A stretch of 64,000 nt of DNA, taken from NCBI RefSeq assembly GCF_936925435.1, contig NZ_CAKZHQ010000049.1, positions 62,001-126,000 of the forward strand, given 5' to 3'. This stretch comes from an uncultured Ramlibacter sp. Lineage in GTDB: Bacteria > Pseudomonadota > Gammaproteobacteria > Burkholderiales > Burkholderiaceae_C. Under the pieces are notes generated by a model. It had not been told where the DNA came from. It was given only the letters and a program-made list of their open reading frames with translations, and did not search any database. The position numbers were made by a program, and so were the translations under genes. Below, piece by piece: positions 1 through 64,000 of the stretch. How positions within the stretch are numbered: position 1 is the first letter of the stretch; each line of letters begins with the position of its first letter.

Positions 1-341
1 TGGTCGGCGGCATTCCCTGGCAGCCCGGAGGGTGCCCCTCGCGCGCCGAAGCAACCCGTGCCGGGCGCACGGCGATGCCCGAAGGCCGCAGCCCGGACAC
101 CGGCTGCCGCGAAGCCAATGTTCCGGCGCGCCACCGGTGGTTTGCCACCATGTCAGCTGAAGGCCGGTGGTTGGGGTGGTCGGCGCAGGTCCATTCGCGG
201 TTGCCACAGACATGGCGTGCCAACCGCGGTGTTGACGCAATCACATTGGCGAGCGCAGGCCGTCGTCCGCGAGCGTGACCGGAGTCCGGCCACCCCTGCC
301 GCCGGCCTTGCCAACCCTGCAGGCCGGGATGACAGACCCGC
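1..341. other. No confident gene (window edge)
   Basis: This stretch holds no reading frame that I recognise. Frame +1 is open from the window edge to about position 375 but its translation is an Arg/Pro/Ala-rich string without a domain, which is what GC-rich non-coding DNA gives. It could be the decayed tail of a gene that starts outside the window, or the spacer downstream of the YkgJ gene, which ends here on the minus strand. I see no tRNA, terminator with a T tract, or DnaA-box cluster. Confidence 0.4.
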
Positions 342-593
342 TCAGCGCGTCAGCGCTTCCAGCTGGGTCAGGTAGTGCATCGCATGCGCCTGCGAAGGCC
401 CGCACATCTCGGCCGAGGGCTGCAGGCCGGCGCAGACGGCGGGGCGCTCGGGGCTGGCGAAGATGCGGCAGCGGTTGGCCTCATCGAGCTGCACGCAGCG
501 CACGCCGGCCGGCTTGCCCTGGGGCATGCCGGGGATGGCGGAGCTGATGGAAGGGGCGGTGCAGCAGGCACCGCAGCCCGGGCGACAGTCCAT
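342..593 (-). CDS. YkgJ family cysteine cluster protein
   Basis: This is an 83-aa protein with an N-terminal [11 protein letters not shown] motif and further cysteines in [24 protein letters not shown] and MCGPSQ, the spaced-Cys pattern of the YkgJ/UPF0153 family, thought to bind zinc or an Fe-S cluster. Biochemical role is unknown. I chose the ATG at 593 because the motif starts there; the upstream extension to 647 is encoded by a dispersed repeat and would not be conserved. It lies downstream of the FMN reductase in the same direction, 23 bp away, and may be cotranscribed with it. Confidence 0.8.
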
Positions 594-595
594 GG

Positions 596-655
596 TGCTA
601 TATGTTTTGTAGCTGCTCAGGCTTGCTGCAAGCGGTCTGCAGCCCAAATGACTTG
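596..655 (+). repeat. Dispersed ~60-bp repeat, copy A
   Basis: The block containing TAGCTGCTCAGGC and GCGGTCT matches the reverse complement of 5349-5412: about 80% identity by eye over the central 40 bases (same TAGCTGCTCAGGC core, then near-identical TG-CA-GCGGTCT-CAG-CCAA). It sits between the YkgJ and FMN reductase genes and encodes the last residues and stop codon of the reductase. Similar short elements are, from memory, scattered through Comamonadaceae genomes; I have not verified this. Confidence 0.6.
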
Positions 656-1198
656 GTCAATCACGGCTTGAACATGGGCCTTGGCGGCGTCGCTGGCCAG
701 CTCGCCCTCGGGTGTGAAGGCATCGCCTGCGCGGCCCAGGGCGTGGTTGGTCGGCGCCACCCAGAAATGCAGGTTCAGCAGCAGGGGCGCCAGGTGGCTT
801 TGCGAGCGCAGGCCGCCCAGACCACCGGGCGAGGCGCTGAGCACACCGGCCACCTTACCGCGTGTGGCGCGAAAGCCGTCCGACCAGAGCGGGTCGCCCT
901 GGATGGGGCTGGAGATCCAGTCCAGCGTGTTCTTCAGCAGGGCAGGGTAGCTGGCGTTGTATTCGGGCGTGCAGATGATCCAGGCCGGGTGGGCGTGGCC
1001 CAGCTCCTTGAGGCGAACCACGTCGGCCGGCGTGCCGCGCGCTTCCAGGTCGGCGTTGTACATGGGGATGTCGAAGTCGCCCAGTTCGATGTGGGTGGCC
1101 TCGGCGCCGCTGGAGCGGACCATGGCGGCCGTGAGCTTGGCCAGACGGCGGTTGTAGGAGTTCTGGCGGGTGCTGCCGGCAAAGACGAGGACTTTCAT
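617..1198 (-). CDS. NADPH-dependent FMN reductase
   Basis: This 193-aa flavodoxin-fold protein is a probable NAD(P)H:FMN or quinone reductase. It starts [20 protein letters not shown], the phosphate-binding loop of the family, and carries the [18 protein letters not shown] segment and SPGGLGG loop typical of ArsH/ChrR-like reductases. The start at 1198 fits the family N-terminus; the in-frame start at 1240 would add residues before the first strand. The final residues and stop codon lie in dispersed repeat copy A, so the native C-terminus was probably replaced or extended. It diverges from mnmG, with 112 bp between them. Confidence 0.85.
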
Positions 1199-1255
1199 GC
1201 CCTGGATTGCAACACAGGGCCGCACAGCTTTTCTGCACAAAGAAGAGGCAGCCGG

Positions 1256-1261
1256 TAAAAT
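1256..1261 (+). promoter_or_regulatory. Possible -10 box upstream of mnmG
   Basis: TAAAAT lies 50 bp before the mnmG start in the only AT-richer part of the mnmG/FMN reductase intergenic region. No good -35 match is seen 17 bp upstream, so this is a weak call based on position and composition. Confidence 0.3.
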
Positions 1262-1310
1262 CGCGGCTTCTCCCGGGCCAGCGGCCCTCGGCGCCCAGCG
1301 CCCACCCCCA

Positions 1311-3259
<1,949 letters not shown>

Positions 3260-3263
<4 letters not shown>

Positions 3264-3907
3264 GTCTGGAGTCCGATCTGCGCGCTGGCGCCGCCGAGCT
3301 GGGCTTGGTCCTGGACGATGGGCAAGTGGCCCAGCTGCTGGCCTACCTGGGCCTCATCCAGAAATGGACCAAGGTCTACAACCTGACGGCCGTGCGCGAC
3401 CCGGCGGAGATGCTCAGCCACCATCTGCTGGACAGCCTGGCCGTGATTGCGCCACTGCGCCGCCAGACCAACAACCAAGCCCTGCGCCTGCTGGACGTGG
3501 GCTCGGGCGCCGGCCTGCCCGGCGTGGTCATCGCCATCTGCTGCCCGGACATCCGTGTGGATTGCGTGGACACGGTGGCCAAGAAGGCGGCCTTCATCCA
3601 GCAGGTGGCGGTCTCGCTCAAGCTGGCCAATCTGCGCGGCCTGCACAACCGGGTGGAAAACCTGGACCAGCCCTACGACGTGGTGAGCTCCCGGGCCTTT
3701 GCCTCGCTGGCTGACTTCGTCATCTGGTCGGCCGGGGCTCTGGCGGAGCAGGGGGTCTGGGTGGCCATGAAGGGCAAGCTGCCCGAGGCCGAGATGGCGG
3801 CTTTGCCATCCACCGCCTCTGTGTTTCACGTGGAACAGTTGCAAGTGCCCGGTCTGGGTGCAGAACGTCACATCATCTGGCTCAGAAAAACTGGGACCCT
3901 CACGTAA
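3260..3907 (+). CDS. rsmG: 16S rRNA (guanine527-N7)-methyltransferase RsmG
   Basis: RsmG (GidB) methylates G527 of 16S rRNA using S-adenosylmethionine. The 215-aa protein contains the N-terminal [21 protein letters not shown] segment, the SAM-binding motif [17 protein letters not shown] (about residues 77-93) and [14 protein letters not shown], all characteristic. The start is a GTG at 3260 whose last two bases and next base form part of the mnmG stop (GTGA overlap), so the two genes are translationally coupled. A near-consensus parS site near the 3' end encodes FHVEQ, as seen in RsmG of several other bacteria. Confidence 0.96.
3822..3837. promoter_or_regulatory. parS-like site 3 (one mismatch)
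   Basis: TGTTTCACGTGGAACA differs from the parS consensus at a single base and equals, on the other strand, the TGTTCCACGTGAAACA variant known to be functional in some bacteria. It lies inside rsmG, about 750 bp before parA. Confidence 0.8.
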
Positions 3908-3937
3908 ACTCAGCCTTCCAGTTTCCGGGGGATTCCC

Positions 3938-4552
3938 ATGTTTGGCGTTGCAGACTACGGCGCGTTTGTCGCCGCCATCATCATTTTTCTGGCGATTCCG
4001 GGCCCCGGCAACCTGGCGCTGATCACCTCCACCAGCAAGGGCGGCATCGCCGGTGGCCTGGCCGCCACCATGGGCGTGATCGCCGGTGACCAGGTGTTGA
4101 TGTGGACGGCCGTGGCCGGTGTGGCGGCTCTCCTGGTGGCTTACCCGGCGGCCTTCCATGCCGTGCAGTGGCTGGGCGCCGCCTACCTGGCCTGGCTGGG
4201 TTTCAGGATGCTGATGGCCAAGCCGGGCGATGCCCCGGTGCTCAACATCCAGCCGCGCCACTACTTCAAGCAGGCCAGCCTGATCACCTTGCTCAACCCC
4301 AAGGCCATCGTCTTTTACATGGCCTTCTTCCCGCTGTTCGTTGACCCGGCCCGGCACCAAGGCATGCTGACCTTCGGCGTGATGGCAGCGACCATTGCCA
4401 CGCTCACTTTTCTCTACGGCCTGACGGTCGTGCTGTTGACCCATCACCTGGCTGAGCGTTTGCGCGCCAACCCCCTCATCACCCGCGTGCTCAACAAGAT
4501 CGCCGGTGTCTTCCTGATCGGCTTCGGCGTCAAGCTCGCCTTCTCCAAGTAA
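3938..4552 (+). CDS. LysE/RhtB family amino-acid exporter
   Basis: This 204-aa inner-membrane protein is all hydrophobic segments with short loops, the six-helix layout of the LysE/RhtB exporters. The family signature AIPGPGNLALITSTSKGG lies at about residues 20-37, and the mid-protein LLNPKAIVFYMAFFPLFVDP is the second conserved block. Substrate cannot be told from sequence; related proteins export Lys, homoserine, Thr or Leu. It sits between rsmG and parA on the same strand, 30 and 20 bp from its neighbours, so it is likely part of the same transcript. Confidence 0.9.
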   Translation: MFGVADYGAFVAAIIIFLAIPGPGNLALITSTSKGGIAGGLAATMGVIAGDQVLMWTAVAGVAALLVAYPAAFHAVQWLGAAYLAWLGFRMLMAKPGDAPVLNIQPRHYFKQASLITLLNPKAIVFYMAFFPLFVDPARHQGMLTFGVMAATIATLTFLYGLTVVLLTHHLAERLRANPLITRVLNKIAGVFLIGFGVKLAFSK

Positions 4553-4572
4553 AAGAACAGAAGAACAAACTG

Positions 4573-5343
4573 ATGGCCAAGATTTTTTGCGTTGCCAACC
4601 AGAAGGGTGGGGTTGGCAAGACCACGACGACGGTGAACCTGGCGGCCGGACTGGCCAAGATCGGCCAGCGCGTGCTGATGGTGGACCTCGATCCCCAGGG
4701 CAATGCCACCATGGGCTCGGGCGTGGACAAGCGCAAGCTCGAACTCACGGTCTATGACGTGCTGCTGGAGTCGGCCTCGGTGGCCGAGGCGCGTGTGCGC
4801 AGCGACAAGTGCGGCTACGACGTGCTGGGCGCCAACCGCGAACTGGCCGGCGCCGAAGTGGAGCTGGTCGAGGTGGAGCGGCGCGAGAAGCGCTTGAAGC
4901 TGGCCCTGGCCGCGGTCGACGCCGAGTACGACTTCGTGCTGATCGACTGCCCGCCCTCGCTGTCGATGCTGACCCTCAATGGCCTGTGCTGCGCCCACGG
5001 CGTGGTCGTGCCCATGCAGTGCGAGTACTTCGCGCTCGAGGGCTTGACCGACCTGGTCAACACCATCAAGCAGGTGCATGCCAACCTGAACCAGGACCTG
5101 CAGATCATCGGCCTGCTGCGCGTGATGTTCGATCCGCGCATCACCTTGCAGCAGCAGGTCTCGGAGCAGCTCAAAGCGCACTTCGGCGACAAGGTCTTCA
5201 ACACCGTCATCCCGCGCAACGTGCGCCTGGCCGAAGCGCCGAGCTACGGCCTGCCGGGCGTGGTCTTCGACCCTTCGGCGCGCGGCAGCGTGGCCTTTGT
5301 CGAGTTTGCCAACGAGATGGTCGAGCGGATCCGCAAGATGTAG
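4573..5343 (+). CDS. parA: Chromosome partitioning ATPase ParA (Soj)
   Basis: ParA is the Walker-type ATPase that works with ParB-parS in origin segregation. The 256-aa product opens with the deviant Walker A box KGGVGKTTTT (residues 11-20), followed by VDLDPQGNAT and the Walker B-like VLIDCPPSLSMLTLNG. Length is typical of chromosomal rather than plasmid ParA, and there is no N-terminal HTH. A small hydrolase gene and two dispersed repeats separate it from parB, which is unusual since the two are commonly adjacent. Confidence 0.96.
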   Translation: MAKIFCVANQKGGVGKTTTTVNLAAGLAKIGQRVLMVDLDPQGNATMGSGVDKRKLELTVYDVLLESASVAEARVRSDKCGYDVLGANRELAGAEVELVEVERREKRLKLALAAVDAEYDFVLIDCPPSLSMLTLNGLCCAHGVVVPMQCEYFALEGLTDLVNTIKQVHANLNQDLQIIGLLRVMFDPRITLQQQVSEQLKAHFGDKVFNTVIPRNVRLAEAPSYGLPGVVFDPSARGSVAFVEFANEMVERIRKM

Positions 5344-5348
5344 ACATG

Positions 5349-5412
5349 TCCAAAGTTGAATTGGCCTGTAGACCGCATGGAACATGCCTGAGCAGCTATC
5401 AAAAGAGGAGCA
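5349..5412 (-). repeat. Dispersed ~60-bp repeat, copy B
   Basis: Read on the minus strand this begins GCTCCTCTTTTGATAGCTGC and continues through CAGGC, GCGGTCTACAGGCCAA; it aligns with copy A (596-655). It fills nearly all of the 70-bp gap between parA and the hydrolase gene. On the plus strand its end reads AAAAGAGGAGCA, which supplies the ribosome binding site of the hydrolase. Confidence 0.6.
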
Positions 5413-5413
5413 A

Positions 5414-5953
5414 ATGAAGCCTTCCAACGTCCTCATCCTGCCCGGCTGGGAAAACAGCGGGCCGCAGCACTGGCAAAGCCTGTGGGAAGCGCGCCATGGC
5501 TATGTGCGCGTTGAACAGCACGACTGGATGAAGCCCTTGCGGGGCGACTGGGTGGCGCGGCTGGAAGAGGTGCTGTTGTCGTGCGATGAGCCAACCGTGC
5601 TGGTGGCCCACAGCCTGGGCTGCATCCTCACGGCCGCCTGGGCGGCGCGCTCGAAGAACACGCACCGCGTCAAGGCGGCGCTGCTGGTGGCGCCGGGCGA
5701 CGTCGAGCGGCCGGACATCCGCGACCAGATCCCCACCTGGTCGCCCATCGAGCTGCAGGCCCTGCCGTTTCCCAGCGTGCTGCTGGCCAGCCGCAACGAT
5801 CCCTATTGCGAGTTCGAGCGCGCCCGCCTGTTCGGCCACGCCTGGAACGCGCAGTTCATGGACTACGGCGACTGCGGCCACATCAATGCCGACTCCGGCC
5901 TGGCGAGCTGGCCCGAAGGCCATGTGCTGCTGCAAGATTTAATGAAAGACTGA
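5414..5953 (+). CDS. RBBP9/YdeN family alpha/beta hydrolase
   Basis: This 179-aa protein has the short alpha/beta-hydrolase fold of the RBBP9/YdeN family (serine hydrolases of unknown substrate). It shows LILPGWENSGPQHWQSLWE near the N-terminus, the nucleophile elbow VAHSLGC (Ser in the middle), an acid-loop SRNDPYC, and a GHIN histidine near the C-terminus. I chose the ATG at 5414, which follows GAGGAG at good spacing; an earlier in-frame start would lie within the repeat. It lies between parA and parB and may be cotranscribed with them, but no link to partitioning is known. Confidence 0.87.
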   Translation: MKPSNVLILPGWENSGPQHWQSLWEARHGYVRVEQHDWMKPLRGDWVARLEEVLLSCDEPTVLVAHSLGCILTAAWAARSKNTHRVKAALLVAPGDVERPDIRDQIPTWSPIELQALPFPSVLLASRNDPYCEFERARLFGHAWNAQFMDYGDCGHINADSGLASWPEGHVLLQDLMKD

Positions 5954-5959
5954 ATATGG

Positions 5960-6042
5960 CTCTCCCCCGAAGCGGCCTGCGGCCGCCTCCCCCTCAAGGG
6001 GGCGGCACCAGCGGACCGGCAAAGCCGGATCCGCGGTGCCCC
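5960..6042 (+). repeat. GC-rich palindromic intergenic repeat
   Basis: CCCCCGAAGCGGCCTGCGGCCGCC, then CCCCCTCAAGGGGG and CCGGCAAAGCCGG form a run of nested hairpins between the hydrolase gene and parB. I recognise this as resembling a short repeat common in Comamonadaceae intergenic DNA, but no second copy is in the window to confirm it. Confidence 0.5.
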
Positions 6043-6077
6043 ACGGAAAGACACGCAAGAAATACGGGAGTGATTGC

Positions 6078-7004
6078 ATGGTGACGAAGAAACCCAAGGG
6101 ACTGGGCCGCGGCCTGGAAGCGCTGCTCGGCCCGACGGCCCAGCCCGATGGCAGCCCCGCCCAGCCGCCCTCCGCCAACCCCGGCGCGCCGGCCTCGCTG
6201 CGCCTGGACGACATGGTCGCCGGCATGTACCAGCCGCGCACCCGCATGGACGAGGGCGCGCTCTACGAGCTGGCCGAGTCGATCAAGGCCCAGGGCATCA
6301 TGCAGCCCATCCTCGTGCGCCAGCTGGCCGACGGCGCCAACGCCGGCAAGTACGAAATCATCGCCGGCGAACGGCGCTTCCGTGCCGCCAGGCTGGCCGG
6401 CCTGGACAGCGTGCCGGTGCTGGTGCGCGACGTGCCCAACGAGGCCGCCGCCGCCATGGCGCTGATCGAGAACATCCAGCGCGAAGACCTCAACCCGCTG
6501 GAAGAAGCCCAGGGCCTGCAGCGCCTTGTCAAGGAATTCGGCCACACCCATGAACAGGCGGCCCAGGCCGTCGGCCGCTCGCGCAGCGCCGCTTCCAACC
6601 TGCTGCGCCTGCTCAACCTGGCCGAACCTGTGCAGACCATGCTGATGGCCGGCGACATCGACATGGGCCATGCCCGCGCGCTGCTGTCGCTGGACCGTGC
6701 GGCCCAGATCACCGCCGGCAACCAGATCGCCGCGAAGAAGCTGTCGGTGCGCGAGGCCGAGAGCCTGGTCAAGAAGCTGGGCGCCGAGTTCAACCTGGTC
6801 TCGCCCAAGCCCAAGAAGGAAAAGTCGCGCGACCTGCGCCGCGTCGAGGAAGAGCTGTCGGACCTGCTGATGGCGCAGGTCGAGGTGCGCGTGAAAAAGC
6901 GCGTCAAACGCCATGGCCGCACCGAGGAGATGGGCGAGCTCGCCATCCAGTTCGGTTCGCTCGACGAATTGAACGGCCTGATCGAGAAGCTGCGCCGCAA
7001 CTGA
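6078..7004 (+). CDS. parB: Chromosome partitioning protein ParB (Spo0J)
   Basis: ParB is the CTP-dependent DNA clamp that loads at parS. The 308-aa protein starts KKPKGLGRGLEALLG, the ParA-interacting N-terminal peptide, followed by the CTP-binding motif GERRFRAA (residues 97-104), ENIQREDLNPLEEA, an HTH with GRSRSAASNLLRLLNL that reads parS, and a basic C-terminal dimerisation domain ending FGSLDELNGLIEKLRRN. The ATG at 6078 is chosen from the conserved KGLGRGL start. Its likely targets are the three parS sites in mnmG and rsmG upstream. Confidence 0.97.
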   Translation: MVTKKPKGLGRGLEALLGPTAQPDGSPAQPPSANPGAPASLRLDDMVAGMYQPRTRMDEGALYELAESIKAQGIMQPILVRQLADGANAGKYEIIAGERRFRAARLAGLDSVPVLVRDVPNEAAAAMALIENIQREDLNPLEEAQGLQRLVKEFGHTHEQAAQAVGRSRSAASNLLRLLNLAEPVQTMLMAGDIDMGHARALLSLDRAAQITAGNQIAAKKLSVREAESLVKKLGAEFNLVSPKPKKEKSRDLRRVEEELSDLLMAQVEVRVKKRVKRHGRTEEMGELAIQFGSLDELNGLIEKLRRN

Positions 7005-7033
7005 TTTTTTTGTTGTTGACCGGAGGAAATTCC

Positions 7034-8374
7034 ATGACCAAAAGGACTTTGCTTTCGACCCGGCCCGCCTTGCTGGCGGCTGGCCTGTGCCTGGCGTTCG
7101 GCGCCGGCGCCCAACAGAACGTCAAGCCGCCCAAGCTGCAGCTGTGGATGGACCTGTCCACCGGCGGCATGGCGGGCATGCCCGAGATGGACATGCCCGC
7201 CAGCATGGGCGGCATGTTTGGAGGCCGCGGCGGCCCGGGCGGCGGCAACACCAGCTACGGCCAGGCCCGCGGCATGAACGTCATGCCGGCGCGCGTGCTG
7301 GACATCGCGCTGTACAACAGCCTCAAACCCGGCGCGGAAGCGGCGCAAGCCGTGCCGCCCGGTCTGCGCATGGGCGACAAGCTGCCCTTGGTGCCGCCGC
7401 AGCCGCAAGCCGTGCCGCGCGAGCGCGAGCCCGGTGAGATGAGCGAAGACATGCGCCGTGAAACGCCCAAGGGCCGCATCCTGATTTACTGGGGCTGCGG
7501 CAATGCGGTGCGCGGCGGCCAGCCGCGCGTCATCGACCTGGCACGCGCCAACCCGGCCGACATGGGCGCGGCCTTTGCCGGGCGCAATGCGCCGGACCGC
7601 GGCGCCCGCGTCACGCCCCAGCACGCCTTGTTCCCCAACGAGAAGAACCGCGTCAACGTGCCGCGCGATGCATCTCTGGTGGGCGAGCACCAGGTGCTGG
7701 GCGAGGGCGTGCCGGCCTCGATGAAGTTCACCCTGGCTGCGGCGCAGAACCTGATGCCGGCCATCGAGCTGCAAAGCCGTGGCGGCCTCAAGGACAGCAT
7801 CGCGCTGAACTGGGCCGCCGTGCCGCAGGTGCGCGCCTACTTCCTGCATGCCATGGGTCAGGTCGGTAACGACTTGGTGATGTGGTCCAGCGCCGAGAAC
7901 GCCGACTCCGGCATGGGCCTGTTCGACTACCTGCCCAATGCCTCGATCGACCGTTGGCTCAAGGACAACACCTTGCTCAAGCCCGAGACCACGGCCTGCG
8001 CCGTGCCCAAGGGCATCTTTGCCGGCCCCGAGGGCGCCGCGCGTGGCGACGGCAGCCCCGCCATGCTGCGCATGATTGCCTATGGCAGCGAGAGCAATTT
8101 CGCGCATCCGCCGCGCCCCACCGACCCCAAGATCGCCTGGGAGCCGGAATGGGCTGTGCGTGTGCGCGTCAAGGCCAACACCATGGCCATGCTGGGTGAG
8201 GACAGCAGCGGCCGCGGTAACGCTGCTTCCGCAACGCCTGGCGCGCCCAGCACGCCGGGTGCTGCTGCCGCACCCGCCGCTGCACCGGCCACCCCGCTGC
8301 AAAGCGCGGTCGACGCGGTGCTGCCGGGTGCCGGCGCCGCCACTGGCCTGATCAAGGGCCTGTTCGGCCGCTGA
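7034..8374 (+). CDS. Exported Met/Gly-rich protein of unknown function
   Basis: I do not recognise this 446-aa protein. It has a clear signal peptide (MTKRTLLSTRPALLAAGLCL, cleavage probably after GAGA), then a Met/Gly-rich stretch with repeated GGM and MP units at about residues 45-75, a middle region with GRILIYWGCGNAVRGGQPR, and an Ala/Pro-rich C-terminus ending in a Gly-rich helix. The start at 7034 follows CGGAGGAAATTCC at correct spacing. Met-rich segments sometimes bind copper, but no cupredoxin or CopC-type motif is seen. It is probably periplasmic or outer-membrane associated and is convergent with the lipoprotein gene. Confidence 0.75.
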   Translation: MTKRTLLSTRPALLAAGLCLAFGAGAQQNVKPPKLQLWMDLSTGGMAGMPEMDMPASMGGMFGGRGGPGGGNTSYGQARGMNVMPARVLDIALYNSLKPGAEAAQAVPPGLRMGDKLPLVPPQPQAVPREREPGEMSEDMRRETPKGRILIYWGCGNAVRGGQPRVIDLARANPADMGAAFAGRNAPDRGARVTPQHALFPNEKNRVNVPRDASLVGEHQVLGEGVPASMKFTLAAAQNLMPAIELQSRGGLKDSIALNWAAVPQVRAYFLHAMGQVGNDLVMWSSAENADSGMGLFDYLPNASIDRWLKDNTLLKPETTACAVPKGIFAGPEGAARGDGSPAMLRMIAYGSESNFAHPPRPTDPKIAWEPEWAVRVRVKANTMAMLGEDSSGRGNAASATPGAPSTPGAAAAPAAAPATPLQSAVDAVLPGAGAATGLIKGLFGR

Positions 8375-8384
8375 GCCGCGGGTC

Positions 8385-9428
8385 TTACTGGTAGGCGTAC
8401 TTGATGGTGTAGGCGACGTTGAAGCCCGACGCGCTGATGGACGCGGCGATGTTGCCGGTGTTGCCGGAGTACGAACAGCTGTTGATGGTGAACGTGCCGC
8501 CGGCGGCCAGCTGCTTGAATTGGGTGTCATTGGCCAAGCCGTCGCAGAACTCGGTCTGCGTGGTTGGCTGCGGCACATTCGGGATGGTCACGGTGGACGT
8601 CGTGCCGGCCACACCGACGGTGATCACCAGCGTCTTGTTGCCCGCGGTGCCGCCGGTTCCGGTTCCACCCGTGCCGCCGGTGCCAACCGTTCCACCGGTG
8701 CCGCCCGTCGTGGCGCCGTTGAACGTGAACGTCAGCGATGTGCCATTGATGGTGGCGTAAGCGGTGCCGAAGCCGCCCTGCAGCGCCGTCGGCGACGACA
8801 GGGTCAGCACCGAGCCCAGCGAGTTGCCGTTGGCGACGTACTGCGACACGGCACGCAGGATTTGCCCGTAAGCATTGGTCGTTCCGGTCACCGTCGGAAC
8901 CGTGGTGGCCAGGTTCACGCCGCTCAGCTGGAACTGGCTGGCCACGCTGCCGGCGGCCGTTGCGAAGCTGGCGCTGCTGACCCCGCCGGAGGCGGTCTTG
9001 GCGACACTGAAGGCCGCCGAGGTCAGCGGCGTGATCACGCCAGTGGTGGCGCCGCCCTGGCTGGCCAGCACCACCTGCATCGGGTCGCTCAGGGTCTTGC
9101 TGGTGTTGGTCGCCTCGTCGGTGTAGCTGCCGCCACTGGCCTCGACCACGATGTCACCCACGTAGTCCAGGTCCATGGAATAGCTGCCGGCGGCGCCGCT
9201 GCTCACGCATTTGAGCTGCTCGCCCTTGCCGGCGGCCGTCGCCTTGTAGGCGCAGACATTGGCGCCATTGACCGGGCCCTTGACGACTGCGCCGGAGACG
9301 GTGGTTGTGGTGGCGGCCGGCGCAGCGGGGGCGGCGGGATCATCGGAGCCGCCGCACGCGGCCAGCAGGCCGGCGGCAGCGAGACAGGCGCAAAGCAGCT
9401 TGCGATCGGGATGCGGCAAACGGGTCAT
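8385..9428 (-). CDS. Lipoprotein with Gly/Thr-rich linker
   Basis: This 347-aa protein has a lipoprotein signal peptide with lipobox LLAAC (Cys25). A domain near the N-terminus (SGAVVKGPVNGANVCAY and following strands) resembles a carboxypeptidase-regulatory-like or Ig-like fold, and a Gly/Thr repeat linker precedes a C-terminal domain with paired cysteines (EFCDGL, NSCSYSG). Function is unknown; it is probably outer-membrane anchored. ATG at 9428 is preferred over the GTG at 9437 because AAGGAG sits 8 bases before 9428 and overlaps the alternative start. Confidence 0.75.
   Translation of the reverse strand: MTRLPHPDRKLLCACLAAAGLLAACGGSDDPAAPAAPAATTTTVSGAVVKGPVNGANVCAYKATAAGKGEQLKCVSSGAAGSYSMDLDYVGDIVVEASGGSYTDEATNTSKTLSDPMQVVLASQGGATTGVITPLTSAAFSVAKTASGGVSSASFATAAGSVASQFQLSGVNLATTVPTVTGTTNAYGQILRAVSQYVANGNSLGSVLTLSSPTALQGGFGTAYATINGTSLTFTFNGATTGGTGGTVGTGGTGGTGTGGTAGNKTLVITVGVAGTTSTVTIPNVPQPTTQTEFCDGLANDTQFKQLAAGGTFTINSCSYSGNTGNIAASISASGFNVAYTIKYAYQ
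8644..8716 (-). repeat. Gly/Thr-coding low-complexity repeat
   Basis: Short GGN/ACC repeats encode (TGG)n and GTGG units in the lipoprotein. The tract looks like a slippage-prone linker, not an independent element. Confidence 0.7.
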
Positions 9429-9564
9429 GGACAGCACTCCTTGGCAGGAAGATTGAGGAGCCGCCAGCGTACAAATCTCGGTTACAACTGGATACCCCTT
9501 GTTTCAGGGGTCGCCCCCCCTGGTTCCGGGTTGTGAGCCCGCAGTGGCAGCTCTAGACTGCGCC

Positions 9565-10239
9565 ATGCCCGGGAACCCGCTGTTCGAACGCGCCCTCATC
9601 GTCGAAGACCTGGACGAACCGCGCCGCTGGCTGGCGGAAATCCTGCCGCTGGCCCTGCCCGTCGTGCGCCGCGTGGACATGGCGGCAACGCTGGCCGAGG
9701 CCCGCGAATGCATGCGCAGCCACGCTTACGGGCTGGCCCTGGTGGACTGGGGCTTGCCGGACGGCACCAGCGAGGAGCTGATCGCGCAGCTGGTGGCCGC
9801 GCGGGAGGGGGCGGTCGTGATCGTCGCCACCATCCATGACGACGACACCCATGTCTTTCCGGCACTGCGCGCCGGTGCTTCCGGCTACATCCTGAAGTCG
9901 CAGCCGGGTCCGGTGGTGATGGCCCAGCTGCAGCGCATCGAGATCGGCGAGCCCGCGCTGTCGCCATCGATCGCCTTGCGCATGCTGCGCCACTTCCGCG
10001 CATCGCCCGGGCCGGCTGCCGCGCCGGAAGCGCAGGCCCCCGCGGTCAAGCTGACCGAGCGCGAGGCCGATGTGCTGCGCCTGATCGCCAAGGGCTACCG
10101 CACGACGGAGGCAGCCTCCCTGCTGGGCCTGACGCCGTCCACGGTCAGCAGCTATGTGCGCGACATCTACCGCAAGCTGGGCATCTCCTCGCGTGCCGAG
10201 GCCACGATGGAAGCCGCGCGGCGCGGCCTGGTGGCCTGA
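9565..10239 (+). CDS. NarL/LuxR-type response regulator
   Basis: This 224-aa response regulator has an N-terminal receiver domain with probable phospho-acceptor Asp61 (LALVDWGLPDG), acidic pocket VEDLDE at residues 13-18 and conserved Lys111 (GYILKS), and a C-terminal LuxR HTH (LTEREADVLRLIAKGYRTTE to about residue 215). ATG at 9565 gives a standard N-terminus; longer in-frame starts run into the intergenic region. It is convergent, with an 11-bp gap, with a NarX-like histidine kinase and is its likely partner. Targets cannot be told from the sequence. Confidence 0.9.
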   Translation: MPGNPLFERALIVEDLDEPRRWLAEILPLALPVVRRVDMAATLAEARECMRSHAYGLALVDWGLPDGTSEELIAQLVAAREGAVVIVATIHDDDTHVFPALRAGASGYILKSQPGPVVMAQLQRIEIGEPALSPSIALRMLRHFRASPGPAAAPEAQAPAVKLTEREADVLRLIAKGYRTTEAASLLGLTPSTVSSYVRDIYRKLGISSRAEATMEAARRGLVA

Positions 10240-10250
10240 GGTGCTGGCTC

Positions 10251-12128
10251 TTACGCCAGGGGCAGGCTGAGCACCACCTGGCAACCGCGCAGCGGCGCTG
10301 CGCGCGCACCGATGGCCAGCGCAGCGCCGATCTGCCCGGCGCGGTAGTGCATGTTCTTCAGGCCGCGCGCACCGGCGCGGGCAGGCTCCTCGCCCGGACC
10401 CACGCCGTCGTCGGCGATCTCGATCGATAGCGTGCGCCGGCCCGCCACCTCGCGCACCCGCGCGGCCAGCAACAGGCGTTGCGCCTGCGCGTGCTTGACC
10501 ACATTGGTTGCGGCTTCCTGCAGGATGCGCATCACCTGCAGAGCGGTGTCGCTGGGCAGCTGCACCTGGTCCACCGATTCGTCGATGTCCCAGTCCAGCG
10601 CCACGCCGGCTGCCGCCAGGCGGCCATCCCAGCGGTTGCGCCAAGCCGCCAGAGCGCCCGGCAGGTAGTGGCCGATGTCGGTACTGTCCATCAGCAGGCG
10701 CAACTCGTCCAGGCTGTCCTGCAGCGACTGCACCACCTGCTGCGGCGCCAGCGCGCCGCGCTCCACGCCGCGCAAGGCCGTCATCAGCTGCGCGCCCAGG
10801 CCGTCGTGCATGTCGCGCAGCAGCCGTTCGCGTTCCTGCACGCGCACGGCTTCCTGCTCGTTCTCGCGTAGCCGGACATAGCTGTCCTCCAGGTCCCGGG
10901 TCTTGCGCGCCACGTGCAGTTCCAGCTCCTCGTTGCTGCGCTCGGCGCGGTTGAGCGTGGCGACCACGTACTCGCCCGACATCAGTGCAAAGCCCATCAG
11001 GACGACGATGAAGCCCCAGAACAGCAGGGTGTGCGAGGTCGGCGGCAGCACGCCGGCCACCACCAGCAGGTCGTGCACCACGCAGGACAGCACGGTCAGC
11101 ACGCAGGCGATCAGGCCTGCCGTGTGGCGTGCCGGCAGTGCCTGGCGCCGTCGCCAGATGGCGATGCCCAGCCAGCAGATGAAGCCGGTGCCGGTGATCT
11201 GGGTCAGGGCGCGCGCGATGCCTGTGCCGTGGCCGGCCAGCACGCTGGCGGCCAGGCCGCCCAGGACCAGCAAGGTCAGCACCAACAGCACCCGCAGGGC
11301 GGCCGCCCTTTGCGCGGGCGCAAGAATCAGGTGCAGGGCGGAGGCTGCAATGGCAGCGGCGGCCAGCAGCGCGTTCACCGGATTGAGCTGCTCGAACAGG
11401 ATGGGATTGCCCGGCACGGTGTTGTCGAAATACACCAGGCCGCGCACGCCCCACAGGCCGCAGGCCATCGCCAGCCACAGCAGGTTCAGGCCGCGCCGGC
11501 GCGGCAGCCACAGCAGCAGGGCGAACAGCCCGACCACCAGCACCACGCCCGAGGCGGCATCCGCGTAGCCGATGACCGAGCGTACCGAGGCCGTGTGCTC
11601 GGGCAGCAACTGGTTGGTCGGCCCGGTGCGCAGCTTGACCAGGCCGGCGGGCATGTAGGGCAGGGTCTGCAACTCGATCACCACGCTGCGCACCCCGGCG
11701 GGCAGCGCAAACAGCGCCGGAATGCGGCCGTTGTAGATGCCCCCGCCCGTGTCCTGCTCCAGGCGCGGGCTGCCGGTGGCGGCCATGGCGTTGGCGCTCA
11801 TCAGCGCCAGCGGCTGGCCATCGGCACTGATGCGGTAGGGCGCCCCGACGCGAAAGACCCACAGCGCCGCAGCGGGCGCTGCGGCGCAGGCCGAGACGTC
11901 GACTTCATAGCGGATGCGCTGCCGTTCGCGGCGCGCCTCCAGAGGGAGGGTGTCGGGCAGGCGCACCGGTGTGGCATCTGACACGCCGGCGGGGGCCTGC
12001 GCCAGCGGTTCGATCCGGCGCAGCGCGTCGGGGATGTCCTGCACCGAGCCGCAGGGCTGGGCCAGGGCGCCTGAGGCGGCCAGCAGGAGGGCCGGCCAGA
12101 GCCGGCGTGCGAGGTCGGCCAGGCGCAT
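10251..12128 (-). CDS. NarX-type sensor histidine kinase with 7TM-like sensor
   Basis: This 625-aa kinase has a signal peptide, a periplasmic region (residues about 25-185), a block of roughly seven hydrophobic helices (about 190-395), a short coiled coil, and the HisKA_3 dimerisation motif RDMHDGLGAQL with phospho-His441. The HATPase_c domain follows, with LQEAATNVVKHA (N box) and DDGVGPGEE (G box). The layout resembles the 7TM-DISM receptor kinases. Its partner is probably the convergent LuxR-type regulator. Ligand unknown. The last helices end at LSLPLA with no receiver domain. Confidence 0.88.
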   Translation of the reverse strand: MRLADLARRLWPALLLAASGALAQPCGSVQDIPDALRRIEPLAQAPAGVSDATPVRLPDTLPLEARRERQRIRYEVDVSACAAAPAAALWVFRVGAPYRISADGQPLALMSANAMAATGSPRLEQDTGGGIYNGRIPALFALPAGVRSVVIELQTLPYMPAGLVKLRTGPTNQLLPEHTASVRSVIGYADAASGVVLVVGLFALLLWLPRRRGLNLLWLAMACGLWGVRGLVYFDNTVPGNPILFEQLNPVNALLAAAAIAASALHLILAPAQRAAALRVLLVLTLLVLGGLAASVLAGHGTGIARALTQITGTGFICWLGIAIWRRRQALPARHTAGLIACVLTVLSCVVHDLLVVAGVLPPTSHTLLFWGFIVVLMGFALMSGEYVVATLNRAERSNEELELHVARKTRDLEDSYVRLRENEQEAVRVQERERLLRDMHDGLGAQLMTALRGVERGALAPQQVVQSLQDSLDELRLLMDSTDIGHYLPGALAAWRNRWDGRLAAAGVALDWDIDESVDQVQLPSDTALQVMRILQEAATNVVKHAQAQRLLLAARVREVAGRRTLSIEIADDGVGPGEEPARAGARGLKNMHYRAGQIGAALAIGARAAPLRGCQVVLSLPLA

Positions 12129-12135
12129 GCGCGCT

Positions 12136-13560
12136 CTAGAGGGCGAAGATCTTCCCGGGGTTCATGATGTTCTTGGGATCAAGCGCGCGCTTGATGGTGC
12201 GCATCATGTCGACCGCGCCGACACCGGCCTCGTCCACCAGGAAGCCCATCTTGTGCAGGCCCACGCCGTGCTCGCCGGTGCAAGTGCCTTCCAGGCGCAG
12301 CGCGCGGGCCACCAGGTCGTGGTTGAGCTTCTCGGCCACTTCGCGCTCTTTGGGGTCGTTGGGGTCGAGCAGGTAGCCGAAGTGGAAATTGCCGTCGCCC
12401 ACATGGCCGACCAGGAAGTAGGGGATGCCGCTGGCATCGGCCTCGGCCACGGAATCGAGCAGGCAGTCGGCCAGGCGCGAGATCGGCACACAGGTGTCGG
12501 TGGAAATGGCCTTGCAGCCCGGACGCGACTGGATGGCGGCGAAGTAGGCGTTGTGCCGCGCCGTCCACAGGCGGGTGCGCTCTTCCGGCGTGCTGGCCCA
12601 TTCGAAGGCCTTGCCGCCGTGCTCGCTGGCGAGCTCCTGCACCGTCTCGGCCTGCTCCTTCACGCCCGCGGGCGAGCCGTGGAATTCCATCAGCAGCATG
12701 GGCTCTTCGCGCAGGCCCAGCTTGCTGTGGGCGTTGACCATGCGCACGGTGTTGACGTCGATCAGCTCCACGCGCGCGATCGGCACGCCCAGCTGGATCA
12801 CCTGGATGGTGGTGCGCACCGCGGCTTCGATGCTGGGGAAGGAGCAGATCGCCGCCGAGATGGCTTCGGGCAGCGGGTAGATGCGCACCGTGATCTCGGT
12901 GATCACGCCCAGCGTGCCCTCGCTGCCCACCATCAGGCGCGTCAGGTCGTAGCCGGCCGACGACTTCTTGGCGCGGGTGCCGGTACGGATGACTTCGCCC
13001 GAAGCGGTGACCACCTCCAGCGCCAGCACGTTCTCGCGCATGGTGCCGTAGCGCACGGCGTTGGTGCCGCTGGCGCGGGTGGCCGCCATGCCGCCGATGG
13101 AGGCGTCGGCACCCGGGTCGATGGGGAAGAACAGGCCGGTGCTCTTGATCTCTTCATTGAGCTGCTTGCGCGTCACGCCCGGCTGCACCGTCACCGTCAG
13201 GTCGTCGGCGTTGATGGACAGCACCTTGTTCATGCGGGCGACGTCGATGCTGATGCCGCCCTGCACGGCCAGCAGATGGCCTTCCAGCGAGGAGCCCACA
13301 CCGAAGGGGATGACGGGCACGCTGTGTGCGCTGGCCAGGGCCACGGCATCGGCGACGTCCTGGGTGCTTTGCGCGAACACCACGGCCGCCGGCGGCGGCG
13401 CCTCAAAAGACGACTCGTCGCGCCCGTGTTGCTCGCGCACCGCCATGGCCGTGGAGCACTGGTCGGCAAAGCGCGCCTTGAGTGCGTCGATCAGTGCCTG
13501 CGGCACTTCGCGCTGGCGGATTTCGGGGACGAGGTGGGACAGGGCGGTGGGGGCGTTCAT
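12136..13560 (-). CDS. FAD-linked oxidoreductase, D-lactate/glycolate dehydrogenase type
   Basis: This 474-aa protein belongs to the VAO/PCMH flavoprotein family (GlcD/Dld). The FAD-binding half carries PVIPFGVGSSLEGH and DPGADASIGGMAATRASGTNAV, and the C-terminal oxidase domain carries GHVGDGNFHF and CTGEHGVGLHKMGFL, which include the metal/substrate-binding histidines of this group. D-lactate dehydrogenase (cytochrome type) is the most likely activity; glycolate or another D-2-hydroxyacid is possible. No GlcE/GlcF partners are adjacent, favouring a single-subunit enzyme. It ends 7 bp from the histidine kinase start on the same strand. Confidence 0.85.
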   Translation of the reverse strand: MNAPTALSHLVPEIRQREVPQALIDALKARFADQCSTAMAVREQHGRDESSFEAPPPAAVVFAQSTQDVADAVALASAHSVPVIPFGVGSSLEGHLLAVQGGISIDVARMNKVLSINADDLTVTVQPGVTRKQLNEEIKSTGLFFPIDPGADASIGGMAATRASGTNAVRYGTMRENVLALEVVTASGEVIRTGTRAKKSSAGYDLTRLMVGSEGTLGVITEITVRIYPLPEAISAAICSFPSIEAAVRTTIQVIQLGVPIARVELIDVNTVRMVNAHSKLGLREEPMLLMEFHGSPAGVKEQAETVQELASEHGGKAFEWASTPEERTRLWTARHNAYFAAIQSRPGCKAISTDTCVPISRLADCLLDSVAEADASGIPYFLVGHVGDGNFHFGYLLDPNDPKEREVAEKLNHDLVARALRLEGTCTGEHGVGLHKMGFLVDEAGVGAVDMMRTIKRALDPKNIMNPGKIFAL

Positions 13561-13738
13561 GCGGGTCTCCGTCGGGGGATGCCAGTTTACGCCCCGCCCT
13601 GGGCACGGTCATGAGAACGATGGTTCGCTTGTCAGCGGTTTTGACTACAAGCTCAGCTACCCGTTGCCCTACGCTGGTTTGAAGTTCCGGGCGCACCCTG
13701 AAGAGAACCCGCTTTCCGGGTTCTACAGGAGTTTTCCC

Positions 13739-15538
13739 ATGGCCGTATCCCCCACCCAGCTGTCCGAACTGTATCTGGCCTATTTCGGCCGACCCGCCGA
13801 CAACAGCGGCATCCAGTTCTACACCGGGAACCCGGCCAACACCATGCAAAGCGTGGCGGCCAACTTCAGTGCCTCGCCCGAGGCGCTGGCCCTGTATGGC
13901 AGCACCTTCGGCGCTGCGCAGATCAACGCGATCTACCAGAACCTGTTCAACCGGGACGCAGAGACCGCCGGACTGACTTACTGGTCCGCCGAAGTCTCCG
14001 CCGGCCGCATCAGCGCCGCCGGCGCCGCCCTGGCGATCCTGCAGGGCGCACAGAACACGGACAAGCTCAGCGTGCAGAACAAGCTGGCCCTCTCCAGTGC
14101 CTTCGTGGCGCAGCTGGACACGGCAGCTGAAATCAGCGGCTATTCCGGCACGACAGCAGCGGCTGCGGCGCGCAGTTTCCTCAAGAGCGTTGACGGGACC
14201 GCGGCCAGCGTCACCGCCGCCAACCTCATCCTGGTGGGGCAGGTCGCCATTGCCAGCGGGACGGTGGTCACTGTGCCGGGGCCCGGCGGCGGCGGCGGCG
14301 ACAGCGGGGCCACCTTCACGCTCAACGTGATCGGCGCCGAGAGCATCACCGCAGGAGCCGGGGACGACATCATCAACGGCACCTACACCGACGGGGGCGT
14401 GGGAACCTTCAACGCCAGTGACACCATCGCCGGCGGCGCCAATGGCTCGGGCGGGGACACGCTGAGCATCAACACGCTTGGCGCCGTGGCCATCACGCCG
14501 CCCGACGCCCTGTGGTCCAAGGTCAGCGGGATCGAGAAGCTGGCCTTCATCACCGCCGGCGGCGCGGGTGCGCAGACCATCACCACGGGCGCGAATTTCA
14601 ACACCGCGTTCGCCTCCGGCGTGAACCTGCTGGCATCGAACGGCGCCGGCGCGATCCTGATCGACATGAGCGGATTTGGCCATGTGGCCACCCTCACCAC
14701 AAACTCCTCCGGCGCAGGTGCGCATGACATCACCACGGGCAGCGCACTGACCACGGTCACTTCGACAACGCTGGCCGGCAACCAGACCATCAAGGGCGCG
14801 GGGCTGACCACCGTGTCGGCAACATCGAACGGCGCGGGCGACCAGGCCATTGGCGACGCCATCGGAGGCGGCGCCATGCTGACGACGGTGACGGCCTTGC
14901 AGAACAAGGCCGGCAACCTGTCCATTGTCAGCACCAGCACCAGCGCGGTGACCGTCACTGCCACCAACACCGGAACCGCCGGCACCCAGGCCATCACGAC
15001 CGGCGCCGGCGCCGACATCGTGAAGGTCACGACATGGGGTGGCAGCAATGTCTACACCACCAACGGTGGCAACGACACGCTGACCTTGCTGGGCAGCGGC
15101 ACCGCGACGTCCAACACCATCACCGGCGGCCTGGGCGCGGACACCATCACCCTGAAGGTGGACGCGGCGCCGGACACGCTGGTGGTCGGCAACGCGGACT
15201 CCGGCATCACGCTGGCGACGGCGGACAAGATCAGCAATTTCTCCGGCGCCAACGACGTCCTGAAAATGGGCACGGCGGCGGTGGTGGGCGGCGCCGTGGC
15301 GACCTACGTGGAAGCGGGCGCCGCGGTGGCTGACTTTGCCGCGGCACTGGCGGCGGCGAACACGGCGCTTGCGACGCTCGACGCCGGGTCGGCCGCCACC
15401 GAGCTGTTCTCCTTCCAGTTCGACGCGACCAACGGCTATCTGTTCAACGACACCGATGGCAATGGCAGCGCGGACCAGGTGATCGTTCTGGTCGGCGTGG
15501 TCAACACCGCCATCGCGGCGGCGAACATCATCGCCTGA
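13739..15538 (+). CDS. DUF4214-containing secreted beta-repeat protein
   Basis: The 599-aa product has no signal peptide. Residues about 5-130 contain two related units, YLAYFGRPADNSGIQFY and YQNLFNRDAETAGLTYW, typical of DUF4214. A Gly-rich hinge (PGPGGGGGD) leads to a long Ser/Thr/Gly-rich beta-repeat region with few charged residues, and the C-terminus has DNVLKMG-like and NDTDGNGSADQ motifs seen in type I secretion substrates of the S-layer/RTX class. It is probably exported by a type I system through its C-terminus; none is encoded here. ATG at 13739 follows TACAGGAG; the frame is open upstream but overlaps the divergent oxidoreductase gene. Confidence 0.8.
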   Translation: MAVSPTQLSELYLAYFGRPADNSGIQFYTGNPANTMQSVAANFSASPEALALYGSTFGAAQINAIYQNLFNRDAETAGLTYWSAEVSAGRISAAGAALAILQGAQNTDKLSVQNKLALSSAFVAQLDTAAEISGYSGTTAAAAARSFLKSVDGTAASVTAANLILVGQVAIASGTVVTVPGPGGGGGDSGATFTLNVIGAESITAGAGDDIINGTYTDGGVGTFNASDTIAGGANGSGGDTLSINTLGAVAITPPDALWSKVSGIEKLAFITAGGAGAQTITTGANFNTAFASGVNLLASNGAGAILIDMSGFGHVATLTTNSSGAGAHDITTGSALTTVTSTTLAGNQTIKGAGLTTVSATSNGAGDQAIGDAIGGGAMLTTVTALQNKAGNLSIVSTSTSAVTVTATNTGTAGTQAITTGAGADIVKVTTWGGSNVYTTNGGNDTLTLLGSGTATSNTITGGLGADTITLKVDAAPDTLVVGNADSGITLATADKISNFSGANDVLKMGTAAVVGGAVATYVEAGAAVADFAAALAAANTALATLDAGSAATELFSFQFDATNGYLFNDTDGNGSADQVIVLVGVVNTAIAAANIIA

Positions 15539-15571
15539 CACCCCGCGACGCAAGGCTGCTCGTCGCCGCGC

Positions 15572-15925
15572 TCAGGACGACTGCTGGACGGCGTCTTCGA
15601 ATTCGGTGGGCGAGAGCTTGCCGTCGCCGTTCACGTCCATGCGCTCGAAATGGCGCTCGATGCGCGGGAAGACGCTGACTTCGGAGCGGCTCAGGCTGCC
15701 GTCGCGGTTCTTGTCGATCTGCTGGAAGGCCTGCTGCACCTGTGCGGCGCTGAGTTTCATCTTCGATGCCTTGTCGGCGGCCTGGGGGGCCGACAGGCTG
15801 GGCACCGGGGGCGTGGCGGTCTGGGCGCGCGCGGATGTGGCCAGGGCCATGCTCACCAGCACGGTGGCGAACAGGGCCACGCTGCGGGTTTCAAAATCGT
15901 CGAGAGTCCGTCGTTTCACCTGCAT
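15572..15925 (-). CDS. Exported EF-hand protein
   Basis: This is a 117-aa protein with a hydrophobic signal region (SVALFATVLVSMALATSARA) and two canonical EF-hand loops, DKNRDGSLSRSE and DVNGDGKLSPTE, so it is a probable periplasmic calcium-binding protein. Role unknown. The start is uncertain: ATG at 15925 gives a signal peptide with a basic N-region, but no strong ribosome binding site is visible, and upstream in-frame starts exist up to 16024. It diverges from the cobalamin adenosyltransferase gene. Confidence 0.75.
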   Translation of the reverse strand: MQVKRRTLDDFETRSVALFATVLVSMALATSARAQTATPPVPSLSAPQAADKASKMKLSAAQVQQAFQQIDKNRDGSLSRSEVSVFPRIERHFERMDVNGDGKLSPTEFEDAVQQSS

Positions 15926-16078
15926 GGGATGGGGCTGTTGTGGAAGAGCCCGCATTGCAGCGCAAGCGGCAGCCGCCGGCCAGCACTTTTGCCTGCTGTT
16001 GCGCCAGACACATCTGCAGGGCACTCGTTACGCGGCCGATGGGACAATGGCGCTTGCATTGATTCTTTCGGGAGCCAT

Positions 16079-16645
16079 ATGGGACAGCGCCTCACGCAGA
16101 TAGCCACCCGCACCGGCGACGACGGCACGACGGGCCTGGGCGACAACACGCGCGTGCCCAAGGACAGCCTGCGTGTCCACGCCATGGGCGAAGTCGATGA
16201 GCTCAATTCCCACATCGGCCTGCTGTTGTGCGAGTCTCTTCCCGAAGGTGTGCCCGCCCTGCTGGTGGAGATCCAGCACCAGCTGTTCAACCTGGGCGGC
16301 GAGCTGTCCATTCCCGGCTTCGAACTGCTCAAACCCGAGGCGGTGCTGGCGCTGGACGAGGCGCTGGCGCAGCACAACGCCGCCTTGCCGCGGCTGCAGG
16401 AGTTCATCCTGCCGGCCGGCAACCGCGCCGCGTCGCAGGCCCATGTCTGCCGCACGGTGGCGCGGCGCGCCGAGCGCGCCGTCGTGGCCCTGGGCGCGGC
16501 CGAGGCGCTCAAGGAGGCGCCGCGCCACTACCTCAATCGCCTGTCCGACCTGATGTTCGTGCTGGCCCGCGTCTGCAACCGCATGAACGGTGGCGACGAT
16601 GTGTATTGGAAGAGCGAACGCCTGTCGCGCAGCGCGGCAGACTAG
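16079..16645 (+). CDS. PduO-type cob(I)alamin adenosyltransferase
   Basis: This 188-aa enzyme transfers adenosine from ATP to cob(I)alamin, forming adenosylcobalamin. The ATP-binding N-terminus TRTGDDGTTGLGDNTRVPKDS and the motif HVCRTVARRAERAVVAL with YLNRLSDLMFVLARV are diagnostic of the PduO family (not CobA or EutT). The ATG at 16079 follows GGGAGCC. No B12-dependent enzyme or B12 synthesis gene is near, so it probably serves an enzyme encoded elsewhere. It overlaps the convergent thioesterase gene by 4 bp. Confidence 0.93.
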   Translation: MGQRLTQIATRTGDDGTTGLGDNTRVPKDSLRVHAMGEVDELNSHIGLLLCESLPEGVPALLVEIQHQLFNLGGELSIPGFELLKPEAVLALDEALAQHNAALPRLQEFILPAGNRAASQAHVCRTVARRAERAVVALGAAEALKEAPRHYLNRLSDLMFVLARVCNRMNGGDDVYWKSERLSRSAAD

Positions 16646-17064
16646 CGCGGCGCGAGTACCGCCATGGTGATGCGCGACACGCAGGTCAGCTCGCCCGCGT
16701 CATTGGCCATGTCGATCTGCCAGACCTGGGTGCTGCGGCCGATGTGCACCGGCCGTGCGATGCCGGTGACCCAGCCCGAGGTCGCGCCGCGCAGATGGTT
16801 GGCATTGATGTCCAGGCCGACGGCACGGTGGCCTTCGGGGCAGGAATAGGCGGCGCCGCAGGAACCCAGGGTCTCGGCCAGCACCACCGACACGCCGCCG
16901 TGCAGCAGGCCGTAGGGCTGGCGCGTGCGGGTGTCCACCGGCACGCGGCCGCGGATGAAGTCGTCGCCGACCTCCAGGAATTCCATGCCCAGGTGGGCGA
17001 CGGCCGTGTCCTTGTGGATGGCGGTGAGTTCTTCGACCGACACCGGTTTTGTCCAGATGCGCAT
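16642..17064 (-). CDS. PaaI/EntH-type hotdog-fold thioesterase
   Basis: This 140-aa hotdog protein probably hydrolyses acyl- or aryl-CoA thioesters. It contains the signature YGLLHGGVSVVLAETLGS, in which His, Gly and the acidic residue form the active site, and GLDINANHLRGATSGWV, as in YbdB/EntH-type thioesterases. Start and length fit the family. It is convergent with the adenosyltransferase gene, with 4 bp of overlap at the stop codons. Confidence 0.9.
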   Translation of the reverse strand: MRIWTKPVSVEELTAIHKDTAVAHLGMEFLEVGDDFIRGRVPVDTRTRQPYGLLHGGVSVVLAETLGSCGAAYSCPEGHRAVGLDINANHLRGATSGWVTGIARPVHIGRSTQVWQIDMANDAGELTCVSRITMAVLAPR

Positions 17065-17158
17065 CGCCGCATTCTAGGGCGCACTCGTCCGCCCGGCCTG
17101 CACGCGCTCAGGCCGCAGGCCTACGCGTGGCCCGCCGGCCCTGCCCTAGATTGGCAGC

Positions 17159-18442
17159 ATGGAACGCCGCGCGCGCCGCATGCTGTCAATCGGATTGGGC
17201 CTGGCTGCCGTCGCTGGCGCGCTGGCGCTGCTGCTCGCCTGGTGGCTGCCGACCGACGCGGAACTGGGCGCACGCGTCAAGGCCCAGGCCGAGGCCCGCC
17301 TGGGTGTGGAGGTCAGCCTGGGCTCGGTGCGCTGGCAGCTCCTGCCCTGGCCTGCCCTGGTCATCGAAAACGCCGCCACCGTCCAGCCCGAGCCCATCCG
17401 CTTCGACCGCCTGGTGGCCCAGCCCCAGATCCGGGCACTGCTGCATCGGCAGCTGCGCTTCGACCATGTGCTGGTCGAAGGCGGCGTGATGCCGCAGCTG
17501 GCCCTGCGCGGCCTGCGGCTGCAGCCGGCAAAGGCTGCCCATCAGGAGGGCGTGCCGATCGCGCAGCTGCGCTTCCACAACCTGAGCTGGGTGACACGCT
17601 ATGGCAAGGCGCTGGAGTTCGACGGCAATGTGTTCTTCGACGCCGGCTGGCGGCCGCGTGAGGCGCAAGTCGTGCGCCCCGGTGTGCAACCGCTGACCCA
17701 GTTGAAGCTGCAGCGCGAAGGCGATGCCGACAGCTGGCAGGTGCAGCTGCTGCTGGGCGGCGGAACTGCACATGGCCAGGTGGCGCTCACGCCAGCCGCG
17801 GAAGGCCTGCACCTGGCGGGCGAGCTGGCGCCGCGCAATGTGGAAGTGGACAGCGCGATGGCTGCCTTCAAGCGCAATTCGGTGGTGCGCGGCAAGGCCT
17901 CGGGCCGCAGCTTGCTGTCGGCCGATGGCCACACCATCGCGGAACTGGCGCGCTCGTTGCACACCCGCACCACGTTCAGCATGCAGCCGGCGACCGTGCT
18001 GCGCCTGGACATCGACAAGGCCATCCGCACCGCCGGCCAGGACCGTGCAGGCCAGACGCCGCTGCAATCGCTGAGCGGCCAGATGGACACGCAGAACACG
18101 CCCGAGGGCATGGTGGTGCGCTACAGCGGCTTGCAGGCGCGCGGCGAGACCTTCAGCGCCAGCGGCCACGCAACAATCGCCAACCGCCAGGTCGAGGGCG
18201 AGCTGCGGGTGGACCTGGTGGGTGGCCTGGTCGGTGTGCCGCTGCAGTTCGCCGGGCCGCTGGGCGCACCCAAGGTCACGGTGCCACCGACGGCGATGGC
18301 CGGCGCCGCTGCCGGTGCCGTCGTCGGCACGGCGGTCCTGCCCGGCATAGGCACGGCCATCGGCGCCAGCGTGGGCGCTGCCGTCGGCAAGCTGTTTGGC
18401 GGCGACGCGGCGAAGAAGCCGGCGTCCGCCCCGGCGCGCTAG
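17159..18442 (+). CDS. AsmA-like inner-membrane-anchored protein
   Basis: This 427-aa protein begins with one transmembrane helix (about residues 9-29), then an AsmA-like opening (GARVKAQAEARLGVEVSLGSV with WQLLPWPALVIEN) and long amphipathic beta structure facing the periplasm. AsmA relatives are thought to help lipids or outer-membrane components across the periplasm. The C-terminus is a Gly/Ala-rich segment (TAVLPGIGTAIGASVGAAVG) before a Lys/Pro tail. It is at the short end for AsmA proteins. It overlaps the convergent permease gene by 4 bp. Confidence 0.78.
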   Translation: MERRARRMLSIGLGLAAVAGALALLLAWWLPTDAELGARVKAQAEARLGVEVSLGSVRWQLLPWPALVIENAATVQPEPIRFDRLVAQPQIRALLHRQLRFDHVLVEGGVMPQLALRGLRLQPAKAAHQEGVPIAQLRFHNLSWVTRYGKALEFDGNVFFDAGWRPREAQVVRPGVQPLTQLKLQREGDADSWQVQLLLGGGTAHGQVALTPAAEGLHLAGELAPRNVEVDSAMAAFKRNSVVRGKASGRSLLSADGHTIAELARSLHTRTTFSMQPATVLRLDIDKAIRTAGQDRAGQTPLQSLSGQMDTQNTPEGMVVRYSGLQARGETFSASGHATIANRQVEGELRVDLVGGLVGVPLQFAGPLGAPKVTVPPTAMAGAAAGAVVGTAVLPGIGTAIGASVGAAVGKLFGGDAAKKPASAPAR

Positions 18443-19728
18443 CGCTTCGCGCGGCCCAGCAGGGCCCACAGCCCGATCGCGCCGAAGGTGGCGGTCCCGA
18501 TGCCGCCCAGGGCGAAGTCGCCGAACTTCAGGGTGAAGTCGCCCGTGCCCAGCACCAGGGTGATGGCGGCCACCAGCAGATTGCGGTTGTCGGAGAAGTC
18601 GACCTTGTTGTCGACCCAGATCTTGGCGCCGGCCACCGCGATCAGGCCGAACACCACGATGCTCACGCCACCCATCACCGGCAGCGGGATGGCCTGGATG
18701 ACGGCGCCGAACTTGGGCGAGAAGCCCAGCACGATGGCGAACAGCGCGGCCAGCATGAAGACTGCCGTCGAATAGATCTTGGTGGCCGCCATCACGCCGA
18801 TGTTCTCGGCATAGGTGGTCACGCCGGTGCCGCCGCTTACGCCGCTGACCACGGTGGCGACGCCGTCGCCGATGAAGGCCCGGCCCATGTAGGGGTCGAG
18901 GTTGCGCCCGGTCATGGCGGTGACGGCCTTGAGGTGGCCCAGGTTCTCGGCCACCAGGATGATGGCCACGGGTGCGATCAGCAGCATGGCGCCGGCGCTG
19001 AAGGCCGGCGCGGCATAGGCCGGCGCGCCCAGCCAGGCGGCATTGGCGATGCCCGACAGGTCCATGGCCTTGCCCAGGCCCAGGCCGTTGGTCAGCACCG
19101 CATAGATGACGGTGGCGACGATCAGGCCGACCAGGATCAGCAGGCGTTGCACCATGCCGCGGGCGAACACCGCCACCAGCGCCACGCTGACAAAGGTCAC
19201 CAGCTGCATCCACGAATCGAAGTTGCTGGCTGCCATGTTCTTGACCGGGATGCCCGCCAGGTTCAGGCCGATCACAGCCACCACCGAGCCGGTGACCACC
19301 GGCGGCATCAGCTGCTCGATCCAGGCCGTGCCCGAGGCCTGGACGATGGCGCCGATGACGATGTAGGCCAGACCGCAGGCGATGATGCCGCCCAGCGCAA
19401 CGCCGATGTTGGGATTGGGACCCTTGCCGGCATAGGCGGTCGCGGCGATCACCACACCGATGAAGGCAAAGCTCGAACCCAGGTAGCTGGGCACCTTGCC
19501 GCCGGTGATGAGAAAGAAGATCAGTGTGCCGATGCCGCTCATCAGGATGGCCACATTGGGATCGAAGCCCATGAGGATGGGCGCCAGCACGGTGGCGCCG
19601 AACATGGCGATCACGTGCTGCACGCCCATGACGGCGGTCTGCGGCCAGGGCAGGCGCTCGTCCGGCGCAATCACTCCGCCCTGTTGCAGCACGGAGGCTG
19701 GTCTCTCGGTCCAGTTGAACAGTCCCAT
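18439..19728 (-). CDS. rutG: RutG-like NCS2 pyrimidine/purine permease
   Basis: This 429-aa inner-membrane transporter of the NCS2 (nucleobase-ascorbate) family closely resembles RutG by eye: [20 protein letters not shown] at the start, then [59 protein letters not shown] and [17 protein letters not shown], the last containing substrate-site residues of the family. The probable substrate is uracil or a related base. No other rut genes are near, so it may have another nucleobase as substrate. ATG at 19728 follows AAGGAGCG; the frame is open further upstream but not conserved. Confidence 0.88.
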
Positions 19729-19812
19729 CGCTCGCTCCTTTGTTTTGGGTGCGGCGATGCTAGGGGCTGGCGTGCGGCCGTGCAAGCCGCAACGCAACAC
19801 GGCTTGCGAGGG

Positions 19813-20697
19813 TCAGCGCGCGAACAACGCGACCCGGCCCAGCACGGACGCATCCTTGAGCAGCTTGCGGTGGCCCAGGCCTTCGGTGGCCAGCAGCTCG
19901 GCGCCGCGCACGGCATGCGCATAGGCCTGGCCGTCGGCAAAGCGGTTGATGCTGTCGCCGCGGTCATGGACGATCAGCGTGGGCACATGGATGCGCGGCC
20001 CCACGGCGTCGGGAACGAACTGGGGCATCAGCAGGCCCTCTCGCGCTTCGATGCGCCGCTGCATGGCAGCGCGTGTGGCTTCCGACAGGCCGAAGACCTG
20101 GGCGAACAGGTGGGTGTACTCCGGCGGCGAGGCCGCGGGCGCCACCAGCACCAGCCGTTCCAGCGGCAGGCCGCGGCTGGCCACATAGGCGGCGGCGCTG
20201 GCGCCCAGCGAGTGGGCCACCAGCACGCGCACCGTATGGCCCTCCTGGCGCAGCCGCGCCGCCACGTAGTCCAGCGCCCGTGTGAACTGCGGCAGCGTGC
20301 TTTCCGAGCCGGCACTGCGGCCGTGGGCCGGCATCTCCACGATCACCGGGCGCAGGCCCTGGGCAGCGAGCGCCTGCGCCATGGCCAGCATCTGGCCGGC
20401 GTGGCCGCCCCAGCCGTGGGCCAGCAGCGCCACCGGCCCGTGTGGCGCGGCGCTTTGCGAGTACAGCGTCAGGCTGGCGCTCTCGAAAGGCCAGGCCTCA
20501 ATGCGCCAGGACGCATCCCAGGGCTTGCCGCGGTGCAGCCATTTGGGCGGAAAGGGCGTCAGGAACAGCCGGCAGGCGGCGCGCACGGCCAGGGCTGGCC
20601 AGACGCGCTGCGATGCGGCCAGCAGCAGGCGGAACAGGCGGATGCCGGGGCTGGACTGGTAGAAGGCCGAGGTGGCCTCGAGGGCGGTGCGTGTCAT
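19813..20697 (-). CDS. Alpha/beta hydrolase
   Basis: This 294-aa cytoplasmic alpha/beta hydrolase has [13 protein letters not shown] (oxyanion region), the nucleophile elbow [11 protein letters not shown], the acid-loop HDRGDSINR and the histidine in [11 protein letters not shown]. Substrate unknown; esterase or thioesterase activity is likely. ATG at 20697 follows AAGGAGCAGCG. It is the last gene of a minus-strand series TetR - 37-aa protein - hydrolase with gaps of 82 and 10 bp, so it is probably controlled by that TetR repressor. Confidence 0.85.
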
Positions 20698-20707
20698 CGC
20701 TGCTCCT

Positions 20708-20821
20708 TCAATAGAAGACCATGTCTTCATTGCGCTGCGGCAGGCTGCGCAACGATTGGATGGCGGCGCGGGTGACGCGCCAGCCGCCCCAGGCGGCGGC
20801 AAGGATCACAAGGGTGAGCAT
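20708..20821 (-). CDS. 37-aa putative small membrane protein
   Basis: A 37-aa frame starts with ATG at 20821 after AAAGGA (6-base spacing) and ends at TGA 10 bp before the hydrolase start. The product begins MLTLVILAAAWGGWRVTRAA, one hydrophobic segment followed by a basic and polar tail ending NEDMVFY. It is unknown. Support comes from the good ribosome binding site, the tight spacing between TetR and hydrolase, and the palindromic operator-like site just upstream. It is too short to be scored by coding statistics here. Confidence 0.6.
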   Translation of the reverse strand: MLTLVILAAAWGGWRVTRAAIQSLRSLPQRNEDMVFY

Positions 20822-20834
20822 GGCAAATCCTTTC

Positions 20835-20852
20835 TTCGCACAATCGTGCGAA
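20835..20852. promoter_or_regulatory. Operator-like palindrome, TetR site 1
   Basis: TTCGCAC-AATC-GTGCGAA is a perfect palindrome with 7-bp arms just upstream of the ribosome binding site of the 37-aa gene. Its GCAC-N4-GTGCGAA core recurs at 21520-21534 upstream of the TetR gene. Confidence 0.65.
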
Positions 20853-20903
20853 ATGTCGGCAAACGGAAGGTCAGGGGCAAGAACATGTCTCCGTCTCTTG
20901 GGG

Positions 20904-21506
20904 TTATGCGGTGTAGCTGCGCAGCAGGCGCTGCCAGGTGGCCAGGGCGCGGTCGGCGGCGCGGCTGTCGCGCAGAAAGCGCGCGTCGTGCAGCAGACCC
21001 AGGATCAGCGAATTGAGCTCACTCACGAGCTGGTCAGCATCGGTGTCGGCCTGCAGGTGGCCGGCCTCGACGGCTTGCAGCACGGCGCGGCGCAGCGCGC
21101 CACGCCAGCGGATGATCTCGGTGTGCAGGTGCTCGCGCAGCGGGCCTTCGCGGTCGTCCAGCTCGAAGGCGCCGGCGCTGTAGATGCAGCCGGTGTGGGC
21201 CTCGACGTCGCGGGTGCGCACGATCCAGCGCTGGACGATGGCGTCCAGCCGCGGCAGGCCCTTGGGCGCCTGCATGGCGGGCACGAACACCTCGGCCAGA
21301 AAGCGCCGCCCGAACTCGTCGATGGTGGCCTTTTGCAGCGCCTCGCGCGAACCCACGCGGGAGAACACGCCGCTCTTGGACAGGCCGATGCGGTCGGCCA
21401 CGGCCTGCAGCGTGATCGCCTCCAGTCCCTGCTCGGACGCAAGGTCCAGCCCAGCCCCGACGATGGCGGCGCGGGTCAGCTCAGATTTCTGGGTCTTGGC
21501 GTCCAT
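20904..21506 (-). CDS. TetR/AcrR family transcriptional repressor
   Basis: This 200-aa protein has a TetR HTH at residues about 9-55 (TRAAIVGAGLDLASEQGLEA, then ADRIGLSKSGVFSRVGSREAL) and a C-terminal all-alpha ligand domain. It closely resembles TetR proteins that regulate linked alpha/beta hydrolases or redox genes. It starts the series TetR - 37-aa protein - hydrolase on the minus strand. Matching palindromes lie 14 bp before its own start and upstream of the 37-aa gene, consistent with autoregulation and control of the two downstream genes. Confidence 0.9.
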   Translation of the reverse strand: MDAKTQKSELTRAAIVGAGLDLASEQGLEAITLQAVADRIGLSKSGVFSRVGSREALQKATIDEFGRRFLAEVFVPAMQAPKGLPRLDAIVQRWIVRTRDVEAHTGCIYSAGAFELDDREGPLREHLHTEIIRWRGALRRAVLQAVEAGHLQADTDADQLVSELNSLILGLLHDARFLRDSRAADRALATWQRLLRSYTA

Positions 21507-21519
21507 TCGGCGAAATATA

Positions 21520-21534
21520 GCACGCCCGTGCGAA
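21520..21534. promoter_or_regulatory. Operator-like palindrome, TetR site 2
   Basis: GCAC-GCCC-GTGC followed by GAA lies directly upstream of the TetR start codon and shares the GCAC-N4-GTGCGAA pattern with the site at 20835-20852. Confidence 0.6.
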
Positions 21535-21543
21535 AGTGCAAAT

Positions 21544-22707
21544 CTAGGCCGACAGGCTGCGCATTTCCTGGATCAGGTCGGCCTTGCCCTCAAAGCCTAT
21601 GCCCGGTAGTTCCGGCATGGTGATGTGGCCGTTGTCGACGCGCACGCCATCCGGGAAGCCGCCATAGGGCTGGAACAGGTCGGGGTAGGACTCGTTGCCG
21701 CCCAGGCCCAGGCCCGCCGCGATGTTCAGCGACATCTGGTGGCCGCCGTGCGGGATGCAGCGGTCCCAACCCCAGCCGTTGGCCTTGAGCATCTCCAGCG
21801 TGCGCAGGTACTCCACCAGGCCGTAGCTGAGCGCGCAGTCGAACTGCAGCCAGTCGCGGTCCGGCCGCATGCCGCCGTAGCGCACCAGGTTGCGCGCGTC
21901 CTGCATGGAAAACAGGTTCTCGCCCGTGGCCATGGGCCCGGCATAGTGCTCGGCCAGCTTGGCTTGCAGCTCGTAGTCCAGCGGGTCGCCGGCCTCTTCG
22001 TACCAGAACAGGTCGTAGGCGCTCAAGGCCTTGGCATAGGCGACGGCTGTGGCCAGGTCGAAGCGGCCGTTGGCATCCACCGCCAGCTTGCAGCCGGGCG
22101 GCAGCATGGCCAGCACGGCCTCAATGCGCTTGCAGTCCTCGGCCAGGGGCGCGCCGCCGATCTTCATCTTCACCACGTTGTAGCCGCGGTCCAGGTAGCC
22201 CTGCATCTCGGCGGTCAGGCCTTCCAGGCCCTTGCCCGGGTAGTAATAACCGCCGGCCGCATAGACGAAGACCTTGGGGTTGGCTTTGGTGCCGTGGCGT
22301 TCGGCCAGCAGGCGGAAGAGGGGCTTGTTCTCGATCTTGGCCACCGCGTCCCAGACCGCCATGTCGATCGTGCCCATGGCGACCGAGCGTTCGCCGTGGC
22401 CGCCGGGCTTCTCGTTCTTGAACATGGTGTTCCAGATCTTGTGCGGGTCCAGGTTGTCGCCCGCCTCATTGCGCAAGCTCTCGGGCGCGGCCTCCAGCAC
22501 GCGCGGGATGAAGCGCTCGCGCATCAGGCTGCCCTGGCCGTAGCGGCCGTTGGAATTGAAGCCGTAGCCGATGACCGGCTTGCCGTCGCGGATGACGTCG
22601 GTGACGACAGCCACCAGGCTGAGCGTCATCTTCGAGAAGTCGATGAAGGCGTTGGCGATGGGGGAGGCGATGGGAGCGGTGCGCTCCCGGATTTCAACGA
22701 TGCGCAT
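21544..22707 (-). CDS. tarD: D(-)-tartrate dehydratase (enolase superfamily)
   Basis: This 387-aa enolase-superfamily enzyme converts D-tartrate to oxaloacetate. It strongly resembles the characterised Bradyrhizobium TarD, with NAFIDFSKMTLSLVAVVTDV, PGGHGERSVAMGTIDMAVWD and HGGHQMSLNIAAGLGLGGNE. Residues at the expected sites are all present: Lys182 (in KMKIGG), Mg ligands Asp211, Glu237 and Glu263, and His320, each two below the numbering I recall for the Bradyrhizobium enzyme. It lies 40 bp downstream of a Bug receptor gene on the same strand, which fits uptake then dehydration of tartrate. Confidence 0.9.
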   Translation of the reverse strand: MRIVEIRERTAPIASPIANAFIDFSKMTLSLVAVVTDVIRDGKPVIGYGFNSNGRYGQGSLMRERFIPRVLEAAPESLRNEAGDNLDPHKIWNTMFKNEKPGGHGERSVAMGTIDMAVWDAVAKIENKPLFRLLAERHGTKANPKVFVYAAGGYYYPGKGLEGLTAEMQGYLDRGYNVVKMKIGGAPLAEDCKRIEAVLAMLPPGCKLAVDANGRFDLATAVAYAKALSAYDLFWYEEAGDPLDYELQAKLAEHYAGPMATGENLFSMQDARNLVRYGGMRPDRDWLQFDCALSYGLVEYLRTLEMLKANGWGWDRCIPHGGHQMSLNIAAGLGLGGNESYPDLFQPYGGFPDGVRVDNGHITMPELPGIGFEGKADLIQEMRSLSA

Positions 22708-22747
22708 GGGAAGAACAGGTCCTCGGGGTGAAAAAACGGGGAAGAAG

Positions 22748-23731
22748 TCAGTCGGCGAACTGGCCGGCAGACTTGATGATCGGCGCCCAGCGGTCCACTT
22801 CGGCGTTCAAGGTGCGGCGCAGGACCTCCGGCGTGGCCCGGTCGGCCGTTGCGTCCGTGCTGATGCCGGCGAACCGCTGCAGCAGTGCTGGATCGCGCAA
22901 TGCGGTGGCCAGGGCCTCGGACAGTTTGCGGATAACGGGCGCCGGCGTGCCTTTGGGCGCGTACAGACCATGCCAGACGCTGATCTCGAAGCCGCGCAGC
23001 CCGGCCTCGTTGGCGGTCGGGACGTCGGGCAGGGCGTGCAAGCGGGTTTTGGTGGTGACTGCATAGCCCTTGACGCGCTTGGCCTGGACCAGCGGCGCGG
23101 AGGTGGTCGCCTGCTCGCAGGCCAGGTCGATCTGCCCGCCCATCAGGTCCTGGATCACCGGGCCGCCACCTTTGTAGGGGACGGTGGTCAGCTGCGTCTG
23201 GATAGCCTGCTGGAACAGCATGCCGCACAGGTGGGAGGCGGCGCCCATCCCCGAATTGCCGAAAGTGACCTTGTCGCCGCGCGCCTTGGCCCAGGCGATG
23301 AGCTCGCCCAGCGTGTTGGGCTCCAGACCCGGCTTGCCCATGATGGTCATGCTGACGTCCGAAACCATGCCGATCGCCGACAGGTCGCCCTTGGTATCGT
23401 ATGGCAGCTTGCGGTAGAGCGTGGCGGCTGTCGCCAGGCCCATGTGGTGCAGCAGCAGCGTGTAGCCGTCCGGTTTGGCGCGCACCACCTTGGCGGTGCC
23501 GATGGTGCCGCCGGCGCCGGCGACGTTTTCCACGATCACCTGCTGGCCCAGGATGCGCGACATGGTTTCCGCCGTCACGCGCGCCACGGTGTCGGTGGGG
23601 CCGCCCGGAGCGAACGGCACGACCATGCTGATTGGCTTGGTCGGGAAGTCCTGGGCCCGTGCGGGCCCAGTGGTGGCGAGAAGCGCTGCCAGCGCGAGCG
23701 CCAGAGCGGCCGTGAGGGTGTTGCGGTGCAT
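22748..23731 (-). CDS. Bug/TctC solute receptor (tartrate operon)
   Basis: This 327-aa periplasmic protein of the Bug (TctC) family has a signal peptide (LALAALLATTGPARA, cut near AQD) and the family start DFPTKPISMVVPFAPGGPTD, then ENVAGAGGTIGT and KPDGYTLLLHHM. Bug receptors deliver carboxylates to tripartite tricarboxylate transporters, whose TctA/TctB subunits are not encoded here. It is first in a two-gene operon with tarD, so D-tartrate is a reasonable ligand guess. A strong AAGGAGACAAG precedes the start. It diverges from a LysR gene. Confidence 0.9.
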   Translation of the reverse strand: MHRNTLTAALALALAALLATTGPARAQDFPTKPISMVVPFAPGGPTDTVARVTAETMSRILGQQVIVENVAGAGGTIGTAKVVRAKPDGYTLLLHHMGLATAATLYRKLPYDTKGDLSAIGMVSDVSMTIMGKPGLEPNTLGELIAWAKARGDKVTFGNSGMGAASHLCGMLFQQAIQTQLTTVPYKGGGPVIQDLMGGQIDLACEQATTSAPLVQAKRVKGYAVTTKTRLHALPDVPTANEAGLRGFEISVWHGLYAPKGTPAPVIRKLSEALATALRDPALLQRFAGISTDATADRATPEVLRRTLNAEVDRWAPIIKSAGQFAD

Positions 23732-23772
23732 CGCTTGTCTCCTTGTTGTGGGCGCATGGTGCCGCGCTTTCT

Positions 23773-23799
23773 GTCATCTCTGAAGTGGTCATCTTTGAC
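23773..23799. promoter_or_regulatory. Repeat and dyad between tarD operon and LysR gene
   Basis: GTCATCT occurs twice, 15 bp apart (23773 and 23788), and the second copy starts the dyad GTCA-TCTT-TGAC (23788-23799). The 88-bp divergent intergenic region is where a LysR activator would bind; the match to a T-N11-A box is not exact. Confidence 0.35.
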
Positions 23800-23819
23800 G
23801 TCAGCCATGCCGGGATAAG

Positions 23820-24731
23820 ATGTCTGAACCCATGCGCCATTTCGACCCCCTCTCCCTGCGCCTGTTCATCGCCGTCTGCGAGGAGCGCAACATCGCCTCG
23901 GCGGCGCAGCGCGAGGCCATCGTGCCTTCGGCGGTGAGCAAACGCATCAGCCAGATGGAAGAACAGACTGGCACCCAGCTGCTCGAGCGCGGGCGGCGCG
24001 GCGTGGTGGTCACGCCGGCCGGCGAGACGCTGTGGCGCTATGCGCGCGAGTCCCTGGCGCTGCTGGACCGCATGCAGGCCGAGCTGGGCGCCTTTGCCGA
24101 CGGCGTGCAAGGCCATGTGCGCGTGTTTGCCAGCATGTCGGCCGTGGCGCAGTTCCTGCCCGAGGATGTGAGCGAGTACGCGCGCCAGTACGAGCGCGTG
24201 CGGGTGAGCTTCGAGGAGCGCGAGATCTGGGAAGTGGTTCGTGGCGTGGAGGAGGGCCGGGCCGACATCGGCGTGTGCTGGGACGCGGTGGACATGCGCC
24301 AGCTCAAGACCTTTGCCTACCGCAGCGACCACCTGGCCGTGGTCATGCACCCGGACCATCCCCTGGCCAGGCGCCGCTCCATCGCCTTCGAAGACACCAT
24401 CGACCACGAGCATGTGGACATCGTGGCGCGCAGCATCATGAAGGCCACGCAGCAAGGCCAGGCGGCTGCCGCCGGCAAGCGCATGCGCTACCGCATCCAG
24501 GTCTCGACGGTGGACGCCGCCTGCCGCATCGTCGCGGCCAACCTGGCCCTGGCCATCGTGCCGCGCGAGGAGGCGCGGGCCCAGCAGCAGGCCCAGGGCC
24601 TGAAGGTTGTGCCCCTGAGCAATCCCTGGGCGCGGCGCAAGTTCGTCATCTCGGTGCGTGACGAGGCAGCGCTGAGCGTCCCCGCGCGGCTGCTGGTGCA
24701 AAGCCTGCGCGCCAGCGCGCGCCGCGCCTGA
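23820..24731 (+). CDS. LysR regulator, probable control of tarD operon
   Basis: This 303-aa LysR-type regulator has the N-terminal HTH at residues about 8-66 (SLRLFIAVCEERNIASAAQR, then VPSAVSKRISQMEEQTG) and a C-terminal effector-binding domain with RADIGVCWDAVDMRQLKTFAYRSDHL. It diverges from the Bug-tarD operon with 88 bp between the starts, the classic arrangement for a LysR activator and its target. A tartrate-like inducer is an inference from position. Length is normal for the family. Confidence 0.88.
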   Translation: MSEPMRHFDPLSLRLFIAVCEERNIASAAQREAIVPSAVSKRISQMEEQTGTQLLERGRRGVVVTPAGETLWRYARESLALLDRMQAELGAFADGVQGHVRVFASMSAVAQFLPEDVSEYARQYERVRVSFEEREIWEVVRGVEEGRADIGVCWDAVDMRQLKTFAYRSDHLAVVMHPDHPLARRRSIAFEDTIDHEHVDIVARSIMKATQQGQAAAAGKRMRYRIQVSTVDAACRIVAANLALAIVPREEARAQQQAQGLKVVPLSNPWARRKFVISVRDEAALSVPARLLVQSLRASARRA

Positions 24732-24794
24732 GGCGTTCTGTTTTCAGGGCATTCCCGCTCCGCCAGAACTGCCATCCGGCGCTACGCTTGCGGC

Positions 24795-26792
24795 ATGAGC
24801 AGAGCCCCCCACGTTCCCCAGGTCCGCCTGTACCAGGACTGGCTGCGCGAGCAGCGCGGCCTGGCGTTCGACTCCTACGATGCGCTGTGGCGCTGGTCAA
24901 CCAGCGACTTGCCGGCCTTCTGGCAGAGCATCTGGGACTACTTTGAACTGCAGTCGCCGACGCCGCACAGCGCCGTCGTCACGGGCAGCATGCCGCAGGC
25001 CCGTTGGTTCGAGGGCGCGCAGTTCAACTACGTGCAGCAGGTCTTTCGCCACGTCGATGCGGCCGAAGCCGCCGGCATGCCGGCCATCGTCAGCCGCAAC
25101 GAAAAGGGTGAGCACAGGGAACTGTCATGGCCCGAGTTGTGCCGCCAGGTCGCCTCGCTGGCCCTGCACCTGCAGGCCCAGGGCGTGCAGCCCGGCGACC
25201 GCGTGGCCGCCTACCTGCCCAACATCCCCGAGACCATGGTGGCCTTCCTGGCCGTGGCCAGCATCGGCGGCGTCTGGAGCCTGTGCGCGCCCGACATGGG
25301 CACGGCGGCCGTGCTGGACCGCTTCCGCCAGATCGAGCCCAAGGTGCTTATCGCCTGCGATGGCGTGCGCTACGGCGGCCGCGATGTCGACCGCGCGGAC
25401 GTGGTCAGGCAATTGCGCGAGGCCCTGCCCAGCGTGTGCCACCTGCTCGTGCACCGGCAGCTGGATGCTCCTGATTCCATAGCAGAGTCGCAAGATTTTT
25501 CGGGGGCTACAGCCAGAAACGATGCCCAAACAGCGGCTTTTGAGCCGCTCTGCCTGCCTTTTGGCCATCCGCTGTGGATCGTCTACTCCAGCGGCACGAC
25601 CGGCCTGCCCAAGCCCATCGTCCACGGCCATGGCGGCACCGTGCTGGTGGCCCTGGTGCTGCAGGTGCTGCACAACGATATCGGCCCCAGCCATGCGGCC
25701 AACAGCTGGGGCGAACGCTTCCACTGGTACAGCTCCACCGGCTGGGTGATGTGGAACGTGCAGGCCAGCGGCCTGTTGAACGGCACGAGCTGCTGCATCT
25801 ACGACGGCAATCCGGCCGGCAGCAAGGATGCGCCGGACTGGAGCACGCTCTGGCGCTTTGCCGCCGACCTGGGCGTGAGCTTCTTCGGCGCCGGCGCGGC
25901 CTTCTTTACCAACTGCATGAAGGCCGGTGTCGATCTGGCGCAGCTGCCGGGCCTCAAGACCGTGCGCGCCCTGGGCGCCACAGGCTCGCCGCTGCCGCCG
26001 GAGGTGCAGAACTGGGGAAGCGAGCAATTCCGCCGCATCGGCGTGCCGGAGATCTGGTGGGCGAACATCTCGGGCGGAACCGACTTCGCTGGCGCCTTCA
26101 TCGGCGGCAACCGTGAGCTGCCCAGCAAGGCCGGCGAGATGCAGTGCCGCTTGCTCGGCTGCGCGGTCGAGTCCTGGAACGAGCAGGGCGAGGCTGTCAC
26201 CGATGCGGTGGGCGAGCTGGTCTGCACCCAGCCCCTGCCGTCCATGCCGCTTTACTTCTGGAACGACGAGGGCAAGCAGCGCTACATCGCCAGCTACTTC
26301 GACACGTATCCAGGTGTTTGGCGCCATGGCGACTGGCTCAAGATCACACCTTCGGGCGGCTGCATCATCTACGGCCGCAGCGACGCCACCATCAACCGCC
26401 ACGGCCTGCGCATGGGCACGAGCGAGCTGTACAGCGCGGTCGAGGCCCTGCCCGAGGTGCTGGACTCCATGGTGGTCGACCTGGAGTACCTGGGCCGCGA
26501 AAGCTATATGCCGCTGTTCGTCGTGCTGCGCCCGGGCTTGGCGCTGGACGCCGCCATGCGCGAGAAGATCAACAGCGCGATCAAGACCGCGCTGTCGCCG
26601 CGCTTCGTGCCCAACGACATCTTCCTGGTGGCCGAGATCCCGCGCACCCTCAGCGGCAAGAAGCAGGAGCTGCCGGTCAAGAAGCTGCTGCTGGGCCAGC
26701 CGCTGGACAAGGTGGTCAACAAGGATGCGATGGCCAACCCGGCCTGCCTGGACTGGTACGTGGCCCTGGCCAAGCAGCGGCCGAAGCGCTGA
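24795..26792 (+). CDS. aacS: Acetoacetyl-CoA synthetase
   Basis: AacS activates acetoacetate to acetoacetyl-CoA with ATP. The 665-aa AMP-forming ligase carries P-loop YSSGTTGLPKPIVHGHGG, the ANISGGTDFAGAF substrate-binding motif and the C-terminal RTLSGKKQELPVKKLL with the catalytic Lys. The N-terminal domain WFEGAQFNYVQQVFRH also matches. Residues about 222-250 (APDSIAESQDFSGATARND) form an insertion that is not typical of the family and is encoded by a lower-GC stretch resembling the dispersed repeat. It is convergent with the solute-binding lipoprotein gene. Confidence 0.92.
   Translation: MSRAPHVPQVRLYQDWLREQRGLAFDSYDALWRWSTSDLPAFWQSIWDYFELQSPTPHSAVVTGSMPQARWFEGAQFNYVQQVFRHVDAAEAAGMPAIVSRNEKGEHRELSWPELCRQVASLALHLQAQGVQPGDRVAAYLPNIPETMVAFLAVASIGGVWSLCAPDMGTAAVLDRFRQIEPKVLIACDGVRYGGRDVDRADVVRQLREALPSVCHLLVHRQLDAPDSIAESQDFSGATARNDAQTAAFEPLCLPFGHPLWIVYSSGTTGLPKPIVHGHGGTVLVALVLQVLHNDIGPSHAANSWGERFHWYSSTGWVMWNVQASGLLNGTSCCIYDGNPAGSKDAPDWSTLWRFAADLGVSFFGAGAAFFTNCMKAGVDLAQLPGLKTVRALGATGSPLPPEVQNWGSEQFRRIGVPEIWWANISGGTDFAGAFIGGNRELPSKAGEMQCRLLGCAVESWNEQGEAVTDAVGELVCTQPLPSMPLYFWNDEGKQRYIASYFDTYPGVWRHGDWLKITPSGGCIIYGRSDATINRHGLRMGTSELYSAVEALPEVLDSMVVDLEYLGRESYMPLFVVLRPGLALDAAMREKINSAIKTALSPRFVPNDIFLVAEIPRTLSGKKQELPVKKLLLGQPLDKVVNKDAMANPACLDWYVALAKQRPKR
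25466..25543 (+). repeat. Degenerate dispersed repeat inside aacS, copy C
   Basis: TGCTCCTGATTCCATAGC, then GGGGGCTACAGCC and CCCAAA share the order of blocks seen in copies A and B (GCTCCT..., ATAGC, CTACAGG/CAGCCC). Composition drops sharply from the neighbouring coding DNA. The element is in frame and leaves the ligase open. Confidence 0.45.
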
Positions 26793-26800
26793 GCGCTTCG
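26782..26800. terminator. Hairpin spanning aacS stop codon
   Basis: CGAAGCGC-TGA-GCGCTTCG is a perfect 8-bp-arm inverted repeat whose loop is the aacS stop codon. It lies between convergent genes and could slow transcription in both directions; there is no T tract. Confidence 0.4.
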
Positions 26801-26811
26801 CGAGTGGGGAC

Positions 26812-27639
26812 TCAGGGCGCCGGTGGCGCCGTGCCGCGCAGGCCGGCGCGCTGGCTGGCGCGTTCCAGCTCGCCGTTGCGCCGCACTCCTTCGGTGAAGG
26901 ATGTCAGCCAGGCCATGCCGGCCTCGCGTCCCTTGGGGATGGCCGGCGCGAGATGCTCGGTGCCCCAGCGGCCGTCCAGCACGCGTGTGCCAGGCGCGCG
27001 TTCCGCCAGCTCGAACAGGATGGCCTTGTTGGTGGCGAAGGCGTCGATCTCGCTCGCGCGCAGCGCGGCGCCGGCCGCTTCCAGCGTGGCCAAGCTGCGC
27101 AGCTTGGCCTGCTTGAGACGGCCGCCCAGCACCCGCTCGGAGGAGCTGCCCTGGCTCACGCCCACCGTCACGCCAGCCTGGTCCAGCCGCTCGACAGCCG
27201 TGACGCGCGATGCGGCCGGCACCAGCAGGCCCAGCTCCAGGTCGACCAGCGTGGACGCGAAGTCCACAACGCGCGCGCGCTCCGCAGTGGCATTGGTGAT
27301 GGTGAAATCCGCCTCGCCGCGTTGCACCGCCTCCAGTGCCTGCGCCAGGCGCGGATAGACCACGATCTGGGCCGGCACGCCCAGGCGCGCCGCCAGCGAA
27401 CGGCCGATGTCGACGCTGACGCCGCGCATGCGCTCAGGCGACGCCTGCTCGACCAGCGAGGTCGGGCTGCCCGGGTAGACGGCCACGCGCAGCGTGCCCG
27501 TCGGCGCCAGCGCCGCACGCGTTGCAGCCGGGACCACCGGCGCGCTGGCGCTGGCGCAACCGGCCAGTGCCGCAGCGCCGGCCAGCGCGGCAGCCAGCAG
27601 GCTCCGGCGCGACGGGTTCAGACCATGGATGCGCTGCAT
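26812..27639 (-). CDS. Family 3 solute-binding lipoprotein
   Basis: This 275-aa exported protein has an Arg-Arg signal (NPSRRSLLAAALAG) ending in a lipobox LAGC, suggesting a Tat-exported lipoprotein, followed by an SBP_bac_3 domain: GTLRVAVYPGSPTS, RGVSVDIGRSLAARLGVP, GEADFTITNATAERAR and DAFATNKAILFELAER. It probably binds an amino acid or other small polar solute. No ABC permease is nearby. It follows the porin gene by 8 bp on the same strand and has a relative at 40388-41191 that also sits beside a Bug receptor. Confidence 0.85.
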   Translation of the reverse strand: MQRIHGLNPSRRSLLAAALAGAAALAGCASASAPVVPAATRAALAPTGTLRVAVYPGSPTSLVEQASPERMRGVSVDIGRSLAARLGVPAQIVVYPRLAQALEAVQRGEADFTITNATAERARVVDFASTLVDLELGLLVPAASRVTAVERLDQAGVTVGVSQGSSSERVLGGRLKQAKLRSLATLEAAGAALRASEIDAFATNKAILFELAERAPGTRVLDGRWGTEHLAPAIPKGREAGMAWLTSFTEGVRRNGELERASQRAGLRGTAPPAP

Positions 27640-27647
27640 GCCAATCC

Positions 27648-28724
27648 TCAGAAGGCGTGGGTGATGCCCAAGCTGAGGCCGTTGGAGGTCGACTTCGCAT
27701 TGGCCACCAGGTAGTTGTTTTTCCAGTGCGTGGAGTCCAGTTCCAGGTAGACCTTGCTGCGCCGGCTGAACTTGTATTCAACGAAGGCCAGCAGGCGGTT
27801 GAAGCCGTCGTCCGTCATGCCGGTCCTGGCGCGCTCGGCGTTGTAGTAGCCCGCCAGCACGTCGATCGTGGGCGTGGCGGCGTAGTTGACGCCGGCGGCG
27901 ATCAGCCGGTTGCGGGTCTGGGTGGTTGCCGAAGTCTCAGCCTTGTTGTAGCCCACGTTGGCCATCAGGCGCAGCGTTGGCAGCACCAGCCAGCTGGCGC
28001 CGATGTTGCTGGCGCGCAGCTCGCGGTCGTTCAGGTCGCGGAACTGGGTGTACGCGCTGGTGACGGAAAAGCCGTTGCTCAGGTAGTCCAGGCCCAGGCC
28101 GGCCGACTGCAGCCTGGACGTGTCCGCCGTCACCTCGCCGAAGCTGTACATCGCGCGCGCCACCACCGGGCCGACGGGCAGCGAGTACTTCAGACCGTTG
28201 TTGACGCGGTTGGACGAGCCGCTGGAGCCGGTGTTGCCGAACTCGATGCCCAGCTGGTGGCCGGTCAGGCTGGTGATCTGGATGTTGGGGTTCATGCCGG
28301 CAAAGCGCAGGCCGATGGGATCGGTGACGCCGGCGGAGTCCGCCAGCAGCGTGTTCTGCCGTCCCGCCATCAGCTGGCCCCAGCTGCCGCTCAGACCGAC
28401 CACGGAGGCGCGGTCGAAGTAGGTCAGGGCATTGGCCTGGATGCCGCTGTCGGCGTTGATGCCCGACTCCAGGTTGAACAGCGCCCGCGTGCCGCCGCCC
28501 AGGTCCTCGGAGCCGCGGATGCCCCAGCGGCTGGTCGGGCCGACGCCGCTGGCCACCACCGTGGTGTCGTTCGCATCGCGGGTGTAGGCGGCCGTCAGGC
28601 CGGTCTGCTTGCGCGCCGACAGGTCGACGATGCCGTACAGCGTCATGCTGGTGGCGGCGCTCTGGGCCATGGCGGACGCGCTCACGCACAGGCAGGCGGC
28701 AAGCGCCAGTGTCTTCATCTTCAT
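27648..28724 (-). CDS. Gram-negative general porin
   Basis: This 358-aa outer-membrane beta-barrel has a signal peptide (LALAACLCVSASAMAQ), the N-terminal MTLYGIVDLSARKQTG, the loop-3-like ANALTYFDRASVVGLSGSWG and the C-terminal strand ending LSLGITHAF, whose terminal Phe is the outer-membrane assembly signal. It is a Burkholderiales trimeric porin of the Omp32 type. In an apparent operon with Bug receptors and a solute-binding lipoprotein, it may supply outer-membrane entry for an organic anion, as inference. Confidence 0.92.
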   Translation of the reverse strand: MKMKTLALAACLCVSASAMAQSAATSMTLYGIVDLSARKQTGLTAAYTRDANDTTVVASGVGPTSRWGIRGSEDLGGGTRALFNLESGINADSGIQANALTYFDRASVVGLSGSWGQLMAGRQNTLLADSAGVTDPIGLRFAGMNPNIQITSLTGHQLGIEFGNTGSSGSSNRVNNGLKYSLPVGPVVARAMYSFGEVTADTSRLQSAGLGLDYLSNGFSVTSAYTQFRDLNDRELRASNIGASWLVLPTLRLMANVGYNKAETSATTQTRNRLIAAGVNYAATPTIDVLAGYYNAERARTGMTDDGFNRLLAFVEYKFSRRSKVYLELDSTHWKNNYLVANAKSTSNGLSLGITHAF

Positions 28725-28768
28725 GGTGTCTCTCTCCTCGTTGTTGACTCTGTTGTTGCGCGCGGCGC

Positions 28769-29740
28769 TTATTGGCGTGGCACCTTGGCGCGGATGATCA
28801 CGTCCGCCCAGCGGCGGGTCTCGGACGCCAGCAGTTCACCCAGCTGCTCGGGTGTTCCTCCCCGGGGTGTGACATTCAGGTCGGCCAGCTGCTTGCGCAC
28901 GCCGGGGTCGGCAAGGACCTTGTTCACTTCGCGATTGAGCTGCGCAACCACGGCCGGCGGCGTGCGTGCGGGCGCGGCCAGCGCGTTCCAGGAGGCCACG
29001 TCGAAGCCGGCCACGCCGCTCTCCACCATGGTGGGCACGTCGGGCAGGCTCGCGGCGCGGCGCGCGCCCATCACCGCCAAGGGCTGCACCGCCTTGGCAG
29101 CGATCTGCGGCAGCATGGGGCCCAGGATCTCGACCGCGGCATCGACCTGGCCGCCGCGCAGCGCCGTCAGCACGGCCGGCGAGCCGTTGAAGGGCACGAC
29201 CTGGAAGTCGACCCCGGCGCTGGTCTTGAGCAGTTCCGCCGACAGGTGCTGCGAGCTGCCGACGTTGATGGTCGCCATGTTCAGTTTGCCGGGATTGGCC
29301 CTGGCATAGGCCAGCAGCTCCTTCATGCTCTTGAAGCGGCTGTCGGCGGCGGTGAGCACGGCGATGTCGAACACACCCAGCGTGGCCACGGGTGCGAAGT
29401 CCTTCTGCGCGTTGAAGGGCAGCGACTGGAACAGCGTGGCGCTGACGGCCGTGCCGTTGCTCATGAGCAGCAGGGTGTGGCCGTCGGGTTCGGCCTTGGC
29501 CACCATGTCGCCGGCCACGACGCCGCCGGCGCCCGGCTTGTTCTCCACCACCACGCTCTGGCGCAGCTGCTCGCCCAGCTTCTGGGCGATGGCGCGCGCC
29601 ACCAGGTCGGCGATGCCGCCGGGGCCGAAGGGCACGACGATGCGCACGGGCTTGGACGGGAAGGCCTGGGCCAGGGCCCAGGTGGGCGTGAAAGCGACGG
29701 GGAGGGCGGCGGCGCCGCCGATCAGGGTGCGGCGGCGCAT
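28769..29740 (-). CDS. Bug/TctC solute receptor
   Basis: This 323-aa Bug-family receptor has a signal peptide (MRRRTLIGGAAALPVAFTPT) with twin Arg, then AFPSKPVRIVVPFGPGG, VVENKPGAGGVVAGDMV, EPDGHTLLLMSNG and RAANP-type ANPGKLNMATINVG. The start at 29740 is chosen for the signal peptide; the frame continues upstream into the preceding gene. Its ATG overlaps the stop codon of the metallo-hydrolase gene by one base, so the two are coupled. Ligand unknown; no TctA/TctB nearby. Confidence 0.9.
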   Translation of the reverse strand: MRRRTLIGGAAALPVAFTPTWALAQAFPSKPVRIVVPFGPGGIADLVARAIAQKLGEQLRQSVVVENKPGAGGVVAGDMVAKAEPDGHTLLLMSNGTAVSATLFQSLPFNAQKDFAPVATLGVFDIAVLTAADSRFKSMKELLAYARANPGKLNMATINVGSSQHLSAELLKTSAGVDFQVVPFNGSPAVLTALRGGQVDAAVEILGPMLPQIAAKAVQPLAVMGARRAASLPDVPTMVESGVAGFDVASWNALAAPARTPPAVVAQLNREVNKVLADPGVRKQLADLNVTPRGGTPEQLGELLASETRRWADVIIRAKVPRQ

Positions 29741-30585
29741 CAGAACACCGCCTTCTCGCCGGGCTTGAGCGGCAGCACGCGTGTGCTGCTTGCGCCCAGT
29801 GCGCGGCTGTATTGCTCGGGGGTTCCCTTGCCCAGCGGGTTGGCGCCGTAGTGCATGGGAATCACGGACTTGGGCTTGATCCACTCACGCGTGGCGTAGG
29901 CGGCGTCGGCCGGGTCCATGGTGAAGTGGCCGCCGATGGGCATCAGCACCAGGTCGGGCTTGTAGTACTCGGCGATGAAGCGCATGTCGCCGAACAGGCC
30001 GGTGTCGCCCATGTGCCAGATGCGAAAGCCGTTCTCCAGCTCGATGATGAAGCCCACCGGCTCGCCGCCGTAGTGCGCTTCATCCTTGCCGGTGGCCGGG
30101 TTCTTCCAGACCAGCACCGAGGAATGCTCGGCGCGCACCGCCGTCACCTTGATGCCGGGCGCGGGCGTGATGCTGCCGCTCTTGTTGAAGCGCGGCACCA
30201 GGTTGGCCGGCAGGATGCCCAGCAGGCCGACGGCCTGGTTCATGTCGCCGGGCCCATGCAAGGGCACCTGGTGCAGCAGCGCCAGCGCGGGCGCGTCGGC
30301 GAAGTGGTCGAAGTGCGCATGCGTCACCAGCAGCACGTCGATCTTGCCCAGCGCTTCCAGGTTCTTGTACTCGGGCGGTGTCAGCGGATTCAGGCGCAGC
30401 CAGGGGTCGGTCACGATGACCTTGCCGCCGGGCGTGGTGATGCGAAAGGCCGCCTGACCCAGCCACAGGACTTCGGTCTTGCCGGTGGCGGTGACCGCTG
30501 CGGGTGCGGCGGGGGCCTGGGCCCATGCAGCGGGCAATGCAGCGGCCAGAACGCCTGCTGCCAGCAGGCGAATCAATGGTTTCAT
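29740..30585 (-). CDS. Exported metallo-beta-lactamase-fold hydrolase (UPF0173-like)
   Basis: This 281-aa protein has a signal peptide (LLAAGVLAAALPAAWAQA) and an MBL-fold domain: THAHFDHFADAPAL is the metal-binding HxHxDH motif, AEHSSVLVW and GDTGLFGDMRFIAEYY follow, with MPIGGHFTMDP and PMHYGANP supplying the later metal ligands. It resembles UPF0173 metal-dependent hydrolases, with the unusual feature of being exported. It sits between two Bug receptor genes, coupled to the downstream one. Substrate unknown; a lactone or ester taken up by the neighbours is possible. Confidence 0.85.
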   Translation of the reverse strand: MKPLIRLLAAGVLAAALPAAWAQAPAAPAAVTATGKTEVLWLGQAAFRITTPGGKVIVTDPWLRLNPLTPPEYKNLEALGKIDVLLVTHAHFDHFADAPALALLHQVPLHGPGDMNQAVGLLGILPANLVPRFNKSGSITPAPGIKVTAVRAEHSSVLVWKNPATGKDEAHYGGEPVGFIIELENGFRIWHMGDTGLFGDMRFIAEYYKPDLVLMPIGGHFTMDPADAAYATREWIKPKSVIPMHYGANPLGKGTPEQYSRALGASSTRVLPLKPGEKAVF

Positions 30586-30617
30586 GGGTGTCTCCTGTTG
30601 TGTCTTCTTCGCTTGCG

Positions 30618-31625
30618 TCAGTCCACGCTGATGCGGGCGTTCTTCACCACCTGCGCCCAGCGCGGAATCTCTCTGGCGATCAGCTGGGCGAACTGCTGCG
30701 GCGTCGCTGGCGTGGCTTCCGCGCCTTCGGCGGCCAGACGCGAGCGGACCTCCTCCGAAGCCAGTGCCTTGTTCACTTGCTGGTTCAGCAGCGTCACCAC
30801 ATCAGCCGGCGTGCCCGCTGGCGCCGCCAGGCCGTACCACTGGTCGGCCTCGAAACCCTTGGTGCCGGCGACACCGCTCTCGGCGACGGTGGGCACATCC
30901 GGCAACAGGGCCAGGCGCCTGGGGCTGGAGACGGCCAGGGCGCGCAGCTTGCCGGCCTTGATGTGCGGCAGCAGGGCCGGGATGCCGGTGAACAGCACCT
31001 GCACCTGGCCGGCCAGCAGGTCGGTCACCGAGGGCGCCGTGCCGCGGTAGGGGATGTGCAGGAAGGAAGCCTGGGTCTGCATCTTCAGGTATTCCATCGT
31101 GGTGTGGGCCGCGCTGCCATTGCCGCCCGAGCCATAGGCCAGCTGGCCGGGCCTGGCCTTGGCCAGGGCGATCAGCTCCTTGAGGTTGTGCGCAGGGAGC
31201 GCGGCGTTGACCACCAGCACGTTGGGCACGCGTGCGATCCAGGCCACCGGGGCGAAGCTGCGTTGCGGGTCGTAGGGCAGCTTGGGGTAGAGCGCGGGGT
31301 TGATGGCCAGGGTGCCGATATGGCCCATCAGCAGGGTGTAGCCGTCGGCCGGCGACTTGGCGGCGCGGTCGGCGCCCAGCGAGCCGCCGGCGCCGGGCAC
31401 GTTGTCGATGAGAACGGGCTGGTTGAAGGCCTTGCCCAGTTCCAGGCCAATGGCCCGCGCCAGCACGTCGGACGAGCCGCCGGGCGTGAAGGGCACGATG
31501 ATGCGCAGCGGCTTGGAGGGGAAGGGGCTCTGGGCCTGGGCGCTGGCCAGGGCCAGCGGGCCGGCGGCCAGGGTGGCCAGCAGCGCGCGGCGGTTCAAGG
31601 GGTTGGCAAGGGCATTGTGGGTCAC
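30618..31625 (-). CDS. Bug/TctC solute receptor
   Basis: This 335-aa Bug receptor has a signal peptide (NRRALLATLAAGPLALASAQ), then FPSKPLRIIVPFTPGGSSDV, IDNVPGAGGSLGADR and SPADGYTLLMGHIGTLAINP. The start codon is a GTG at 31625 (product read MTHNALANP); no ATG lies close by upstream of the signal peptide. It heads a minus-strand series of receptor - metallohydrolase - receptor - porin - solute-binding lipoprotein with short gaps. Ligand unknown. Confidence 0.88.
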   Translation of the reverse strand: MTHNALANPLNRRALLATLAAGPLALASAQAQSPFPSKPLRIIVPFTPGGSSDVLARAIGLELGKAFNQPVLIDNVPGAGGSLGADRAAKSPADGYTLLMGHIGTLAINPALYPKLPYDPQRSFAPVAWIARVPNVLVVNAALPAHNLKELIALAKARPGQLAYGSGGNGSAAHTTMEYLKMQTQASFLHIPYRGTAPSVTDLLAGQVQVLFTGIPALLPHIKAGKLRALAVSSPRRLALLPDVPTVAESGVAGTKGFEADQWYGLAAPAGTPADVVTLLNQQVNKALASEEVRSRLAAEGAEATPATPQQFAQLIAREIPRWAQVVKNARISVD

Positions 31626-31696
31626 CTATCGAGTATCGGCCGCGGCCGGCCCATCCGCCTTGCAAGATGGCGCTGCAGCGTTGCGTTTTGCTTATT

Positions 31697-32950
31697 TCAA
31701 AACAGGGTGGCGGCGACCGCCGTCTGGCGCAGCGCGGCCAGCACCTCCAGGCAGGCCGACGAGGCCAGGGCGTCGCGCCGTTGCGTGATGCCGATCGCGC
31801 GCTCCGAGCCGGGCAACGGGGCCGAGACATGGGCCAGCAGGCCGGCCTGGACCTCGGCGCGCACCTGCAGGGGCGAGATCAGCGCGACGTGGTCGCTGGC
31901 CAGCAACACAGAGCGAACGACGGCCGTGCTGTGCGCGCTCAGGATGACGCGCGGCGCAGCCAGGCCTGCATCGGCAAAAAGCCGGTCGAACACTGCCTGC
32001 GCGGGCGTGCCCGGCAGCGGCCCCACCCAGGCATAGGCGGCCAGCCGCTTGAGCGAGGCCTTGCGGCCGCCGGCCAGCAGCGGGTGGCCGGCGCGGCCGA
32101 CGGCGACGAAGCGGTCGATCAGCAGCACTTCTTCGGCCAGGTCGTCCGCCAGCGCTGCGCCGCGCAGCGGGCCGACCATGAAATCGATCTCGGCCGTGCG
32201 CAGCATCTGCGTCAGCGACTCATAGGTGCCGTCCTTGACCGTGAAATGGATGCCCGATGCCGTGCCCATGGCCAGCGCCACGGCCTGCGGGACGAGCACG
32301 TCGCTGGCCATGGGCAGGGTGCCGATCACCACCCGCGTGCCGCCCTGGCCGCGCCAGCGCGCAAGTTCCTCGTGGCCGACCCGGATCTCGGCCAGGGCCA
32401 GTTGCGCCTGCTGGTGCATCCAGCGGCCCGACTCGTTCAGGCGCGCACCGATGCGCGTGCGCTCGAGCAGCGGCATCTTGGCCAGGTGCTCGAGCCGGCG
32501 CAGCGCCTGGTGCAGCGCCGGCTGCGACATGCCGATGTGGGCGGCGGCGGCGCTCTCGGTGGCGTGGTTCGCGCGTGCCACGATCGCCTGCAGCAGCGTA
32601 TCGCTGGCCAGCCGCGGCAGGGCCGCCACCGATGCCTGTGCGCCGCGCAAGCGCAGACCATCGGCCGCCACCTGCAATTCTTCCAGGGCACGCGCCACCC
32701 GCACGGCGAGAATCTGGCCGGCGGGCGTGGCCGTCATGCCCAGGGCGCCGCGTTCGAACAGCTTGATGCCCAACATCGCCTCGGCGCGCTGCACGGCGCG
32801 CGTCACCGACGAGGGCGACTGGTGCAGCGCGCGTGCCGCCTCGCTCACCCCGCCGGCCACCACCACAGAGGCAACGGCGCGCAAGGAGCGCAGCGGCACC
32901 ATGGCGGCCGCGGCGTCGCCGTCCTGGGCCCGCAGCGTGCTGGTCTTCAT
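31697..32950 (-). CDS. LysR-type regulator with two HTH domains
   Basis: At 417 aa this is about 110 residues longer than a normal LysR protein, because two winged-HTH domains precede the effector domain. The first (residues about 20-88) reads GGVSEAARALHQSPSSVTRA, followed by LGIKLFERG. The second (about 117-185) reads ATESAAAAHIGMSQPALHQA with RLEHLAKMPLLERT. The effector-binding half starts TRVVIGTLPMASDVLVP and includes AEIDFMVGPLRGAALADDL. The next gene upstream is another LysR regulator, 1 bp away. Likely targets are the adjacent receptor series; unproven. Confidence 0.87.
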   Translation of the reverse strand: MKTSTLRAQDGDAAAAMVPLRSLRAVASVVVAGGVSEAARALHQSPSSVTRAVQRAEAMLGIKLFERGALGMTATPAGQILAVRVARALEELQVAADGLRLRGAQASVAALPRLASDTLLQAIVARANHATESAAAAHIGMSQPALHQALRRLEHLAKMPLLERTRIGARLNESGRWMHQQAQLALAEIRVGHEELARWRGQGGTRVVIGTLPMASDVLVPQAVALAMGTASGIHFTVKDGTYESLTQMLRTAEIDFMVGPLRGAALADDLAEEVLLIDRFVAVGRAGHPLLAGGRKASLKRLAAYAWVGPLPGTPAQAVFDRLFADAGLAAPRVILSAHSTAVVRSVLLASDHVALISPLQVRAEVQAGLLAHVSAPLPGSERAIGITQRRDALASSACLEVLAALRQTAVAATLF

Positions 32951-32951
32951 G

Positions 32952-33866
32952 CTACTTGCGCCCCGCGGGCTTGGCCCGGGCCCGGATGGCCTGGGTCAGC
33001 AGCTGGGCGAAGGCGGTGGCGGCGGGCGACAGGCTGCGGCCGTTGCGGCGCACCAGGCCGATGGTGCGGGTGATGCCCGGGTCCGCCAGGCGCACGCCGA
33101 CCACGGCGCCCGATTCGCGCGGCAGCGCCAGCTGCGGCACGACGGCAATCGCCAGGCCGTTTTCCACGATGCCGATCAGGGTGGAGACATGGCGCACCTC
33201 GCAGACCGGCCGCGGCAGGCGCTTGACCTCGGCCAGCGCCTGGTCGATCAACACCCGGTTGCGGCTTTCGTGCGAGACCAGGGCATAGGGATGGCGGGCC
33301 AGCTCCTCCCAGCGCACCGTGCGCCGCCTGGCCAGGGGATGGTCGGCCGGACAGGCCACGACGAAGGGCTCCTTGAGCAGCGGCGTGAACTCCACCTCCG
33401 GGTCCTGCATGCCGATGTAGTCCAGCGCGAAATCCGATTCGCCTTGCTTGACGCTGGCCAGCACCTCGTCCGCGCCCTCTTCGATGAGGCGCACCAGCAC
33501 ATGGGGATGCTTCTCGCGAAACGACCGGATCACGCCCGGCAGGAAGTGGTGGACGGCGGAGAACACGCAGCCCACGGTCACGTCGCCCGCTTCCAGATGG
33601 GCGACGTCGTGCAGGCTGACCACCGAGCGGTCGAGCTCGTCGACCACGCTGCGCACCTGACCCAGGAAGCGCTGGCCCAGCAGGGTCAGCTCGACGCTGC
33701 GTGTCGTGCGGTCGAACAGGCGCACGCCCAGGACGCCTTCCAGATGGGAGATGCGGCGCGACAGCGCGGGCTGCGACAGATGCAGCGACTGGGCGGCGGC
33801 AGCGAAGCTCTGCAGCTGGCCGACGGTGACGAAGGCGCGCAGGTCCGCCAGGGAGGGCTTCACCAT
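32952..33866 (-). CDS. LysR-type regulator
   Basis: This 304-aa LysR protein has HTH residues about 5-64 (LRAFVTVGQLQSFAAAAQSL, then LSQPALSRRISHLEGVLGVR) and an effector domain with GDVTVGCVFSAVHHFLPGVI, SDFALDYIGMQ and NGLAIAVVPQLALPR, resembling the CbbR/GbpR-type subgroup. It diverges from the Bug-PrpD-CoA transferase series with 105 bp between starts and a LysR-box-like dyad in the gap. It is the probable regulator of that series and runs into the tandem-HTH LysR gene. Confidence 0.88.
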   Translation of the reverse strand: MVKPSLADLRAFVTVGQLQSFAAAAQSLHLSQPALSRRISHLEGVLGVRLFDRTTRSVELTLLGQRFLGQVRSVVDELDRSVVSLHDVAHLEAGDVTVGCVFSAVHHFLPGVIRSFREKHPHVLVRLIEEGADEVLASVKQGESDFALDYIGMQDPEVEFTPLLKEPFVVACPADHPLARRRTVRWEELARHPYALVSHESRNRVLIDQALAEVKRLPRPVCEVRHVSTLIGIVENGLAIAVVPQLALPRESGAVVGVRLADPGITRTIGLVRRNGRSLSPAATAFAQLLTQAIRARAKPAGRK

Positions 33867-33877
33867 GGTTCAGGCCG

Positions 33878-33892
33878 ATTCATGCAGTGAAT
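33878..33892. promoter_or_regulatory. LysR-box-like dyad (T-N11-A)
   Basis: ATTCA-TGCAG-TGAAT is a perfect 5-bp-arm dyad containing T-N11-A, placed 12 bp from the LysR start and 80 bp before the Bug receptor start: the expected site for autorepression and activation of the divergent operon. Confidence 0.55.
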
Positions 33893-33971
33893 GCAACAAG
33901 TCTTCCAAAAGATGCAATTTACAACAGCTGACGGCCACCGCATCATCGCGCCATAAAAAGGAGACAAGTCC

Positions 33972-34940
33972 ATGCTTCGCCGCCATCTTTTGCAGGCAGC
34001 GTCGGCTGCTATCGCGTTGCCGCAACTGGCCCGCGCACAGGCCTGGCCAGCCAAAGCGATCCGCTACATCGTCCCGGTCGCGGCCGGCGGCGGCAGCGAC
34101 ATGATCGCCCGCGTGGTCACCGAGCGCTGGGGCCGCCTGCTGGGCCAGAGCTTCGTGGTCGATAACCAGGGCGGTGGCGGCGGCGTAGTCGCCTGCCAGA
34201 CCGCGGCGCGGGCTGCCCCGGACGGCTACACCCTGCTGCAGGGCTATGTCGCCACGCACGGCACCACGCCGGCCACGCGCAAGGTGGCCTACGACGCCAT
34301 CAAGGACTTCACGCCCATCGGCATGATCGGTGCCACGCCCAATGTGCTGGCCATCAACGCCAGCCTGCCGGTCAAGGACATCAAGGAGTTCATCGATTAC
34401 GTCAAGCGCAGTCCCGGCAAGGTCAACTACGGCTCGGCCGGGCCCGGCTCGCTGACCCATCTGACGATGGAGCTGTTCAAGCAGGAGACCGGTATCTTCA
34501 TGCTGCACATCCCCTACCGCGGCATCGCGCCGGCCATCAACGACGTGCTGGGCGGCCAGACCCAGGCCATGTTCCCTGGCCTGGCGGCGGCGCTGCCGCA
34601 CCTGCGCTCGGGCCGCATGCGCGCCCTGGCCGTTACCGGCAAGCAGCGCAGTCCCCAGCTCAAGGACGTGCCGACCATGGACGAGGTCGGCTTCAAGGGC
34701 TTTGACGCCATGCAGTGGTACGGCTCGGTGGGCCCGGCCGGCCTGCCGGCCGACATCGTGCGCCGCCTCAATGAAACCCAGGTGGCCGTGCTCAAGGTGC
34801 CCGACCTGGCCGAAAAGCTCGCCGGTGAGGCCGTCGAGCCCTGGCCGATGACGCCCGAGCAGTTCGGCCAGTACATCCGCGCCGACATCGAGCGCTGGAC
34901 CGCGCTGGCCAAGGCCCGCAAGATCCAGCTCGACGAATAG
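33972..34940 (+). CDS. Bug/TctC solute receptor (PrpD operon, first gene)
   Basis: This 322-aa Bug receptor has a twin-Arg-like signal (MLRRHLLQAASAAIALPQLA), then AWPAKAIRYIVPVAAGGGSD, VVDNQGGGGGVVACQ and APDGYTLLQGYVATH. It is first in a run of seven same-strand genes (receptor, PrpD, CoA transferase, crotonase, reductase, receptor, solute-binding lipoprotein) with small gaps or overlaps. AAGGAGACAAG precedes the start. The ligand is probably the organic acid degraded by that series. Confidence 0.88.
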   Translation: MLRRHLLQAASAAIALPQLARAQAWPAKAIRYIVPVAAGGGSDMIARVVTERWGRLLGQSFVVDNQGGGGGVVACQTAARAAPDGYTLLQGYVATHGTTPATRKVAYDAIKDFTPIGMIGATPNVLAINASLPVKDIKEFIDYVKRSPGKVNYGSAGPGSLTHLTMELFKQETGIFMLHIPYRGIAPAINDVLGGQTQAMFPGLAAALPHLRSGRMRALAVTGKQRSPQLKDVPTMDEVGFKGFDAMQWYGSVGPAGLPADIVRRLNETQVAVLKVPDLAEKLAGEAVEPWPMTPEQFGQYIRADIERWTALAKARKIQLDE

Positions 34941-34986
34941 CGGCCGCACGCCGCCAGCCCTTTTCTTTTCCCAACGACTTTTCCCC

Positions 34987-36357
34987 ATGGCACGCAACAC
35001 CCAAGTCACCGCTGACACAGCGGCTCCCCCGGTCACCAGCATCCTGGCGCGCTTCGTTTCCAGCCACCCGTCCCGGGGCTGGAGCGACGCCGTCGAACGC
35101 GAGGCCCACCGCACTTTTTACAACTGGCTGGGCTGCGCCATCGGCGCCGCGCATCACGAAGCCGCCGATGCGGCGCTGTCTGCCGTCCAGCTGCTGGAGC
35201 CGGCGCCCCAGGCCAGCGTGCTGGGCCGCCGCGACAAGGTGGACATGGGCAGCGCCGCCCTGGTCAACGGCATCACCTCCCACACCTTCGACTTCGACGA
35301 CACCCACCTCAAGACCATCATCCATCCGGCCGGGCCGGTGGCCTCCGCCATCCTGGCCCTGGGCGAGCGCAACGGCAGCAGCGGCCGCGACCTGCTCGAT
35401 GCCCTGGTGCTGGGCATCGATGTGGCCTGCCGCATCGGCAATGTGATGTACCCCGATCACTACGACCGCGGCTGGCACATCACCGGCTCCACCGGCATGC
35501 TGGGCGCGGCAGCCGGCTGCGCGCGCCTGCTGCGGTTGGACGAACAGCAGACCGCGATGGCGTTGGGCATCGCGGCGTCGCAGCCCGTCGGCTTGCGCGA
35601 GCAATTCGGCACCATGACCAAGCCCTTCCATCCGGGCGGCGCGGCGCGCGCAGGCCTGATGTCGGCCCTGCTGGCCAGCAAGGGCTTTACCGCCAGCCCG
35701 CGTGCCCTGGAGGCGCCCCGCGGCTTCGTGCAGGTGGCTTCCGACAAGCGGGCCTGGCACGAGGTGACCGACGAGCTGGGCCAGCGCTTCGAGATCTCGT
35801 TCAACACCTACAAGCCCTTTGCCTGCGGCATCGTCATCCATCCCAGCATCGACGCCTGCGTGCAACTCAAGGACAAGGGCGTCACGCCGGACCAGGTCGA
35901 GCGCATCGAGCTGCGCGTGCACTCCCTGGTGCTGGAACTGACAGGCAAGAAGGCGCCCAAGGACGGCCTGGAGGCCAAGTTCAGCGTCTACCACGGCTGC
36001 GCCCTGGGCCTGATGTACGGCCATGCGGGCGAGGAAGAATTTTCCGACGCGGTGGTGCGCGACCCGCGTGTGATCGAGCTGCGCGACAAGGTGCGCGCCA
36101 CCGTCGACGACTCGATCGATGAGGCCGCGGTCCACGTGGCCGCCGTGCTCAAGGATGGCCGGCGCATCGAGGTCCAGGTCGAGCACGCCATCGGCTCCAT
36201 GAACAACCCGCTGTCCAACGCACAGCTCGAGGCCAAGTTCCATGCCCTGGTTCACCCGGTGCTGGGACAAGCCAAGGCGAGCGAGATCACCCACGCCTGC
36301 TGGGACCTGGCCGCCTTGCCCGACCTGCGCAGCCTGACGGCGCTGTGCCGTCCCTGA
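34987..36357 (+). CDS. MmgE/PrpD family protein
   Basis: This 456-aa protein belongs to the family of 2-methylcitrate dehydratase (PrpD), cis-aconitate decarboxylase and iminodisuccinate epimerase. It shows AHRTFYNWLGCAIGAAHHEA, TSHTFDFDDTHLKTIIHPAGP (active-site region) and KPFHPGGAARAGLMSALLAS, all typical. The true reaction cannot be read from sequence. With a CoA transferase, a crotonase and an MDR reductase downstream and no methylcitrate synthase, it may dehydrate, decarboxylate or isomerise a dicarboxylic or tricarboxylic acid brought in by the Bug receptors. Confidence 0.87.
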   Translation: MARNTQVTADTAAPPVTSILARFVSSHPSRGWSDAVEREAHRTFYNWLGCAIGAAHHEAADAALSAVQLLEPAPQASVLGRRDKVDMGSAALVNGITSHTFDFDDTHLKTIIHPAGPVASAILALGERNGSSGRDLLDALVLGIDVACRIGNVMYPDHYDRGWHITGSTGMLGAAAGCARLLRLDEQQTAMALGIAASQPVGLREQFGTMTKPFHPGGAARAGLMSALLASKGFTASPRALEAPRGFVQVASDKRAWHEVTDELGQRFEISFNTYKPFACGIVIHPSIDACVQLKDKGVTPDQVERIELRVHSLVLELTGKKAPKDGLEAKFSVYHGCALGLMYGHAGEEEFSDAVVRDPRVIELRDKVRATVDDSIDEAAVHVAAVLKDGRRIEVQVEHAIGSMNNPLSNAQLEAKFHALVHPVLGQAKASEITHACWDLAALPDLRSLTALCRP

Positions 36358-36385
36358 GACCTCGCCAGACAAGGACACGCAGCCC

Positions 36386-37576
36386 ATGCCCCACCTGCCC
36401 GCTTCCACTGCCCTGCAGCGCTTTCGCGTCATCGACCTGACCCAGGTGCGCGCTGGCCCCACCTGTTGCCGTCAGCTCGCCGACTGGGGCGCCGACGTCA
36501 TCCAGGTGCAGATGCCCGAGCACATGCGCGGCGACGACACCCTGGGCGGCCAGGACGGCTCGGACTACCAGTACACGCACCGCAACAAGCGCTCCATCAC
36601 CCTGGACCTCAAGCAGGACGAAGGCATCGCCACGCTCAAGCGGCTGATCGCCGGCGCCGACGTGGTGGTGGAGAACTTCCGGCCCGACGTGAAATTCCGC
36701 CTGGGCATCGATTACGAGGCGCTGGCAGCCGACAACCCTGGCCTGGTCTACGCCAGCATCTCCGGCTTCGGCCAGACCGGACCGCTGGCCACGCGGCCGG
36801 GCTTCGACCAGATCGCCCAGGGCATGGGCGGCCTGATGTCGGTCACTGGCATCCCGGGTGACGGGCCGGTGCGCGTGGGCATTCCCATCGCCGACCTGTG
36901 CGCCGGCATCTTCGCGGCCCAGGGCATCCTGGTCGCCCTGCTGGAACGCGAGACTTCCGGCAAGGGCCAGTTCCTGCACACCTCGTTGCTGGAGTCCATG
37001 GTCTACATGATGGACTTCCAGACCTCGCGCTACCTGATCGACGGCGAGGTGGCGAGCCAGGCCGGCAACTACCACCCGACCAGCATTCCCACCGGTGTCT
37101 ACAAGGCGCGCGACGGCTACATGAACATCGCCGTCTTCGGCTCCAAGATCTGGGAGCGCTTCTGCAACATTCTGGGCGCACCCGAATGGATTGCCGACGG
37201 CCGCTACCACGACAAGCTGGGCCGTTCGGTCAACCGCGATGCGCTCAACGCCGAGATCAACCGCCGCCTGGCCGAACACGACCGCAGCCACTGGATCCAG
37301 CAGTTCAACGAGGGTGGCGTGGCCTGCGGCGAGATCAACGACATGCGCGGCGTCTTTGCCGAGCCGCAGATCCAGCACCTGGGCATGGTCAAGGAGGTGG
37401 TCTCCAAGTGGCAGGGCCCGCAGCGCCTGGTCGGCCAGCCGGTGCAGCTGGAGCGCACGCCCAGCACCGTGGCCCGCGCCGCCCCGCGCCGCGGCGAACA
37501 CAGCGAGGAAATCCTGCGCGAGCTGGGGCTCGGCACCGAAGACCTTACCCGCATGAAAGCCGCCGGAGTGTATTGA
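36386..37576 (+). CDS. CaiB/BaiF (class III) CoA transferase
   Basis: This 396-aa class III CoA transferase probably moves CoA onto an organic acid. Family blocks present are RVIDLTQVRAGPTCCRQLAD, NKRSITLDLKQDEG, SISGFGQTGP and HPTSIPTGVYKARDGYMNIA. By comparison with formyl-CoA transferase, the catalytic Asp position appears to be Glu203 (in TSLLESMVYMMDF), with Asp210 close by; I recall related subfamilies differing there too, so an alignment should decide. It ends in TGATG overlap with the crotonase gene. Position within the operon implies activation of the PrpD product or substrate. Confidence 0.88.
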   Translation: MPHLPASTALQRFRVIDLTQVRAGPTCCRQLADWGADVIQVQMPEHMRGDDTLGGQDGSDYQYTHRNKRSITLDLKQDEGIATLKRLIAGADVVVENFRPDVKFRLGIDYEALAADNPGLVYASISGFGQTGPLATRPGFDQIAQGMGGLMSVTGIPGDGPVRVGIPIADLCAGIFAAQGILVALLERETSGKGQFLHTSLLESMVYMMDFQTSRYLIDGEVASQAGNYHPTSIPTGVYKARDGYMNIAVFGSKIWERFCNILGAPEWIADGRYHDKLGRSVNRDALNAEINRRLAEHDRSHWIQQFNEGGVACGEINDMRGVFAEPQIQHLGMVKEVVSKWQGPQRLVGQPVQLERTPSTVARAAPRRGEHSEEILRELGLGTEDLTRMKAAGVY

Positions 37577-38385
37577 TGACAGAACCCACTTACGCCAGCG
37601 GCACCGAGCGTGTCCAGACCTGGCTGGACGGCCGCACGCTGCACATCCGCTTCAACAACCCGGCAAAACACAACGCGTTGTCGGTTGACATGTGGGAGGC
37701 CGTGCCGCCCTTGCTCCAGCTGGCCGAGGCCGACGAGCGCGTGCGCCTGGTGGCCTTCTCCGGCGCCGGAGACAAGGCTTTTGTCTCGGGCGCCGACATC
37801 TCGCAGTTCGAAGACATGCGCGCCGCGCGCGAGGCCGTGGCCTATTACGAGAAGATGGCCGAAGCCACGCTGATGGGCATTGCCGACTTCCCCAAGCCCA
37901 CGCTGGCCTGCATCCGCGGCTACTGCATCGGCGGCGGCGTCAACGTGGCCATCAGCTGCGACATCCGCATCGCCTCCACCGATTCGGTGTTCGCCATTCC
38001 CGCCGCCCGGCTGGGCCTGGGCTACCGCTACTCGGCGATGAAGAACCTGGTCGACCTGATCGGTCCCGGCGCGGCCAAGGACCTGTTCTTCACGGCGCGG
38101 CGCATCGACACCGTCGAGGCCAAGGCCCTGGGCCTGGTGTCGCGGGCCTGCGCGCCCGAAGCCCTGGAGGCTCTGCTGGCCGAGTACGCTGCATCCATCG
38201 CCGAGAACGCGCCGCTGACCGTGATGGCGGGCAAGGCCATCACCCGCGAGATCCTCAAGCCTTCGCCGGAGCTGGACCACGCGCTGTGCGCCTCGCTGAT
38301 CCGCGGCTGCTTCGAGAGTGCCGACTACGCCGAAGGCCGGACCGCCTTCATGCAAAAGCGCAAACCGGTCTTCACCGGCCGCTGA
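37576..38385 (+). CDS. Crotonase-fold protein lacking both catalytic glutamates
   Basis: This 269-aa crotonase-superfamily protein has the oxyanion-hole segment KAFVSGADISQFED and the IRGYCIGGGVNVAISCDIRI block. The two glutamates used by enoyl-CoA hydratase align to Asn123 (GGGVNVAISCDI) and Ala143 (FAIPAARLGLGY), so a simple hydratase mechanism is unlikely. CoA-thioester isomerase, decarboxylase, hydrolase or a retro-Claisen role is possible. The start codon ATG overlaps the CoA transferase stop by one base, so the two are coupled. The annotation enoyl-CoA hydratase would be over-specific. Confidence 0.85.
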   Translation: MTEPTYASGTERVQTWLDGRTLHIRFNNPAKHNALSVDMWEAVPPLLQLAEADERVRLVAFSGAGDKAFVSGADISQFEDMRAAREAVAYYEKMAEATLMGIADFPKPTLACIRGYCIGGGVNVAISCDIRIASTDSVFAIPAARLGLGYRYSAMKNLVDLIGPGAAKDLFFTARRIDTVEAKALGLVSRACAPEALEALLAEYAASIAENAPLTVMAGKAITREILKPSPELDHALCASLIRGCFESADYAEGRTAFMQKRKPVFTGR

Positions 38386-38399
38386 AAGGAAACCAGAAC

Positions 38400-39383
38400 A
38401 TGCAGTCTTACTGGATGCAGATGACCGAGACCGACACGGTGCTCGAACTGCGCGATGTGCCGGCGCCCGAAGCGGGTGCCGGCCAGTTGCTGGTGCGCGT
38501 GCGCGCCGCATCGCTTAACCGCGGCGAGTTCGTCGTCGGCCACGGCCTGCACGGCAAGGCCGGCAGCTGGAAGGCCATTGGCGGCGAGTGCGCCGGCGAG
38601 GTGGTCGCCATCGGTGAAGGCGCCAGCGGCTTTGCCATCGGCAGCCGCGTCATGGGCCGCTGCGCCGGCGGCTTCTCGGAATACGCTCTGGTCGACGCCG
38701 CCGAGGCCCTGCCCGTGCCCGACGCCCTGTCCTGGGAGGAGGCGGCCTCGGTGCCGCTGGCCTTCATGGTGACCTACGACATGCTGGTGCTACAGGGCCG
38801 CCTGCAGGCCGGCGAATGGCTGCTGGTCAACGGCGTGTCCTCCGGCGTGGGCGTGGCCAGCCTGCAGCTGGGCAAGGTGCTGGGCGCCAAGGTGATCGGC
38901 ACCTCGGGTTCAGCCGACAAGCTGGCCAGGCTCCAGCCGCTGGGCCTGGATCTGGGCCTGTGCACGCGCGCTGCCGACTTCGGTCCGGCCGTGATGGAGG
39001 CGACGGCCCAGCACGGCGCCGACCTGGTGATCAACACCGTGGGCGGCTCGGTGTTTGCCGAGAACATCCGCGCCATGGCCTTCGAAGGCCGGCTGGCGAC
39101 CGTGGGCTATGTGGACGGCGTGCTCAATGCCGACCTGGACCTCAACGCCTTGCATGCCCGGCGCCTGAGCGTGTTCGGCGTGTCTAACAAGCTGCGCTCC
39201 AAGGCCCAGCGCGCCGCGGCCATCCCCGGCTTCATCGCGCAGGTGTTGCCGCACCTGGCGGCGGGCCGCATCCGGCCGCTGATCGACCGGGTCTTTGCAT
39301 TGGACCAGCTGCCCGAGGCCAAAGCCTTGATGGAAGCCGGGGGGCACGTGGGCAAGATCGTGCTGCGCATGCCCGGGTCCTGA
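38400..39383 (+). CDS. MDR-family quinone oxidoreductase/enoyl reductase
   Basis: This 327-aa medium-chain dehydrogenase/reductase is of the zinc-free quinone oxidoreductase type: VRVRAASLNRGEFVVGHG, the NADPH-binding VNGVSSGVGVASLQLGKVLG with GTSGSADKLARLQPLGLD, and no catalytic-zinc Cys/His cluster. In context it may reduce an alpha,beta-unsaturated CoA ester or ketone from the crotonase step. It follows the crotonase gene by 14 bp and precedes a second Bug receptor gene by 27 bp. Confidence 0.86.
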   Translation: MQSYWMQMTETDTVLELRDVPAPEAGAGQLLVRVRAASLNRGEFVVGHGLHGKAGSWKAIGGECAGEVVAIGEGASGFAIGSRVMGRCAGGFSEYALVDAAEALPVPDALSWEEAASVPLAFMVTYDMLVLQGRLQAGEWLLVNGVSSGVGVASLQLGKVLGAKVIGTSGSADKLARLQPLGLDLGLCTRAADFGPAVMEATAQHGADLVINTVGGSVFAENIRAMAFEGRLATVGYVDGVLNADLDLNALHARRLSVFGVSNKLRSKAQRAAAIPGFIAQVLPHLAAGRIRPLIDRVFALDQLPEAKALMEAGGHVGKIVLRMPGS

Positions 39384-39410
39384 GACAGCCAAAAAAAAGG
39401 AGACAACAGC

Positions 39411-40382
39411 ATGAACAAGATGTCCTGGATCCTGGCGCTGGGCCTGGGCGCCATCGCCGGCAGCAGCTCGGCGCAGCCCGCGCCCTATCCCAGCAAGCCC
39501 ATCCGCCTGGTGGTGGGCTTTGCGCCGGCCGGCGCCGCCGATTACGTGGCGCGCGCCATGAGCGATGCTTTCGGCAAGGCGCTGGGCCAGACCGTGGTGG
39601 TCGACAACAAGCCGGGCAATGGCTCCAGCGTGGCGGCCGACCTCGTGGCCAAGGCGCCGGCGGATGGCTATACCGTGCTGATCGCCAGTCCCAGCAGCAT
39701 CTCGGTGAACCCGGCGCTCAACCCCAAGCTGGGCTACAAGCCCAGCGACCTGCTGGCGGTGACCAAGATCACCACCTCGCCCCTGGTGCTGGCGGTCAAC
39801 CCCAACACCGGCATCCGCTCGGTGGCCGACCTGGTCGCGGCGGCCAAGAAGGACCCCGGCAAGCTGAATTACTCGACCTCGGGCAATGGCTCGGCGCCGC
39901 ACCTGGGCGCGGCCCTGTTCAGCCTGCTCTCCGGCGCCGAGATGACGCATGTGCCTTACCGCGGCGGCGCCCCGGCCGTGCAATCGGTGATGGCGGGCGA
40001 CACCCAGCTGACCTTCGGCACCTCGCCCTCGGTGCTGCCGCAGGCCAATGGTGGCAAGTTGCGCGCCATCGCGGTGAGCACGCGCGAGCGCTCGCCCCTG
40101 GTGCCGGACCTGCCCGGCATGAAGGAGGCCGGCCTGCCCGACTACAACCTGGAGTTCTGGTACGGCGTCTTCGTGCCGGCCGCGACCCCGCCCGCCGTGG
40201 TGAAAAAGCTGTTTGACGCGGCAACCGCGGCCATGCAGCAGCCCTCGGTGAAAGCGGCGCTGGCACGCGAGGGCACGGAGGTTTCGCTCTCCGGCTCGCC
40301 CGAGCAGTTCGCCAGCTTCCTGGTGGACGACGGCAAATTCTGGGTCAACCTGGTCAAGAGCGCCAACGTGAAAGTGGAGTGA
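39411..40382 (+). CDS. Bug/TctC solute receptor (PrpD operon, second)
   Basis: This 323-aa Bug receptor has a signal peptide (SWILALGLGAIAGSSSAQ), then PYPSKPIRLVVGFAPAGAAD, VVDNKPGNGSSVAADLV and APADGYTVLIASPSS. It is the second Bug receptor in the same operon; the two are divergent in sequence and might bind different ligands or the substrate and a related compound. AAGGAGACAA precedes the start. The next gene, a solute-binding lipoprotein, starts 5 bp after its stop. Confidence 0.88.
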   Translation: MNKMSWILALGLGAIAGSSSAQPAPYPSKPIRLVVGFAPAGAADYVARAMSDAFGKALGQTVVVDNKPGNGSSVAADLVAKAPADGYTVLIASPSSISVNPALNPKLGYKPSDLLAVTKITTSPLVLAVNPNTGIRSVADLVAAAKKDPGKLNYSTSGNGSAPHLGAALFSLLSGAEMTHVPYRGGAPAVQSVMAGDTQLTFGTSPSVLPQANGGKLRAIAVSTRERSPLVPDLPGMKEAGLPDYNLEFWYGVFVPAATPPAVVKKLFDAATAAMQQPSVKAALAREGTEVSLSGSPEQFASFLVDDGKFWVNLVKSANVKVE

Positions 40383-40387
40383 CAAGC

Positions 40388-41191
40388 ATGCACACAACAA
40401 ACCGCCGAAGCTTTTGCGCCGCCGGCGCCCTGCTGCTGGGCGGCTGTGCCGCCATGGGGCCCGACAAGAACGCTGCCATCGCCGAACTGGCGTCCACCGG
40501 CAAGCTGCGCGCCGCCATCAATTTCGGCAACCCCATCCTGGCCAACCGCAACGCCGCCGGCGAGGCTGTCGGTGTGTCCGTCGATCTGGCCCGCGAGGCA
40601 GCGCGCCGCCTGGGCGTGCCCATCGAGCTGGTGCTGTTCAATTCGGCCGGCAACGTGGTCGAAGCCGTCAAGGCCAGGCAGGTCGACCTGGCCTTTGTCG
40701 CCATCGATCCTGTGCGCGCCGCCGACACCGAGTACACGGCGCCCTACGTCATCATCGAAGGCGCTTACCTGGTGCGCAATGCCTCGCCCCTGCAGCGCAA
40801 TGAAGAGGTTGACCGCGCCGGCACGCGCGTGGTGGTCGGCCGCGGCAGCGCCTACGACCTGTACCTGGCGCGCGAGCTCAAGGCCGCCACCCTGGTGCGC
40901 GCGCCCACCTCGCCCGTGGTGACCGACGTGTTTCTGGCACAGAACCTCGAGGTCGCCGCCGGCGTGCGCCAGCAACTGGAAGCGGACGCCGTGCGCGTCG
41001 GCGGTGTGCGTTTGCTGCCCGGCCGCTTCATGGTGATCGAACAGGCCATGGGCGTGCCCAAGGGCCGCATGGCGGCCCAGGCCTGGCTCAGCGCCTTCAT
41101 CGAGGAGATGAAGGCCTCGGGCTTTGTGGCGAACGCACTGCAGCGGCATGGCATCCAGGGTGCGGCGGTCGCGCCGCCGCGCAAGCACTGA
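40388..41191 (+). CDS. Family 3 solute-binding lipoprotein
   Basis: This 267-aa exported protein has an Arg-Arg signal with lipobox (NRRSFCAAGALLLGGC) and an SBP_bac_3 domain: TGKLRAAINFGNPILANRNA, GVSVDLAREAARRLGVP, VDLAFVAIDPVRAADTEYT. It resembles the protein at 26812-27639 in architecture and export signal. I chose the ATG at 40388 rather than the GTG at 40379. It is the last gene of the PrpD series, followed by a 10-bp-arm hairpin. No ABC permease or ATPase gene is adjacent. Confidence 0.84.
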   Translation: MHTTNRRSFCAAGALLLGGCAAMGPDKNAAIAELASTGKLRAAINFGNPILANRNAAGEAVGVSVDLAREAARRLGVPIELVLFNSAGNVVEAVKARQVDLAFVAIDPVRAADTEYTAPYVIIEGAYLVRNASPLQRNEEVDRAGTRVVVGRGSAYDLYLARELKAATLVRAPTSPVVTDVFLAQNLEVAAGVRQQLEADAVRVGGVRLLPGRFMVIEQAMGVPKGRMAAQAWLSAFIEEMKASGFVANALQRHGIQGAAVAPPRKH

Positions 41192-41193
41192 GC

Positions 41194-41221
41194 CGCGGGC
41201 TGCTGACCGCGGCAGCCCGCG
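41194..41221. terminator. Bidirectional terminator-like hairpin
   Basis: CGCGGGCTGC-TGACCGCG-GCAGCCCGCG has perfect 10-bp GC-rich arms. It fills the 32-bp gap between convergent genes ending at 41191 and 41224. No T tract follows. Confidence 0.6.
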
Positions 41222-41223
41222 CT

Positions 41224-42120
41224 TCAAGGCGCGAAGTGGTGTGCCAGATGGTCGACAAAGGCCAGCACGCGCGTGGTGCGCGCGTGCTGTGCCGGATAGA
41301 CCGCATAGACGTCGGCCGGCGGCGCCTGCCAGTTCTCCAGCACGCTCTGCAGGCGGCCACTGCGCAGGTAGCGCGCCACATCCCATTCCGCGCGCAGCAC
41401 GATGCCCAGCCCGCTCAGGGCCCAGCTGACGGCCACCTCGCCATCGTTGGTGCTCAGGTTGCCGCGCGCCTTCACGGTCTCGCTGCGCTTGCCGCTGGCC
41501 AGGCGCAGCAGGCTTTGCGCATCGTCGGCCTGGCGGATGGAGATGAAGTTGTGGCGCGCCAGGTCCAGTGGCTTGAGCGGCGTGCCGGCACGCGCCAGAT
41601 AGGCCGGTGAGGCGCACAGCAGGCGCCGGTTGGGCGCCAGCCGGCGCGCGATCAGGCGCGAATCGGGCGGCTCACCGAAGCGGATGCCCACGTCATAAGC
41701 CTCGTCCACGATGGGCGGCGGCGTGGCGGTCAATTGCAGTTGCACATCGACGCGTGGGTACTTGCGCGAGAAGGCCGTGATGGCCGGGCCCACTTGCATG
41801 CGGCCAAAGCCCAGCGTGGCGTTGACGCGCAGCAGGCCGGCCGGCTGGGCGAGGGCCGCCTGCAGGCCGCTTTCGACGGCCTCGATCTCTTCGAGGATGC
41901 GGCGCGCGTTGTCCAGGTAGGTGCGGCCCTGCTCGGTCAGCGAGATGCGCCGGGTGGTCCGGTTCAGCAGCGGCACGCCCAGGCGCGCCTCCAGGCCCGA
42001 CAGCCGTTTGCTCACCGCGGCCGGTGTCACCTGCAACTCCCTGGCCAGCGCCACCAGGCTGCCGCAGCGCACCAATTGGGCGAAGAACTGCATGTCCTGG
42101 GAGGAGTTGTTGCGCTGCAT
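41224..42120 (-). CDS. LysR regulator, DmlR-like position
   Basis: This 298-aa LysR protein has an HTH at about residues 8-66 (MQFFAQLVRCGSLVALAREL, then TPAAVSKRLSGLEARLGV) and an effector domain with GFGRMQVGPAITAFSRKYPR and YDVGIRFGEPPDSRLIARRL. ATG at 42120 gives the normal LysR N-terminus; the open frame upstream is not conserved. It diverges from the tartrate/D-malate dehydrogenase gene by 91 bp, the arrangement of dmlR-dmlA in Escherichia coli, so it is the probable activator. Confidence 0.88.
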   Translation of the reverse strand: MQRNNSSQDMQFFAQLVRCGSLVALARELQVTPAAVSKRLSGLEARLGVPLLNRTTRRISLTEQGRTYLDNARRILEEIEAVESGLQAALAQPAGLLRVNATLGFGRMQVGPAITAFSRKYPRVDVQLQLTATPPPIVDEAYDVGIRFGEPPDSRLIARRLAPNRRLLCASPAYLARAGTPLKPLDLARHNFISIRQADDAQSLLRLASGKRSETVKARGNLSTNDGEVAVSWALSGLGIVLRAEWDVARYLRSGRLQSVLENWQAPPADVYAVYPAQHARTTRVLAFVDHLAHHFAP

Positions 42121-42211
42121 TGCTGAACCACAGGTTAAGAATGCCTTGAATTGTGCCTCCGGACCGGAGCCCGTGGCCACCCTACAGTCCGGCCAACACA
42201 GGAGTTGGTTC

Positions 42212-43279
42212 ATGAAGACATACAAGATTGCCTGCATTCCGGGCGACGGCATCGGCAAGGAAGTGGTGCCTGCGGGCGAAACGGTGCTGCGGGCGCTGAG
42301 TGATGCAGGTGCCGGTTTCGGCTTTGAGTTCACCTCGTTCGACTGGGGCGGCGACCACTACCGCCGCCACGGCAAGATGATGCCGGACGACGGCCTCGAT
42401 GCCCTGCGCTCCATGGACGCCATCCTGTTCGGCTCGGCGGGCGACGCCAACATCCCGGACCACATCACGCTATGGGGCCTGCGCCTGAAGATCTGCCAGG
42501 GCTTCGACCAGTATGCGAACGTACGGCCCACGCGCATCCTGCCGGGCATCGACGCGCCGCTCAAGCGCTGCACGCCGGCCGACCTGGACTGGGTGATCGT
42601 GCGGGAGAACTCGGAAGGTGAATACGCGGGCGTCGGCGGCCGGGTCCACCAGGGCCATCCCATCGAGGTGGCGACCGACGTGAGCATGATGACCCGCGCC
42701 GGTGTCGAGCGCATCATGCGCTTCGCCTTCCGCCTGGCCCAGTCGCGCCCGCGCAAGCAGCTCACGGTGGTGACCAAGTCCAATGCCCAGCGCCACGCCA
42801 TGGTGATGTGGGACGAAATCGCAGTGCAGGTCGCCAAGGAGTTCCCCGACGTGCGCTGGGACAAGGAGCTGGTCGACGCCTGCACGGCGCGCATGGTCAA
42901 CCGGCCGGCCTCGCTGGACACCCTGGTGGCCACCAACCTGCATGCCGACATCCTGAGCGACCTGGCTGCAGCCCTGGCCGGCAGCCTGGGCATCGCGCCC
43001 ACCGGCAACATCGATCCCGAGCGGCGCTACCCCAGCATGTTCGAGCCCATCCACGGCTCGGCCTTCGACATCATGGGCCAGGGCCTGGCCAACCCGCTGG
43101 GCACCTTCTGGAGCTGCGTCATGCTGCTCGAGCACCTGGGCGAGGCCGAGGCCGCGGCCCGGCTGATGCAGGCCATCGAAGCCGTCACCGCCGACAAGAG
43201 CCTGCACACCCGCGACCTGGGCGGCACGGCCGGGACGGACCAGGTCACGCAGGCCATCTGCCGGCGCCTGCAGTCCTAG
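42212..43279 (+). CDS. Tartrate dehydrogenase / D-malate dehydrogenase
   Basis: This 355-aa beta-decarboxylating dehydrogenase is related to isopropylmalate and isocitrate dehydrogenases. Blocks seen are KIACIPGDGIGKEVVPAG, VRENSEGEYAGVGGRVHQGH (metal/substrate site), VTKSNAQRHAMVMWDEI and EPIHGSAFDIMGQGLANPLG. TtuC/TDH- and DmlA-type enzymes oxidise tartrate and D-malate with NAD; the substrate cannot be separated further from sequence. A Bug receptor follows 28 bp downstream, giving an uptake-oxidation pair. The start ATG at 42212 follows AGGAGTTGGTTC. Confidence 0.9.
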   Translation: MKTYKIACIPGDGIGKEVVPAGETVLRALSDAGAGFGFEFTSFDWGGDHYRRHGKMMPDDGLDALRSMDAILFGSAGDANIPDHITLWGLRLKICQGFDQYANVRPTRILPGIDAPLKRCTPADLDWVIVRENSEGEYAGVGGRVHQGHPIEVATDVSMMTRAGVERIMRFAFRLAQSRPRKQLTVVTKSNAQRHAMVMWDEIAVQVAKEFPDVRWDKELVDACTARMVNRPASLDTLVATNLHADILSDLAAALAGSLGIAPTGNIDPERRYPSMFEPIHGSAFDIMGQGLANPLGTFWSCVMLLEHLGEAEAAARLMQAIEAVTADKSLHTRDLGGTAGTDQVTQAICRRLQS

Positions 43280-43307
43280 CGCCCAAGAACTTTCAAAGGA
43301 GACAAAG

Positions 43308-44261
43308 ATGAAGAAGATGATGGTCGCTATCGCGCTCACTGCACTGTCCGGCTTGGGCTGGGCCCAGCAGCCGCAATGTCTGGACAAGAACGTCATGTAC
43401 TGGCAGGCCTTCCCCCCGGGCGGTGAGTCCGACCTGTCGGCGCGCCACCAGCAGATGGTGCTCAAGAAGAAGTGCCCCAGCCTGGAGACCATCATCCAGT
43501 ACAAGGCCGGCGCCGGCGGCGCGCTGATGTGGTCGCAGATGAACCAGCTGCCCGGCGACGGCGTCAACGTGGTGGGTGTCAACCTCCCGCACATCGTGTT
43601 CCAGCCGATCGAGGGCCAGGTGCAGTACAAGACGGCCGATGTGACGCCGGTGTTCTGGTTCCACTTCACGCCCGACATCCTGGTGGTGCCGGCCCAGAGC
43701 GCCATCAAGACCTTCCCGGACTTCATCAAGGCGGCCAAGGCCAACCCCGGCAAGCTCAGCCTGGGTGGTTCGGGCCAGTTCTCCGCCAACCATGCGGCCC
43801 ATGAGCGCCTGGGCGCCGCCTTCGGCATCAAGACGATTTATGTGCCGTTCAAGGGCACGGGCGACATGGCTACCTCGGTCATGGGCGCCCAGGTCGATGG
43901 TGCGATGACCTACACGCCGTTTGCCATCGTCAACAAGGAGCGCGTACGCCCGCTGGCCGTGGCCATGGACAAGCGCCATCCCCTGATGCCCGACGTGCCC
44001 ACCTTCAAGGAGCTGGGCGTGGACTGGGTGGACGGCGCCTACCGCGGCATCGGCGTGCCCAAGTCCACCCCGCCGGAAGCGCGCAAGCGCCTGTCGGAGC
44101 TGTGGCTGGCCCTGAACAACGACCCCGAGATGAAGGACCTGGCCGCGCGCAATGGCTTCGAGCTGGTCAATGTCGGCCTCGACGGCATGGACGCCTTCAT
44201 GGCAGACAAGACCAGGCTCTACACCGAAGGCGCAGCGCGCATGGGGCTGGGCAAGAAGTAG
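43308..44261 (+). CDS. Divergent Bug/TctC solute receptor
   Basis: This 317-aa protein has a signal peptide (MMVAIALTALSGLGWAQ) and a Bug-type fold, but the usual PFxxGG start is replaced by YWQAFPPGGESDLSARHQQM and it has a Cys pair (QCLD, KKCPS) near the N-terminus. Later blocks are recognisable: AKANPGKLSLGGSGQ, FKGTGDMATSVMGAQVDGA and GVPKSTPPEARKRLSELW. It is coupled to the tartrate/D-malate dehydrogenase gene and is a probable receptor for that acid. It is closest to a distinct TctC subgroup. Confidence 0.85.
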   Translation: MKKMMVAIALTALSGLGWAQQPQCLDKNVMYWQAFPPGGESDLSARHQQMVLKKKCPSLETIIQYKAGAGGALMWSQMNQLPGDGVNVVGVNLPHIVFQPIEGQVQYKTADVTPVFWFHFTPDILVVPAQSAIKTFPDFIKAAKANPGKLSLGGSGQFSANHAAHERLGAAFGIKTIYVPFKGTGDMATSVMGAQVDGAMTYTPFAIVNKERVRPLAVAMDKRHPLMPDVPTFKELGVDWVDGAYRGIGVPKSTPPEARKRLSELWLALNNDPEMKDLAARNGFELVNVGLDGMDAFMADKTRLYTEGAARMGLGKK

Positions 44262-44271
44262 GCGCCTCTGC

Positions 44272-46482
44272 TCAGGCGACGGCCGGCAGCTTGTCGAGCA
44301 GTTTGTCCAGAGTGATGGGGTAGTCGCGCACCCGCACGCCGGTGGCGTTGTAGACCGCGTTGGCCACCGCGGCGCCGATGCCGCAAATGCCCAGCTCGCC
44401 CACGCCCTTGGCCTTCATGGGCGAGGACAGGGGATCGGTCTCGTCCAGGAAGATCACCTGCTGGTGCGGGATGTCGGCGTGCACCGGCACCTCGTAGCCG
44501 GCCAGGTCGTGGTTGGCGAAGAAGCCCTGGCGCTTGTCCAGCGCCAGCTCCTCCATCAGGGCCGCGCCCACGCCCATGGTCATGGCGCCGATCACCTGGC
44601 TGCGCGCTGCCTTGGGGTTGAGGATGCGGCCGGCGGCGCAGACCGCCAGCATGCGCCGCACGCGGATCTCGCCCGTGGCGGCGTCCACGCCCACTTCGAC
44701 GAAATGCGCGCCGAAGGTGGACTGCTGGTACTTCTTGTCCAGGTCGCCGTACTCCATGAAGTCCTCGGCGGACAGACCCTGCTCGCCCGCCACTTGCGCC
44801 AGCGGCAGCGCGCGTTCGCCGGCGCGCACCATGCCGTCGGCGAAGACGGCGTCGGGCGCGGTGATGCCCGCAGCCTGGGCCACCACGCCGCGCAGCTTCA
44901 TGCAGGCCGCGTACACGCCGGCGGTGGAGCTGTTGGCGCCCCACTGGCCGCCGGAGCCGGCCGAGACCGGGAAGGCCGAGTCGCCCAGGCGCACGAAGAC
45001 CTTGTCCAGCGGCAGGCCCATCACCTCGGCGGCGGTCTGCGCAATGATGGTGTAGGTCCCGGTGCCGATGTCGGTCATGTCGGTTTCCACCGTCACCACG
45101 CCATGCTTGTCCAGCCGCACGCGCGCGGCGGACTTCATGACCAGGTTGTTGCGGAAGGCCGCAGCCACGCCCATGCCGACCAGCCAGCGGCCGTCGCGCA
45201 GCTGGCCTGGCCGGGCATTGCGGCGGTTCCAGCCGAAGGTCTCGGCGCCCGCGCGCAGGCATTCCACCAGGCGCCGCTGGGAGAACGGCCGCTCCGGCTT
45301 TTCCGGGTCGACCTGGGTGTCGTTGAGGATGCGCAGCTGCACGGGATCGATGCCCAATTTCTCGGCCATCTCGTCCATCGCGATCTCCAGCGCCATCATG
45401 CCGGGCGCCTCGCCTGGCGCGCGCATGGCGTTGCCCTCGGGCAGGTCCAGCACGGCCAGCCGCGTGGCCGTCATGCGGTTGGGGCCGGCGTACAGCAATC
45501 GGGTCTGGTTCACGGCTGTCTCGGGCGAGCCCTCGGGCAGGTTGCCGGACCAGCCCTCATGGCCGATGGCGGTGAGCTTGCCGTCCCGCGTAGCGCCAAG
45601 GCGGATGCGCTGGATGGTGGCCGGCCGGTGGGTGGTGTTGTTCATCATCAGCGGCCGCTGCAGCGCCACCTTGACAGGCTGGCGCGCGGCGCGCGCGCCC
45701 AATGCCGCCAGCAGGATGTCGGCGCGCAGGAACAGCTTGCCGCCGAATCCGCCGCCGATGAAGGGCGAGACCAGGCGGATGTTTTCCTTGGGAATGGCCA
45801 GGGTCTTGGCCAGGTCGCCCACGCTCCAGGCGATCATCTGGTTGGAGGTCCACACCGTGAGCTTGCCGTCTTTCCACTGCGCGGTGGAGGCGTGCGGTTC
45901 CATCATCGCGTGCGACTGGTCGGGCGTGGTGTAGGTGGCGTCCAGCTGCACCGGCGCCGCGGCGAACGCGCCGCTGAAGTCTCCCACCCTGGTTTCAGGC
46001 GGACCGCCAAAGGCCGAAGGCTTGGCCAGCGGCGCGCTGTCCTTTTGCGCCGCCAGGTCGAACCTGCCCGGCGCTCGGGTGTAGGCGATGCGCACCAGGG
46101 CAGCTGCGGCGCGGGCCTGCTCGAAGGTCTTGGCCACGACCAGGGCCACGGCCTGGTGGTAGTGGTCGATCTCCGGTCCGCCCAACAGCTTGGCGGTATT
46201 GAAGTTGCCCTTGCCCAGCGCGCCGGCATTGCGGGCCGTGACGATGGCCAGCACGCCGGGCGAAGCCTCGGCGGCGCTCAGATCCATGCTGGCGATGCGC
46301 CCCTTGGCGATGCCGGCACCGATGACATAGCCATAGGCGGCATCGGGCGCGACGTCGTGCCGCTCGTAGGCATAGGGAGCAGTGCCGCAGGTCTTGAGCG
46401 GGCCGTCGATGCGGTCGGTGGGCCGGCCGATGACCTTGAGCTGGTCGATCGGGTTGGTGGTGGCGGGTGTGTCGAACTTCAT
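44272..46482 (-). CDS. paoC: PaoC-like aldehyde oxidoreductase molybdenum subunit
   Basis: This 736-aa catalytic subunit of a xanthine-oxidase-family enzyme binds a molybdopterin cofactor. Blocks include GTAPYAYERHDVAPDA, FIGGGFGGKLFLRADILLA, EAPGMMALEIAMDEMA, SGGQWGANSSTAGVYAACMKL and KGVGELGICGIGAAVANAVY, the last carrying the catalytic Glu. Size and order match Escherichia coli PaoABC (YagTSR), a periplasmic aldehyde oxidoreductase. It is the last of three coupled genes. No PaoD/XdhC-type chaperone gene lies in this window. Confidence 0.9.
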   Translation of the reverse strand: MKFDTPATTNPIDQLKVIGRPTDRIDGPLKTCGTAPYAYERHDVAPDAAYGYVIGAGIAKGRIASMDLSAAEASPGVLAIVTARNAGALGKGNFNTAKLLGGPEIDHYHQAVALVVAKTFEQARAAAALVRIAYTRAPGRFDLAAQKDSAPLAKPSAFGGPPETRVGDFSGAFAAAPVQLDATYTTPDQSHAMMEPHASTAQWKDGKLTVWTSNQMIAWSVGDLAKTLAIPKENIRLVSPFIGGGFGGKLFLRADILLAALGARAARQPVKVALQRPLMMNNTTHRPATIQRIRLGATRDGKLTAIGHEGWSGNLPEGSPETAVNQTRLLYAGPNRMTATRLAVLDLPEGNAMRAPGEAPGMMALEIAMDEMAEKLGIDPVQLRILNDTQVDPEKPERPFSQRRLVECLRAGAETFGWNRRNARPGQLRDGRWLVGMGVAAAFRNNLVMKSAARVRLDKHGVVTVETDMTDIGTGTYTIIAQTAAEVMGLPLDKVFVRLGDSAFPVSAGSGGQWGANSSTAGVYAACMKLRGVVAQAAGITAPDAVFADGMVRAGERALPLAQVAGEQGLSAEDFMEYGDLDKKYQQSTFGAHFVEVGVDAATGEIRVRRMLAVCAAGRILNPKAARSQVIGAMTMGVGAALMEELALDKRQGFFANHDLAGYEVPVHADIPHQQVIFLDETDPLSSPMKAKGVGELGICGIGAAVANAVYNATGVRVRDYPITLDKLLDKLPAVA

Positions 46483-46486
46483 GCGC

Positions 46487-47437
46487 TCAGCTCCTGGCCT
46501 GGGCCAGCACGGCGGCGAGCGTGCGCTCGGCCAGCGGCAGCTTGAAGGCGTTGTCGTGGGTGGGGCGGGCGCCGGCGAACAGTTGCGCTGCCGCCGCCTT
46601 GGCGCCCTGCGGCAGTGCGGCATCGGCCCCGGCATGGCGCCAGGGCTTGTGGGCCACGCCGCCCATGGCCATACGGCCGGTGCCGTCGCGCTGCACGACG
46701 GCCGCCACCGACACCAGGGCGAAGGCATAGGACGCGCGGTCGCGCACCTTGCGGTAGATATGGGTGCCGCCCAACGGCCGAGGCAGCGTGACCGAGGTGA
46801 TGAGCTCGCCAGGTTCCAGCGCCGTCTCGATGTGCGGGGTGGTCCCGGGCAGGCGGTGGAAGTCGGCGATGGGAATGACGCGGGTGCGGCCGTCGGGCCG
46901 CACGGTCTCCACGCCGGCGTCGAGCACGCGCATGGCCACCGCCATGTCGCTGGGATGGGTGGCGATGCAGGCATCGCTGCTGCCGATCACCGCGTGCTGG
47001 CGATTGAAACCGCCGATGGCGCTGCAGCCGCTGCCCGGCCGGCGCTTGTTGCAGGCCTGGTCGGTGTCGTAGAAGTAGGGGCAGCGCGTGCGCTGCAGCA
47101 GGTTGCCGGCGGTGGTTGCCCGGTTGCGCAGCTGGCCCGAAGCGCCGGCCAGCAGGGCGCGCGACAGCACGCCGTAGTCCCGCCGCACTCTTTCGTCGGA
47201 CGCCAGCGCGGTGTTGCGCACGAGCGCGCCTATGCGCAGCCCTCCGTCGGGCGTGGCCTCGATCTTGTCCAGGGCCAGGCCGTTGACGTCGATCAGGTGG
47301 GCGGGCGCCTCGATCTGCAGCTTCATCAGGTCCAGCAGGTTGGTGCCGCCGGCGATGAACTTGGCATTGGCATTGCGCGCCACCGCGGCGGCGGCCTGGG
47401 CCGGTGTGCTGGCCCGTTCGTAGCTGAAGGGTTTCAT
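46487..47437 (-). CDS. paoB: PaoB-like aldehyde oxidoreductase FAD subunit
   Basis: This 316-aa FAD-binding subunit has [19 protein letters not shown] (FAD-binding start), [16 protein letters not shown] and the middle segment [22 protein letters not shown] whose cysteines match the extra 4Fe-4S cluster of PaoB/4-hydroxybenzoyl-CoA reductase-type subunits. The C-terminal CO-dehydrogenase flavoprotein domain follows. ATG at 47437 is overlapped by the preceding stop codon (ATGA), and the gene precedes the molybdenum subunit by 4 bp. Confidence 0.9.
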
Positions 47438-48081
47438 GTGCGCAGCCCTCCGACCTCGGTGATCGCATCGACGATGTTGGAATAGGCGCCGCAGCGGCAG
47501 ATGTTGCCGCTCATGCGCTCGCGCAACTCCTCGGCCGACAGCAGCGGCCGGGCGTTCAGGTCCGCGCTGACGTGGCTGGGAACGCCGCGGCGCATCTCGT
47601 CGAGCGCACCGACCGCCGAGCAGATCTGGCCCGGTGTGCAGTAGCCGCACTGGTAGCCGTCATGTTTGACGAAGGCCGCCTGCATCGGGTGCAGATTGCG
47701 CGGTGTACCCAGGCCCTCGATGGTGGTGACCTTGGCGCCCGAATGCATCACCGCCAGCGTCAGGCAGGAGTTGATACGCACGCCGTCCAGCAGCACGGTG
47801 CAGGCGCCGCACTGGCCGTGGTCGCAGCCCTTCTTGGTGCCGGTCAGGTGCAGATGCTCGCGCAGCGTGTCGAGCAAGCTGGTGCGGGTGTCGAGACTGA
47901 TTGTGTGGGCCTTGCCGTTGACCTCCAGCGTGACGCTGGCGCTGGGCACGGAGCCTGGCGCGGGCATCGGGGCTGCGGCCTGGGCGGCGGCTTCAAGCGG
48001 CAGGGTGGCGACGGCTGCGGTGGCCGTGCCCGCGATCAGGACATCCCGACGCGAAAGAGTGATTGGGTCGGGACTGTCCAT
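47434..48081 (-). CDS. paoA: PaoA-like aldehyde oxidoreductase 2Fe-2S subunit (Tat-exported)
   Basis: This 215-aa iron-sulfur subunit carries two 2Fe-2S clusters: [16 protein letters not shown] with a later NSC for the plant-type ferredoxin cluster, and [11 protein letters not shown] with [12 protein letters not shown] for the second. A twin-arginine signal, [20 protein letters not shown], precedes them, so the whole complex is probably carried to the periplasm by Tat. Start at 48081 gives a standard Tat peptide; in-frame starts at 48099 or 48129 are possible. First gene of the paoABC-like operon. Confidence 0.85.
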
Positions 48082-48207
48082 GGCTTGCAGCCTTTGCATC
48101 AAGGAGTGGCGGGGAGAGAGGGCGAGCATCGGGTGGCGAGCGCAGAGACCTTGTAGGACGCAGTCCTGGCGCTTCGTCAGTGCCGGGCCACTCGCCCGAT
48201 GGGCATG

Positions 48208-49260
48208 TCATGGCCGTGCGTCCAGGCCGTTCTTCGCCAGGAAGCCGGACAGCAGATCCGCGATGGCCAGGTTGTTGAGATCGGAGAACGGGAAGTGCGT
48301 GTTGCCGCGGATGCCCAGCTCAGGCAGGTGGACCACGGTGGCGTTGCCGCCATGGCGGTTGACGGCCTGGGCCCACAGCCTGGCCATGGCCAGGCGCGTG
48401 CGCCATTGGTCCTGCCCCGGGTTGGCCATGGGCTGCTGCGGGATGTTGTCGCCGTAGACGATGGTGATGGGGATCCGCGTGAGCGCCATGAACTGCTGCA
48501 GCGGCACGCCCTGCGCTTCCAGCGTGTCGCCGGCGCTGGGCATGGGCGGCGGCACCTCGCCCTGGGGGAAGATGAAACCGCTGCCCGGCTCGTAGGCAAC
48601 GATGGCCCGCACGTTGGGGCTCTTGGTGGCAGCCAGCCAGCCGGGCCCGCCGCCCTGCGAATGGGTGACCAGCACCCCGGGCCCGATCTTGCGGAACAGC
48701 GCGGCCACGGCATCGGAGGCCACGGCCGCCGAGAAGGGGCCGGTGTTGGGGGTCATCTGGCGGAAGTACTGGTCCAGTGCTTCGGGGCTGCGCGGGAACT
48801 GCACGTCTGCGAAGAGATTCGGCCAGATGCCCAGGCGGAAGATATTGAAGGAAGCCTGCTCGTCGCTCGCAGGCGCCAGTGCCAGCGGCTCGGTGCTGCG
48901 CCCGGCCTTGCCGCGGCGCGGCTGGTCGATCAGATAGACGCTGTGTTGGCGGCGCAGGAAGATGGTCTGGAAACCCTCGCGGCCGTCCGGCGTGGTTTCC
49001 CAGGTCTTCGACGACTGGCCCGCGCCATGCCAGAACACCAGCGGGAGTTTGCGGGCGGCGACGGGCACCTGGTAGAACACATAGGCGTGGTCGCCATGGA
49101 AGCTCTGGCCGTCGGCCCGGCTGAGCACGCTGCCGCCGACGGCGAAGCTGCCCTGCTCCTGGATGGCCAGGGGCGCCTGTGGGCCGGGACCGGCCGGTGC
49201 GGCGCAAGCCGCGCAAACAAGGGCGGTACCAATCACGGCAAGTGCTTTCGGGATGTGCAT
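48208..49260 (-). CDS. Alpha/beta-hydrolase lipoprotein
   Basis: This 350-aa exported protein has a lipobox in VCAAC (Cys19) and an alpha/beta-hydrolase domain: VFWHGAGQSSKTWETTPDG, the nucleophile elbow VTHSQGGGPGWLAA, YGDNIP for the acid loop region and NTHFPFSDLNN for the C-terminal His. It is similar to exported esterase-like enzymes in which the product of a lactone is hydrolysed, but the substrate is unknown. It lies 9 bp from the carboxymuconolactone-type gene on the same strand and belongs to the same series. Confidence 0.82.
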   Translation of the reverse strand: MHIPKALAVIGTALVCAACAAPAGPGPQAPLAIQEQGSFAVGGSVLSRADGQSFHGDHAYVFYQVPVAARKLPLVFWHGAGQSSKTWETTPDGREGFQTIFLRRQHSVYLIDQPRRGKAGRSTEPLALAPASDEQASFNIFRLGIWPNLFADVQFPRSPEALDQYFRQMTPNTGPFSAAVASDAVAALFRKIGPGVLVTHSQGGGPGWLAATKSPNVRAIVAYEPGSGFIFPQGEVPPPMPSAGDTLEAQGVPLQQFMALTRIPITIVYGDNIPQQPMANPGQDQWRTRLAMARLWAQAVNRHGGNATVVHLPELGIRGNTHFPFSDLNNLAIADLLSGFLAKNGLDARP

Positions 49261-49269
49261 GGTGGCCGG

Positions 49270-49653
49270 CTACTTCTTCTGGAAGACTTCCTTGGCCACC
49301 TGGCTGGCCATCACGCCGCTGGGCCAGCCCGCATAGAAGGCCAAGTGGGTGATGGCCTCGACCAGTTCGGCTTCGCTCAGGCCGTTGTCCCGCGCGCGCT
49401 GCAGGTGCGAGCGCAGCTGGTCGGGGCGGTTCATCGCGATCAGGGCGCTGACGGTCACCAGGCTGCGGTCGCGCGGCGACAGGCCGGGCCGGGCCCAGAT
49501 GTCGCCGAACAGCACGGTGTCGGTGAGTTCGGCGAGCTTGGGGTTGACGTCGCCGAACATGCGCTGCGCCGGTGTCTGTTGCGCGGGCGTCGCTTGTGCC
49601 ATGGCCGAGAGAGCGCTTGCCGCCAGCCAGCCTGCCATCCATTTTTTCATCAT
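49270..49653 (-). CDS. Exported carboxymuconolactone decarboxylase-like protein
   Basis: This 127-aa protein combines a signal peptide ([20 protein letters not shown]) with a carboxymuconolactone decarboxylase/AhpD-fold domain: [40 protein letters not shown] and [11 protein letters not shown]. The AhpD CxxC pair is absent, so it is not a peroxidase of that type. Export of such a protein is unusual. Two adjacent ATGs at 49653 and 49650 are equally good starts. Its start overlaps the cupin gene stop by 4 bp. Confidence 0.82.
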
Positions 49654-50123
49654 CGTGCTGCTCCGTATTGCGAAGGGTTGAGCTTTTCCAGCCAGTCGAC
49701 CGACTTGCCATGGAGCTGTTCGGAAATCGCGTAGTGGCTCATGCCGGTGGTGGGCGTGCCGCCGTGCCAGTGCTTCTCGCCCGGCGGAATCCAGACGATG
49801 TCGCCGGGACGGATCTCCTGCACCGGCCCGCCCCAGCGCTGCACCAGGCCGACCCCGCTGGTGACGATCAGCGTCTGTCCCAGCGGATGCGTGTGCCAGG
49901 CCGTGTGGGCGCCAGGCTCGAAAGTCACGTGGCCGCCGCTCACGCGTGCAGGCTCGTCGGCGCGAAACAGCGAATCGACGCGCACCGCGCCGCTGAAGTT
50001 CTCGGCCGGCCCCTTGCTGGAAGGCTGGGCGCCGTTGCGGGTGATCTTGAGCGGCTGCTCGGTCTGCGCCAGGCCCGAAGTGGCCAGCGAGAGCGACATC
50101 ACGGTGGCGGCAAGAGCCTTCAT
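49650..50123 (-). CDS. Exported cupin-domain protein
   Basis: This 157-aa protein has a signal peptide ([20 protein letters not shown]) and a conserved cupin beta-barrel. The metal-binding motif 1 is [20 protein letters not shown] (two His and a later His/Glu position), motif 2 is [18 protein letters not shown]. It is commonly paired in genomes with carboxymuconolactone decarboxylase-like genes, as here. It is first in the series cupin - CMD - hydrolase, divergent from a LysR gene. Confidence 0.86.
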
Positions 50124-50195
50124 CGCCGGATCCTTTCATGCATAGCAAGCTCGGACTGTAGGCGCGGGATTGGCATTGAACTAGCCGCTTGAACC

Positions 50196-50225
50196 TTGAA
50201 GGATTGGCAAGCTGCGCTTGATAAT
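50196..50225 (+). promoter_or_regulatory. Predicted sigma-70 promoter of LysR gene
   Basis: TTGAAG, 18 bp, GATAAT lies so close to the LysR ATG at 50232 that transcription would start at or within a base or two of the start codon, suggesting a leaderless message. Confidence 0.45.
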
Positions 50226-50231
50226 GCGGTC

Positions 50232-51215
50232 ATGCCCATCAACGAGATCCGCTCGATTGCGACCTTTGTGAAAACGGCCGAGCTGGGCAGCCTGCGCCGG
50301 GCCGCCGTGGTCCAGGGCATCTCGCCGCAAGCCGCCAGCCAGGCGCTGGCGCAGCTGGAGCTGCACCTGGGCGTGCGCCTCTTTCACCGGACCACGCGCA
50401 ACATGTCGCTCACCGATGAAGGCCGGCGCTTTCTGGAGGCTGCCCAGCCTTCGCTGGCGGGCCTGCAGCGCGCGCTGCAGATGGCGCGCCATGCCAAGGA
50501 CGAGATCGCCGGCCCGCTGCGCATCGTCGGCCCGCGCTCGACCTTCCTGCCTGTGCTGTGGCCGGTGCTCGACGAGTTCAGCCGCCGTTATCCCGAGGTG
50601 CAGCCGGATGTGCAGCTGGACGACCGCATCGGCAACTGGGTGGAAGACCGTGTCGATGTCGGCTTCCGGGTGGGCCGCTCCGCCGAGGAAGGCGTGGTGG
50701 CGCGGCGCCTGTTCAGCCTGCAGCTGATCGTCTGCGCCGCACCGGCTTATATCGCCCGCCATGGCGCGCCCGACCAGCTGGCAGCGCTGGCCGCGCACCG
50801 CTGCAGCGTCTTTCGCCATCCGGCCACGGGCAGGGTGCTGCCCTGGCATCTCAAGGAGGGCGATGCGGTGGTGGACCACGAGGTGGCGCCGGCGCTGTCG
50901 ACCAACGAGGAGCAGCTGGAGATCGAAGCCGTGCTGGCCGGCCACGTCATCGGCATGCTCACGGGCGTCACCGCCGCCGCCCATATCCGCGCGGGGCGCC
51001 TGGTGCCGCTGCTGACGGCCCACGTCGCCGACCACGTCGGCGTCTACATCTACTACGGCAGCCGCACCGCGCAGCCGGCCCGCGTGCGCGCCTTCATCGA
51101 CCTGGCGGTCGAGCGCTTGCTCGACAACCGGGAGTACTTTCTGACGGCCAAGGAACTGGCTTCTGCGGAAGCCAAGGGGCGCAGGCTGGGTCTGCGCGCG
51201 CTACAAAATAAATAG
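50232..51215 (+). CDS. LysR-type regulator of the cupin/CMD/hydrolase series
   Basis: This 327-aa LysR protein has an HTH at about residues 5-64 (ATFVKTAELGSLRRAAVVQG, then SPQAASQALAQLELHLGV) and an effector domain with GPLRIVGPRSTFLPVLWPVL. The ATG at 50232 is preferred for the family N-terminus; a longer frame to 50196 exists. It diverges from the cupin gene with 108 bp between starts and is the likely regulator of that series. The last codons and stop lie in dispersed repeat copy E. Confidence 0.87.
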   Translation: MPINEIRSIATFVKTAELGSLRRAAVVQGISPQAASQALAQLELHLGVRLFHRTTRNMSLTDEGRRFLEAAQPSLAGLQRALQMARHAKDEIAGPLRIVGPRSTFLPVLWPVLDEFSRRYPEVQPDVQLDDRIGNWVEDRVDVGFRVGRSAEEGVVARRLFSLQLIVCAAPAYIARHGAPDQLAALAAHRCSVFRHPATGRVLPWHLKEGDAVVDHEVAPALSTNEEQLEIEAVLAGHVIGMLTGVTAAAHIRAGRLVPLLTAHVADHVGVYIYYGSRTAQPARVRAFIDLAVERLLDNREYFLTAKELASAEAKGRRLGLRALQNK

Positions 51216-51258
51216 CAAACGAGGTCCATTCGCCGGGGGCTAGGGGCCAGTTTGGCCC
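51199..51258 (+). repeat. Dispersed repeat, copy E, with hairpin
   Basis: CGCTACAAAATAAATAGC, then GAGGTCCATT and GGGGGCTAGGGGCCAGTTTG share the ATAGC and GCTA-GGCC-A blocks with copies A to C. Its end folds into a hairpin, GGGCCA-GTT-TGGCCC at 51244-51258, that may terminate the LysR transcript. Confidence 0.4.
51244..51258 (+). terminator. Terminator-like hairpin after LysR gene
   Basis: GGGCCA-GTT-TGGCCC, a 6-bp stem with a 3-base loop, lies 29 bp after the LysR stop codon. No T tract follows. Confidence 0.35.
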
Positions 51259-51418
51259 TCAGAATCCACTGCGACAACCCGTTGAGGTTGACGCCGGCCC
51301 GTCACCGCGTTCGAATTTCGGCTCCGTCCGGGCTGGCGCATGTCGAGAACGCGCCGCCCCGTTCGTCGTGCAGGAGGAGCGCAGCTGTTGCGCACCCAAG
51401 CAACCTCAGGAGAGAGCA

Positions 51419-51850
51419 ATGAAATTCATGGTTCTGGTCAAGGCCACCGCCGACAGCGAAGCCGGCGTGATGCCCAGCGAGCAGCTGTTCGCCGGGATGG
51501 GCAAGTACAACGAGGAGCTGGTCAACGCCGGCATCATGCAGGCCGGCGAGGGCCTGCACCCCAGTTCCAAAGGCGCGCGTGTGCGCTTTGCCGGCAAGGA
51601 CCGCAAGGTGATCGACGGCCCGTTTGCCGAGACCAAGGAGCTGGTCGCCGGCTTCTGGATGTGGAAATGCGCCTCGCTGCAGGAGGCCGTCGACTGGCTC
51701 AAGCGCTGCCCCAACCCCATGCCGGGGGAATCCGAGATCGAGATCCGCCAGGTCTTCGAGGCCGAGGATTTCGGCGAGGCCTTCACGCCCGAGCTGCGCG
51801 AGCAGGAGGAGCGCTTGCGCGCGAAAGTGGCGGGACAGCAGGCCGGCTAG
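51419..51850 (+). CDS. YciI/DGPF-domain protein
   Basis: This 143-aa YCII-related protein has MKFMVLVKATADSEAG, the family motif VIDGPFAETKELVAGFWMWK and SLQEAVDWLKRCPNPMPGES. Members often precede RNA polymerase ECF sigma factors or are linked to small-molecule metabolism, but no sigma factor is seen here. Function unknown. ATG at 51419 follows AGGAGAGAGC; it precedes a small unknown gene by 39 bp. Confidence 0.85.
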   Translation: MKFMVLVKATADSEAGVMPSEQLFAGMGKYNEELVNAGIMQAGEGLHPSSKGARVRFAGKDRKVIDGPFAETKELVAGFWMWKCASLQEAVDWLKRCPNPMPGESEIEIRQVFEAEDFGEAFTPELREQEERLRAKVAGQQAG

Positions 51851-51889
51851 CTTGCAGAATGGGTTCTTCCGCAACCACGGGAGGACGCC

Positions 51890-52246
51890 ATGCCAGATTT
51901 CAAACTGCCCTTGTCCGGCGATGTCATCCAGGCAATCAATCCATGGAACTGGGCCTTCCGTTCGGAAGGCAGCCAGTTCGGCCTGGTCAACATCAACCTG
52001 GGCAAGAGTGCCGACCCCGACCTGGAGCAGCGCATCCTCGATGAAGTCGGCAGTTACGGCCGCCAGCTCGGCCGCATGGGCGAGGCCCTGCAGGTGCTGC
52101 TGGACCACGTCAAGCTGGAGCGGCTGGACGCGAAAGAGCGCGCCGTGCTCGACGACTTCCGCCTGCAGCTGGACCAGGTGCAGCGGATGAAGGCGCGGCA
52201 TGGCCGCGGCGATCCCGCGCCTCAGCAGCCCAAGACCCGCCGGTAG
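51890..52246 (+). CDS. Conserved protein of unknown function
   Basis: This 118-aa protein is not one I recognise. It opens MPDFKLPLSGDVIQAINPWN and continues to a helix-rich middle (LEQRILDEVGSYGRQLGRMG) with many charged residues and a basic tail PAPQQPKTRR. No signal peptide, membrane helix or metal motif. The start follows GGGAGGACGCC. Its 3' end overlaps the convergent membrane protein gene by 25 bp. Confidence 0.68.
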   Translation: MPDFKLPLSGDVIQAINPWNWAFRSEGSQFGLVNINLGKSADPDLEQRILDEVGSYGRQLGRMGEALQVLLDHVKLERLDAKERAVLDDFRLQLDQVQRMKARHGRGDPAPQQPKTRR

Positions 52247-52788
52247 CGGCGGACCGCCGCGTCCAGGCCGCGGCAGACCCCGGTGGCCATCAGGCCGGTG
52301 ACGGCCAGCATGGCCGCGGTGTGCACGGCGATGGCCGCCAGCGCCAGCAGCAAGGGCGACGCACCGGCCAGGCCCGCCGGCGCGTCCTGCATGCACAGCG
52401 GCAACAGGGCTGGCACCAGCATCAGGCCCGCGCCATGCGCGGTCGACGCGAAGAAGGACCACAGGGCCAGGCCGGCGTGCCCCGCCGGCGCGCGTGCCGC
52501 CAGCGGCGTGCGGCCCCACAGGTGGACCAGCACGGCGATGGCGAACAGCGTGGCGGCCGCGGCCTGCAGCACCACCCGGTCCAGCGCCAGCCCGAGCACC
52601 ACCGCAATGCCCACCAGCGCGATCGATGCAGTGTGGCCTGCGGCGATCGGCCACAAGGCCCGCAGCGCTTGCATCGGGTCGTGCGCGCGCAGGCCCCAGG
52701 CAGCGGCCAGCATCCAGCCGCTGGCGGGGTTGAGCCCGTGCAAGGCGCCCAGTCCCACCACCGCCAGCCAGGGCCACAGCGTGTCCAT
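52222..52788 (-). CDS. NicO/HupE-like multi-pass membrane protein
   Basis: This 188-aa hydrophobic protein opens MDTLWPWLAVVGLGALHGLN, with the GxxHGLNP motif, and has about five transmembrane segments with loops containing His (AAGHTASIALVGIAV, STAHGAGLMLVPALL). Similar proteins are annotated as NicO/HupE/UreH-like metal-handling or sulfite exporter relatives; I cannot say more. It follows the DUF899 gene by 26 bp on the same strand. Its C-terminal end overlaps a small gene on the other strand by 25 bp. Confidence 0.75.
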   Translation of the reverse strand: MDTLWPWLAVVGLGALHGLNPASGWMLAAAWGLRAHDPMQALRALWPIAAGHTASIALVGIAVVLGLALDRVVLQAAAATLFAIAVLVHLWGRTPLAARAPAGHAGLALWSFFASTAHGAGLMLVPALLPLCMQDAPAGLAGASPLLLALAAIAVHTAAMLAVTGLMATGVCRGLDAAVRRYRRVLGC

Positions 52789-52814
52789 GGCGCGCGCTTT
52801 CTTCCAGCCTGCCC

Positions 52815-53591
52815 TCAGGCCTTGGCCGCGCAGCAGGTGGCGGCGGTAGGGGCAGGCGCGGCCTCGTAGCGGTCGTGGTGGCGCACCCATTCCATCTTGT
52901 AGTCCACGTCGCGCTCGTCGCGCCCCTTGGCCACCAGGTCCAGCATGTTGTAGGTGCCCATCATCACTTCCACGCCGCGCCCGTAGGTGGAATAGGTCAG
53001 GAAGATGCGGCCCGCATCGTCCTTGTAGAACGCGCTGATGCCGGGCAGCTCCTCGGAACCTATGGGCCGCATGGCGTAGTTGTAGTAAGCCTCGCCGGCA
53101 GCCAGTTGCTCGCGCGTGAACGAGACCTTGAAGTCGTGGTTGAAGCTGCTGCCGTGTGACGAGGCCCAGGGGAACTGCCAGCCCATGCGCTGGCGGAAGC
53201 GCTCGATCTCGGCCAGCGGCGCGCGCGAGATGGCCAGCAGCGTGACGTCGCGGTGCGCCAGGTGCAGCGCCATCGCATCGCTGTGGTCGGCCATGAAAGA
53301 GCAGCTCGGGCAGCCCTGGGCCCAGCCCGGGCCCAGCATGAAGTGCTGCACCAGCAGCTGGCTGCGGCCTTCGAACAGATCGGCCAGCGAACGGCGGCCT
53401 GCGGGTGTGTCGAAGGCGTAGTCCTTCTCGATGTGCAGCCAGGGCAGGGCGCGGCGCTCGCCGGCGATCTGGTCGCGCAGCTGCGTCAGTTGCTTCTCGC
53501 GCGCCAGCAGCGCGGTGCGCCGGGCCAGCCATTGGTCCGGCGTCACGACGGCGTGCTTGAGGGTGGTGTCTTCGGTGGTGGCGGTGGTCAT
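52815..53591 (-). CDS. DUF899 thioredoxin-like protein
   Basis: This 258-aa protein is a DUF899 member, a thioredoxin-like fold. Family features: VTPDQWLARRTALLAREKQL at the start, FEGRSQLLVQHFMLGPGWAQ, CPSCSFMADHSDAMALHLAH with CPSC replacing the redox CxxC, and SFNHDFKVSFTREQ. The function is unproven. ATG at 53591 is chosen for the Ala/Thr-rich family N-terminus. It precedes the NicO-like gene in the same direction. Confidence 0.85.
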   Translation of the reverse strand: MTTATTEDTTLKHAVVTPDQWLARRTALLAREKQLTQLRDQIAGERRALPWLHIEKDYAFDTPAGRRSLADLFEGRSQLLVQHFMLGPGWAQGCPSCSFMADHSDAMALHLAHRDVTLLAISRAPLAEIERFRQRMGWQFPWASSHGSSFNHDFKVSFTREQLAAGEAYYNYAMRPIGSEELPGISAFYKDDAGRIFLTYSTYGRGVEVMMGTYNMLDLVAKGRDERDVDYKMEWVRHHDRYEAAPAPTAATCCAAKA

Positions 53592-53696
53592 GGAGGCTCC
53601 TTTGTCTGGCCGTGCAGGCCGTTGGGGTTGCATGGGGCGCACCCATCCAGCCGCCGTGGTGGCGGGCGCGCGGGGGAAACGTCTGCAGGGAAGGGG

Positions 53697-54356
53697 CTAG
53701 GCTTTGGGCCGCCGCACGGCGCGCACCTTGCCGCTGGTGCCGCCGCCGCAATAGAACAGGCCGGCCCCATCGGACTCGAGGCCGCTGACGCCGGTGCCGG
53801 CCGGCATCTCCAGCCGCTCCAGCACGGTGCCGCTGGCCGGGTCGATGCGGCGCAGCTCGCTCTCGTCGCCCTCCCAGGTGCCGTGCCACAGCTGGCCGTC
53901 GACCCAGGTCACGCCGGTGACGAAGCGGTTGGTCTCGATGGTGCGCAGCACCGCGCCGGTGGCCGGGTCGATCTGGTGGATCTTGCGGTCGCGGTACTGG
54001 CCCACCCAGAGGCTGCCCTCGGCCCAGGTCAGGCCCGAGTCGCCGCCCTTGCCCGGCGCCGGGATGGAGGCGAGCACGGCGCCGGTGGCCGGATCGATCT
54101 TGTCGATGCGGGACTCGGCGATCTGGTACAGGTGCTTGCCGTCGAAGGCCGTGCCGGCGTCGCCTACCTGGGCCAGGGTGCGTGTGGCCTCGCCGCTGGC
54201 GGGATCGAAGGCCAGCAGGTTGGGGCCGCTGGAGAACCAGACGTTGCGCCCGTCATGGGTGACGCCGTTGACCTTTTCCACGCCGGGGAAGGGGCCGTAC
54301 TCGCGCACGATCTCGGCGGGGCGGGCCTTGATCTTGTCCTGGCTTGCTGTGCTCAT
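53697..54356 (-). CDS. YncE/SMP-30-like beta-propeller protein
   Basis: This 219-aa protein is made of four or five repeats of the KIDPATGAVLASI or QIDPATGAVLRTI type, i.e. beta-propeller blades, with IVREYGPFPGVEKVNGVTHD before the first and SGLESDGAGLFYCGGGTSGK near the end. Resembles virginiamycin B lyase (Vgb)-like and glutamine-cyclotransferase-like propellers. No signal peptide, so cytoplasmic. Substrate unknown. Lies between the DUF899 gene and an HTH regulator gene on the same strand. Confidence 0.78.
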   Translation of the reverse strand: MSTASQDKIKARPAEIVREYGPFPGVEKVNGVTHDGRNVWFSSGPNLLAFDPASGEATRTLAQVGDAGTAFDGKHLYQIAESRIDKIDPATGAVLASIPAPGKGGDSGLTWAEGSLWVGQYRDRKIHQIDPATGAVLRTIETNRFVTGVTWVDGQLWHGTWEGDESELRRIDPASGTVLERLEMPAGTGVSGLESDGAGLFYCGGGTSGKVRAVRRPKA

Positions 54357-54399
54357 CGCAACTCCTTTTGCGCCTGGAAGCGGCGCCATGGGAAGAACT

Positions 54400-55620
54400 C
54401 TATTGAATCGGCAGCGCAGTGGGGAGTAACAAGATCGTCGTGAATCCGGCCAGCGGTGGCGCGAGCCAGCGGCGCGAGCGCGCCTGGCCGATGGCGCGTG
54501 CCCGTCCCTCGGCCTGCAGTTCGGCCAGCGCGCGCTGCACCGTGCGCTGGCTGGCGTCCAGTGCCAGTGCCAGGGCCGAGGTCGACCAGGCCGCACCATC
54601 GGACAGCAGGGCCAGCAGCGCGCCCTGGTCGCCGGTGATGGGTGGCGCCAGCAGGACGAGTGCGCGCCCTTGCGCCGGCCGCAGCGTGAAGCCGCGCTGC
54701 GTGGCCTCGATGGCGGCCAAGGGCTTGATCAGCGCGCGCAGCCGGCCGATCTCCACCCGCAGCCGCGCCCGGTGCGTCTCGTCGGGATGGCGGGTGCGAA
54801 AGGCGTCGGCGATCAGGCTCTCGCGCTCGGCGTCGCCGGGCCATGCCTGTGCCAGTGAGCGTGCCAGCGTGAACAGCACGGGCCTGCTGGCCAGTGGTTG
54901 CCACAGGGAGCCCGTGCCCAGGCCGCGCCGGCAGGCGTCGACCACCAGCGCGTCCGATGCCAGATGCGCCGCCACTTCGTCGAGCCGCAGCGTCTGCTCG
55001 CTGCCGTCCGAGACCAGGCGCGCCGCCGGGCGCTCCAGCGCGGCGGCGGCCTCGGCCACCTCGGCCAGCAAGGCGGGCACGCCGGCACGCTCTGCCGCTG
55101 CGTAGGCCAGGGCCAAGGCCTCCCGTGCCGCTGCGATGCGCAGCGAACGCAGGGCCAGTTCCGCGTGAGCCAACTGGGCCACTGCCGCCAGCGCGGGCGG
55201 CAGCCCTTGCGCGTCGACTTGTGCCAGCGCATCGGCCGCCTCGCCCAGCCGGCCCAGCAGCAAGAGCTTGCGTGCCGCGATCAGCCGTGCCTGCATGGCA
55301 TTGGCGCGGTCGGCATGGGCCTCCAGGGTTGCGCCGGCGGCCAGCAGCGCGCGCGGCGAGCCGCCCAGGTCGCGCATGGCCAGCGCCACCTCGGCCTCGG
55401 CCACCACGCAGCGCGCGCGTGCCAGCGCCTCGTGCGCGCCGAAGTCGCGTGCCGCGCGCCGCAGCAGCTCGCGTGCGCGCGGGTGTTCGCCCAGCTGGGC
55501 CATCGCGATGCCGCGCATGGCCAGCGCCGGCGGGTCGTCGCGCAGGGCCACCCGCTTGAGCGCACCCAGCGCGTCGCCGGCGGCCAGCGCCCGCGCGCTG
55601 GCGGTGATCAGGGAGTCCAT
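54400..55620 (-). CDS. TPR-like regulator with C-terminal HTH
   Basis: This 406-aa protein begins with about 200 residues of Ala-rich helices with TPR-like spacing (AMAQLGEHPRARELLRRAAR and AARKLLLLGRLGEAADALAQ), and ends with a winged-HTH (SALALALDASQRTVQRALAE), like helix-turn-helix regulators seen beside DUF899 or propeller genes. The target is unknown, but its position upstream of the propeller, DUF899 and NicO-like genes, all on the minus strand, suggests it controls them. ATG at 55620 is the likely start. Confidence 0.72.
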   Translation of the reverse strand: MDSLITASARALAAGDALGALKRVALRDDPPALAMRGIAMAQLGEHPRARELLRRAARDFGAHEALARARCVVAEAEVALAMRDLGGSPRALLAAGATLEAHADRANAMQARLIAARKLLLLGRLGEAADALAQVDAQGLPPALAAVAQLAHAELALRSLRIAAAREALALAYAAAERAGVPALLAEVAEAAAALERPAARLVSDGSEQTLRLDEVAAHLASDALVVDACRRGLGTGSLWQPLASRPVLFTLARSLAQAWPGDAERESLIADAFRTRHPDETHRARLRVEIGRLRALIKPLAAIEATQRGFTLRPAQGRALVLLAPPITGDQGALLALLSDGAAWSTSALALALDASQRTVQRALAELQAEGRARAIGQARSRRWLAPPLAGFTTILLLPTALPIQ

Positions 55621-55647
55621 GGCGCGAAGGCTACACCGGCGCGCCGT

Positions 55648-56580
55648 TCAGCGCCGGGACCGGCGTTTCGCAGTGCTGCTTGCCGGGCCGCTGTCATCGC
55701 GCGCACGGATGCTGCGCACCAGCACCTCCAGCAATGCGGCCGCGGGCGGCGGGATGGGCCGGCGCGGATGGGACACGCAGATGAGCCGGCGCACCAGCAC
55801 CGGCCGCACCACCTGGTGGCCCAGCAGGCTGCCATCGGCCAGCTTGCTGCGCAGGGCTGTGCGCGGCAGGATGGTGGCGAACTCGCCGTGCTCCACCGTG
55901 TGGACGATGGCGCTCATCGAATCCACCTCCAGCGTGCAGGCCAACTGCACGCCAGCGGCGTCGGCGAAACCCTCGAGCATGGCGCGCAGGCCGTGCTGGC
56001 GTGTCGGCAGCACCAGGCGCAGCTTGGCCGCGTCGCGCAGCGGTACTTTGGCCGGCAAGAGCCGGTGTTTGCTGCCGGTGGCCAGCACGAAGTCCTCGTC
56101 CAGAACCGGCTGCGCATCCAGCGCCAGGCGGCGCGGCCGGTTGACGATGGCGGCGTCGAGCTGACCGCTGGCCACGCCCTGGACCAGGGCATCGGTATAG
56201 GCCTCGGTGACCGAGACGGTCACCTGCGGGTGCAAGGCCGAGAACTCGGCCAGCGCGTGGGCCAGGATGTCCTGGGCGATGCTGGCCGGCAGGCCGATGC
56301 GCGCATGGCCGGTCAGTTCGCTGCTGGTGTCCAGCAGCTGCGCGCGCGCCCGCTCGAAGTCCGCCAGCACCGGCAGGAACAGCGTGTACATCTGTGTCGC
56401 ATGCGCAGTGGGCACCATGCCGCGGTTGCTGCGCACGAACAGCTGGCGGCCCAGTTCTTCTTCCAGCCGCGCGATCTGCATGCTCAACGCCGGCTGCACG
56501 ATGTTCAGGCGGCTGGCCGCGCGGGTGACCGATCCCTCTTCGTAGAGGGAGACGAAGTATTGAATCTGGCGGTGGTCCAT
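55648..56580 (-). CDS. LysR regulator of the receptor-SDR operon
   Basis: This 310-aa LysR protein has the HTH MDHRQIQYFVSLYEEGSVTR with LNIVQPALSMQIARLEEELG and an effector domain starting GHARIGLPASIAQDILAHAL, with GQLDAAIVNRPRRL. It diverges from the Bug-SDR-dehydrogenase genes across 102 bp. A dyad CTATC-N9-GATAG at 56590-56608 is the probable binding site. The N-terminus ACNIVQPALSMQ-type motif suggests similarity to CatM/BenM-like regulators, as an inference. Confidence 0.88.
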   Translation of the reverse strand: MDHRQIQYFVSLYEEGSVTRAASRLNIVQPALSMQIARLEEELGRQLFVRSNRGMVPTAHATQMYTLFLPVLADFERARAQLLDTSSELTGHARIGLPASIAQDILAHALAEFSALHPQVTVSVTEAYTDALVQGVASGQLDAAIVNRPRRLALDAQPVLDEDFVLATGSKHRLLPAKVPLRDAAKLRLVLPTRQHGLRAMLEGFADAAGVQLACTLEVDSMSAIVHTVEHGEFATILPRTALRSKLADGSLLGHQVVRPVLVRRLICVSHPRRPIPPPAAALLEVLVRSIRARDDSGPASSTAKRRSRR

Positions 56581-56589
56581 GGCGGTTGG

Positions 56590-56608
56590 CTATCTGTGCA
56601 AATGATAG
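56590..56608. promoter_or_regulatory. LysR-box-like dyad
   Basis: CTATC-TGTGCAAAT-GATAG is a 5-bp-arm dyad 10 bp upstream of the LysR start, in the divergent intergenic region before the Bug receptor operon. Confidence 0.55.
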
Positions 56609-56682
56609 ACGCATCAAAAAACATGATTTGACCTGATGGTGAGGTCGACCCAAGATGCGCGCATTCCAACAGGAGACAAGCC

Positions 56683-57639
56683 ATGAAGATCATCCCCTTG
56701 CTCGCCGCGGCCGCGTTCGGCCTGTGCGCGCTGGCCGCCTCGGCCCAGACCTATCCCTCGCGCCCGGTGCGCGTCATCATCCCCTTCCCGCCGGGCGGCA
56801 CGCTCGACACCCTGGGCCGCGCTGTGGCGCAAAAGCTGGCCGAGCAGACCGGCCAGCCCTTCGTGATCGAGAACAAGCCCGGCGGCAACGGCATCATCGG
56901 CGCCGACCAGGTGGCCAAGGCGCCGGCCGACGGCTACACCCTGCTGTTCAACGCGTCGACCTTCGTGACGGCGCCCATGACCATGAAGTCCGTGCCATAT
57001 GCAGTGGTGCGCGACTTTTCTCCCATTGCGCTGGTGGCCAAGGCGCCGCTGTCGGTGGCAATCAACAAGGACCTGCCGGTCACGGACATCAAATCGCTGC
57101 AGGCCTATGCCAAGGCCAACCCCGGCAAGATGACCTTCGCCGTCGGTTCGGTCGGATCGGCCGGCCACCTGGCAACCGAGCTTCTCAAGCGCTCGGCCGG
57201 CATCGAGTACACGGTCGTGCCGTACAAGGGCACGGCGCCTGCCTTCCAGGACCTGATCGGCGGCCAGATCGCCGGCTTCATCGACCCCATCCTGGGCTCC
57301 TTGCAATACCACCGCTCGGGCATGCTCAAAGTGGTGGCCGTGACCTCCGACAAGCGCACGCCCAACCTGCCCGAGGTGGCGACGGTGGCCGAGAGCCTGC
57401 CGGGCTATGAGTTCTACAGTTGGTATGGCCTGTGGGCGCCGGCCAAGGCCCCGCAAGACATCGTGCGTCGCCTGAACGCTGAGGTGAACAAGGCCCTGGC
57501 CGGCGAACTGCGCGAGCGTTTCACCCAGCAAGGCCTGCTGTTCGCGCCTGGCTCCGCGGAGGACTTCGCCCGCTTCCAGGAGGCTGACATGGCCAAGTCG
57601 CAAAAAGTCATCACCGAAGGCCAGATCCGTGTCGAGTGA
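56683..57639 (+). CDS. Bug/TctC solute receptor (SDR operon)
   Basis: This 318-aa Bug receptor has a signal peptide (LLAAAAFGLCALAASAQ), YPSRPVRVIIPFPPGGTLDT, IENKPGGNGIIGADQV and APADGYTLLFNASTF. It starts the operon receptor - SDR - dehydrogenase; its 3' end overlaps the SDR gene by 11 bp. AGGAGACAAG precedes the start. The ligand is probably a hydroxy acid oxidised by the two dehydrogenases, as inference. No TctA/TctB genes are present in the window. Confidence 0.9.
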   Translation: MKIIPLLAAAAFGLCALAASAQTYPSRPVRVIIPFPPGGTLDTLGRAVAQKLAEQTGQPFVIENKPGGNGIIGADQVAKAPADGYTLLFNASTFVTAPMTMKSVPYAVVRDFSPIALVAKAPLSVAINKDLPVTDIKSLQAYAKANPGKMTFAVGSVGSAGHLATELLKRSAGIEYTVVPYKGTAPAFQDLIGGQIAGFIDPILGSLQYHRSGMLKVVAVTSDKRTPNLPEVATVAESLPGYEFYSWYGLWAPAKAPQDIVRRLNAEVNKALAGELRERFTQQGLLFAPGSAEDFARFQEADMAKSQKVITEGQIRVE

Positions 57640-58327
57640 GGCACGGCGCGCCATCGTCACCGGCAGCAGTTCGGGCATAGGCCTGGCTGTCAGCCAGGCC
57701 CTGCTGGCGGACGGCTGGCAGGTGACCGGCCTGGACAAGGCGCCCGCAAGCATCGAGGCGGCCGGCTTCCGGGCAGTGACGGTGGACCTGTGTGATGCGG
57801 CGCGTTGCGAGGCCGTTGCCGATGCCGAGCATGGCGTGCAGGCCCTGGTGCACGCAGCCGGCGTGCTGCGTGTCGCGCGCCTGGGCGGGCTGGACGGCGC
57901 CGCCGGCGAGCAGATGTGGCGGCTGCATGTGGACGCCGCGACCCGCCTGGCCAACCGCTTCCTGCCGGAGATGGCGCGTGCGCGCGGCGGCCGCATGGTG
58001 CTGGTGGGCAGCCGCGTGGCACGCGGCATCGCCGGCCGCAGCCAGTACGCTGCGACCAAGGCGGCGCTGGTGTCGCTGGCGCGCAGCTGGGCCGCGGAAG
58101 TGGCGCCCGCGGGCGTGACAGTCAATGTGGTGTCGCCCGCGGCGACGGCCACGCAGATGCTGCAGGACCCTGCGCGCCAGACGGTGCAGCCACGCCTGCC
58201 GCCGCTGGGCCGGCTGATCGAGCCGCAGGAGGTCGCCGCGCTGGTGGCCTTCCTGCTGTCGCCCGCTGCAGCCGCCATCACCGGCCAGGACATCCAGGTC
58301 TGCGGCGGCGCGTCGCTGGAGGCCTGA
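57629..58327 (+). CDS. Short-chain dehydrogenase/reductase
   Basis: This 232-aa SDR has the cofactor loop VTGSSSGIGLAVSQALL (TGxxxGxG, residues 11-18), HAAGVLRVARLGG for NAG, and the catalytic Ser with Tyr-x-x-x-Lys in GRSQYAATKAALVSLARS. The start is a GTG at 57629 inside the 3' end of the receptor gene (11-bp overlap), so translation is coupled. It precedes the NAD(P)-binding dehydrogenase by 2 bp. Substrate unknown; probably a hydroxy acid or alcohol. Confidence 0.9.
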   Translation: MSSEARRAIVTGSSSGIGLAVSQALLADGWQVTGLDKAPASIEAAGFRAVTVDLCDAARCEAVADAEHGVQALVHAAGVLRVARLGGLDGAAGEQMWRLHVDAATRLANRFLPEMARARGGRMVLVGSRVARGIAGRSQYAATKAALVSLARSWAAEVAPAGVTVNVVSPAATATQMLQDPARQTVQPRLPPLGRLIEPQEVAALVAFLLSPAAAAITGQDIQVCGGASLEA

Positions 58328-58329
58328 GC

Positions 58330-59217
58330 ATGGCGCAAACCATAGGCATCGTCGGCCTGGGCCTGGTCGGCCAGGCGCTGGGCGCGCGCTTGCGTGCCGC
58401 CGGCCTGCACACCCTGGGCTACGACCGCAGCCCGCAGGCGGCGCAGGCCTTCGGGCAGGCCGGCGGCGAACTGGCCGCTTCGCTGGCGCAGCTGGCCGAG
58501 GCCGCCGAGACGGTGCTGCTGGCCGTCTTCGACACCCAGGGGGTTCTCGAGGTGGTGGAAGGGCCGGCCGGCCTGCTGGCCCAGCCGCACAGCGTGCGTC
58601 TGCTGCTCGATTGCTCGACAGGTTCGCCCGACTTGTTGCTAGGTCTGGGTGCCAGGCTGGCGCAGCGCGGCATCGCTTTTGTCGAAGCGCCGCTGTCAGG
58701 CTCCAGCCAGCAGATCGGTGCCGGCGAGGCGGTGGCGCTGGTGGGCGCGCAGGACGCAGCCTATGCCCAGGCGGCGCCGCTGCTGGCGCTGCTGGCGCGC
58801 GAGTCCATCCATATCGGCCCGCCCGGCATGGGCGCCAAGGCCAAGCTGGCGACCAACCTGGTGCTGGGCCTGAACCGCGCGGTGTTCGCCGAAGGCCTGG
58901 CATTCGCCGAAAGCCTGGGCATTGCGCCCGAGCAGTTCCTGGCCCTGGTGCTGGCCACGCCGGCCCGTTCGGAGGCCGCCGCTGTCAAAGGCCCGCAGAT
59001 GGTGGCGCAAGACTTCGCGCCGCGTTCGCGCATCCGCCAGCACCAGAAGGACGTGACCCTGATGCTCGATAGCGCCCGCGCGCAGGGCCTGGATCTGCCC
59101 TTGTCACGCGTGCACGCCGCGCTGCTGGCCGAGGCCGTGGCCCAGGGCCGGGGCGAGCTGGACAACGCCGCCATCGTGCTGCAGCTGCGCGGCCGCAAGA
59201 GCCCAGGCGGAGCCTGA
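58330..59217 (+). CDS. 3-hydroxyisobutyrate dehydrogenase-like oxidoreductase
   Basis: This 295-aa beta-hydroxyacid dehydrogenase opens with the cofactor loop IGIVGLGLVGQALGARLR and has VEAPLSGSSQQIGAGEAVAL and GPPGMGAKAKLATNLVLGLN, in which the conserved Lys is catalytic. Related enzymes act on 3-hydroxyisobutyrate, tartronate semialdehyde or similar beta-hydroxy acids. It follows the SDR gene by 2 bp. No 3-hydroxyisobutyryl-CoA genes are nearby, so the substrate is unknown. Confidence 0.88.
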   Translation: MAQTIGIVGLGLVGQALGARLRAAGLHTLGYDRSPQAAQAFGQAGGELAASLAQLAEAAETVLLAVFDTQGVLEVVEGPAGLLAQPHSVRLLLDCSTGSPDLLLGLGARLAQRGIAFVEAPLSGSSQQIGAGEAVALVGAQDAAYAQAAPLLALLARESIHIGPPGMGAKAKLATNLVLGLNRAVFAEGLAFAESLGIAPEQFLALVLATPARSEAAAVKGPQMVAQDFAPRSRIRQHQKDVTLMLDSARAQGLDLPLSRVHAALLAEAVAQGRGELDNAAIVLQLRGRKSPGGA

Positions 59218-59238
59218 ACGAAGGGCGCATTGTTGTAC

Positions 59239-59266
59239 CCTGGGGCCGTTTAAAGCGGCACCCAGG
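59239..59266 (+). promoter_or_regulatory. Hairpin overlapping the small-lipoprotein Shine-Dalgarno
   Basis: CCTGGGGCCG, loop TTTAAAG, CGGC-A-CCCAGG pairs as a 10-bp stem with one bulged base. Its 3' arm includes the first bases of the AGGAGG ribosome binding site (59264-59269). It could terminate the upstream operon or mask the ribosome binding site. Confidence 0.5.
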
Positions 59267-59275
59267 AGGTCCACC

Positions 59276-59422
59276 ATGGCCAAGGCTTTTCCCGTCGTGC
59301 TTTTTCTGCTGGTCGGCTGCACCGGAGCGCAATACCGCCCCGACACCAGCTCGCCCTGCTATGCCAGCGAGGCCTCGTACGAGTGCCAGATCGAGCGCTA
59401 CCTCAACGTCAACGCCAACTAG
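59276..59422 (+). CDS. 48-aa putative lipoprotein
   Basis: A 48-aa frame begins with ATG at 59276 after AGGAGGTCCACC, the best ribosome binding site in the area. The product is MAKAFPVVLFLLVGCTGAQY (lipobox LLVGC, Cys15), then a short mature part with three further cysteines (SPCYASEASYECQIERYLN). It is a probable lipid-anchored small protein; function unknown. It lies between a dehydrogenase operon and the convergent DMT gene. Confidence 0.65.
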   Translation: MAKAFPVVLFLLVGCTGAQYRPDTSSPCYASEASYECQIERYLNVNAN

Positions 59423-59437
59423 CGCCGGCCGGCCTGC

Positions 59438-60337
59438 TCAGGTGGACCGGCGGTTGACCAGCACGATGCCAACCGCAACGCCGGTCAGTGCCAGCACCAG
59501 CTGCGGCGTCAGCGGCTCGGACAGCAGCGCCACGCCGAACACCAGGGCGAACACCGGCGTGAGAAAGGTGAAGGACGCCATGCGCGTGGCCGGGTAGTGC
59601 CGCAGCAGCCACATCCAGGCCAGGTAGCTGGCGAAGGCCCCGATGGCGGTCTGCAGGAACAGCGAGCCCCAGGCCTGGGCCGAGTACTGCAGCGACCAGG
59701 TCTCGCCCAGCGCCAGTGACAGCAGGGGCGCGACCGCGGCCGTCACCGCCACCTGGTAGAACAAGGTTTTTTCGGGGCTGGCCTTTGCCATGCTGGCGCT
59801 GCCGCGCAGCACCAGCGTGGTCAGCCCCCACAGCGTGCCGGCGGCCAGCGCCAGTGCGTCGCCGCGCAGCTGGCGCGGCGTGCTGCCATGCAGGAAGCCC
59901 TCGCTGAACGCCAGGGCGACGGCGGCAAACGCGATGAACAGGCCCAGCCACTGCAGGCCGCGCAGCTTCTCGCTGGGCACCCAGCGTGGCAGCAGCAGGG
60001 CCACGACAAAGGGCGAGGAATACAGAAAGACGGTGAGCCGCGAGGCCGTGGTGTCGCGCAGCCCCAGGTAGATGCAGCTGAACTCGCCGGCGAACAGCGC
60101 CCCGGCCAGCAGGCCCGCACCCAGGGTGCCGTCGCGCTCGAACAGCTTGACGCCACGCACCGCGCACCACAGCCACAGCAAGGCGGTGGCGCCGGCAAAA
60201 CGCAGCGAGGCTTGCCACAGCGGCGGTACCTCGCCCACCGTGGTCTTGATCAGGATCTGCTGGAAGCCCCAGAACACACAGCAGGCCAGGAGCAGGGAAA
60301 TCGCGAGCGTGTCGAGGTGTTGTTTGCGCTGGACCAT
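59438..60337 (-). CDS. EamA/DMT family transporter
   Basis: This 299-aa inner-membrane protein of the drug/metabolite transporter superfamily has about ten hydrophobic segments in two EamA repeats: VFWGFQQILIKTTVGEVPPL in the first, GTLWGLTTLVLRGSASMAK at the start of the second, and YPATRMASFTFLTPVFALVF near the end. Substrate unknown. The ATG at 60337 is preferred to the TTG at 60346. Downstream of the MarR gene on the same strand, 25 bp away, so it may be controlled with it. Confidence 0.87.
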   Translation of the reverse strand: MVQRKQHLDTLAISLLLACCVFWGFQQILIKTTVGEVPPLWQASLRFAGATALLWLWCAVRGVKLFERDGTLGAGLLAGALFAGEFSCIYLGLRDTTASRLTVFLYSSPFVVALLLPRWVPSEKLRGLQWLGLFIAFAAVALAFSEGFLHGSTPRQLRGDALALAAGTLWGLTTLVLRGSASMAKASPEKTLFYQVAVTAAVAPLLSLALGETWSLQYSAQAWGSLFLQTAIGAFASYLAWMWLLRHYPATRMASFTFLTPVFALVFGVALLSEPLTPQLVLALTGVAVGIVLVNRRST

Positions 60338-60362
60338 GGGCCGCAATGGTAGCGGCCGCGCT

Positions 60363-60800
60363 TCAAGGATGTTGCGCGAGCTTTTCGAGCAGTTTGCGAA
60401 GCGCTACTTTTTCAGTAGCACCCAAAGTCCGCAGCATGCGGGCTTCATGCTGTTTTGCTTCTGCCACCAGGGGCTTGACCAGGCGCCGGCCGGCGGCCGT
60501 GGCCAGCACCATGGTGCGGCGCTGGTCGCTGGCGTCGGCCTGCAATGCCACCCAGCCCTGGTCGGCCATGCGCTGCACCAGCTTGGTCACCGTGGGCTGC
60601 TTGGACAGCACTTCATGGGCCAGCTGGCTCACCGTCAGCGGCTCGCCATCGTGCAGCGTGGCCAGCACCCGCCATTCGATCGAACTCAGGCCGGCGGCCC
60701 GCACATGGGCGTCGAAGTCCTTGTACAGCGCGTGGTTGGCCTGTCCCAGCAGGTAGCCCAGGTAGCTGTCGATAAACCGCTCACCGGCCACCTGGCTCAT
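60363..60800 (-). CDS. MarR family regulator, NicR-like context
   Basis: This 145-aa MarR protein has the winged HTH PLTVSQLAHEVLSKQPTVTK, then VQRMADQGWVALQADASDQR. It overlaps the flavin reductase gene by 4 bp and diverges from nicX. In Pseudomonas putida the MarR-type NicR represses the nic genes for nicotinate breakdown; this gene is in an equivalent place, so NicR-like repression by a pyridine intermediate is likely. A 14-bp palindrome between the divergent starts is a candidate operator. Direct ligand unproven. Confidence 0.85.
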   Translation of the reverse strand: MSQVAGERFIDSYLGYLLGQANHALYKDFDAHVRAAGLSSIEWRVLATLHDGEPLTVSQLAHEVLSKQPTVTKLVQRMADQGWVALQADASDQRRTMVLATAAGRRLVKPLVAEAKQHEARMLRTLGATEKVALRKLLEKLAQHP

Positions 60801-61330
60801 AGCGGGTGTTCAGTGTAAAAACGGCCGCCGTGGAACAGCAGCGGTGAGACGCCCTCACGCCGGCTGCAGCGCTCGACCTCGCCGACGAAGATCAGGTGGT
60901 CTCCTTCTTCGTAGCGGCTGCGGTTGAAGCACTCGAAGCTGGCTGCCGCGCCGGCGAGCACCGGCGCGCCACTGATGCCGGCGGTGAACTCCACGCCGCT
61001 CCAGCGGTCCGCGCCCTTGAGGGCAAAGCGCTCCGCCAGCGCCTTTTGGTCGGCGGCCAGCACGTTGATGGCGTAGTGCGAGCCGGCGCGGAAAGCCGGC
61101 AGCGACGCGGCCGCCTGGGCCAGGCTCCACAGCACCAGGGGCGGCGCCAGCGAGACCGAGGCAAAGGAGTTGGCCGTCAGGCCGATCGGCTGGCCCTCGG
61201 GCGTCAGCGCGGTGACGATGGTGACGCCGGTGGCAAACATGCCCAGGGCGGCGCGGAACTCCGGTGTGGAGAAGCTGGGGGGCTGGGCTTGGCGTGGCGG
61301 TGTCACGGAACTATTTGCATGAAATTTCAT
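60797..61330 (-). CDS. Flavin reductase (HpaC-like)
   Basis: This 177-aa flavin reductase-like domain protein has the family sequence FRAALGMFATGVTIVTAL, LTANSFASVSLAPPLVLWSL and GDHLIFVGEVERC. It probably supplies reduced FMN or FAD to a two-component monooxygenase. The start at 61330 (MKFHANSSVT) fits; the candidate operator overlaps it. It diverges from nicX. Its partner oxygenase may be the ACAD-fold protein at the end of the nicX operon. Confidence 0.87.
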   Translation of the reverse strand: MKFHANSSVTPPRQAQPPSFSTPEFRAALGMFATGVTIVTALTPEGQPIGLTANSFASVSLAPPLVLWSLAQAAASLPAFRAGSHYAINVLAADQKALAERFALKGADRWSGVEFTAGISGAPVLAGAAASFECFNRSRYEEGDHLIFVGEVERCSRREGVSPLLFHGGRFYTEHPL

Positions 61331-61331
61331 G
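61318..61331. promoter_or_regulatory. 14-bp palindrome between flavin reductase and nicX
   Basis: CATGAAATTTCATG is a perfect palindrome that covers the flavin reductase start codon and lies 25 bp before the nicX ATG. It is the only strong dyad in the very short divergent region and a good candidate MarR operator controlling both directions. Confidence 0.6.
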
Positions 61332-61355
61332 TAGTATGCCGCGAAGCACAAGACC

Positions 61356-62399
61356 ATGCTGCAAGAACAGATCGAACCCGCCTGGCTGGACGCCTTCGAG
61401 GCCGTGTTGCGCCGCTGCGCCCTGCAGCCGGGTGACACCGTGGCGGTGCTCAGCGAAAGCCAGAGCCGGCCGGTGCTGGCGCAGCTGGCACGGCTGGCCG
61501 CGGCGCGGCTGGGCTGCCGGGCTTTCAGCCTGGTGCTGCCCAGTGTCTTTGAGAAAAAACTGCCTGTGGCGCGCTCCACAGGCGCCTCGAATGCTATCCA
61601 AAATATAGCGCCCGTGATCGCGGCCCTGGCCGGCAGCACCCTGGTGGTGGACTGCACGGTGGAGGGCCTGATGCACGCACCCGAGCTCCCTGCCATCTTG
61701 CAGGGTGGCGCGCGCGTGCTCTATGTGAGCAACGAGCATCCCGAGGCCCTGGCCCGGCTGGTGCCCGATGCCACGCTGGAGCCGCTGGTCAAGCAGCACG
61801 TCAAGCGCCTGCGCGCGGCCGGCGCGATGCGCGTGCAGTCACGCGCCGGCACCGACTTGCAGATCGCGCTGGCCGGCGCCACCTGCGGCGGCAACTGGGG
61901 TTACACGGCGCGGCCCGGCACCATGAGCCACTGGCCGGGCGGCCTGGCCCTGGCCTTCCCGGCAGCAGGCAGCGTCAACGGCACGCTGGTGCTGGACGAG
62001 GGTGACGTCAACCTCACTTTCAAGCGCTACATCGAGCGGCCCATCACGCTGCGCATCGAGGACGACCACATCACAAGCATCGAAGGCAGGGGCGTCGATG
62101 CCGAACTGATGCGCAGCCACATCGCCGGCTGGGGTGACAAGGAAGCCTATGCCGTCAGCCACGTCGGCTACGGTCTGAACGCCGCGGCGCGCTGGGACAG
62201 CATGGCCTTGTACGACAAGCGTGACTTCAACGGCACGGAGCTGCGCGCCTTCGCCGGCAATTTTCTCTACAGCACCGGCGCCAACGAGGTGGCCGGCCGC
62301 CACACCCTGGGCCATTTCGACCTGCCCCTGCGCAATTGCACGGTGCTGCTCGATGGCCAGGCGGTGGTCGACAGCGGCCAGTTGGTGGCCGCGGCATGA
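61356..62399 (+). CDS. nicX: 2,5-dihydroxypyridine 5,6-dioxygenase
   Basis: NicX opens the ring of 2,5-dihydroxypyridine to N-formylmaleamate using Fe(II) and oxygen. This 347-aa protein, of the M29-peptidase-like fold, carries CGGNWGYTARPGTMSHWPGG and AFPAAGSVNGTLVLDEGDV. The predicted Fe ligands are His269 (AVSHVGYG), His320 and Asp322 (TLGHFDLPL), matching the order and spacing I recall for NicX (His265, His318, Asp320). Its stop overlaps the nicD start (ATGA). An in-frame stretch about residues 72-84 is coded by DNA resembling the dispersed repeat. Confidence 0.85.
   Translation: MLQEQIEPAWLDAFEAVLRRCALQPGDTVAVLSESQSRPVLAQLARLAAARLGCRAFSLVLPSVFEKKLPVARSTGASNAIQNIAPVIAALAGSTLVVDCTVEGLMHAPELPAILQGGARVLYVSNEHPEALARLVPDATLEPLVKQHVKRLRAAGAMRVQSRAGTDLQIALAGATCGGNWGYTARPGTMSHWPGGLALAFPAAGSVNGTLVLDEGDVNLTFKRYIERPITLRIEDDHITSIEGRGVDAELMRSHIAGWGDKEAYAVSHVGYGLNAAARWDSMALYDKRDFNGTELRAFAGNFLYSTGANEVAGRHTLGHFDLPLRNCTVLLDGQAVVDSGQLVAAA
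61591..61612 (+). repeat. Short fragment resembling the dispersed repeat, copy D
   Basis: ATGCTATCCAAAATATAGC lies in nicX and has the GCTAT...ATAGC frame seen in part of the other copies. This is a weak match over few bases. Confidence 0.25.
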
Positions 62400-63178
62400 C
62401 GCTGCCGGCCTTCACCACGCTGGGCGCCGGGCCTACGGTGCTGATGCTGCACGGCATCGGCGGCGGCCACCTGGCGTTCGCGCCGCAGGTCGAGACCCTG
62501 GCTTCCAGCGGCTACCGCGCCGTGGCCTGGGACATGCCCGGCTACGGCCGCAGCGCGCCCATCGAGCCCTACACCTTCAAGGGCCTGGCCCAGCGCTGCA
62601 TCGCGCTGATCGACAGCCTGCAGTGCGGCAGCGTCACCCTGGTGGGTCATAGCATGGGCGGCATGGTGGCGCAGGAGGTGGTGGCGCGCCGGCCCGAGCT
62701 GGTGGCCAAGCTGGTGCTGTGCGGCACTTCGCCGTCCTTCGGCAAGCCCGATGGGGATTGGCAACGCGACTTCATCGCCCAGCGCACGGCGCCGCTGGAC
62801 GCGGGCAAGACCATGGGCGAGCTGGCCGAGTTGCTGGTGCCCCAGATGGTGGGCCCCGGCTCGCTGCCCGAAGGCCTGCGCCTGGCCACGCATTGCATGG
62901 CCCAGGTCAATCCCTCCACCTACCGTCGCGCGCTGGAGGCCCTGGTCACTTTCGACCGGCGCGACAGTCTGGCCCGCATCCACGTGCCGACCCTGTTGCT
63001 GGCCGGTGAGTACGACCGCAACGCACCGCCGGCGGTGATGCGCAAGATGGCGGACGCCATTGCCGGCAGCACCTACCTGGAAATGAAGGGCATAGGCCAC
63101 CTGCAGAACCTGGAAGCGCCCGATGACTTCGACGGCCTGCTGCTGAACTTCCTGGCGTTGCCGCGCCAGCTGCACTGA
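62396..63178 (+). CDS. nicD: N-formylmaleamate deformylase
   Basis: NicD hydrolyses N-formylmaleamate, the NicX product, to maleamate and formate. The 260-aa alpha/beta hydrolase has HGIGGGHLAFAPQ, the nucleophile Ser86 in VGHSMGGMVA, the acid Asp207 in AGEYDRNAP and His235 in GIGHLQNLEAP. The assignment rests on its position directly after nicX, since similar hydrolases (for example enol-lactonases) share these motifs. It overlaps nicX at the start (ATGA) and the next gene by one base. Confidence 0.75.
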   Translation: MTLPAFTTLGAGPTVLMLHGIGGGHLAFAPQVETLASSGYRAVAWDMPGYGRSAPIEPYTFKGLAQRCIALIDSLQCGSVTLVGHSMGGMVAQEVVARRPELVAKLVLCGTSPSFGKPDGDWQRDFIAQRTAPLDAGKTMGELAELLVPQMVGPGSLPEGLRLATHCMAQVNPSTYRRALEALVTFDRRDSLARIHVPTLLLAGEYDRNAPPAVMRKMADAIAGSTYLEMKGIGHLQNLEAPDDFDGLLLNFLALPRQLH

Positions 63179-64000
63179 TGGATGCCCTGAGCTTCACCCC
63201 CGCCGTCGGCGAGCTGCCGTTCACCGCGCGCCAGCGCGAACTGCTGGCGCTGGCCCACCAGCTGGGACGGGAGAAGTTCGCGCCGCGTGCAGCGCAGTGG
63301 GACGAATCGGCGAGCTTTCCTTTTGCCAATTACCAGGACCTGCGTGAAGCCGGTCTGCTGGCCCTGTGCGTGCCGCAAGAGCATGGCGGCGGTGGTGCGG
63401 ATTACGCCAGCTACATGATGGTGGCGGCCGAGATCGGTCGCTTTTGCGGCGCCACGGCCCTGACCTGGAACATGCACATCTGCTCCACCATGTGGACCGG
63501 CGTGCTGGCCGACGGCGTGCCCATGACGGACGCGCAACGCGCCGAGCACCTGCGCTGCCGCGCGCTGCACTTCGACCGCGTGGTGCGGGACGGCGCCATC
63601 TATGCCCAGCCGTTTTCCGAAGGCAGCGCCGCAGCAGCCGGCCGCGCGCCCTTTGGCACGATCGCGAAAAAAGTCGAAGGCGGCTGGCTGGTCAACGGCC
63701 GCAAGATTTTTGCCTCGCTGTCCGGCGCGGCCAACTACTACGGCATTTTGTGCACCGAGGACAAGGGCGACGACAAGCCCGATGCGCGCGACACCCTGTA
63801 CCTGGCCGTGCCGGCCACCAGCGAGGGCTTCTCCATCAGCGGTGAGTGGAATCCGCTGGGCATGCGCGGCACCGTCAGCCGCAACCTCACGTTCAAGGAC
63901 GTCTTCGTTGCCGACGGCGAGCAGCTGATGCCGCGCGGCGTGTACTACAAGGGCGCGCAGACCTGGCCCGCCATGTTCTTTACTCTGGCGCCCACCTACC
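63178..64000 (+). CDS. Acyl-CoA dehydrogenase-fold flavoprotein (3' truncated)
   Basis: This gene runs off the window after 274 codons. The N-terminal ACAD segment FTARQRELLALAHQLGREKF and CVPQEHGGGGADYASYMMVA are followed by PFSEGSAAAAGRAPFGTIAKK and WLVNGRKIFASLSGAANYYG and SRNLTFKDVFVADGEQL. Members may be acyl-CoA dehydrogenases or flavin-dependent monooxygenases of the DszC/HpaH type; the catalytic Glu region that would separate them is outside the window. The TGATG overlap couples it to nicD. A flavin reductase gene diverges upstream of nicX. Confidence 0.8.
   Translation, partial: MDALSFTPAVGELPFTARQRELLALAHQLGREKFAPRAAQWDESASFPFANYQDLREAGLLALCVPQEHGGGGADYASYMMVAAEIGRFCGATALTWNMHICSTMWTGVLADGVPMTDAQRAEHLRCRALHFDRVVRDGAIYAQPFSEGSAAAAGRAPFGTIAKKVEGGWLVNGRKIFASLSGAANYYGILCTEDKGDDKPDARDTLYLAVPATSEGFSISGEWNPLGMRGTVSRNLTFKDVFVADGEQLMPRGVYYKGAQTWPAMFFTLAPTY

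Follow-up and report, generated by a model that had tools for sequence, protein, structure and literature searches.

Which substrate is served by a gene set that places a NicX-like ring-cleavage dioxygenase beside a flavoprotein of the acyl-CoA dehydrogenase (ACAD) fold? The set lies at the end of the window, i.e. the whole 64,000-nucleotide stretch of DNA analysed here, whose source is a soil bacterium (an uncultured Ramlibacter sp.) carrying a conserved gene set. The original prediction described a 2,5-dihydroxypyridine (2,5-DHP) degradation locus, with nicX, nicD and an ACAD-fold gene in one operon and a MarR gene and a flavin reductase gene diverging from it. Pfam and phmmer bore out this layout and the NicX-like, alpha/beta hydrolase and ACAD-fold genes as such (Table 1), but neither the name nicD nor the pyridine substrate withstood comparison. 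We propose, as quite possible if short of probable, that the locus encodes a MarR-controlled upper pathway that would convert an N-heteroaromatic compound, with indole as the leading candidate, to anthranilate and onward via a CoA route; we infer both the substrate and the activities.

Table 1 Features of the locus at the end of the window
Feature	Position	Strand	Support
MarR-family regulator, 145 aa	60363..60800	-	Pfam MarR_2, E 2e-13; NCBIfam HpaR, 61 bits, below the cut-off of 121.2
Flavin reductase, 169 aa from GTG start	about 60797..61306	-	Pfam Flavin_Reduct, E 2.4e-38
CATGAAATTTCATG, perfect 14-base palindrome between the divergent genes	61318..61331		Probable MarR operator
NicX-like non-haem Fe(II) ring-cleavage dioxygenase, 347 aa	61356..62399	+	phmmer E 1.8e-60 to KT2440 NicX (7cn3)
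Alpha/beta hydrolase, 260 aa	62396..63178	+	Abhydrolase_1, E 7.9e-29; candidate N-formyl/N-acylanthranilate amide hydrolase
ACAD-fold flavoprotein, candidate oxygenase component	63178..64000 in window	+	Acyl-CoA_dh_N and _M

The ACAD-fold gene extends past the window end and encodes 415 aa at full length (L011:3179-4426), and the ATG start of the hydrolase overlaps the stop of the NicX-like gene. For the flavin reductase, computed starts include an ATG at 61330 (177 aa); the GTG start was preferred because of a by-eye comparison with L013.

The dioxygenase keeps the metal site of the NicX superfamily but not its pyridine-binding residue. Removal of rows with X or internal stops, of rows shorter than 330 aa and of short duplicate loci left 85 ACAD-linked NicX-like proteins and 10 others, the latter comprising four with a full annotated nic neighbourhood (L129, L146, L147, L149), one with a partial neighbourhood (L130), KT2440 NicX as a structure, and four classed merely as not ACAD-linked (L142, L148, L150, L151). 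In the alignment, the Fe ligands H265, S302, H318 and D320 are intact in 85/85 ACAD-linked rows, and Glu177 occurs in none of them (N in 54, V in 24, G in 3, T in 3, I in 1), whereas the ten other rows hold E (7) or Q (3) at this position. According to the available part of its description, KT2440 NicX binds N1 and O1 of 2,5-DHP through Glu177, with an activity of 2.7% for E177A (PMC7910607). In a 37-row tree (L142, L148 and L150, all long rows, prompted a warning from the tool), the NicX-like proteins formed a clade of their own, apart from the NicX of nic clusters (support 99/98; mean identity 37%). The gene is annotated as peptidase M29 in Ensifer and Aminobacter.

These features bear on the pyridine route first envisaged, in which the ACAD-fold protein and the reductase would form 2,5-DHP from a substituted pyridine, and the NicX-like enzyme and the hydrolase would carry it to maleamate. 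The locus does resemble the nic cluster (NicX, NicD, NicC, NicE, NicF) in its NicX-homologous dioxygenase, whose four Fe ligands are identical, in the adjoining alpha/beta hydrolase, as in four annotated nic clusters, and in the MarR gene, as in three of these four. It departs from them in its separate NicX clade, in its ACAD-fold protein and reductase, in a ligase present in many genera, and in a hydrolase that shares the fold alone with NicD: BLASTP comparison with alpha/beta hydrolases from two annotated nic clusters gave scores of only 25 and 28 bits, over 30 and 82 residues respectively, and this lack of specific similarity ruled out N-formylmaleamate deformylase (NicD) as its identity. 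The best curated models of the hydrolase are PcaD-type, all models listed being below cut-off.

Nor were NicC, NicE or NicF recognised beside the locus. The next 15.6 kb, with ORFs assessed by eye and two genes put to Pfam, yielded no recognisable nicF, nicE or ring hydroxylase, and whole-genome searches returned no NicE or NicF match on this contig and no NicE anywhere in the genome at E 1e-10. NicE matches were present in 7 of 17 cluster genomes, none above 34% identity, as against 77% between the NicE proteins of two nic clusters, and on NicE the pyridine route was rejected. A NicF may be encoded elsewhere in the genome: the NicF-position genes of two nic clusters share only 36% identity, and the Ramlibacter genome holds a match of 42% identity whose neighbours, by eye, are not nic genes. 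Given the absence of Glu177, NicD and NicE, and with neighbours in other genera that point to anthranilate or salicylate chemistry and not to maleamate, 2,5-DHP is a very unlikely intermediate.

An oxygenase role for the ACAD-fold protein had been staked in part on the absence of the dehydrogenase catalytic Glu, which we take to lie either near the C-terminus (SCAD/MCAD type) or in helix G (IVD type). Placing these positions by motif and by eye on a profile alignment, we found no carboxylate at either: Leu391 is present in 33/33 ACAD-fold proteins and Met or Val at 266 in 33/33, ruling out a canonical acyl-CoA dehydrogenase. One paralogue of the same genome shows RDVRVCQIYEGT at the place of RDSRCGSLMLPW. 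Among 11 control sequences, a clear RD-YEGT motif was seen in L004 only, the others being left out for wrong frames or an absent motif. Since the base Glu is missing and a flavin reductase travels with the ACAD gene, the earlier guess of a two-component flavin oxygenase appears sound, and we consider an assignment to the group D type plausible from the ACAD fold (Pfam) and the partner reductase.

The reductase itself is best matched, among curated models, by the C1 reductase of 4-hydroxyphenylacetate (HPA) 3-hydroxylase (166 bits, below the cut-off of 340), a model that also gives a weak match (24.8 bits) to the MarR protein. A MarR-like domain forms part of C1; here, MarR is encoded by a separate, adjacent gene. 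In the HPA system C1 serves the C2 oxygenase; the ACAD-fold protein reached only 34.9 bits with the HPA oxygenase model (cut-off 650; scan of the 274 aa inside the window). The HsaA model was likewise set aside, with 11 matches in the genome and none over cut-off. Named relatives of the ACAD gene are labelled acyl-CoA dehydrogenase or AidB-like.

The best NCBIfam match of the ACAD-fold protein is 3-sulfinopropanoyl-CoA desulfinase, at 73.9 bits far below the cut-off of 600. Taken with the acyl-CoA ligase in the operon, and with some chains of dehydrogenases or desulfinases (5af7, 7p98, 4o5m, 4kto) that align through its C-terminus in a single-sequence search, this could suggest a desulfinase- or decarboxylase-like enzyme acting on CoA thioesters, with the reductase serving something else. 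In the profile search, however, nitrososynthases, presumably flavin oxygenases, align to position 405 and the dehydrogenases listed end at 383-387; the conservation of the divergent flavin reductase and the NicX-like dioxygenase with the ACAD gene also argues against such an enzyme, which we regard as highly improbable.

At E 1e-3, one genome collection contained 432 stretches encoding relatives of the ACAD gene, and the cluster was checked in the best 80 of these. In 71 of the best 80 loci, a NicX-like gene lies near the ACAD gene in the same orientation (of the other nine, seven are on short contigs and two lack it), as it does in 17/17 distant loci, a pairing that exceeds chance. The hydrolase accompanies the ACAD gene on the same strand in 73/80, MarR on the opposite strand in 68/80 (ten others on short contigs, two without it), and the flavin reductase in 70/80, versus only 6/17 distant loci. 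An acyl-CoA ligase gene follows directly after the ACAD gene or one gene beyond in 17/80 of the best and 12/18 distant loci, the latter including L103, whose contig begins inside the ACAD gene and which stands outside the 17 of the pairing count. The cluster ligase scores best with fatty-acid and o-succinylbenzoate ligase models, below cut-off, and its best solved relative is feruloyl-CoA synthetase; its homologue in the Ramlibacter genome (G000:C25, 51% identity) passes no model cut-off. With no cut-off passed and other ligases as best matches, anthranilate is thus only a candidate substrate of the ligase. Its presence in the operon would also agree with an acyl-CoA substrate for the ACAD-fold protein.

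The lower pathway is suggested by the neighbours. The kynABU genes stand beside the cluster in 16 of the best 80 loci (15 Cupriavidus, 1 Pandoraea); curated cut-offs are passed by all three in L068 and by kynA and kynU in L092. A gene for a salicylyl-CoA/2-aminobenzoyl-CoA-type monooxygenase/reductase adjoins the cluster in L091, L119, L123 and L125 and lies about 10 kb away in G446 and G451; the proteins of L119 and of the Ramlibacter genome (G000:C20, 1399.8 bits versus 1078) pass the NF006101 cut-off. Because this model is named for salicylyl-CoA, salicylate is also possible as the lower-pathway compound. In the order sample, the monooxygenase/reductase occurs in 12/12 cluster genomes versus 30/288 others (Fisher 1.2e-11, uncorrected for phylogeny), and outside the Ramlibacter's own family in 9/9 versus 24/282. 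A full-length copy is present in 14/17 cluster genomes, G051 having none and G091 and G213 the reductase half only. A gene near it in L119, L125, L092 and the Ramlibacter genome was presumed to encode glutaryl-CoA dehydrogenase; no NCBIfam model for that enzyme passes, and we call it an acyl-CoA dehydrogenase.

Several observations count against the anthranilate route, namely the restriction of the kyn neighbourhood to two genera, the 3/17 cluster genomes without a full-length monooxygenase/reductase, and the scarcity of the flavin reductase among the distant loci. A caution comes from PMC8879955, in which kyn and abm genes are recorded for Cupriavidus metallidurans CH34 although the strain failed to grow on anthranilate. 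In alphaproteobacteria, the cluster is accompanied by genes for a permease and a glutamine-synthetase-like protein and, in one of two copies, by a nitrilase-superfamily gene, none of which indole explains. In favour of the route, by contrast, one alphaproteobacterial copy (L127) adjoins a gentisate/5-aminosalicylate-dioxygenase-like gene (below cut-off).

The ligase gene behind the ACAD gene could also be read as a sign of benzene-ring catabolism: the ligase would yield anthraniloyl-CoA or salicyl-CoA, the ACAD-fold oxygenase would para-hydroxylate it, the NicX-like enzyme would cleave the resulting p-aminophenol- or hydroquinone-type ring and the hydrolase would finish the ring-open product. 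The two oxygens of 2,5-DHP are likewise para, a gentisate/5-aminosalicylate-dioxygenase-like neighbour occurs in Aminobacter, and an Arg or Lys seen by eye near the active-site loop of the betaproteobacterial NicX-like rows printed could hold an anion. Since most of the same genomes already carry the monooxygenase/reductase for this job, the role would be redundant, and we deem it unlikely.

For the anthranilate route, the ACAD-fold protein would take reduced flavin from the divergent reductase and add a hydroxyl group at the ring position adjoining the N-CH carbon, so that indole, for example, would become 3-hydroxyindole. Next, the Fe(II) dioxygenase, whose NicX-like family is clear, would break the C(OH)-CH(N) bond in the manner of NicX acting on 2,5-DHP, giving N-formylanthranilate in the indole example. 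Removal of the formyl or acyl group by the alpha/beta hydrolase would release anthranilate, which an acyl-CoA ligase (in the Ramlibacter, possibly G000:C25), judging by the neighbours, may activate to anthraniloyl-CoA; by homology, G000:C20 and beta-oxidation-like enzymes would feed this into central metabolism. If so, the labels acyl-CoA dehydrogenase, AidB-like and peptidase M29 hide an N-heterocycle catabolic pathway, NicX-type ring cleavage extends beyond 2,5-DHP, and the enzyme mix differs from those of nicotinic-acid and quinaldine degradation. The quinaldine cleavage enzyme of the Rue61a type is without a NicX-type Fe site. As far as the accessible text describes it, Arthrobacter Rue61a follows the same logic, from an N-heteroaromatic (quinaldine) through a ring-cleaving dioxygenase, which unlike the present Fe(II) enzyme is cofactor-independent, and an N-acetylanthranilate amidase that is an alpha/beta hydrolase, to anthranilate, an anthranilate-CoA ligase and a 2-aminobenzoyl-CoA monooxygenase/reductase (PMC3534580). 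Within open PMC literature, which leaves subscription papers mostly outside, no title or abstract on a NicX/ACAD/reductase operon was found.

More specifically, the cluster might be the missing genetic basis of the sequence indole, indoxyl, N-formylanthranilate, anthranilate, with a new NicX-superfamily clade cleaving 3-hydroxyindole before it dimerises to indigo, a version we find rather doubtful. If true, the NicX fold would be a general platform for N-heterocycle ring cleavage in Comamonadaceae, Cupriavidus, Pandoraea and alphaproteobacteria. C. necator carries the NicX-like/ACAD cluster (L074, L077, L081). The indigo gene of Ralstonia eutropha HF39 is presumably bec, of 416 aa. This gene, XiaF and IacA represent ACAD-like, indole-oxidising enzymes that yield indigo from indole, in the excerpts available (PMC5481743, PMC6221969, PMC4577076). 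XiaF, as excerpted, hydroxylates indole (at C3 by docking), works with a separate flavin reductase and has His371 near flavin C4 (PMC5481743). The present protein has no clear counterpart, there being no His within 20 residues after RD, a place set by expectation and not by residue-level alignment with XiaF; this may speak against the proposed route. The iif/ind indole clusters share a two-component flavin oxygenase and anthranilate as end product, but in the portions accessible their oxygenase belongs to group E, the FAD-binding-domain type that also includes styrene monooxygenases, and is accompanied by the short-chain dehydrogenase IifB and the cofactor-independent IifA, and no NicX-like enzyme is named (PMC6221969, PMC9871250, PMC4577076, PMC13101512). 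Identity with iif/ind was rejected on the oxygenase type, and identity with the Variovorax iad pathway on its first step, which is Rieske-type in the partial text.

The MarR-family regulator is probably the repressor of the divergent pair, with CATGAAATTTCATG as its probable operator, on which it would sit until released by substrate or product. Across the 4.49 Mb genome, CATGAAWWTTCATG is matched perfectly at this place alone, three further sites having one mismatch, and the palindrome arose in none of 100 shuffles of the window. Of 86 loci, 66 have it, with at most one mismatch, in the 250 bases that precede the NicX-like gene, compared with 70 matches over the whole 1.56 Mb of loci scanned.

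The window spans positions 62001-126000 of contig C49, and five genes are certain at this locus. The minus strand carries those for a MarR regulator and a flavin reductase; divergent from them are those for a NicX-like dioxygenase, an alpha/beta hydrolase and an ACAD-fold protein (415 aa when read past the window end), each of these three overlapping the next. Downstream of the ACAD gene lie an M14-peptidase-like gene, a gene without Pfam match and then genes on both strands. The genes that the original prediction suggested looking for there did not appear: no nicF, nicE or ring hydroxylase was recognised among the ORFs, judged by eye, and genome searches for NicE and NicF yielded no match on the contig. 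An EamA-type transporter, whose gene was found by gene clustering in 47 of 81 loci, might serve the pathway in export or import.

Coordinates of the transporter gene and of features in loci from other genomes (L-handles)
Feature	Record	Positions	Strand	Remark
EamA-type transporter gene	this window	59438-60346	-	beyond MarR gene, same strand as MarR
Region with a second, distant NicX-like gene	L142 (genome G451)	2551-6979		Gln at Glu177 position
Region with another NicX-like gene	L150 (Rhizobium daejeonense plasmid)	643-7023		
ACAD gene	L128 (Dolichospermum plasmid, cyanobacterial MAG)	9998-11245		57% identity
Extra DNA between hydrolase and ACAD genes	L013	6740-7984		~1.3 kb
Hydrolase fused to N-terminal SRPBCC (Polyketide_cyc2) domain	L127 (Aminobacter)	15257-16546		

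Scanning a genome collection gave 436 matching stretches, of which 432 encode an ACAD relative at E 1e-3. Among the best 80 of these 432, the ACAD gene is accompanied on the same strand by the NicX-like gene (71/80) and the hydrolase (73/80), and on the opposite strand by MarR (68/80) and the reductase (69/80, plus one on the same strand); loci missing a cluster gene are mostly on short contigs. All 17 distant loci have NicX-like near ACAD, 14 have a hydrolase (three only 33-34% identical), eight MarR and six the reductase; one is further annotated as a reductase in each of L126 and L127. With the own genome counted, the ACAD gene was present at E 1e-60 in 6/274 genomes of a class-wide and 12/300 of an order-wide sample.

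Several loci depart from this layout. L080 (Comamonadaceae MAG) and L082 (Variovorax sp. PCZ-1) carry an ACAD gene of 77% identity and none of the other four genes in the fetched flanks. The L128 plasmid, typed conjugative, has its ACAD gene amid transposases, XisH/XisI and toxin-antitoxin genes, with no annotated NicX or hydrolase nearby. Extra DNA also separates hydrolase from ACAD in L014, L017, L027, L033, L037 and L038; in L013, the one of these seven loci scanned, it is a beta-lactamase-family gene.

In KT2440 NicX, His265, Ser302, His318 and Asp320 bind Fe, whereas Glu177 binds the substrate at N1 and O1, and the E177A variant retains 2.7% activity (PMC7910607). All 85 ACAD-linked NicX-like rows conserve the four Fe ligands as well as His105 and His189, and none has Glu177; the 10 rows not linked to ACAD have Glu (7/10) or Gln (3/10) at this position. 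The ACAD-linked rows form one side of a branch with support 99/98, in a tree whose three long rows on the other side are unsurely placed, per a tool warning. Thus, judged by sequence, the protein would perform the same chemistry as NicX, probably on a different substrate, and does not read as the 2,5-dihydroxypyridine enzyme initially proposed. Elsewhere, the L142 NicX-like gene adjoins a fused monooxygenase/reductase and a cupin gene resembling gentisate 1,2-dioxygenase (226.5 bits against a cut-off of 442.1). The L150 NicX-like gene occurs with genes for a flavin reductase, two amidases and an oxygenase annotated as 4-hydroxyphenylacetate-3-hydroxylase type, and NicX-type cleavage may there be coupled to a different flavin oxygenase.

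The ACAD-fold protein has no carboxylate at either known base position, as assigned by motif (Leu391 in 33/33; Met or Val at 266 in 33/33); the acyl-CoA dehydrogenase catalytic Glu, whose presence would have spoken against the original prediction, is thus missing. In profile alignments to PDB entries, dehydrogenases end at 383-387, just short of the catalytic stretch, and nitrososynthases extend to 405; in single-sequence alignments some dehydrogenases reach further (7p98 to 412). Together with the flavin reductase, the missing carboxylates and the alignment extent favour a candidate oxygenase.

Neighbouring genes in other genomes bear on the product. An acyl-CoA ligase gene lies directly after ACAD or one gene on in 17/80 loci (15 Cupriavidus, a betaproteobacterial MAG and Pandoraea) and in 12/18 distant loci. 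In two genera only, kynA, kynU and kynB adjoin the cluster (15 Cupriavidus and one Pandoraea loci); curated cut-offs are exceeded by kynABU in L068 and by kynA and kynU in L092. A fused monooxygenase/reductase of the salicylyl-CoA/2-aminobenzoyl-CoA type is encoded near the cluster in L091, L119, L123 and L125, those of L119 and the own genome exceeding the NF006101 cut-off. Ensifer and Aminobacter copies have alongside a glutamine-synthetase-family gene and a permease, and the Aminobacter copy also a gentisate/5-aminosalicylate-dioxygenase-like and a nitrilase-superfamily gene, all model matches being below cut-off.

The fused enzyme also co-occurs genome-wide, in 12/12 cluster genomes versus 30/288 others of the 300-genome order sample, uncorrected for phylogeny. 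It is full-length in 14/17 cluster genomes searched (G051 has none, G091 and G213 the reductase half only). A search of the sources of 14 other loci found it in 12/12 genomes and in 0/2 plasmid records, for which the search covered the plasmid alone. The own genome encodes it on another contig (C20), in the company of two acyl-CoA dehydrogenase genes and one gene of the enoyl-CoA hydratase family; an acyl-CoA ligase homologue lies on C25.

On our reading, what links kynABU, the fused enzyme and the gentisate-type gene is anthranilate or, less likely, salicylate; the ligase, whose models name no substrate, fits the anthranilate reading. For the pathway we infer substrate, step order and oxygenase activity: a NicX-type cut between the C-OH and the N-bearing carbon of 3-hydroxyindole would give N-formylanthranilate, which the alpha/beta hydrolase would convert to anthranilate. 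Indole as substrate is the weakest link, and a 4-quinolone or another heterocycle fits equally. A 1953 proposal, recounted in PMC6221969, took indole through N-formylanthranilate, and the quinaldine pathway of Arthrobacter Rue61a, described in PMC3534580, has the same logic but different enzymes.

Between the divergent genes sits CATGAAATTTCATG, the sole perfect match to the palindrome CATGAAWWTTCATG in the 4.49 Mb genome, which has three sites elsewhere with one mismatch. Allowing at most one mismatch, 66/86 loci have the palindrome no more than 250 bases upstream of the NicX-like gene, and the total across all loci scanned is 70 matches. This rarity and recurrence suggest MarR to be a repressor with few predicted targets, above all in Comamonadaceae. 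The 20 loci without the palindrome include most distant loci and Pandoraea, and some (L119, L062) carry a weaker form.
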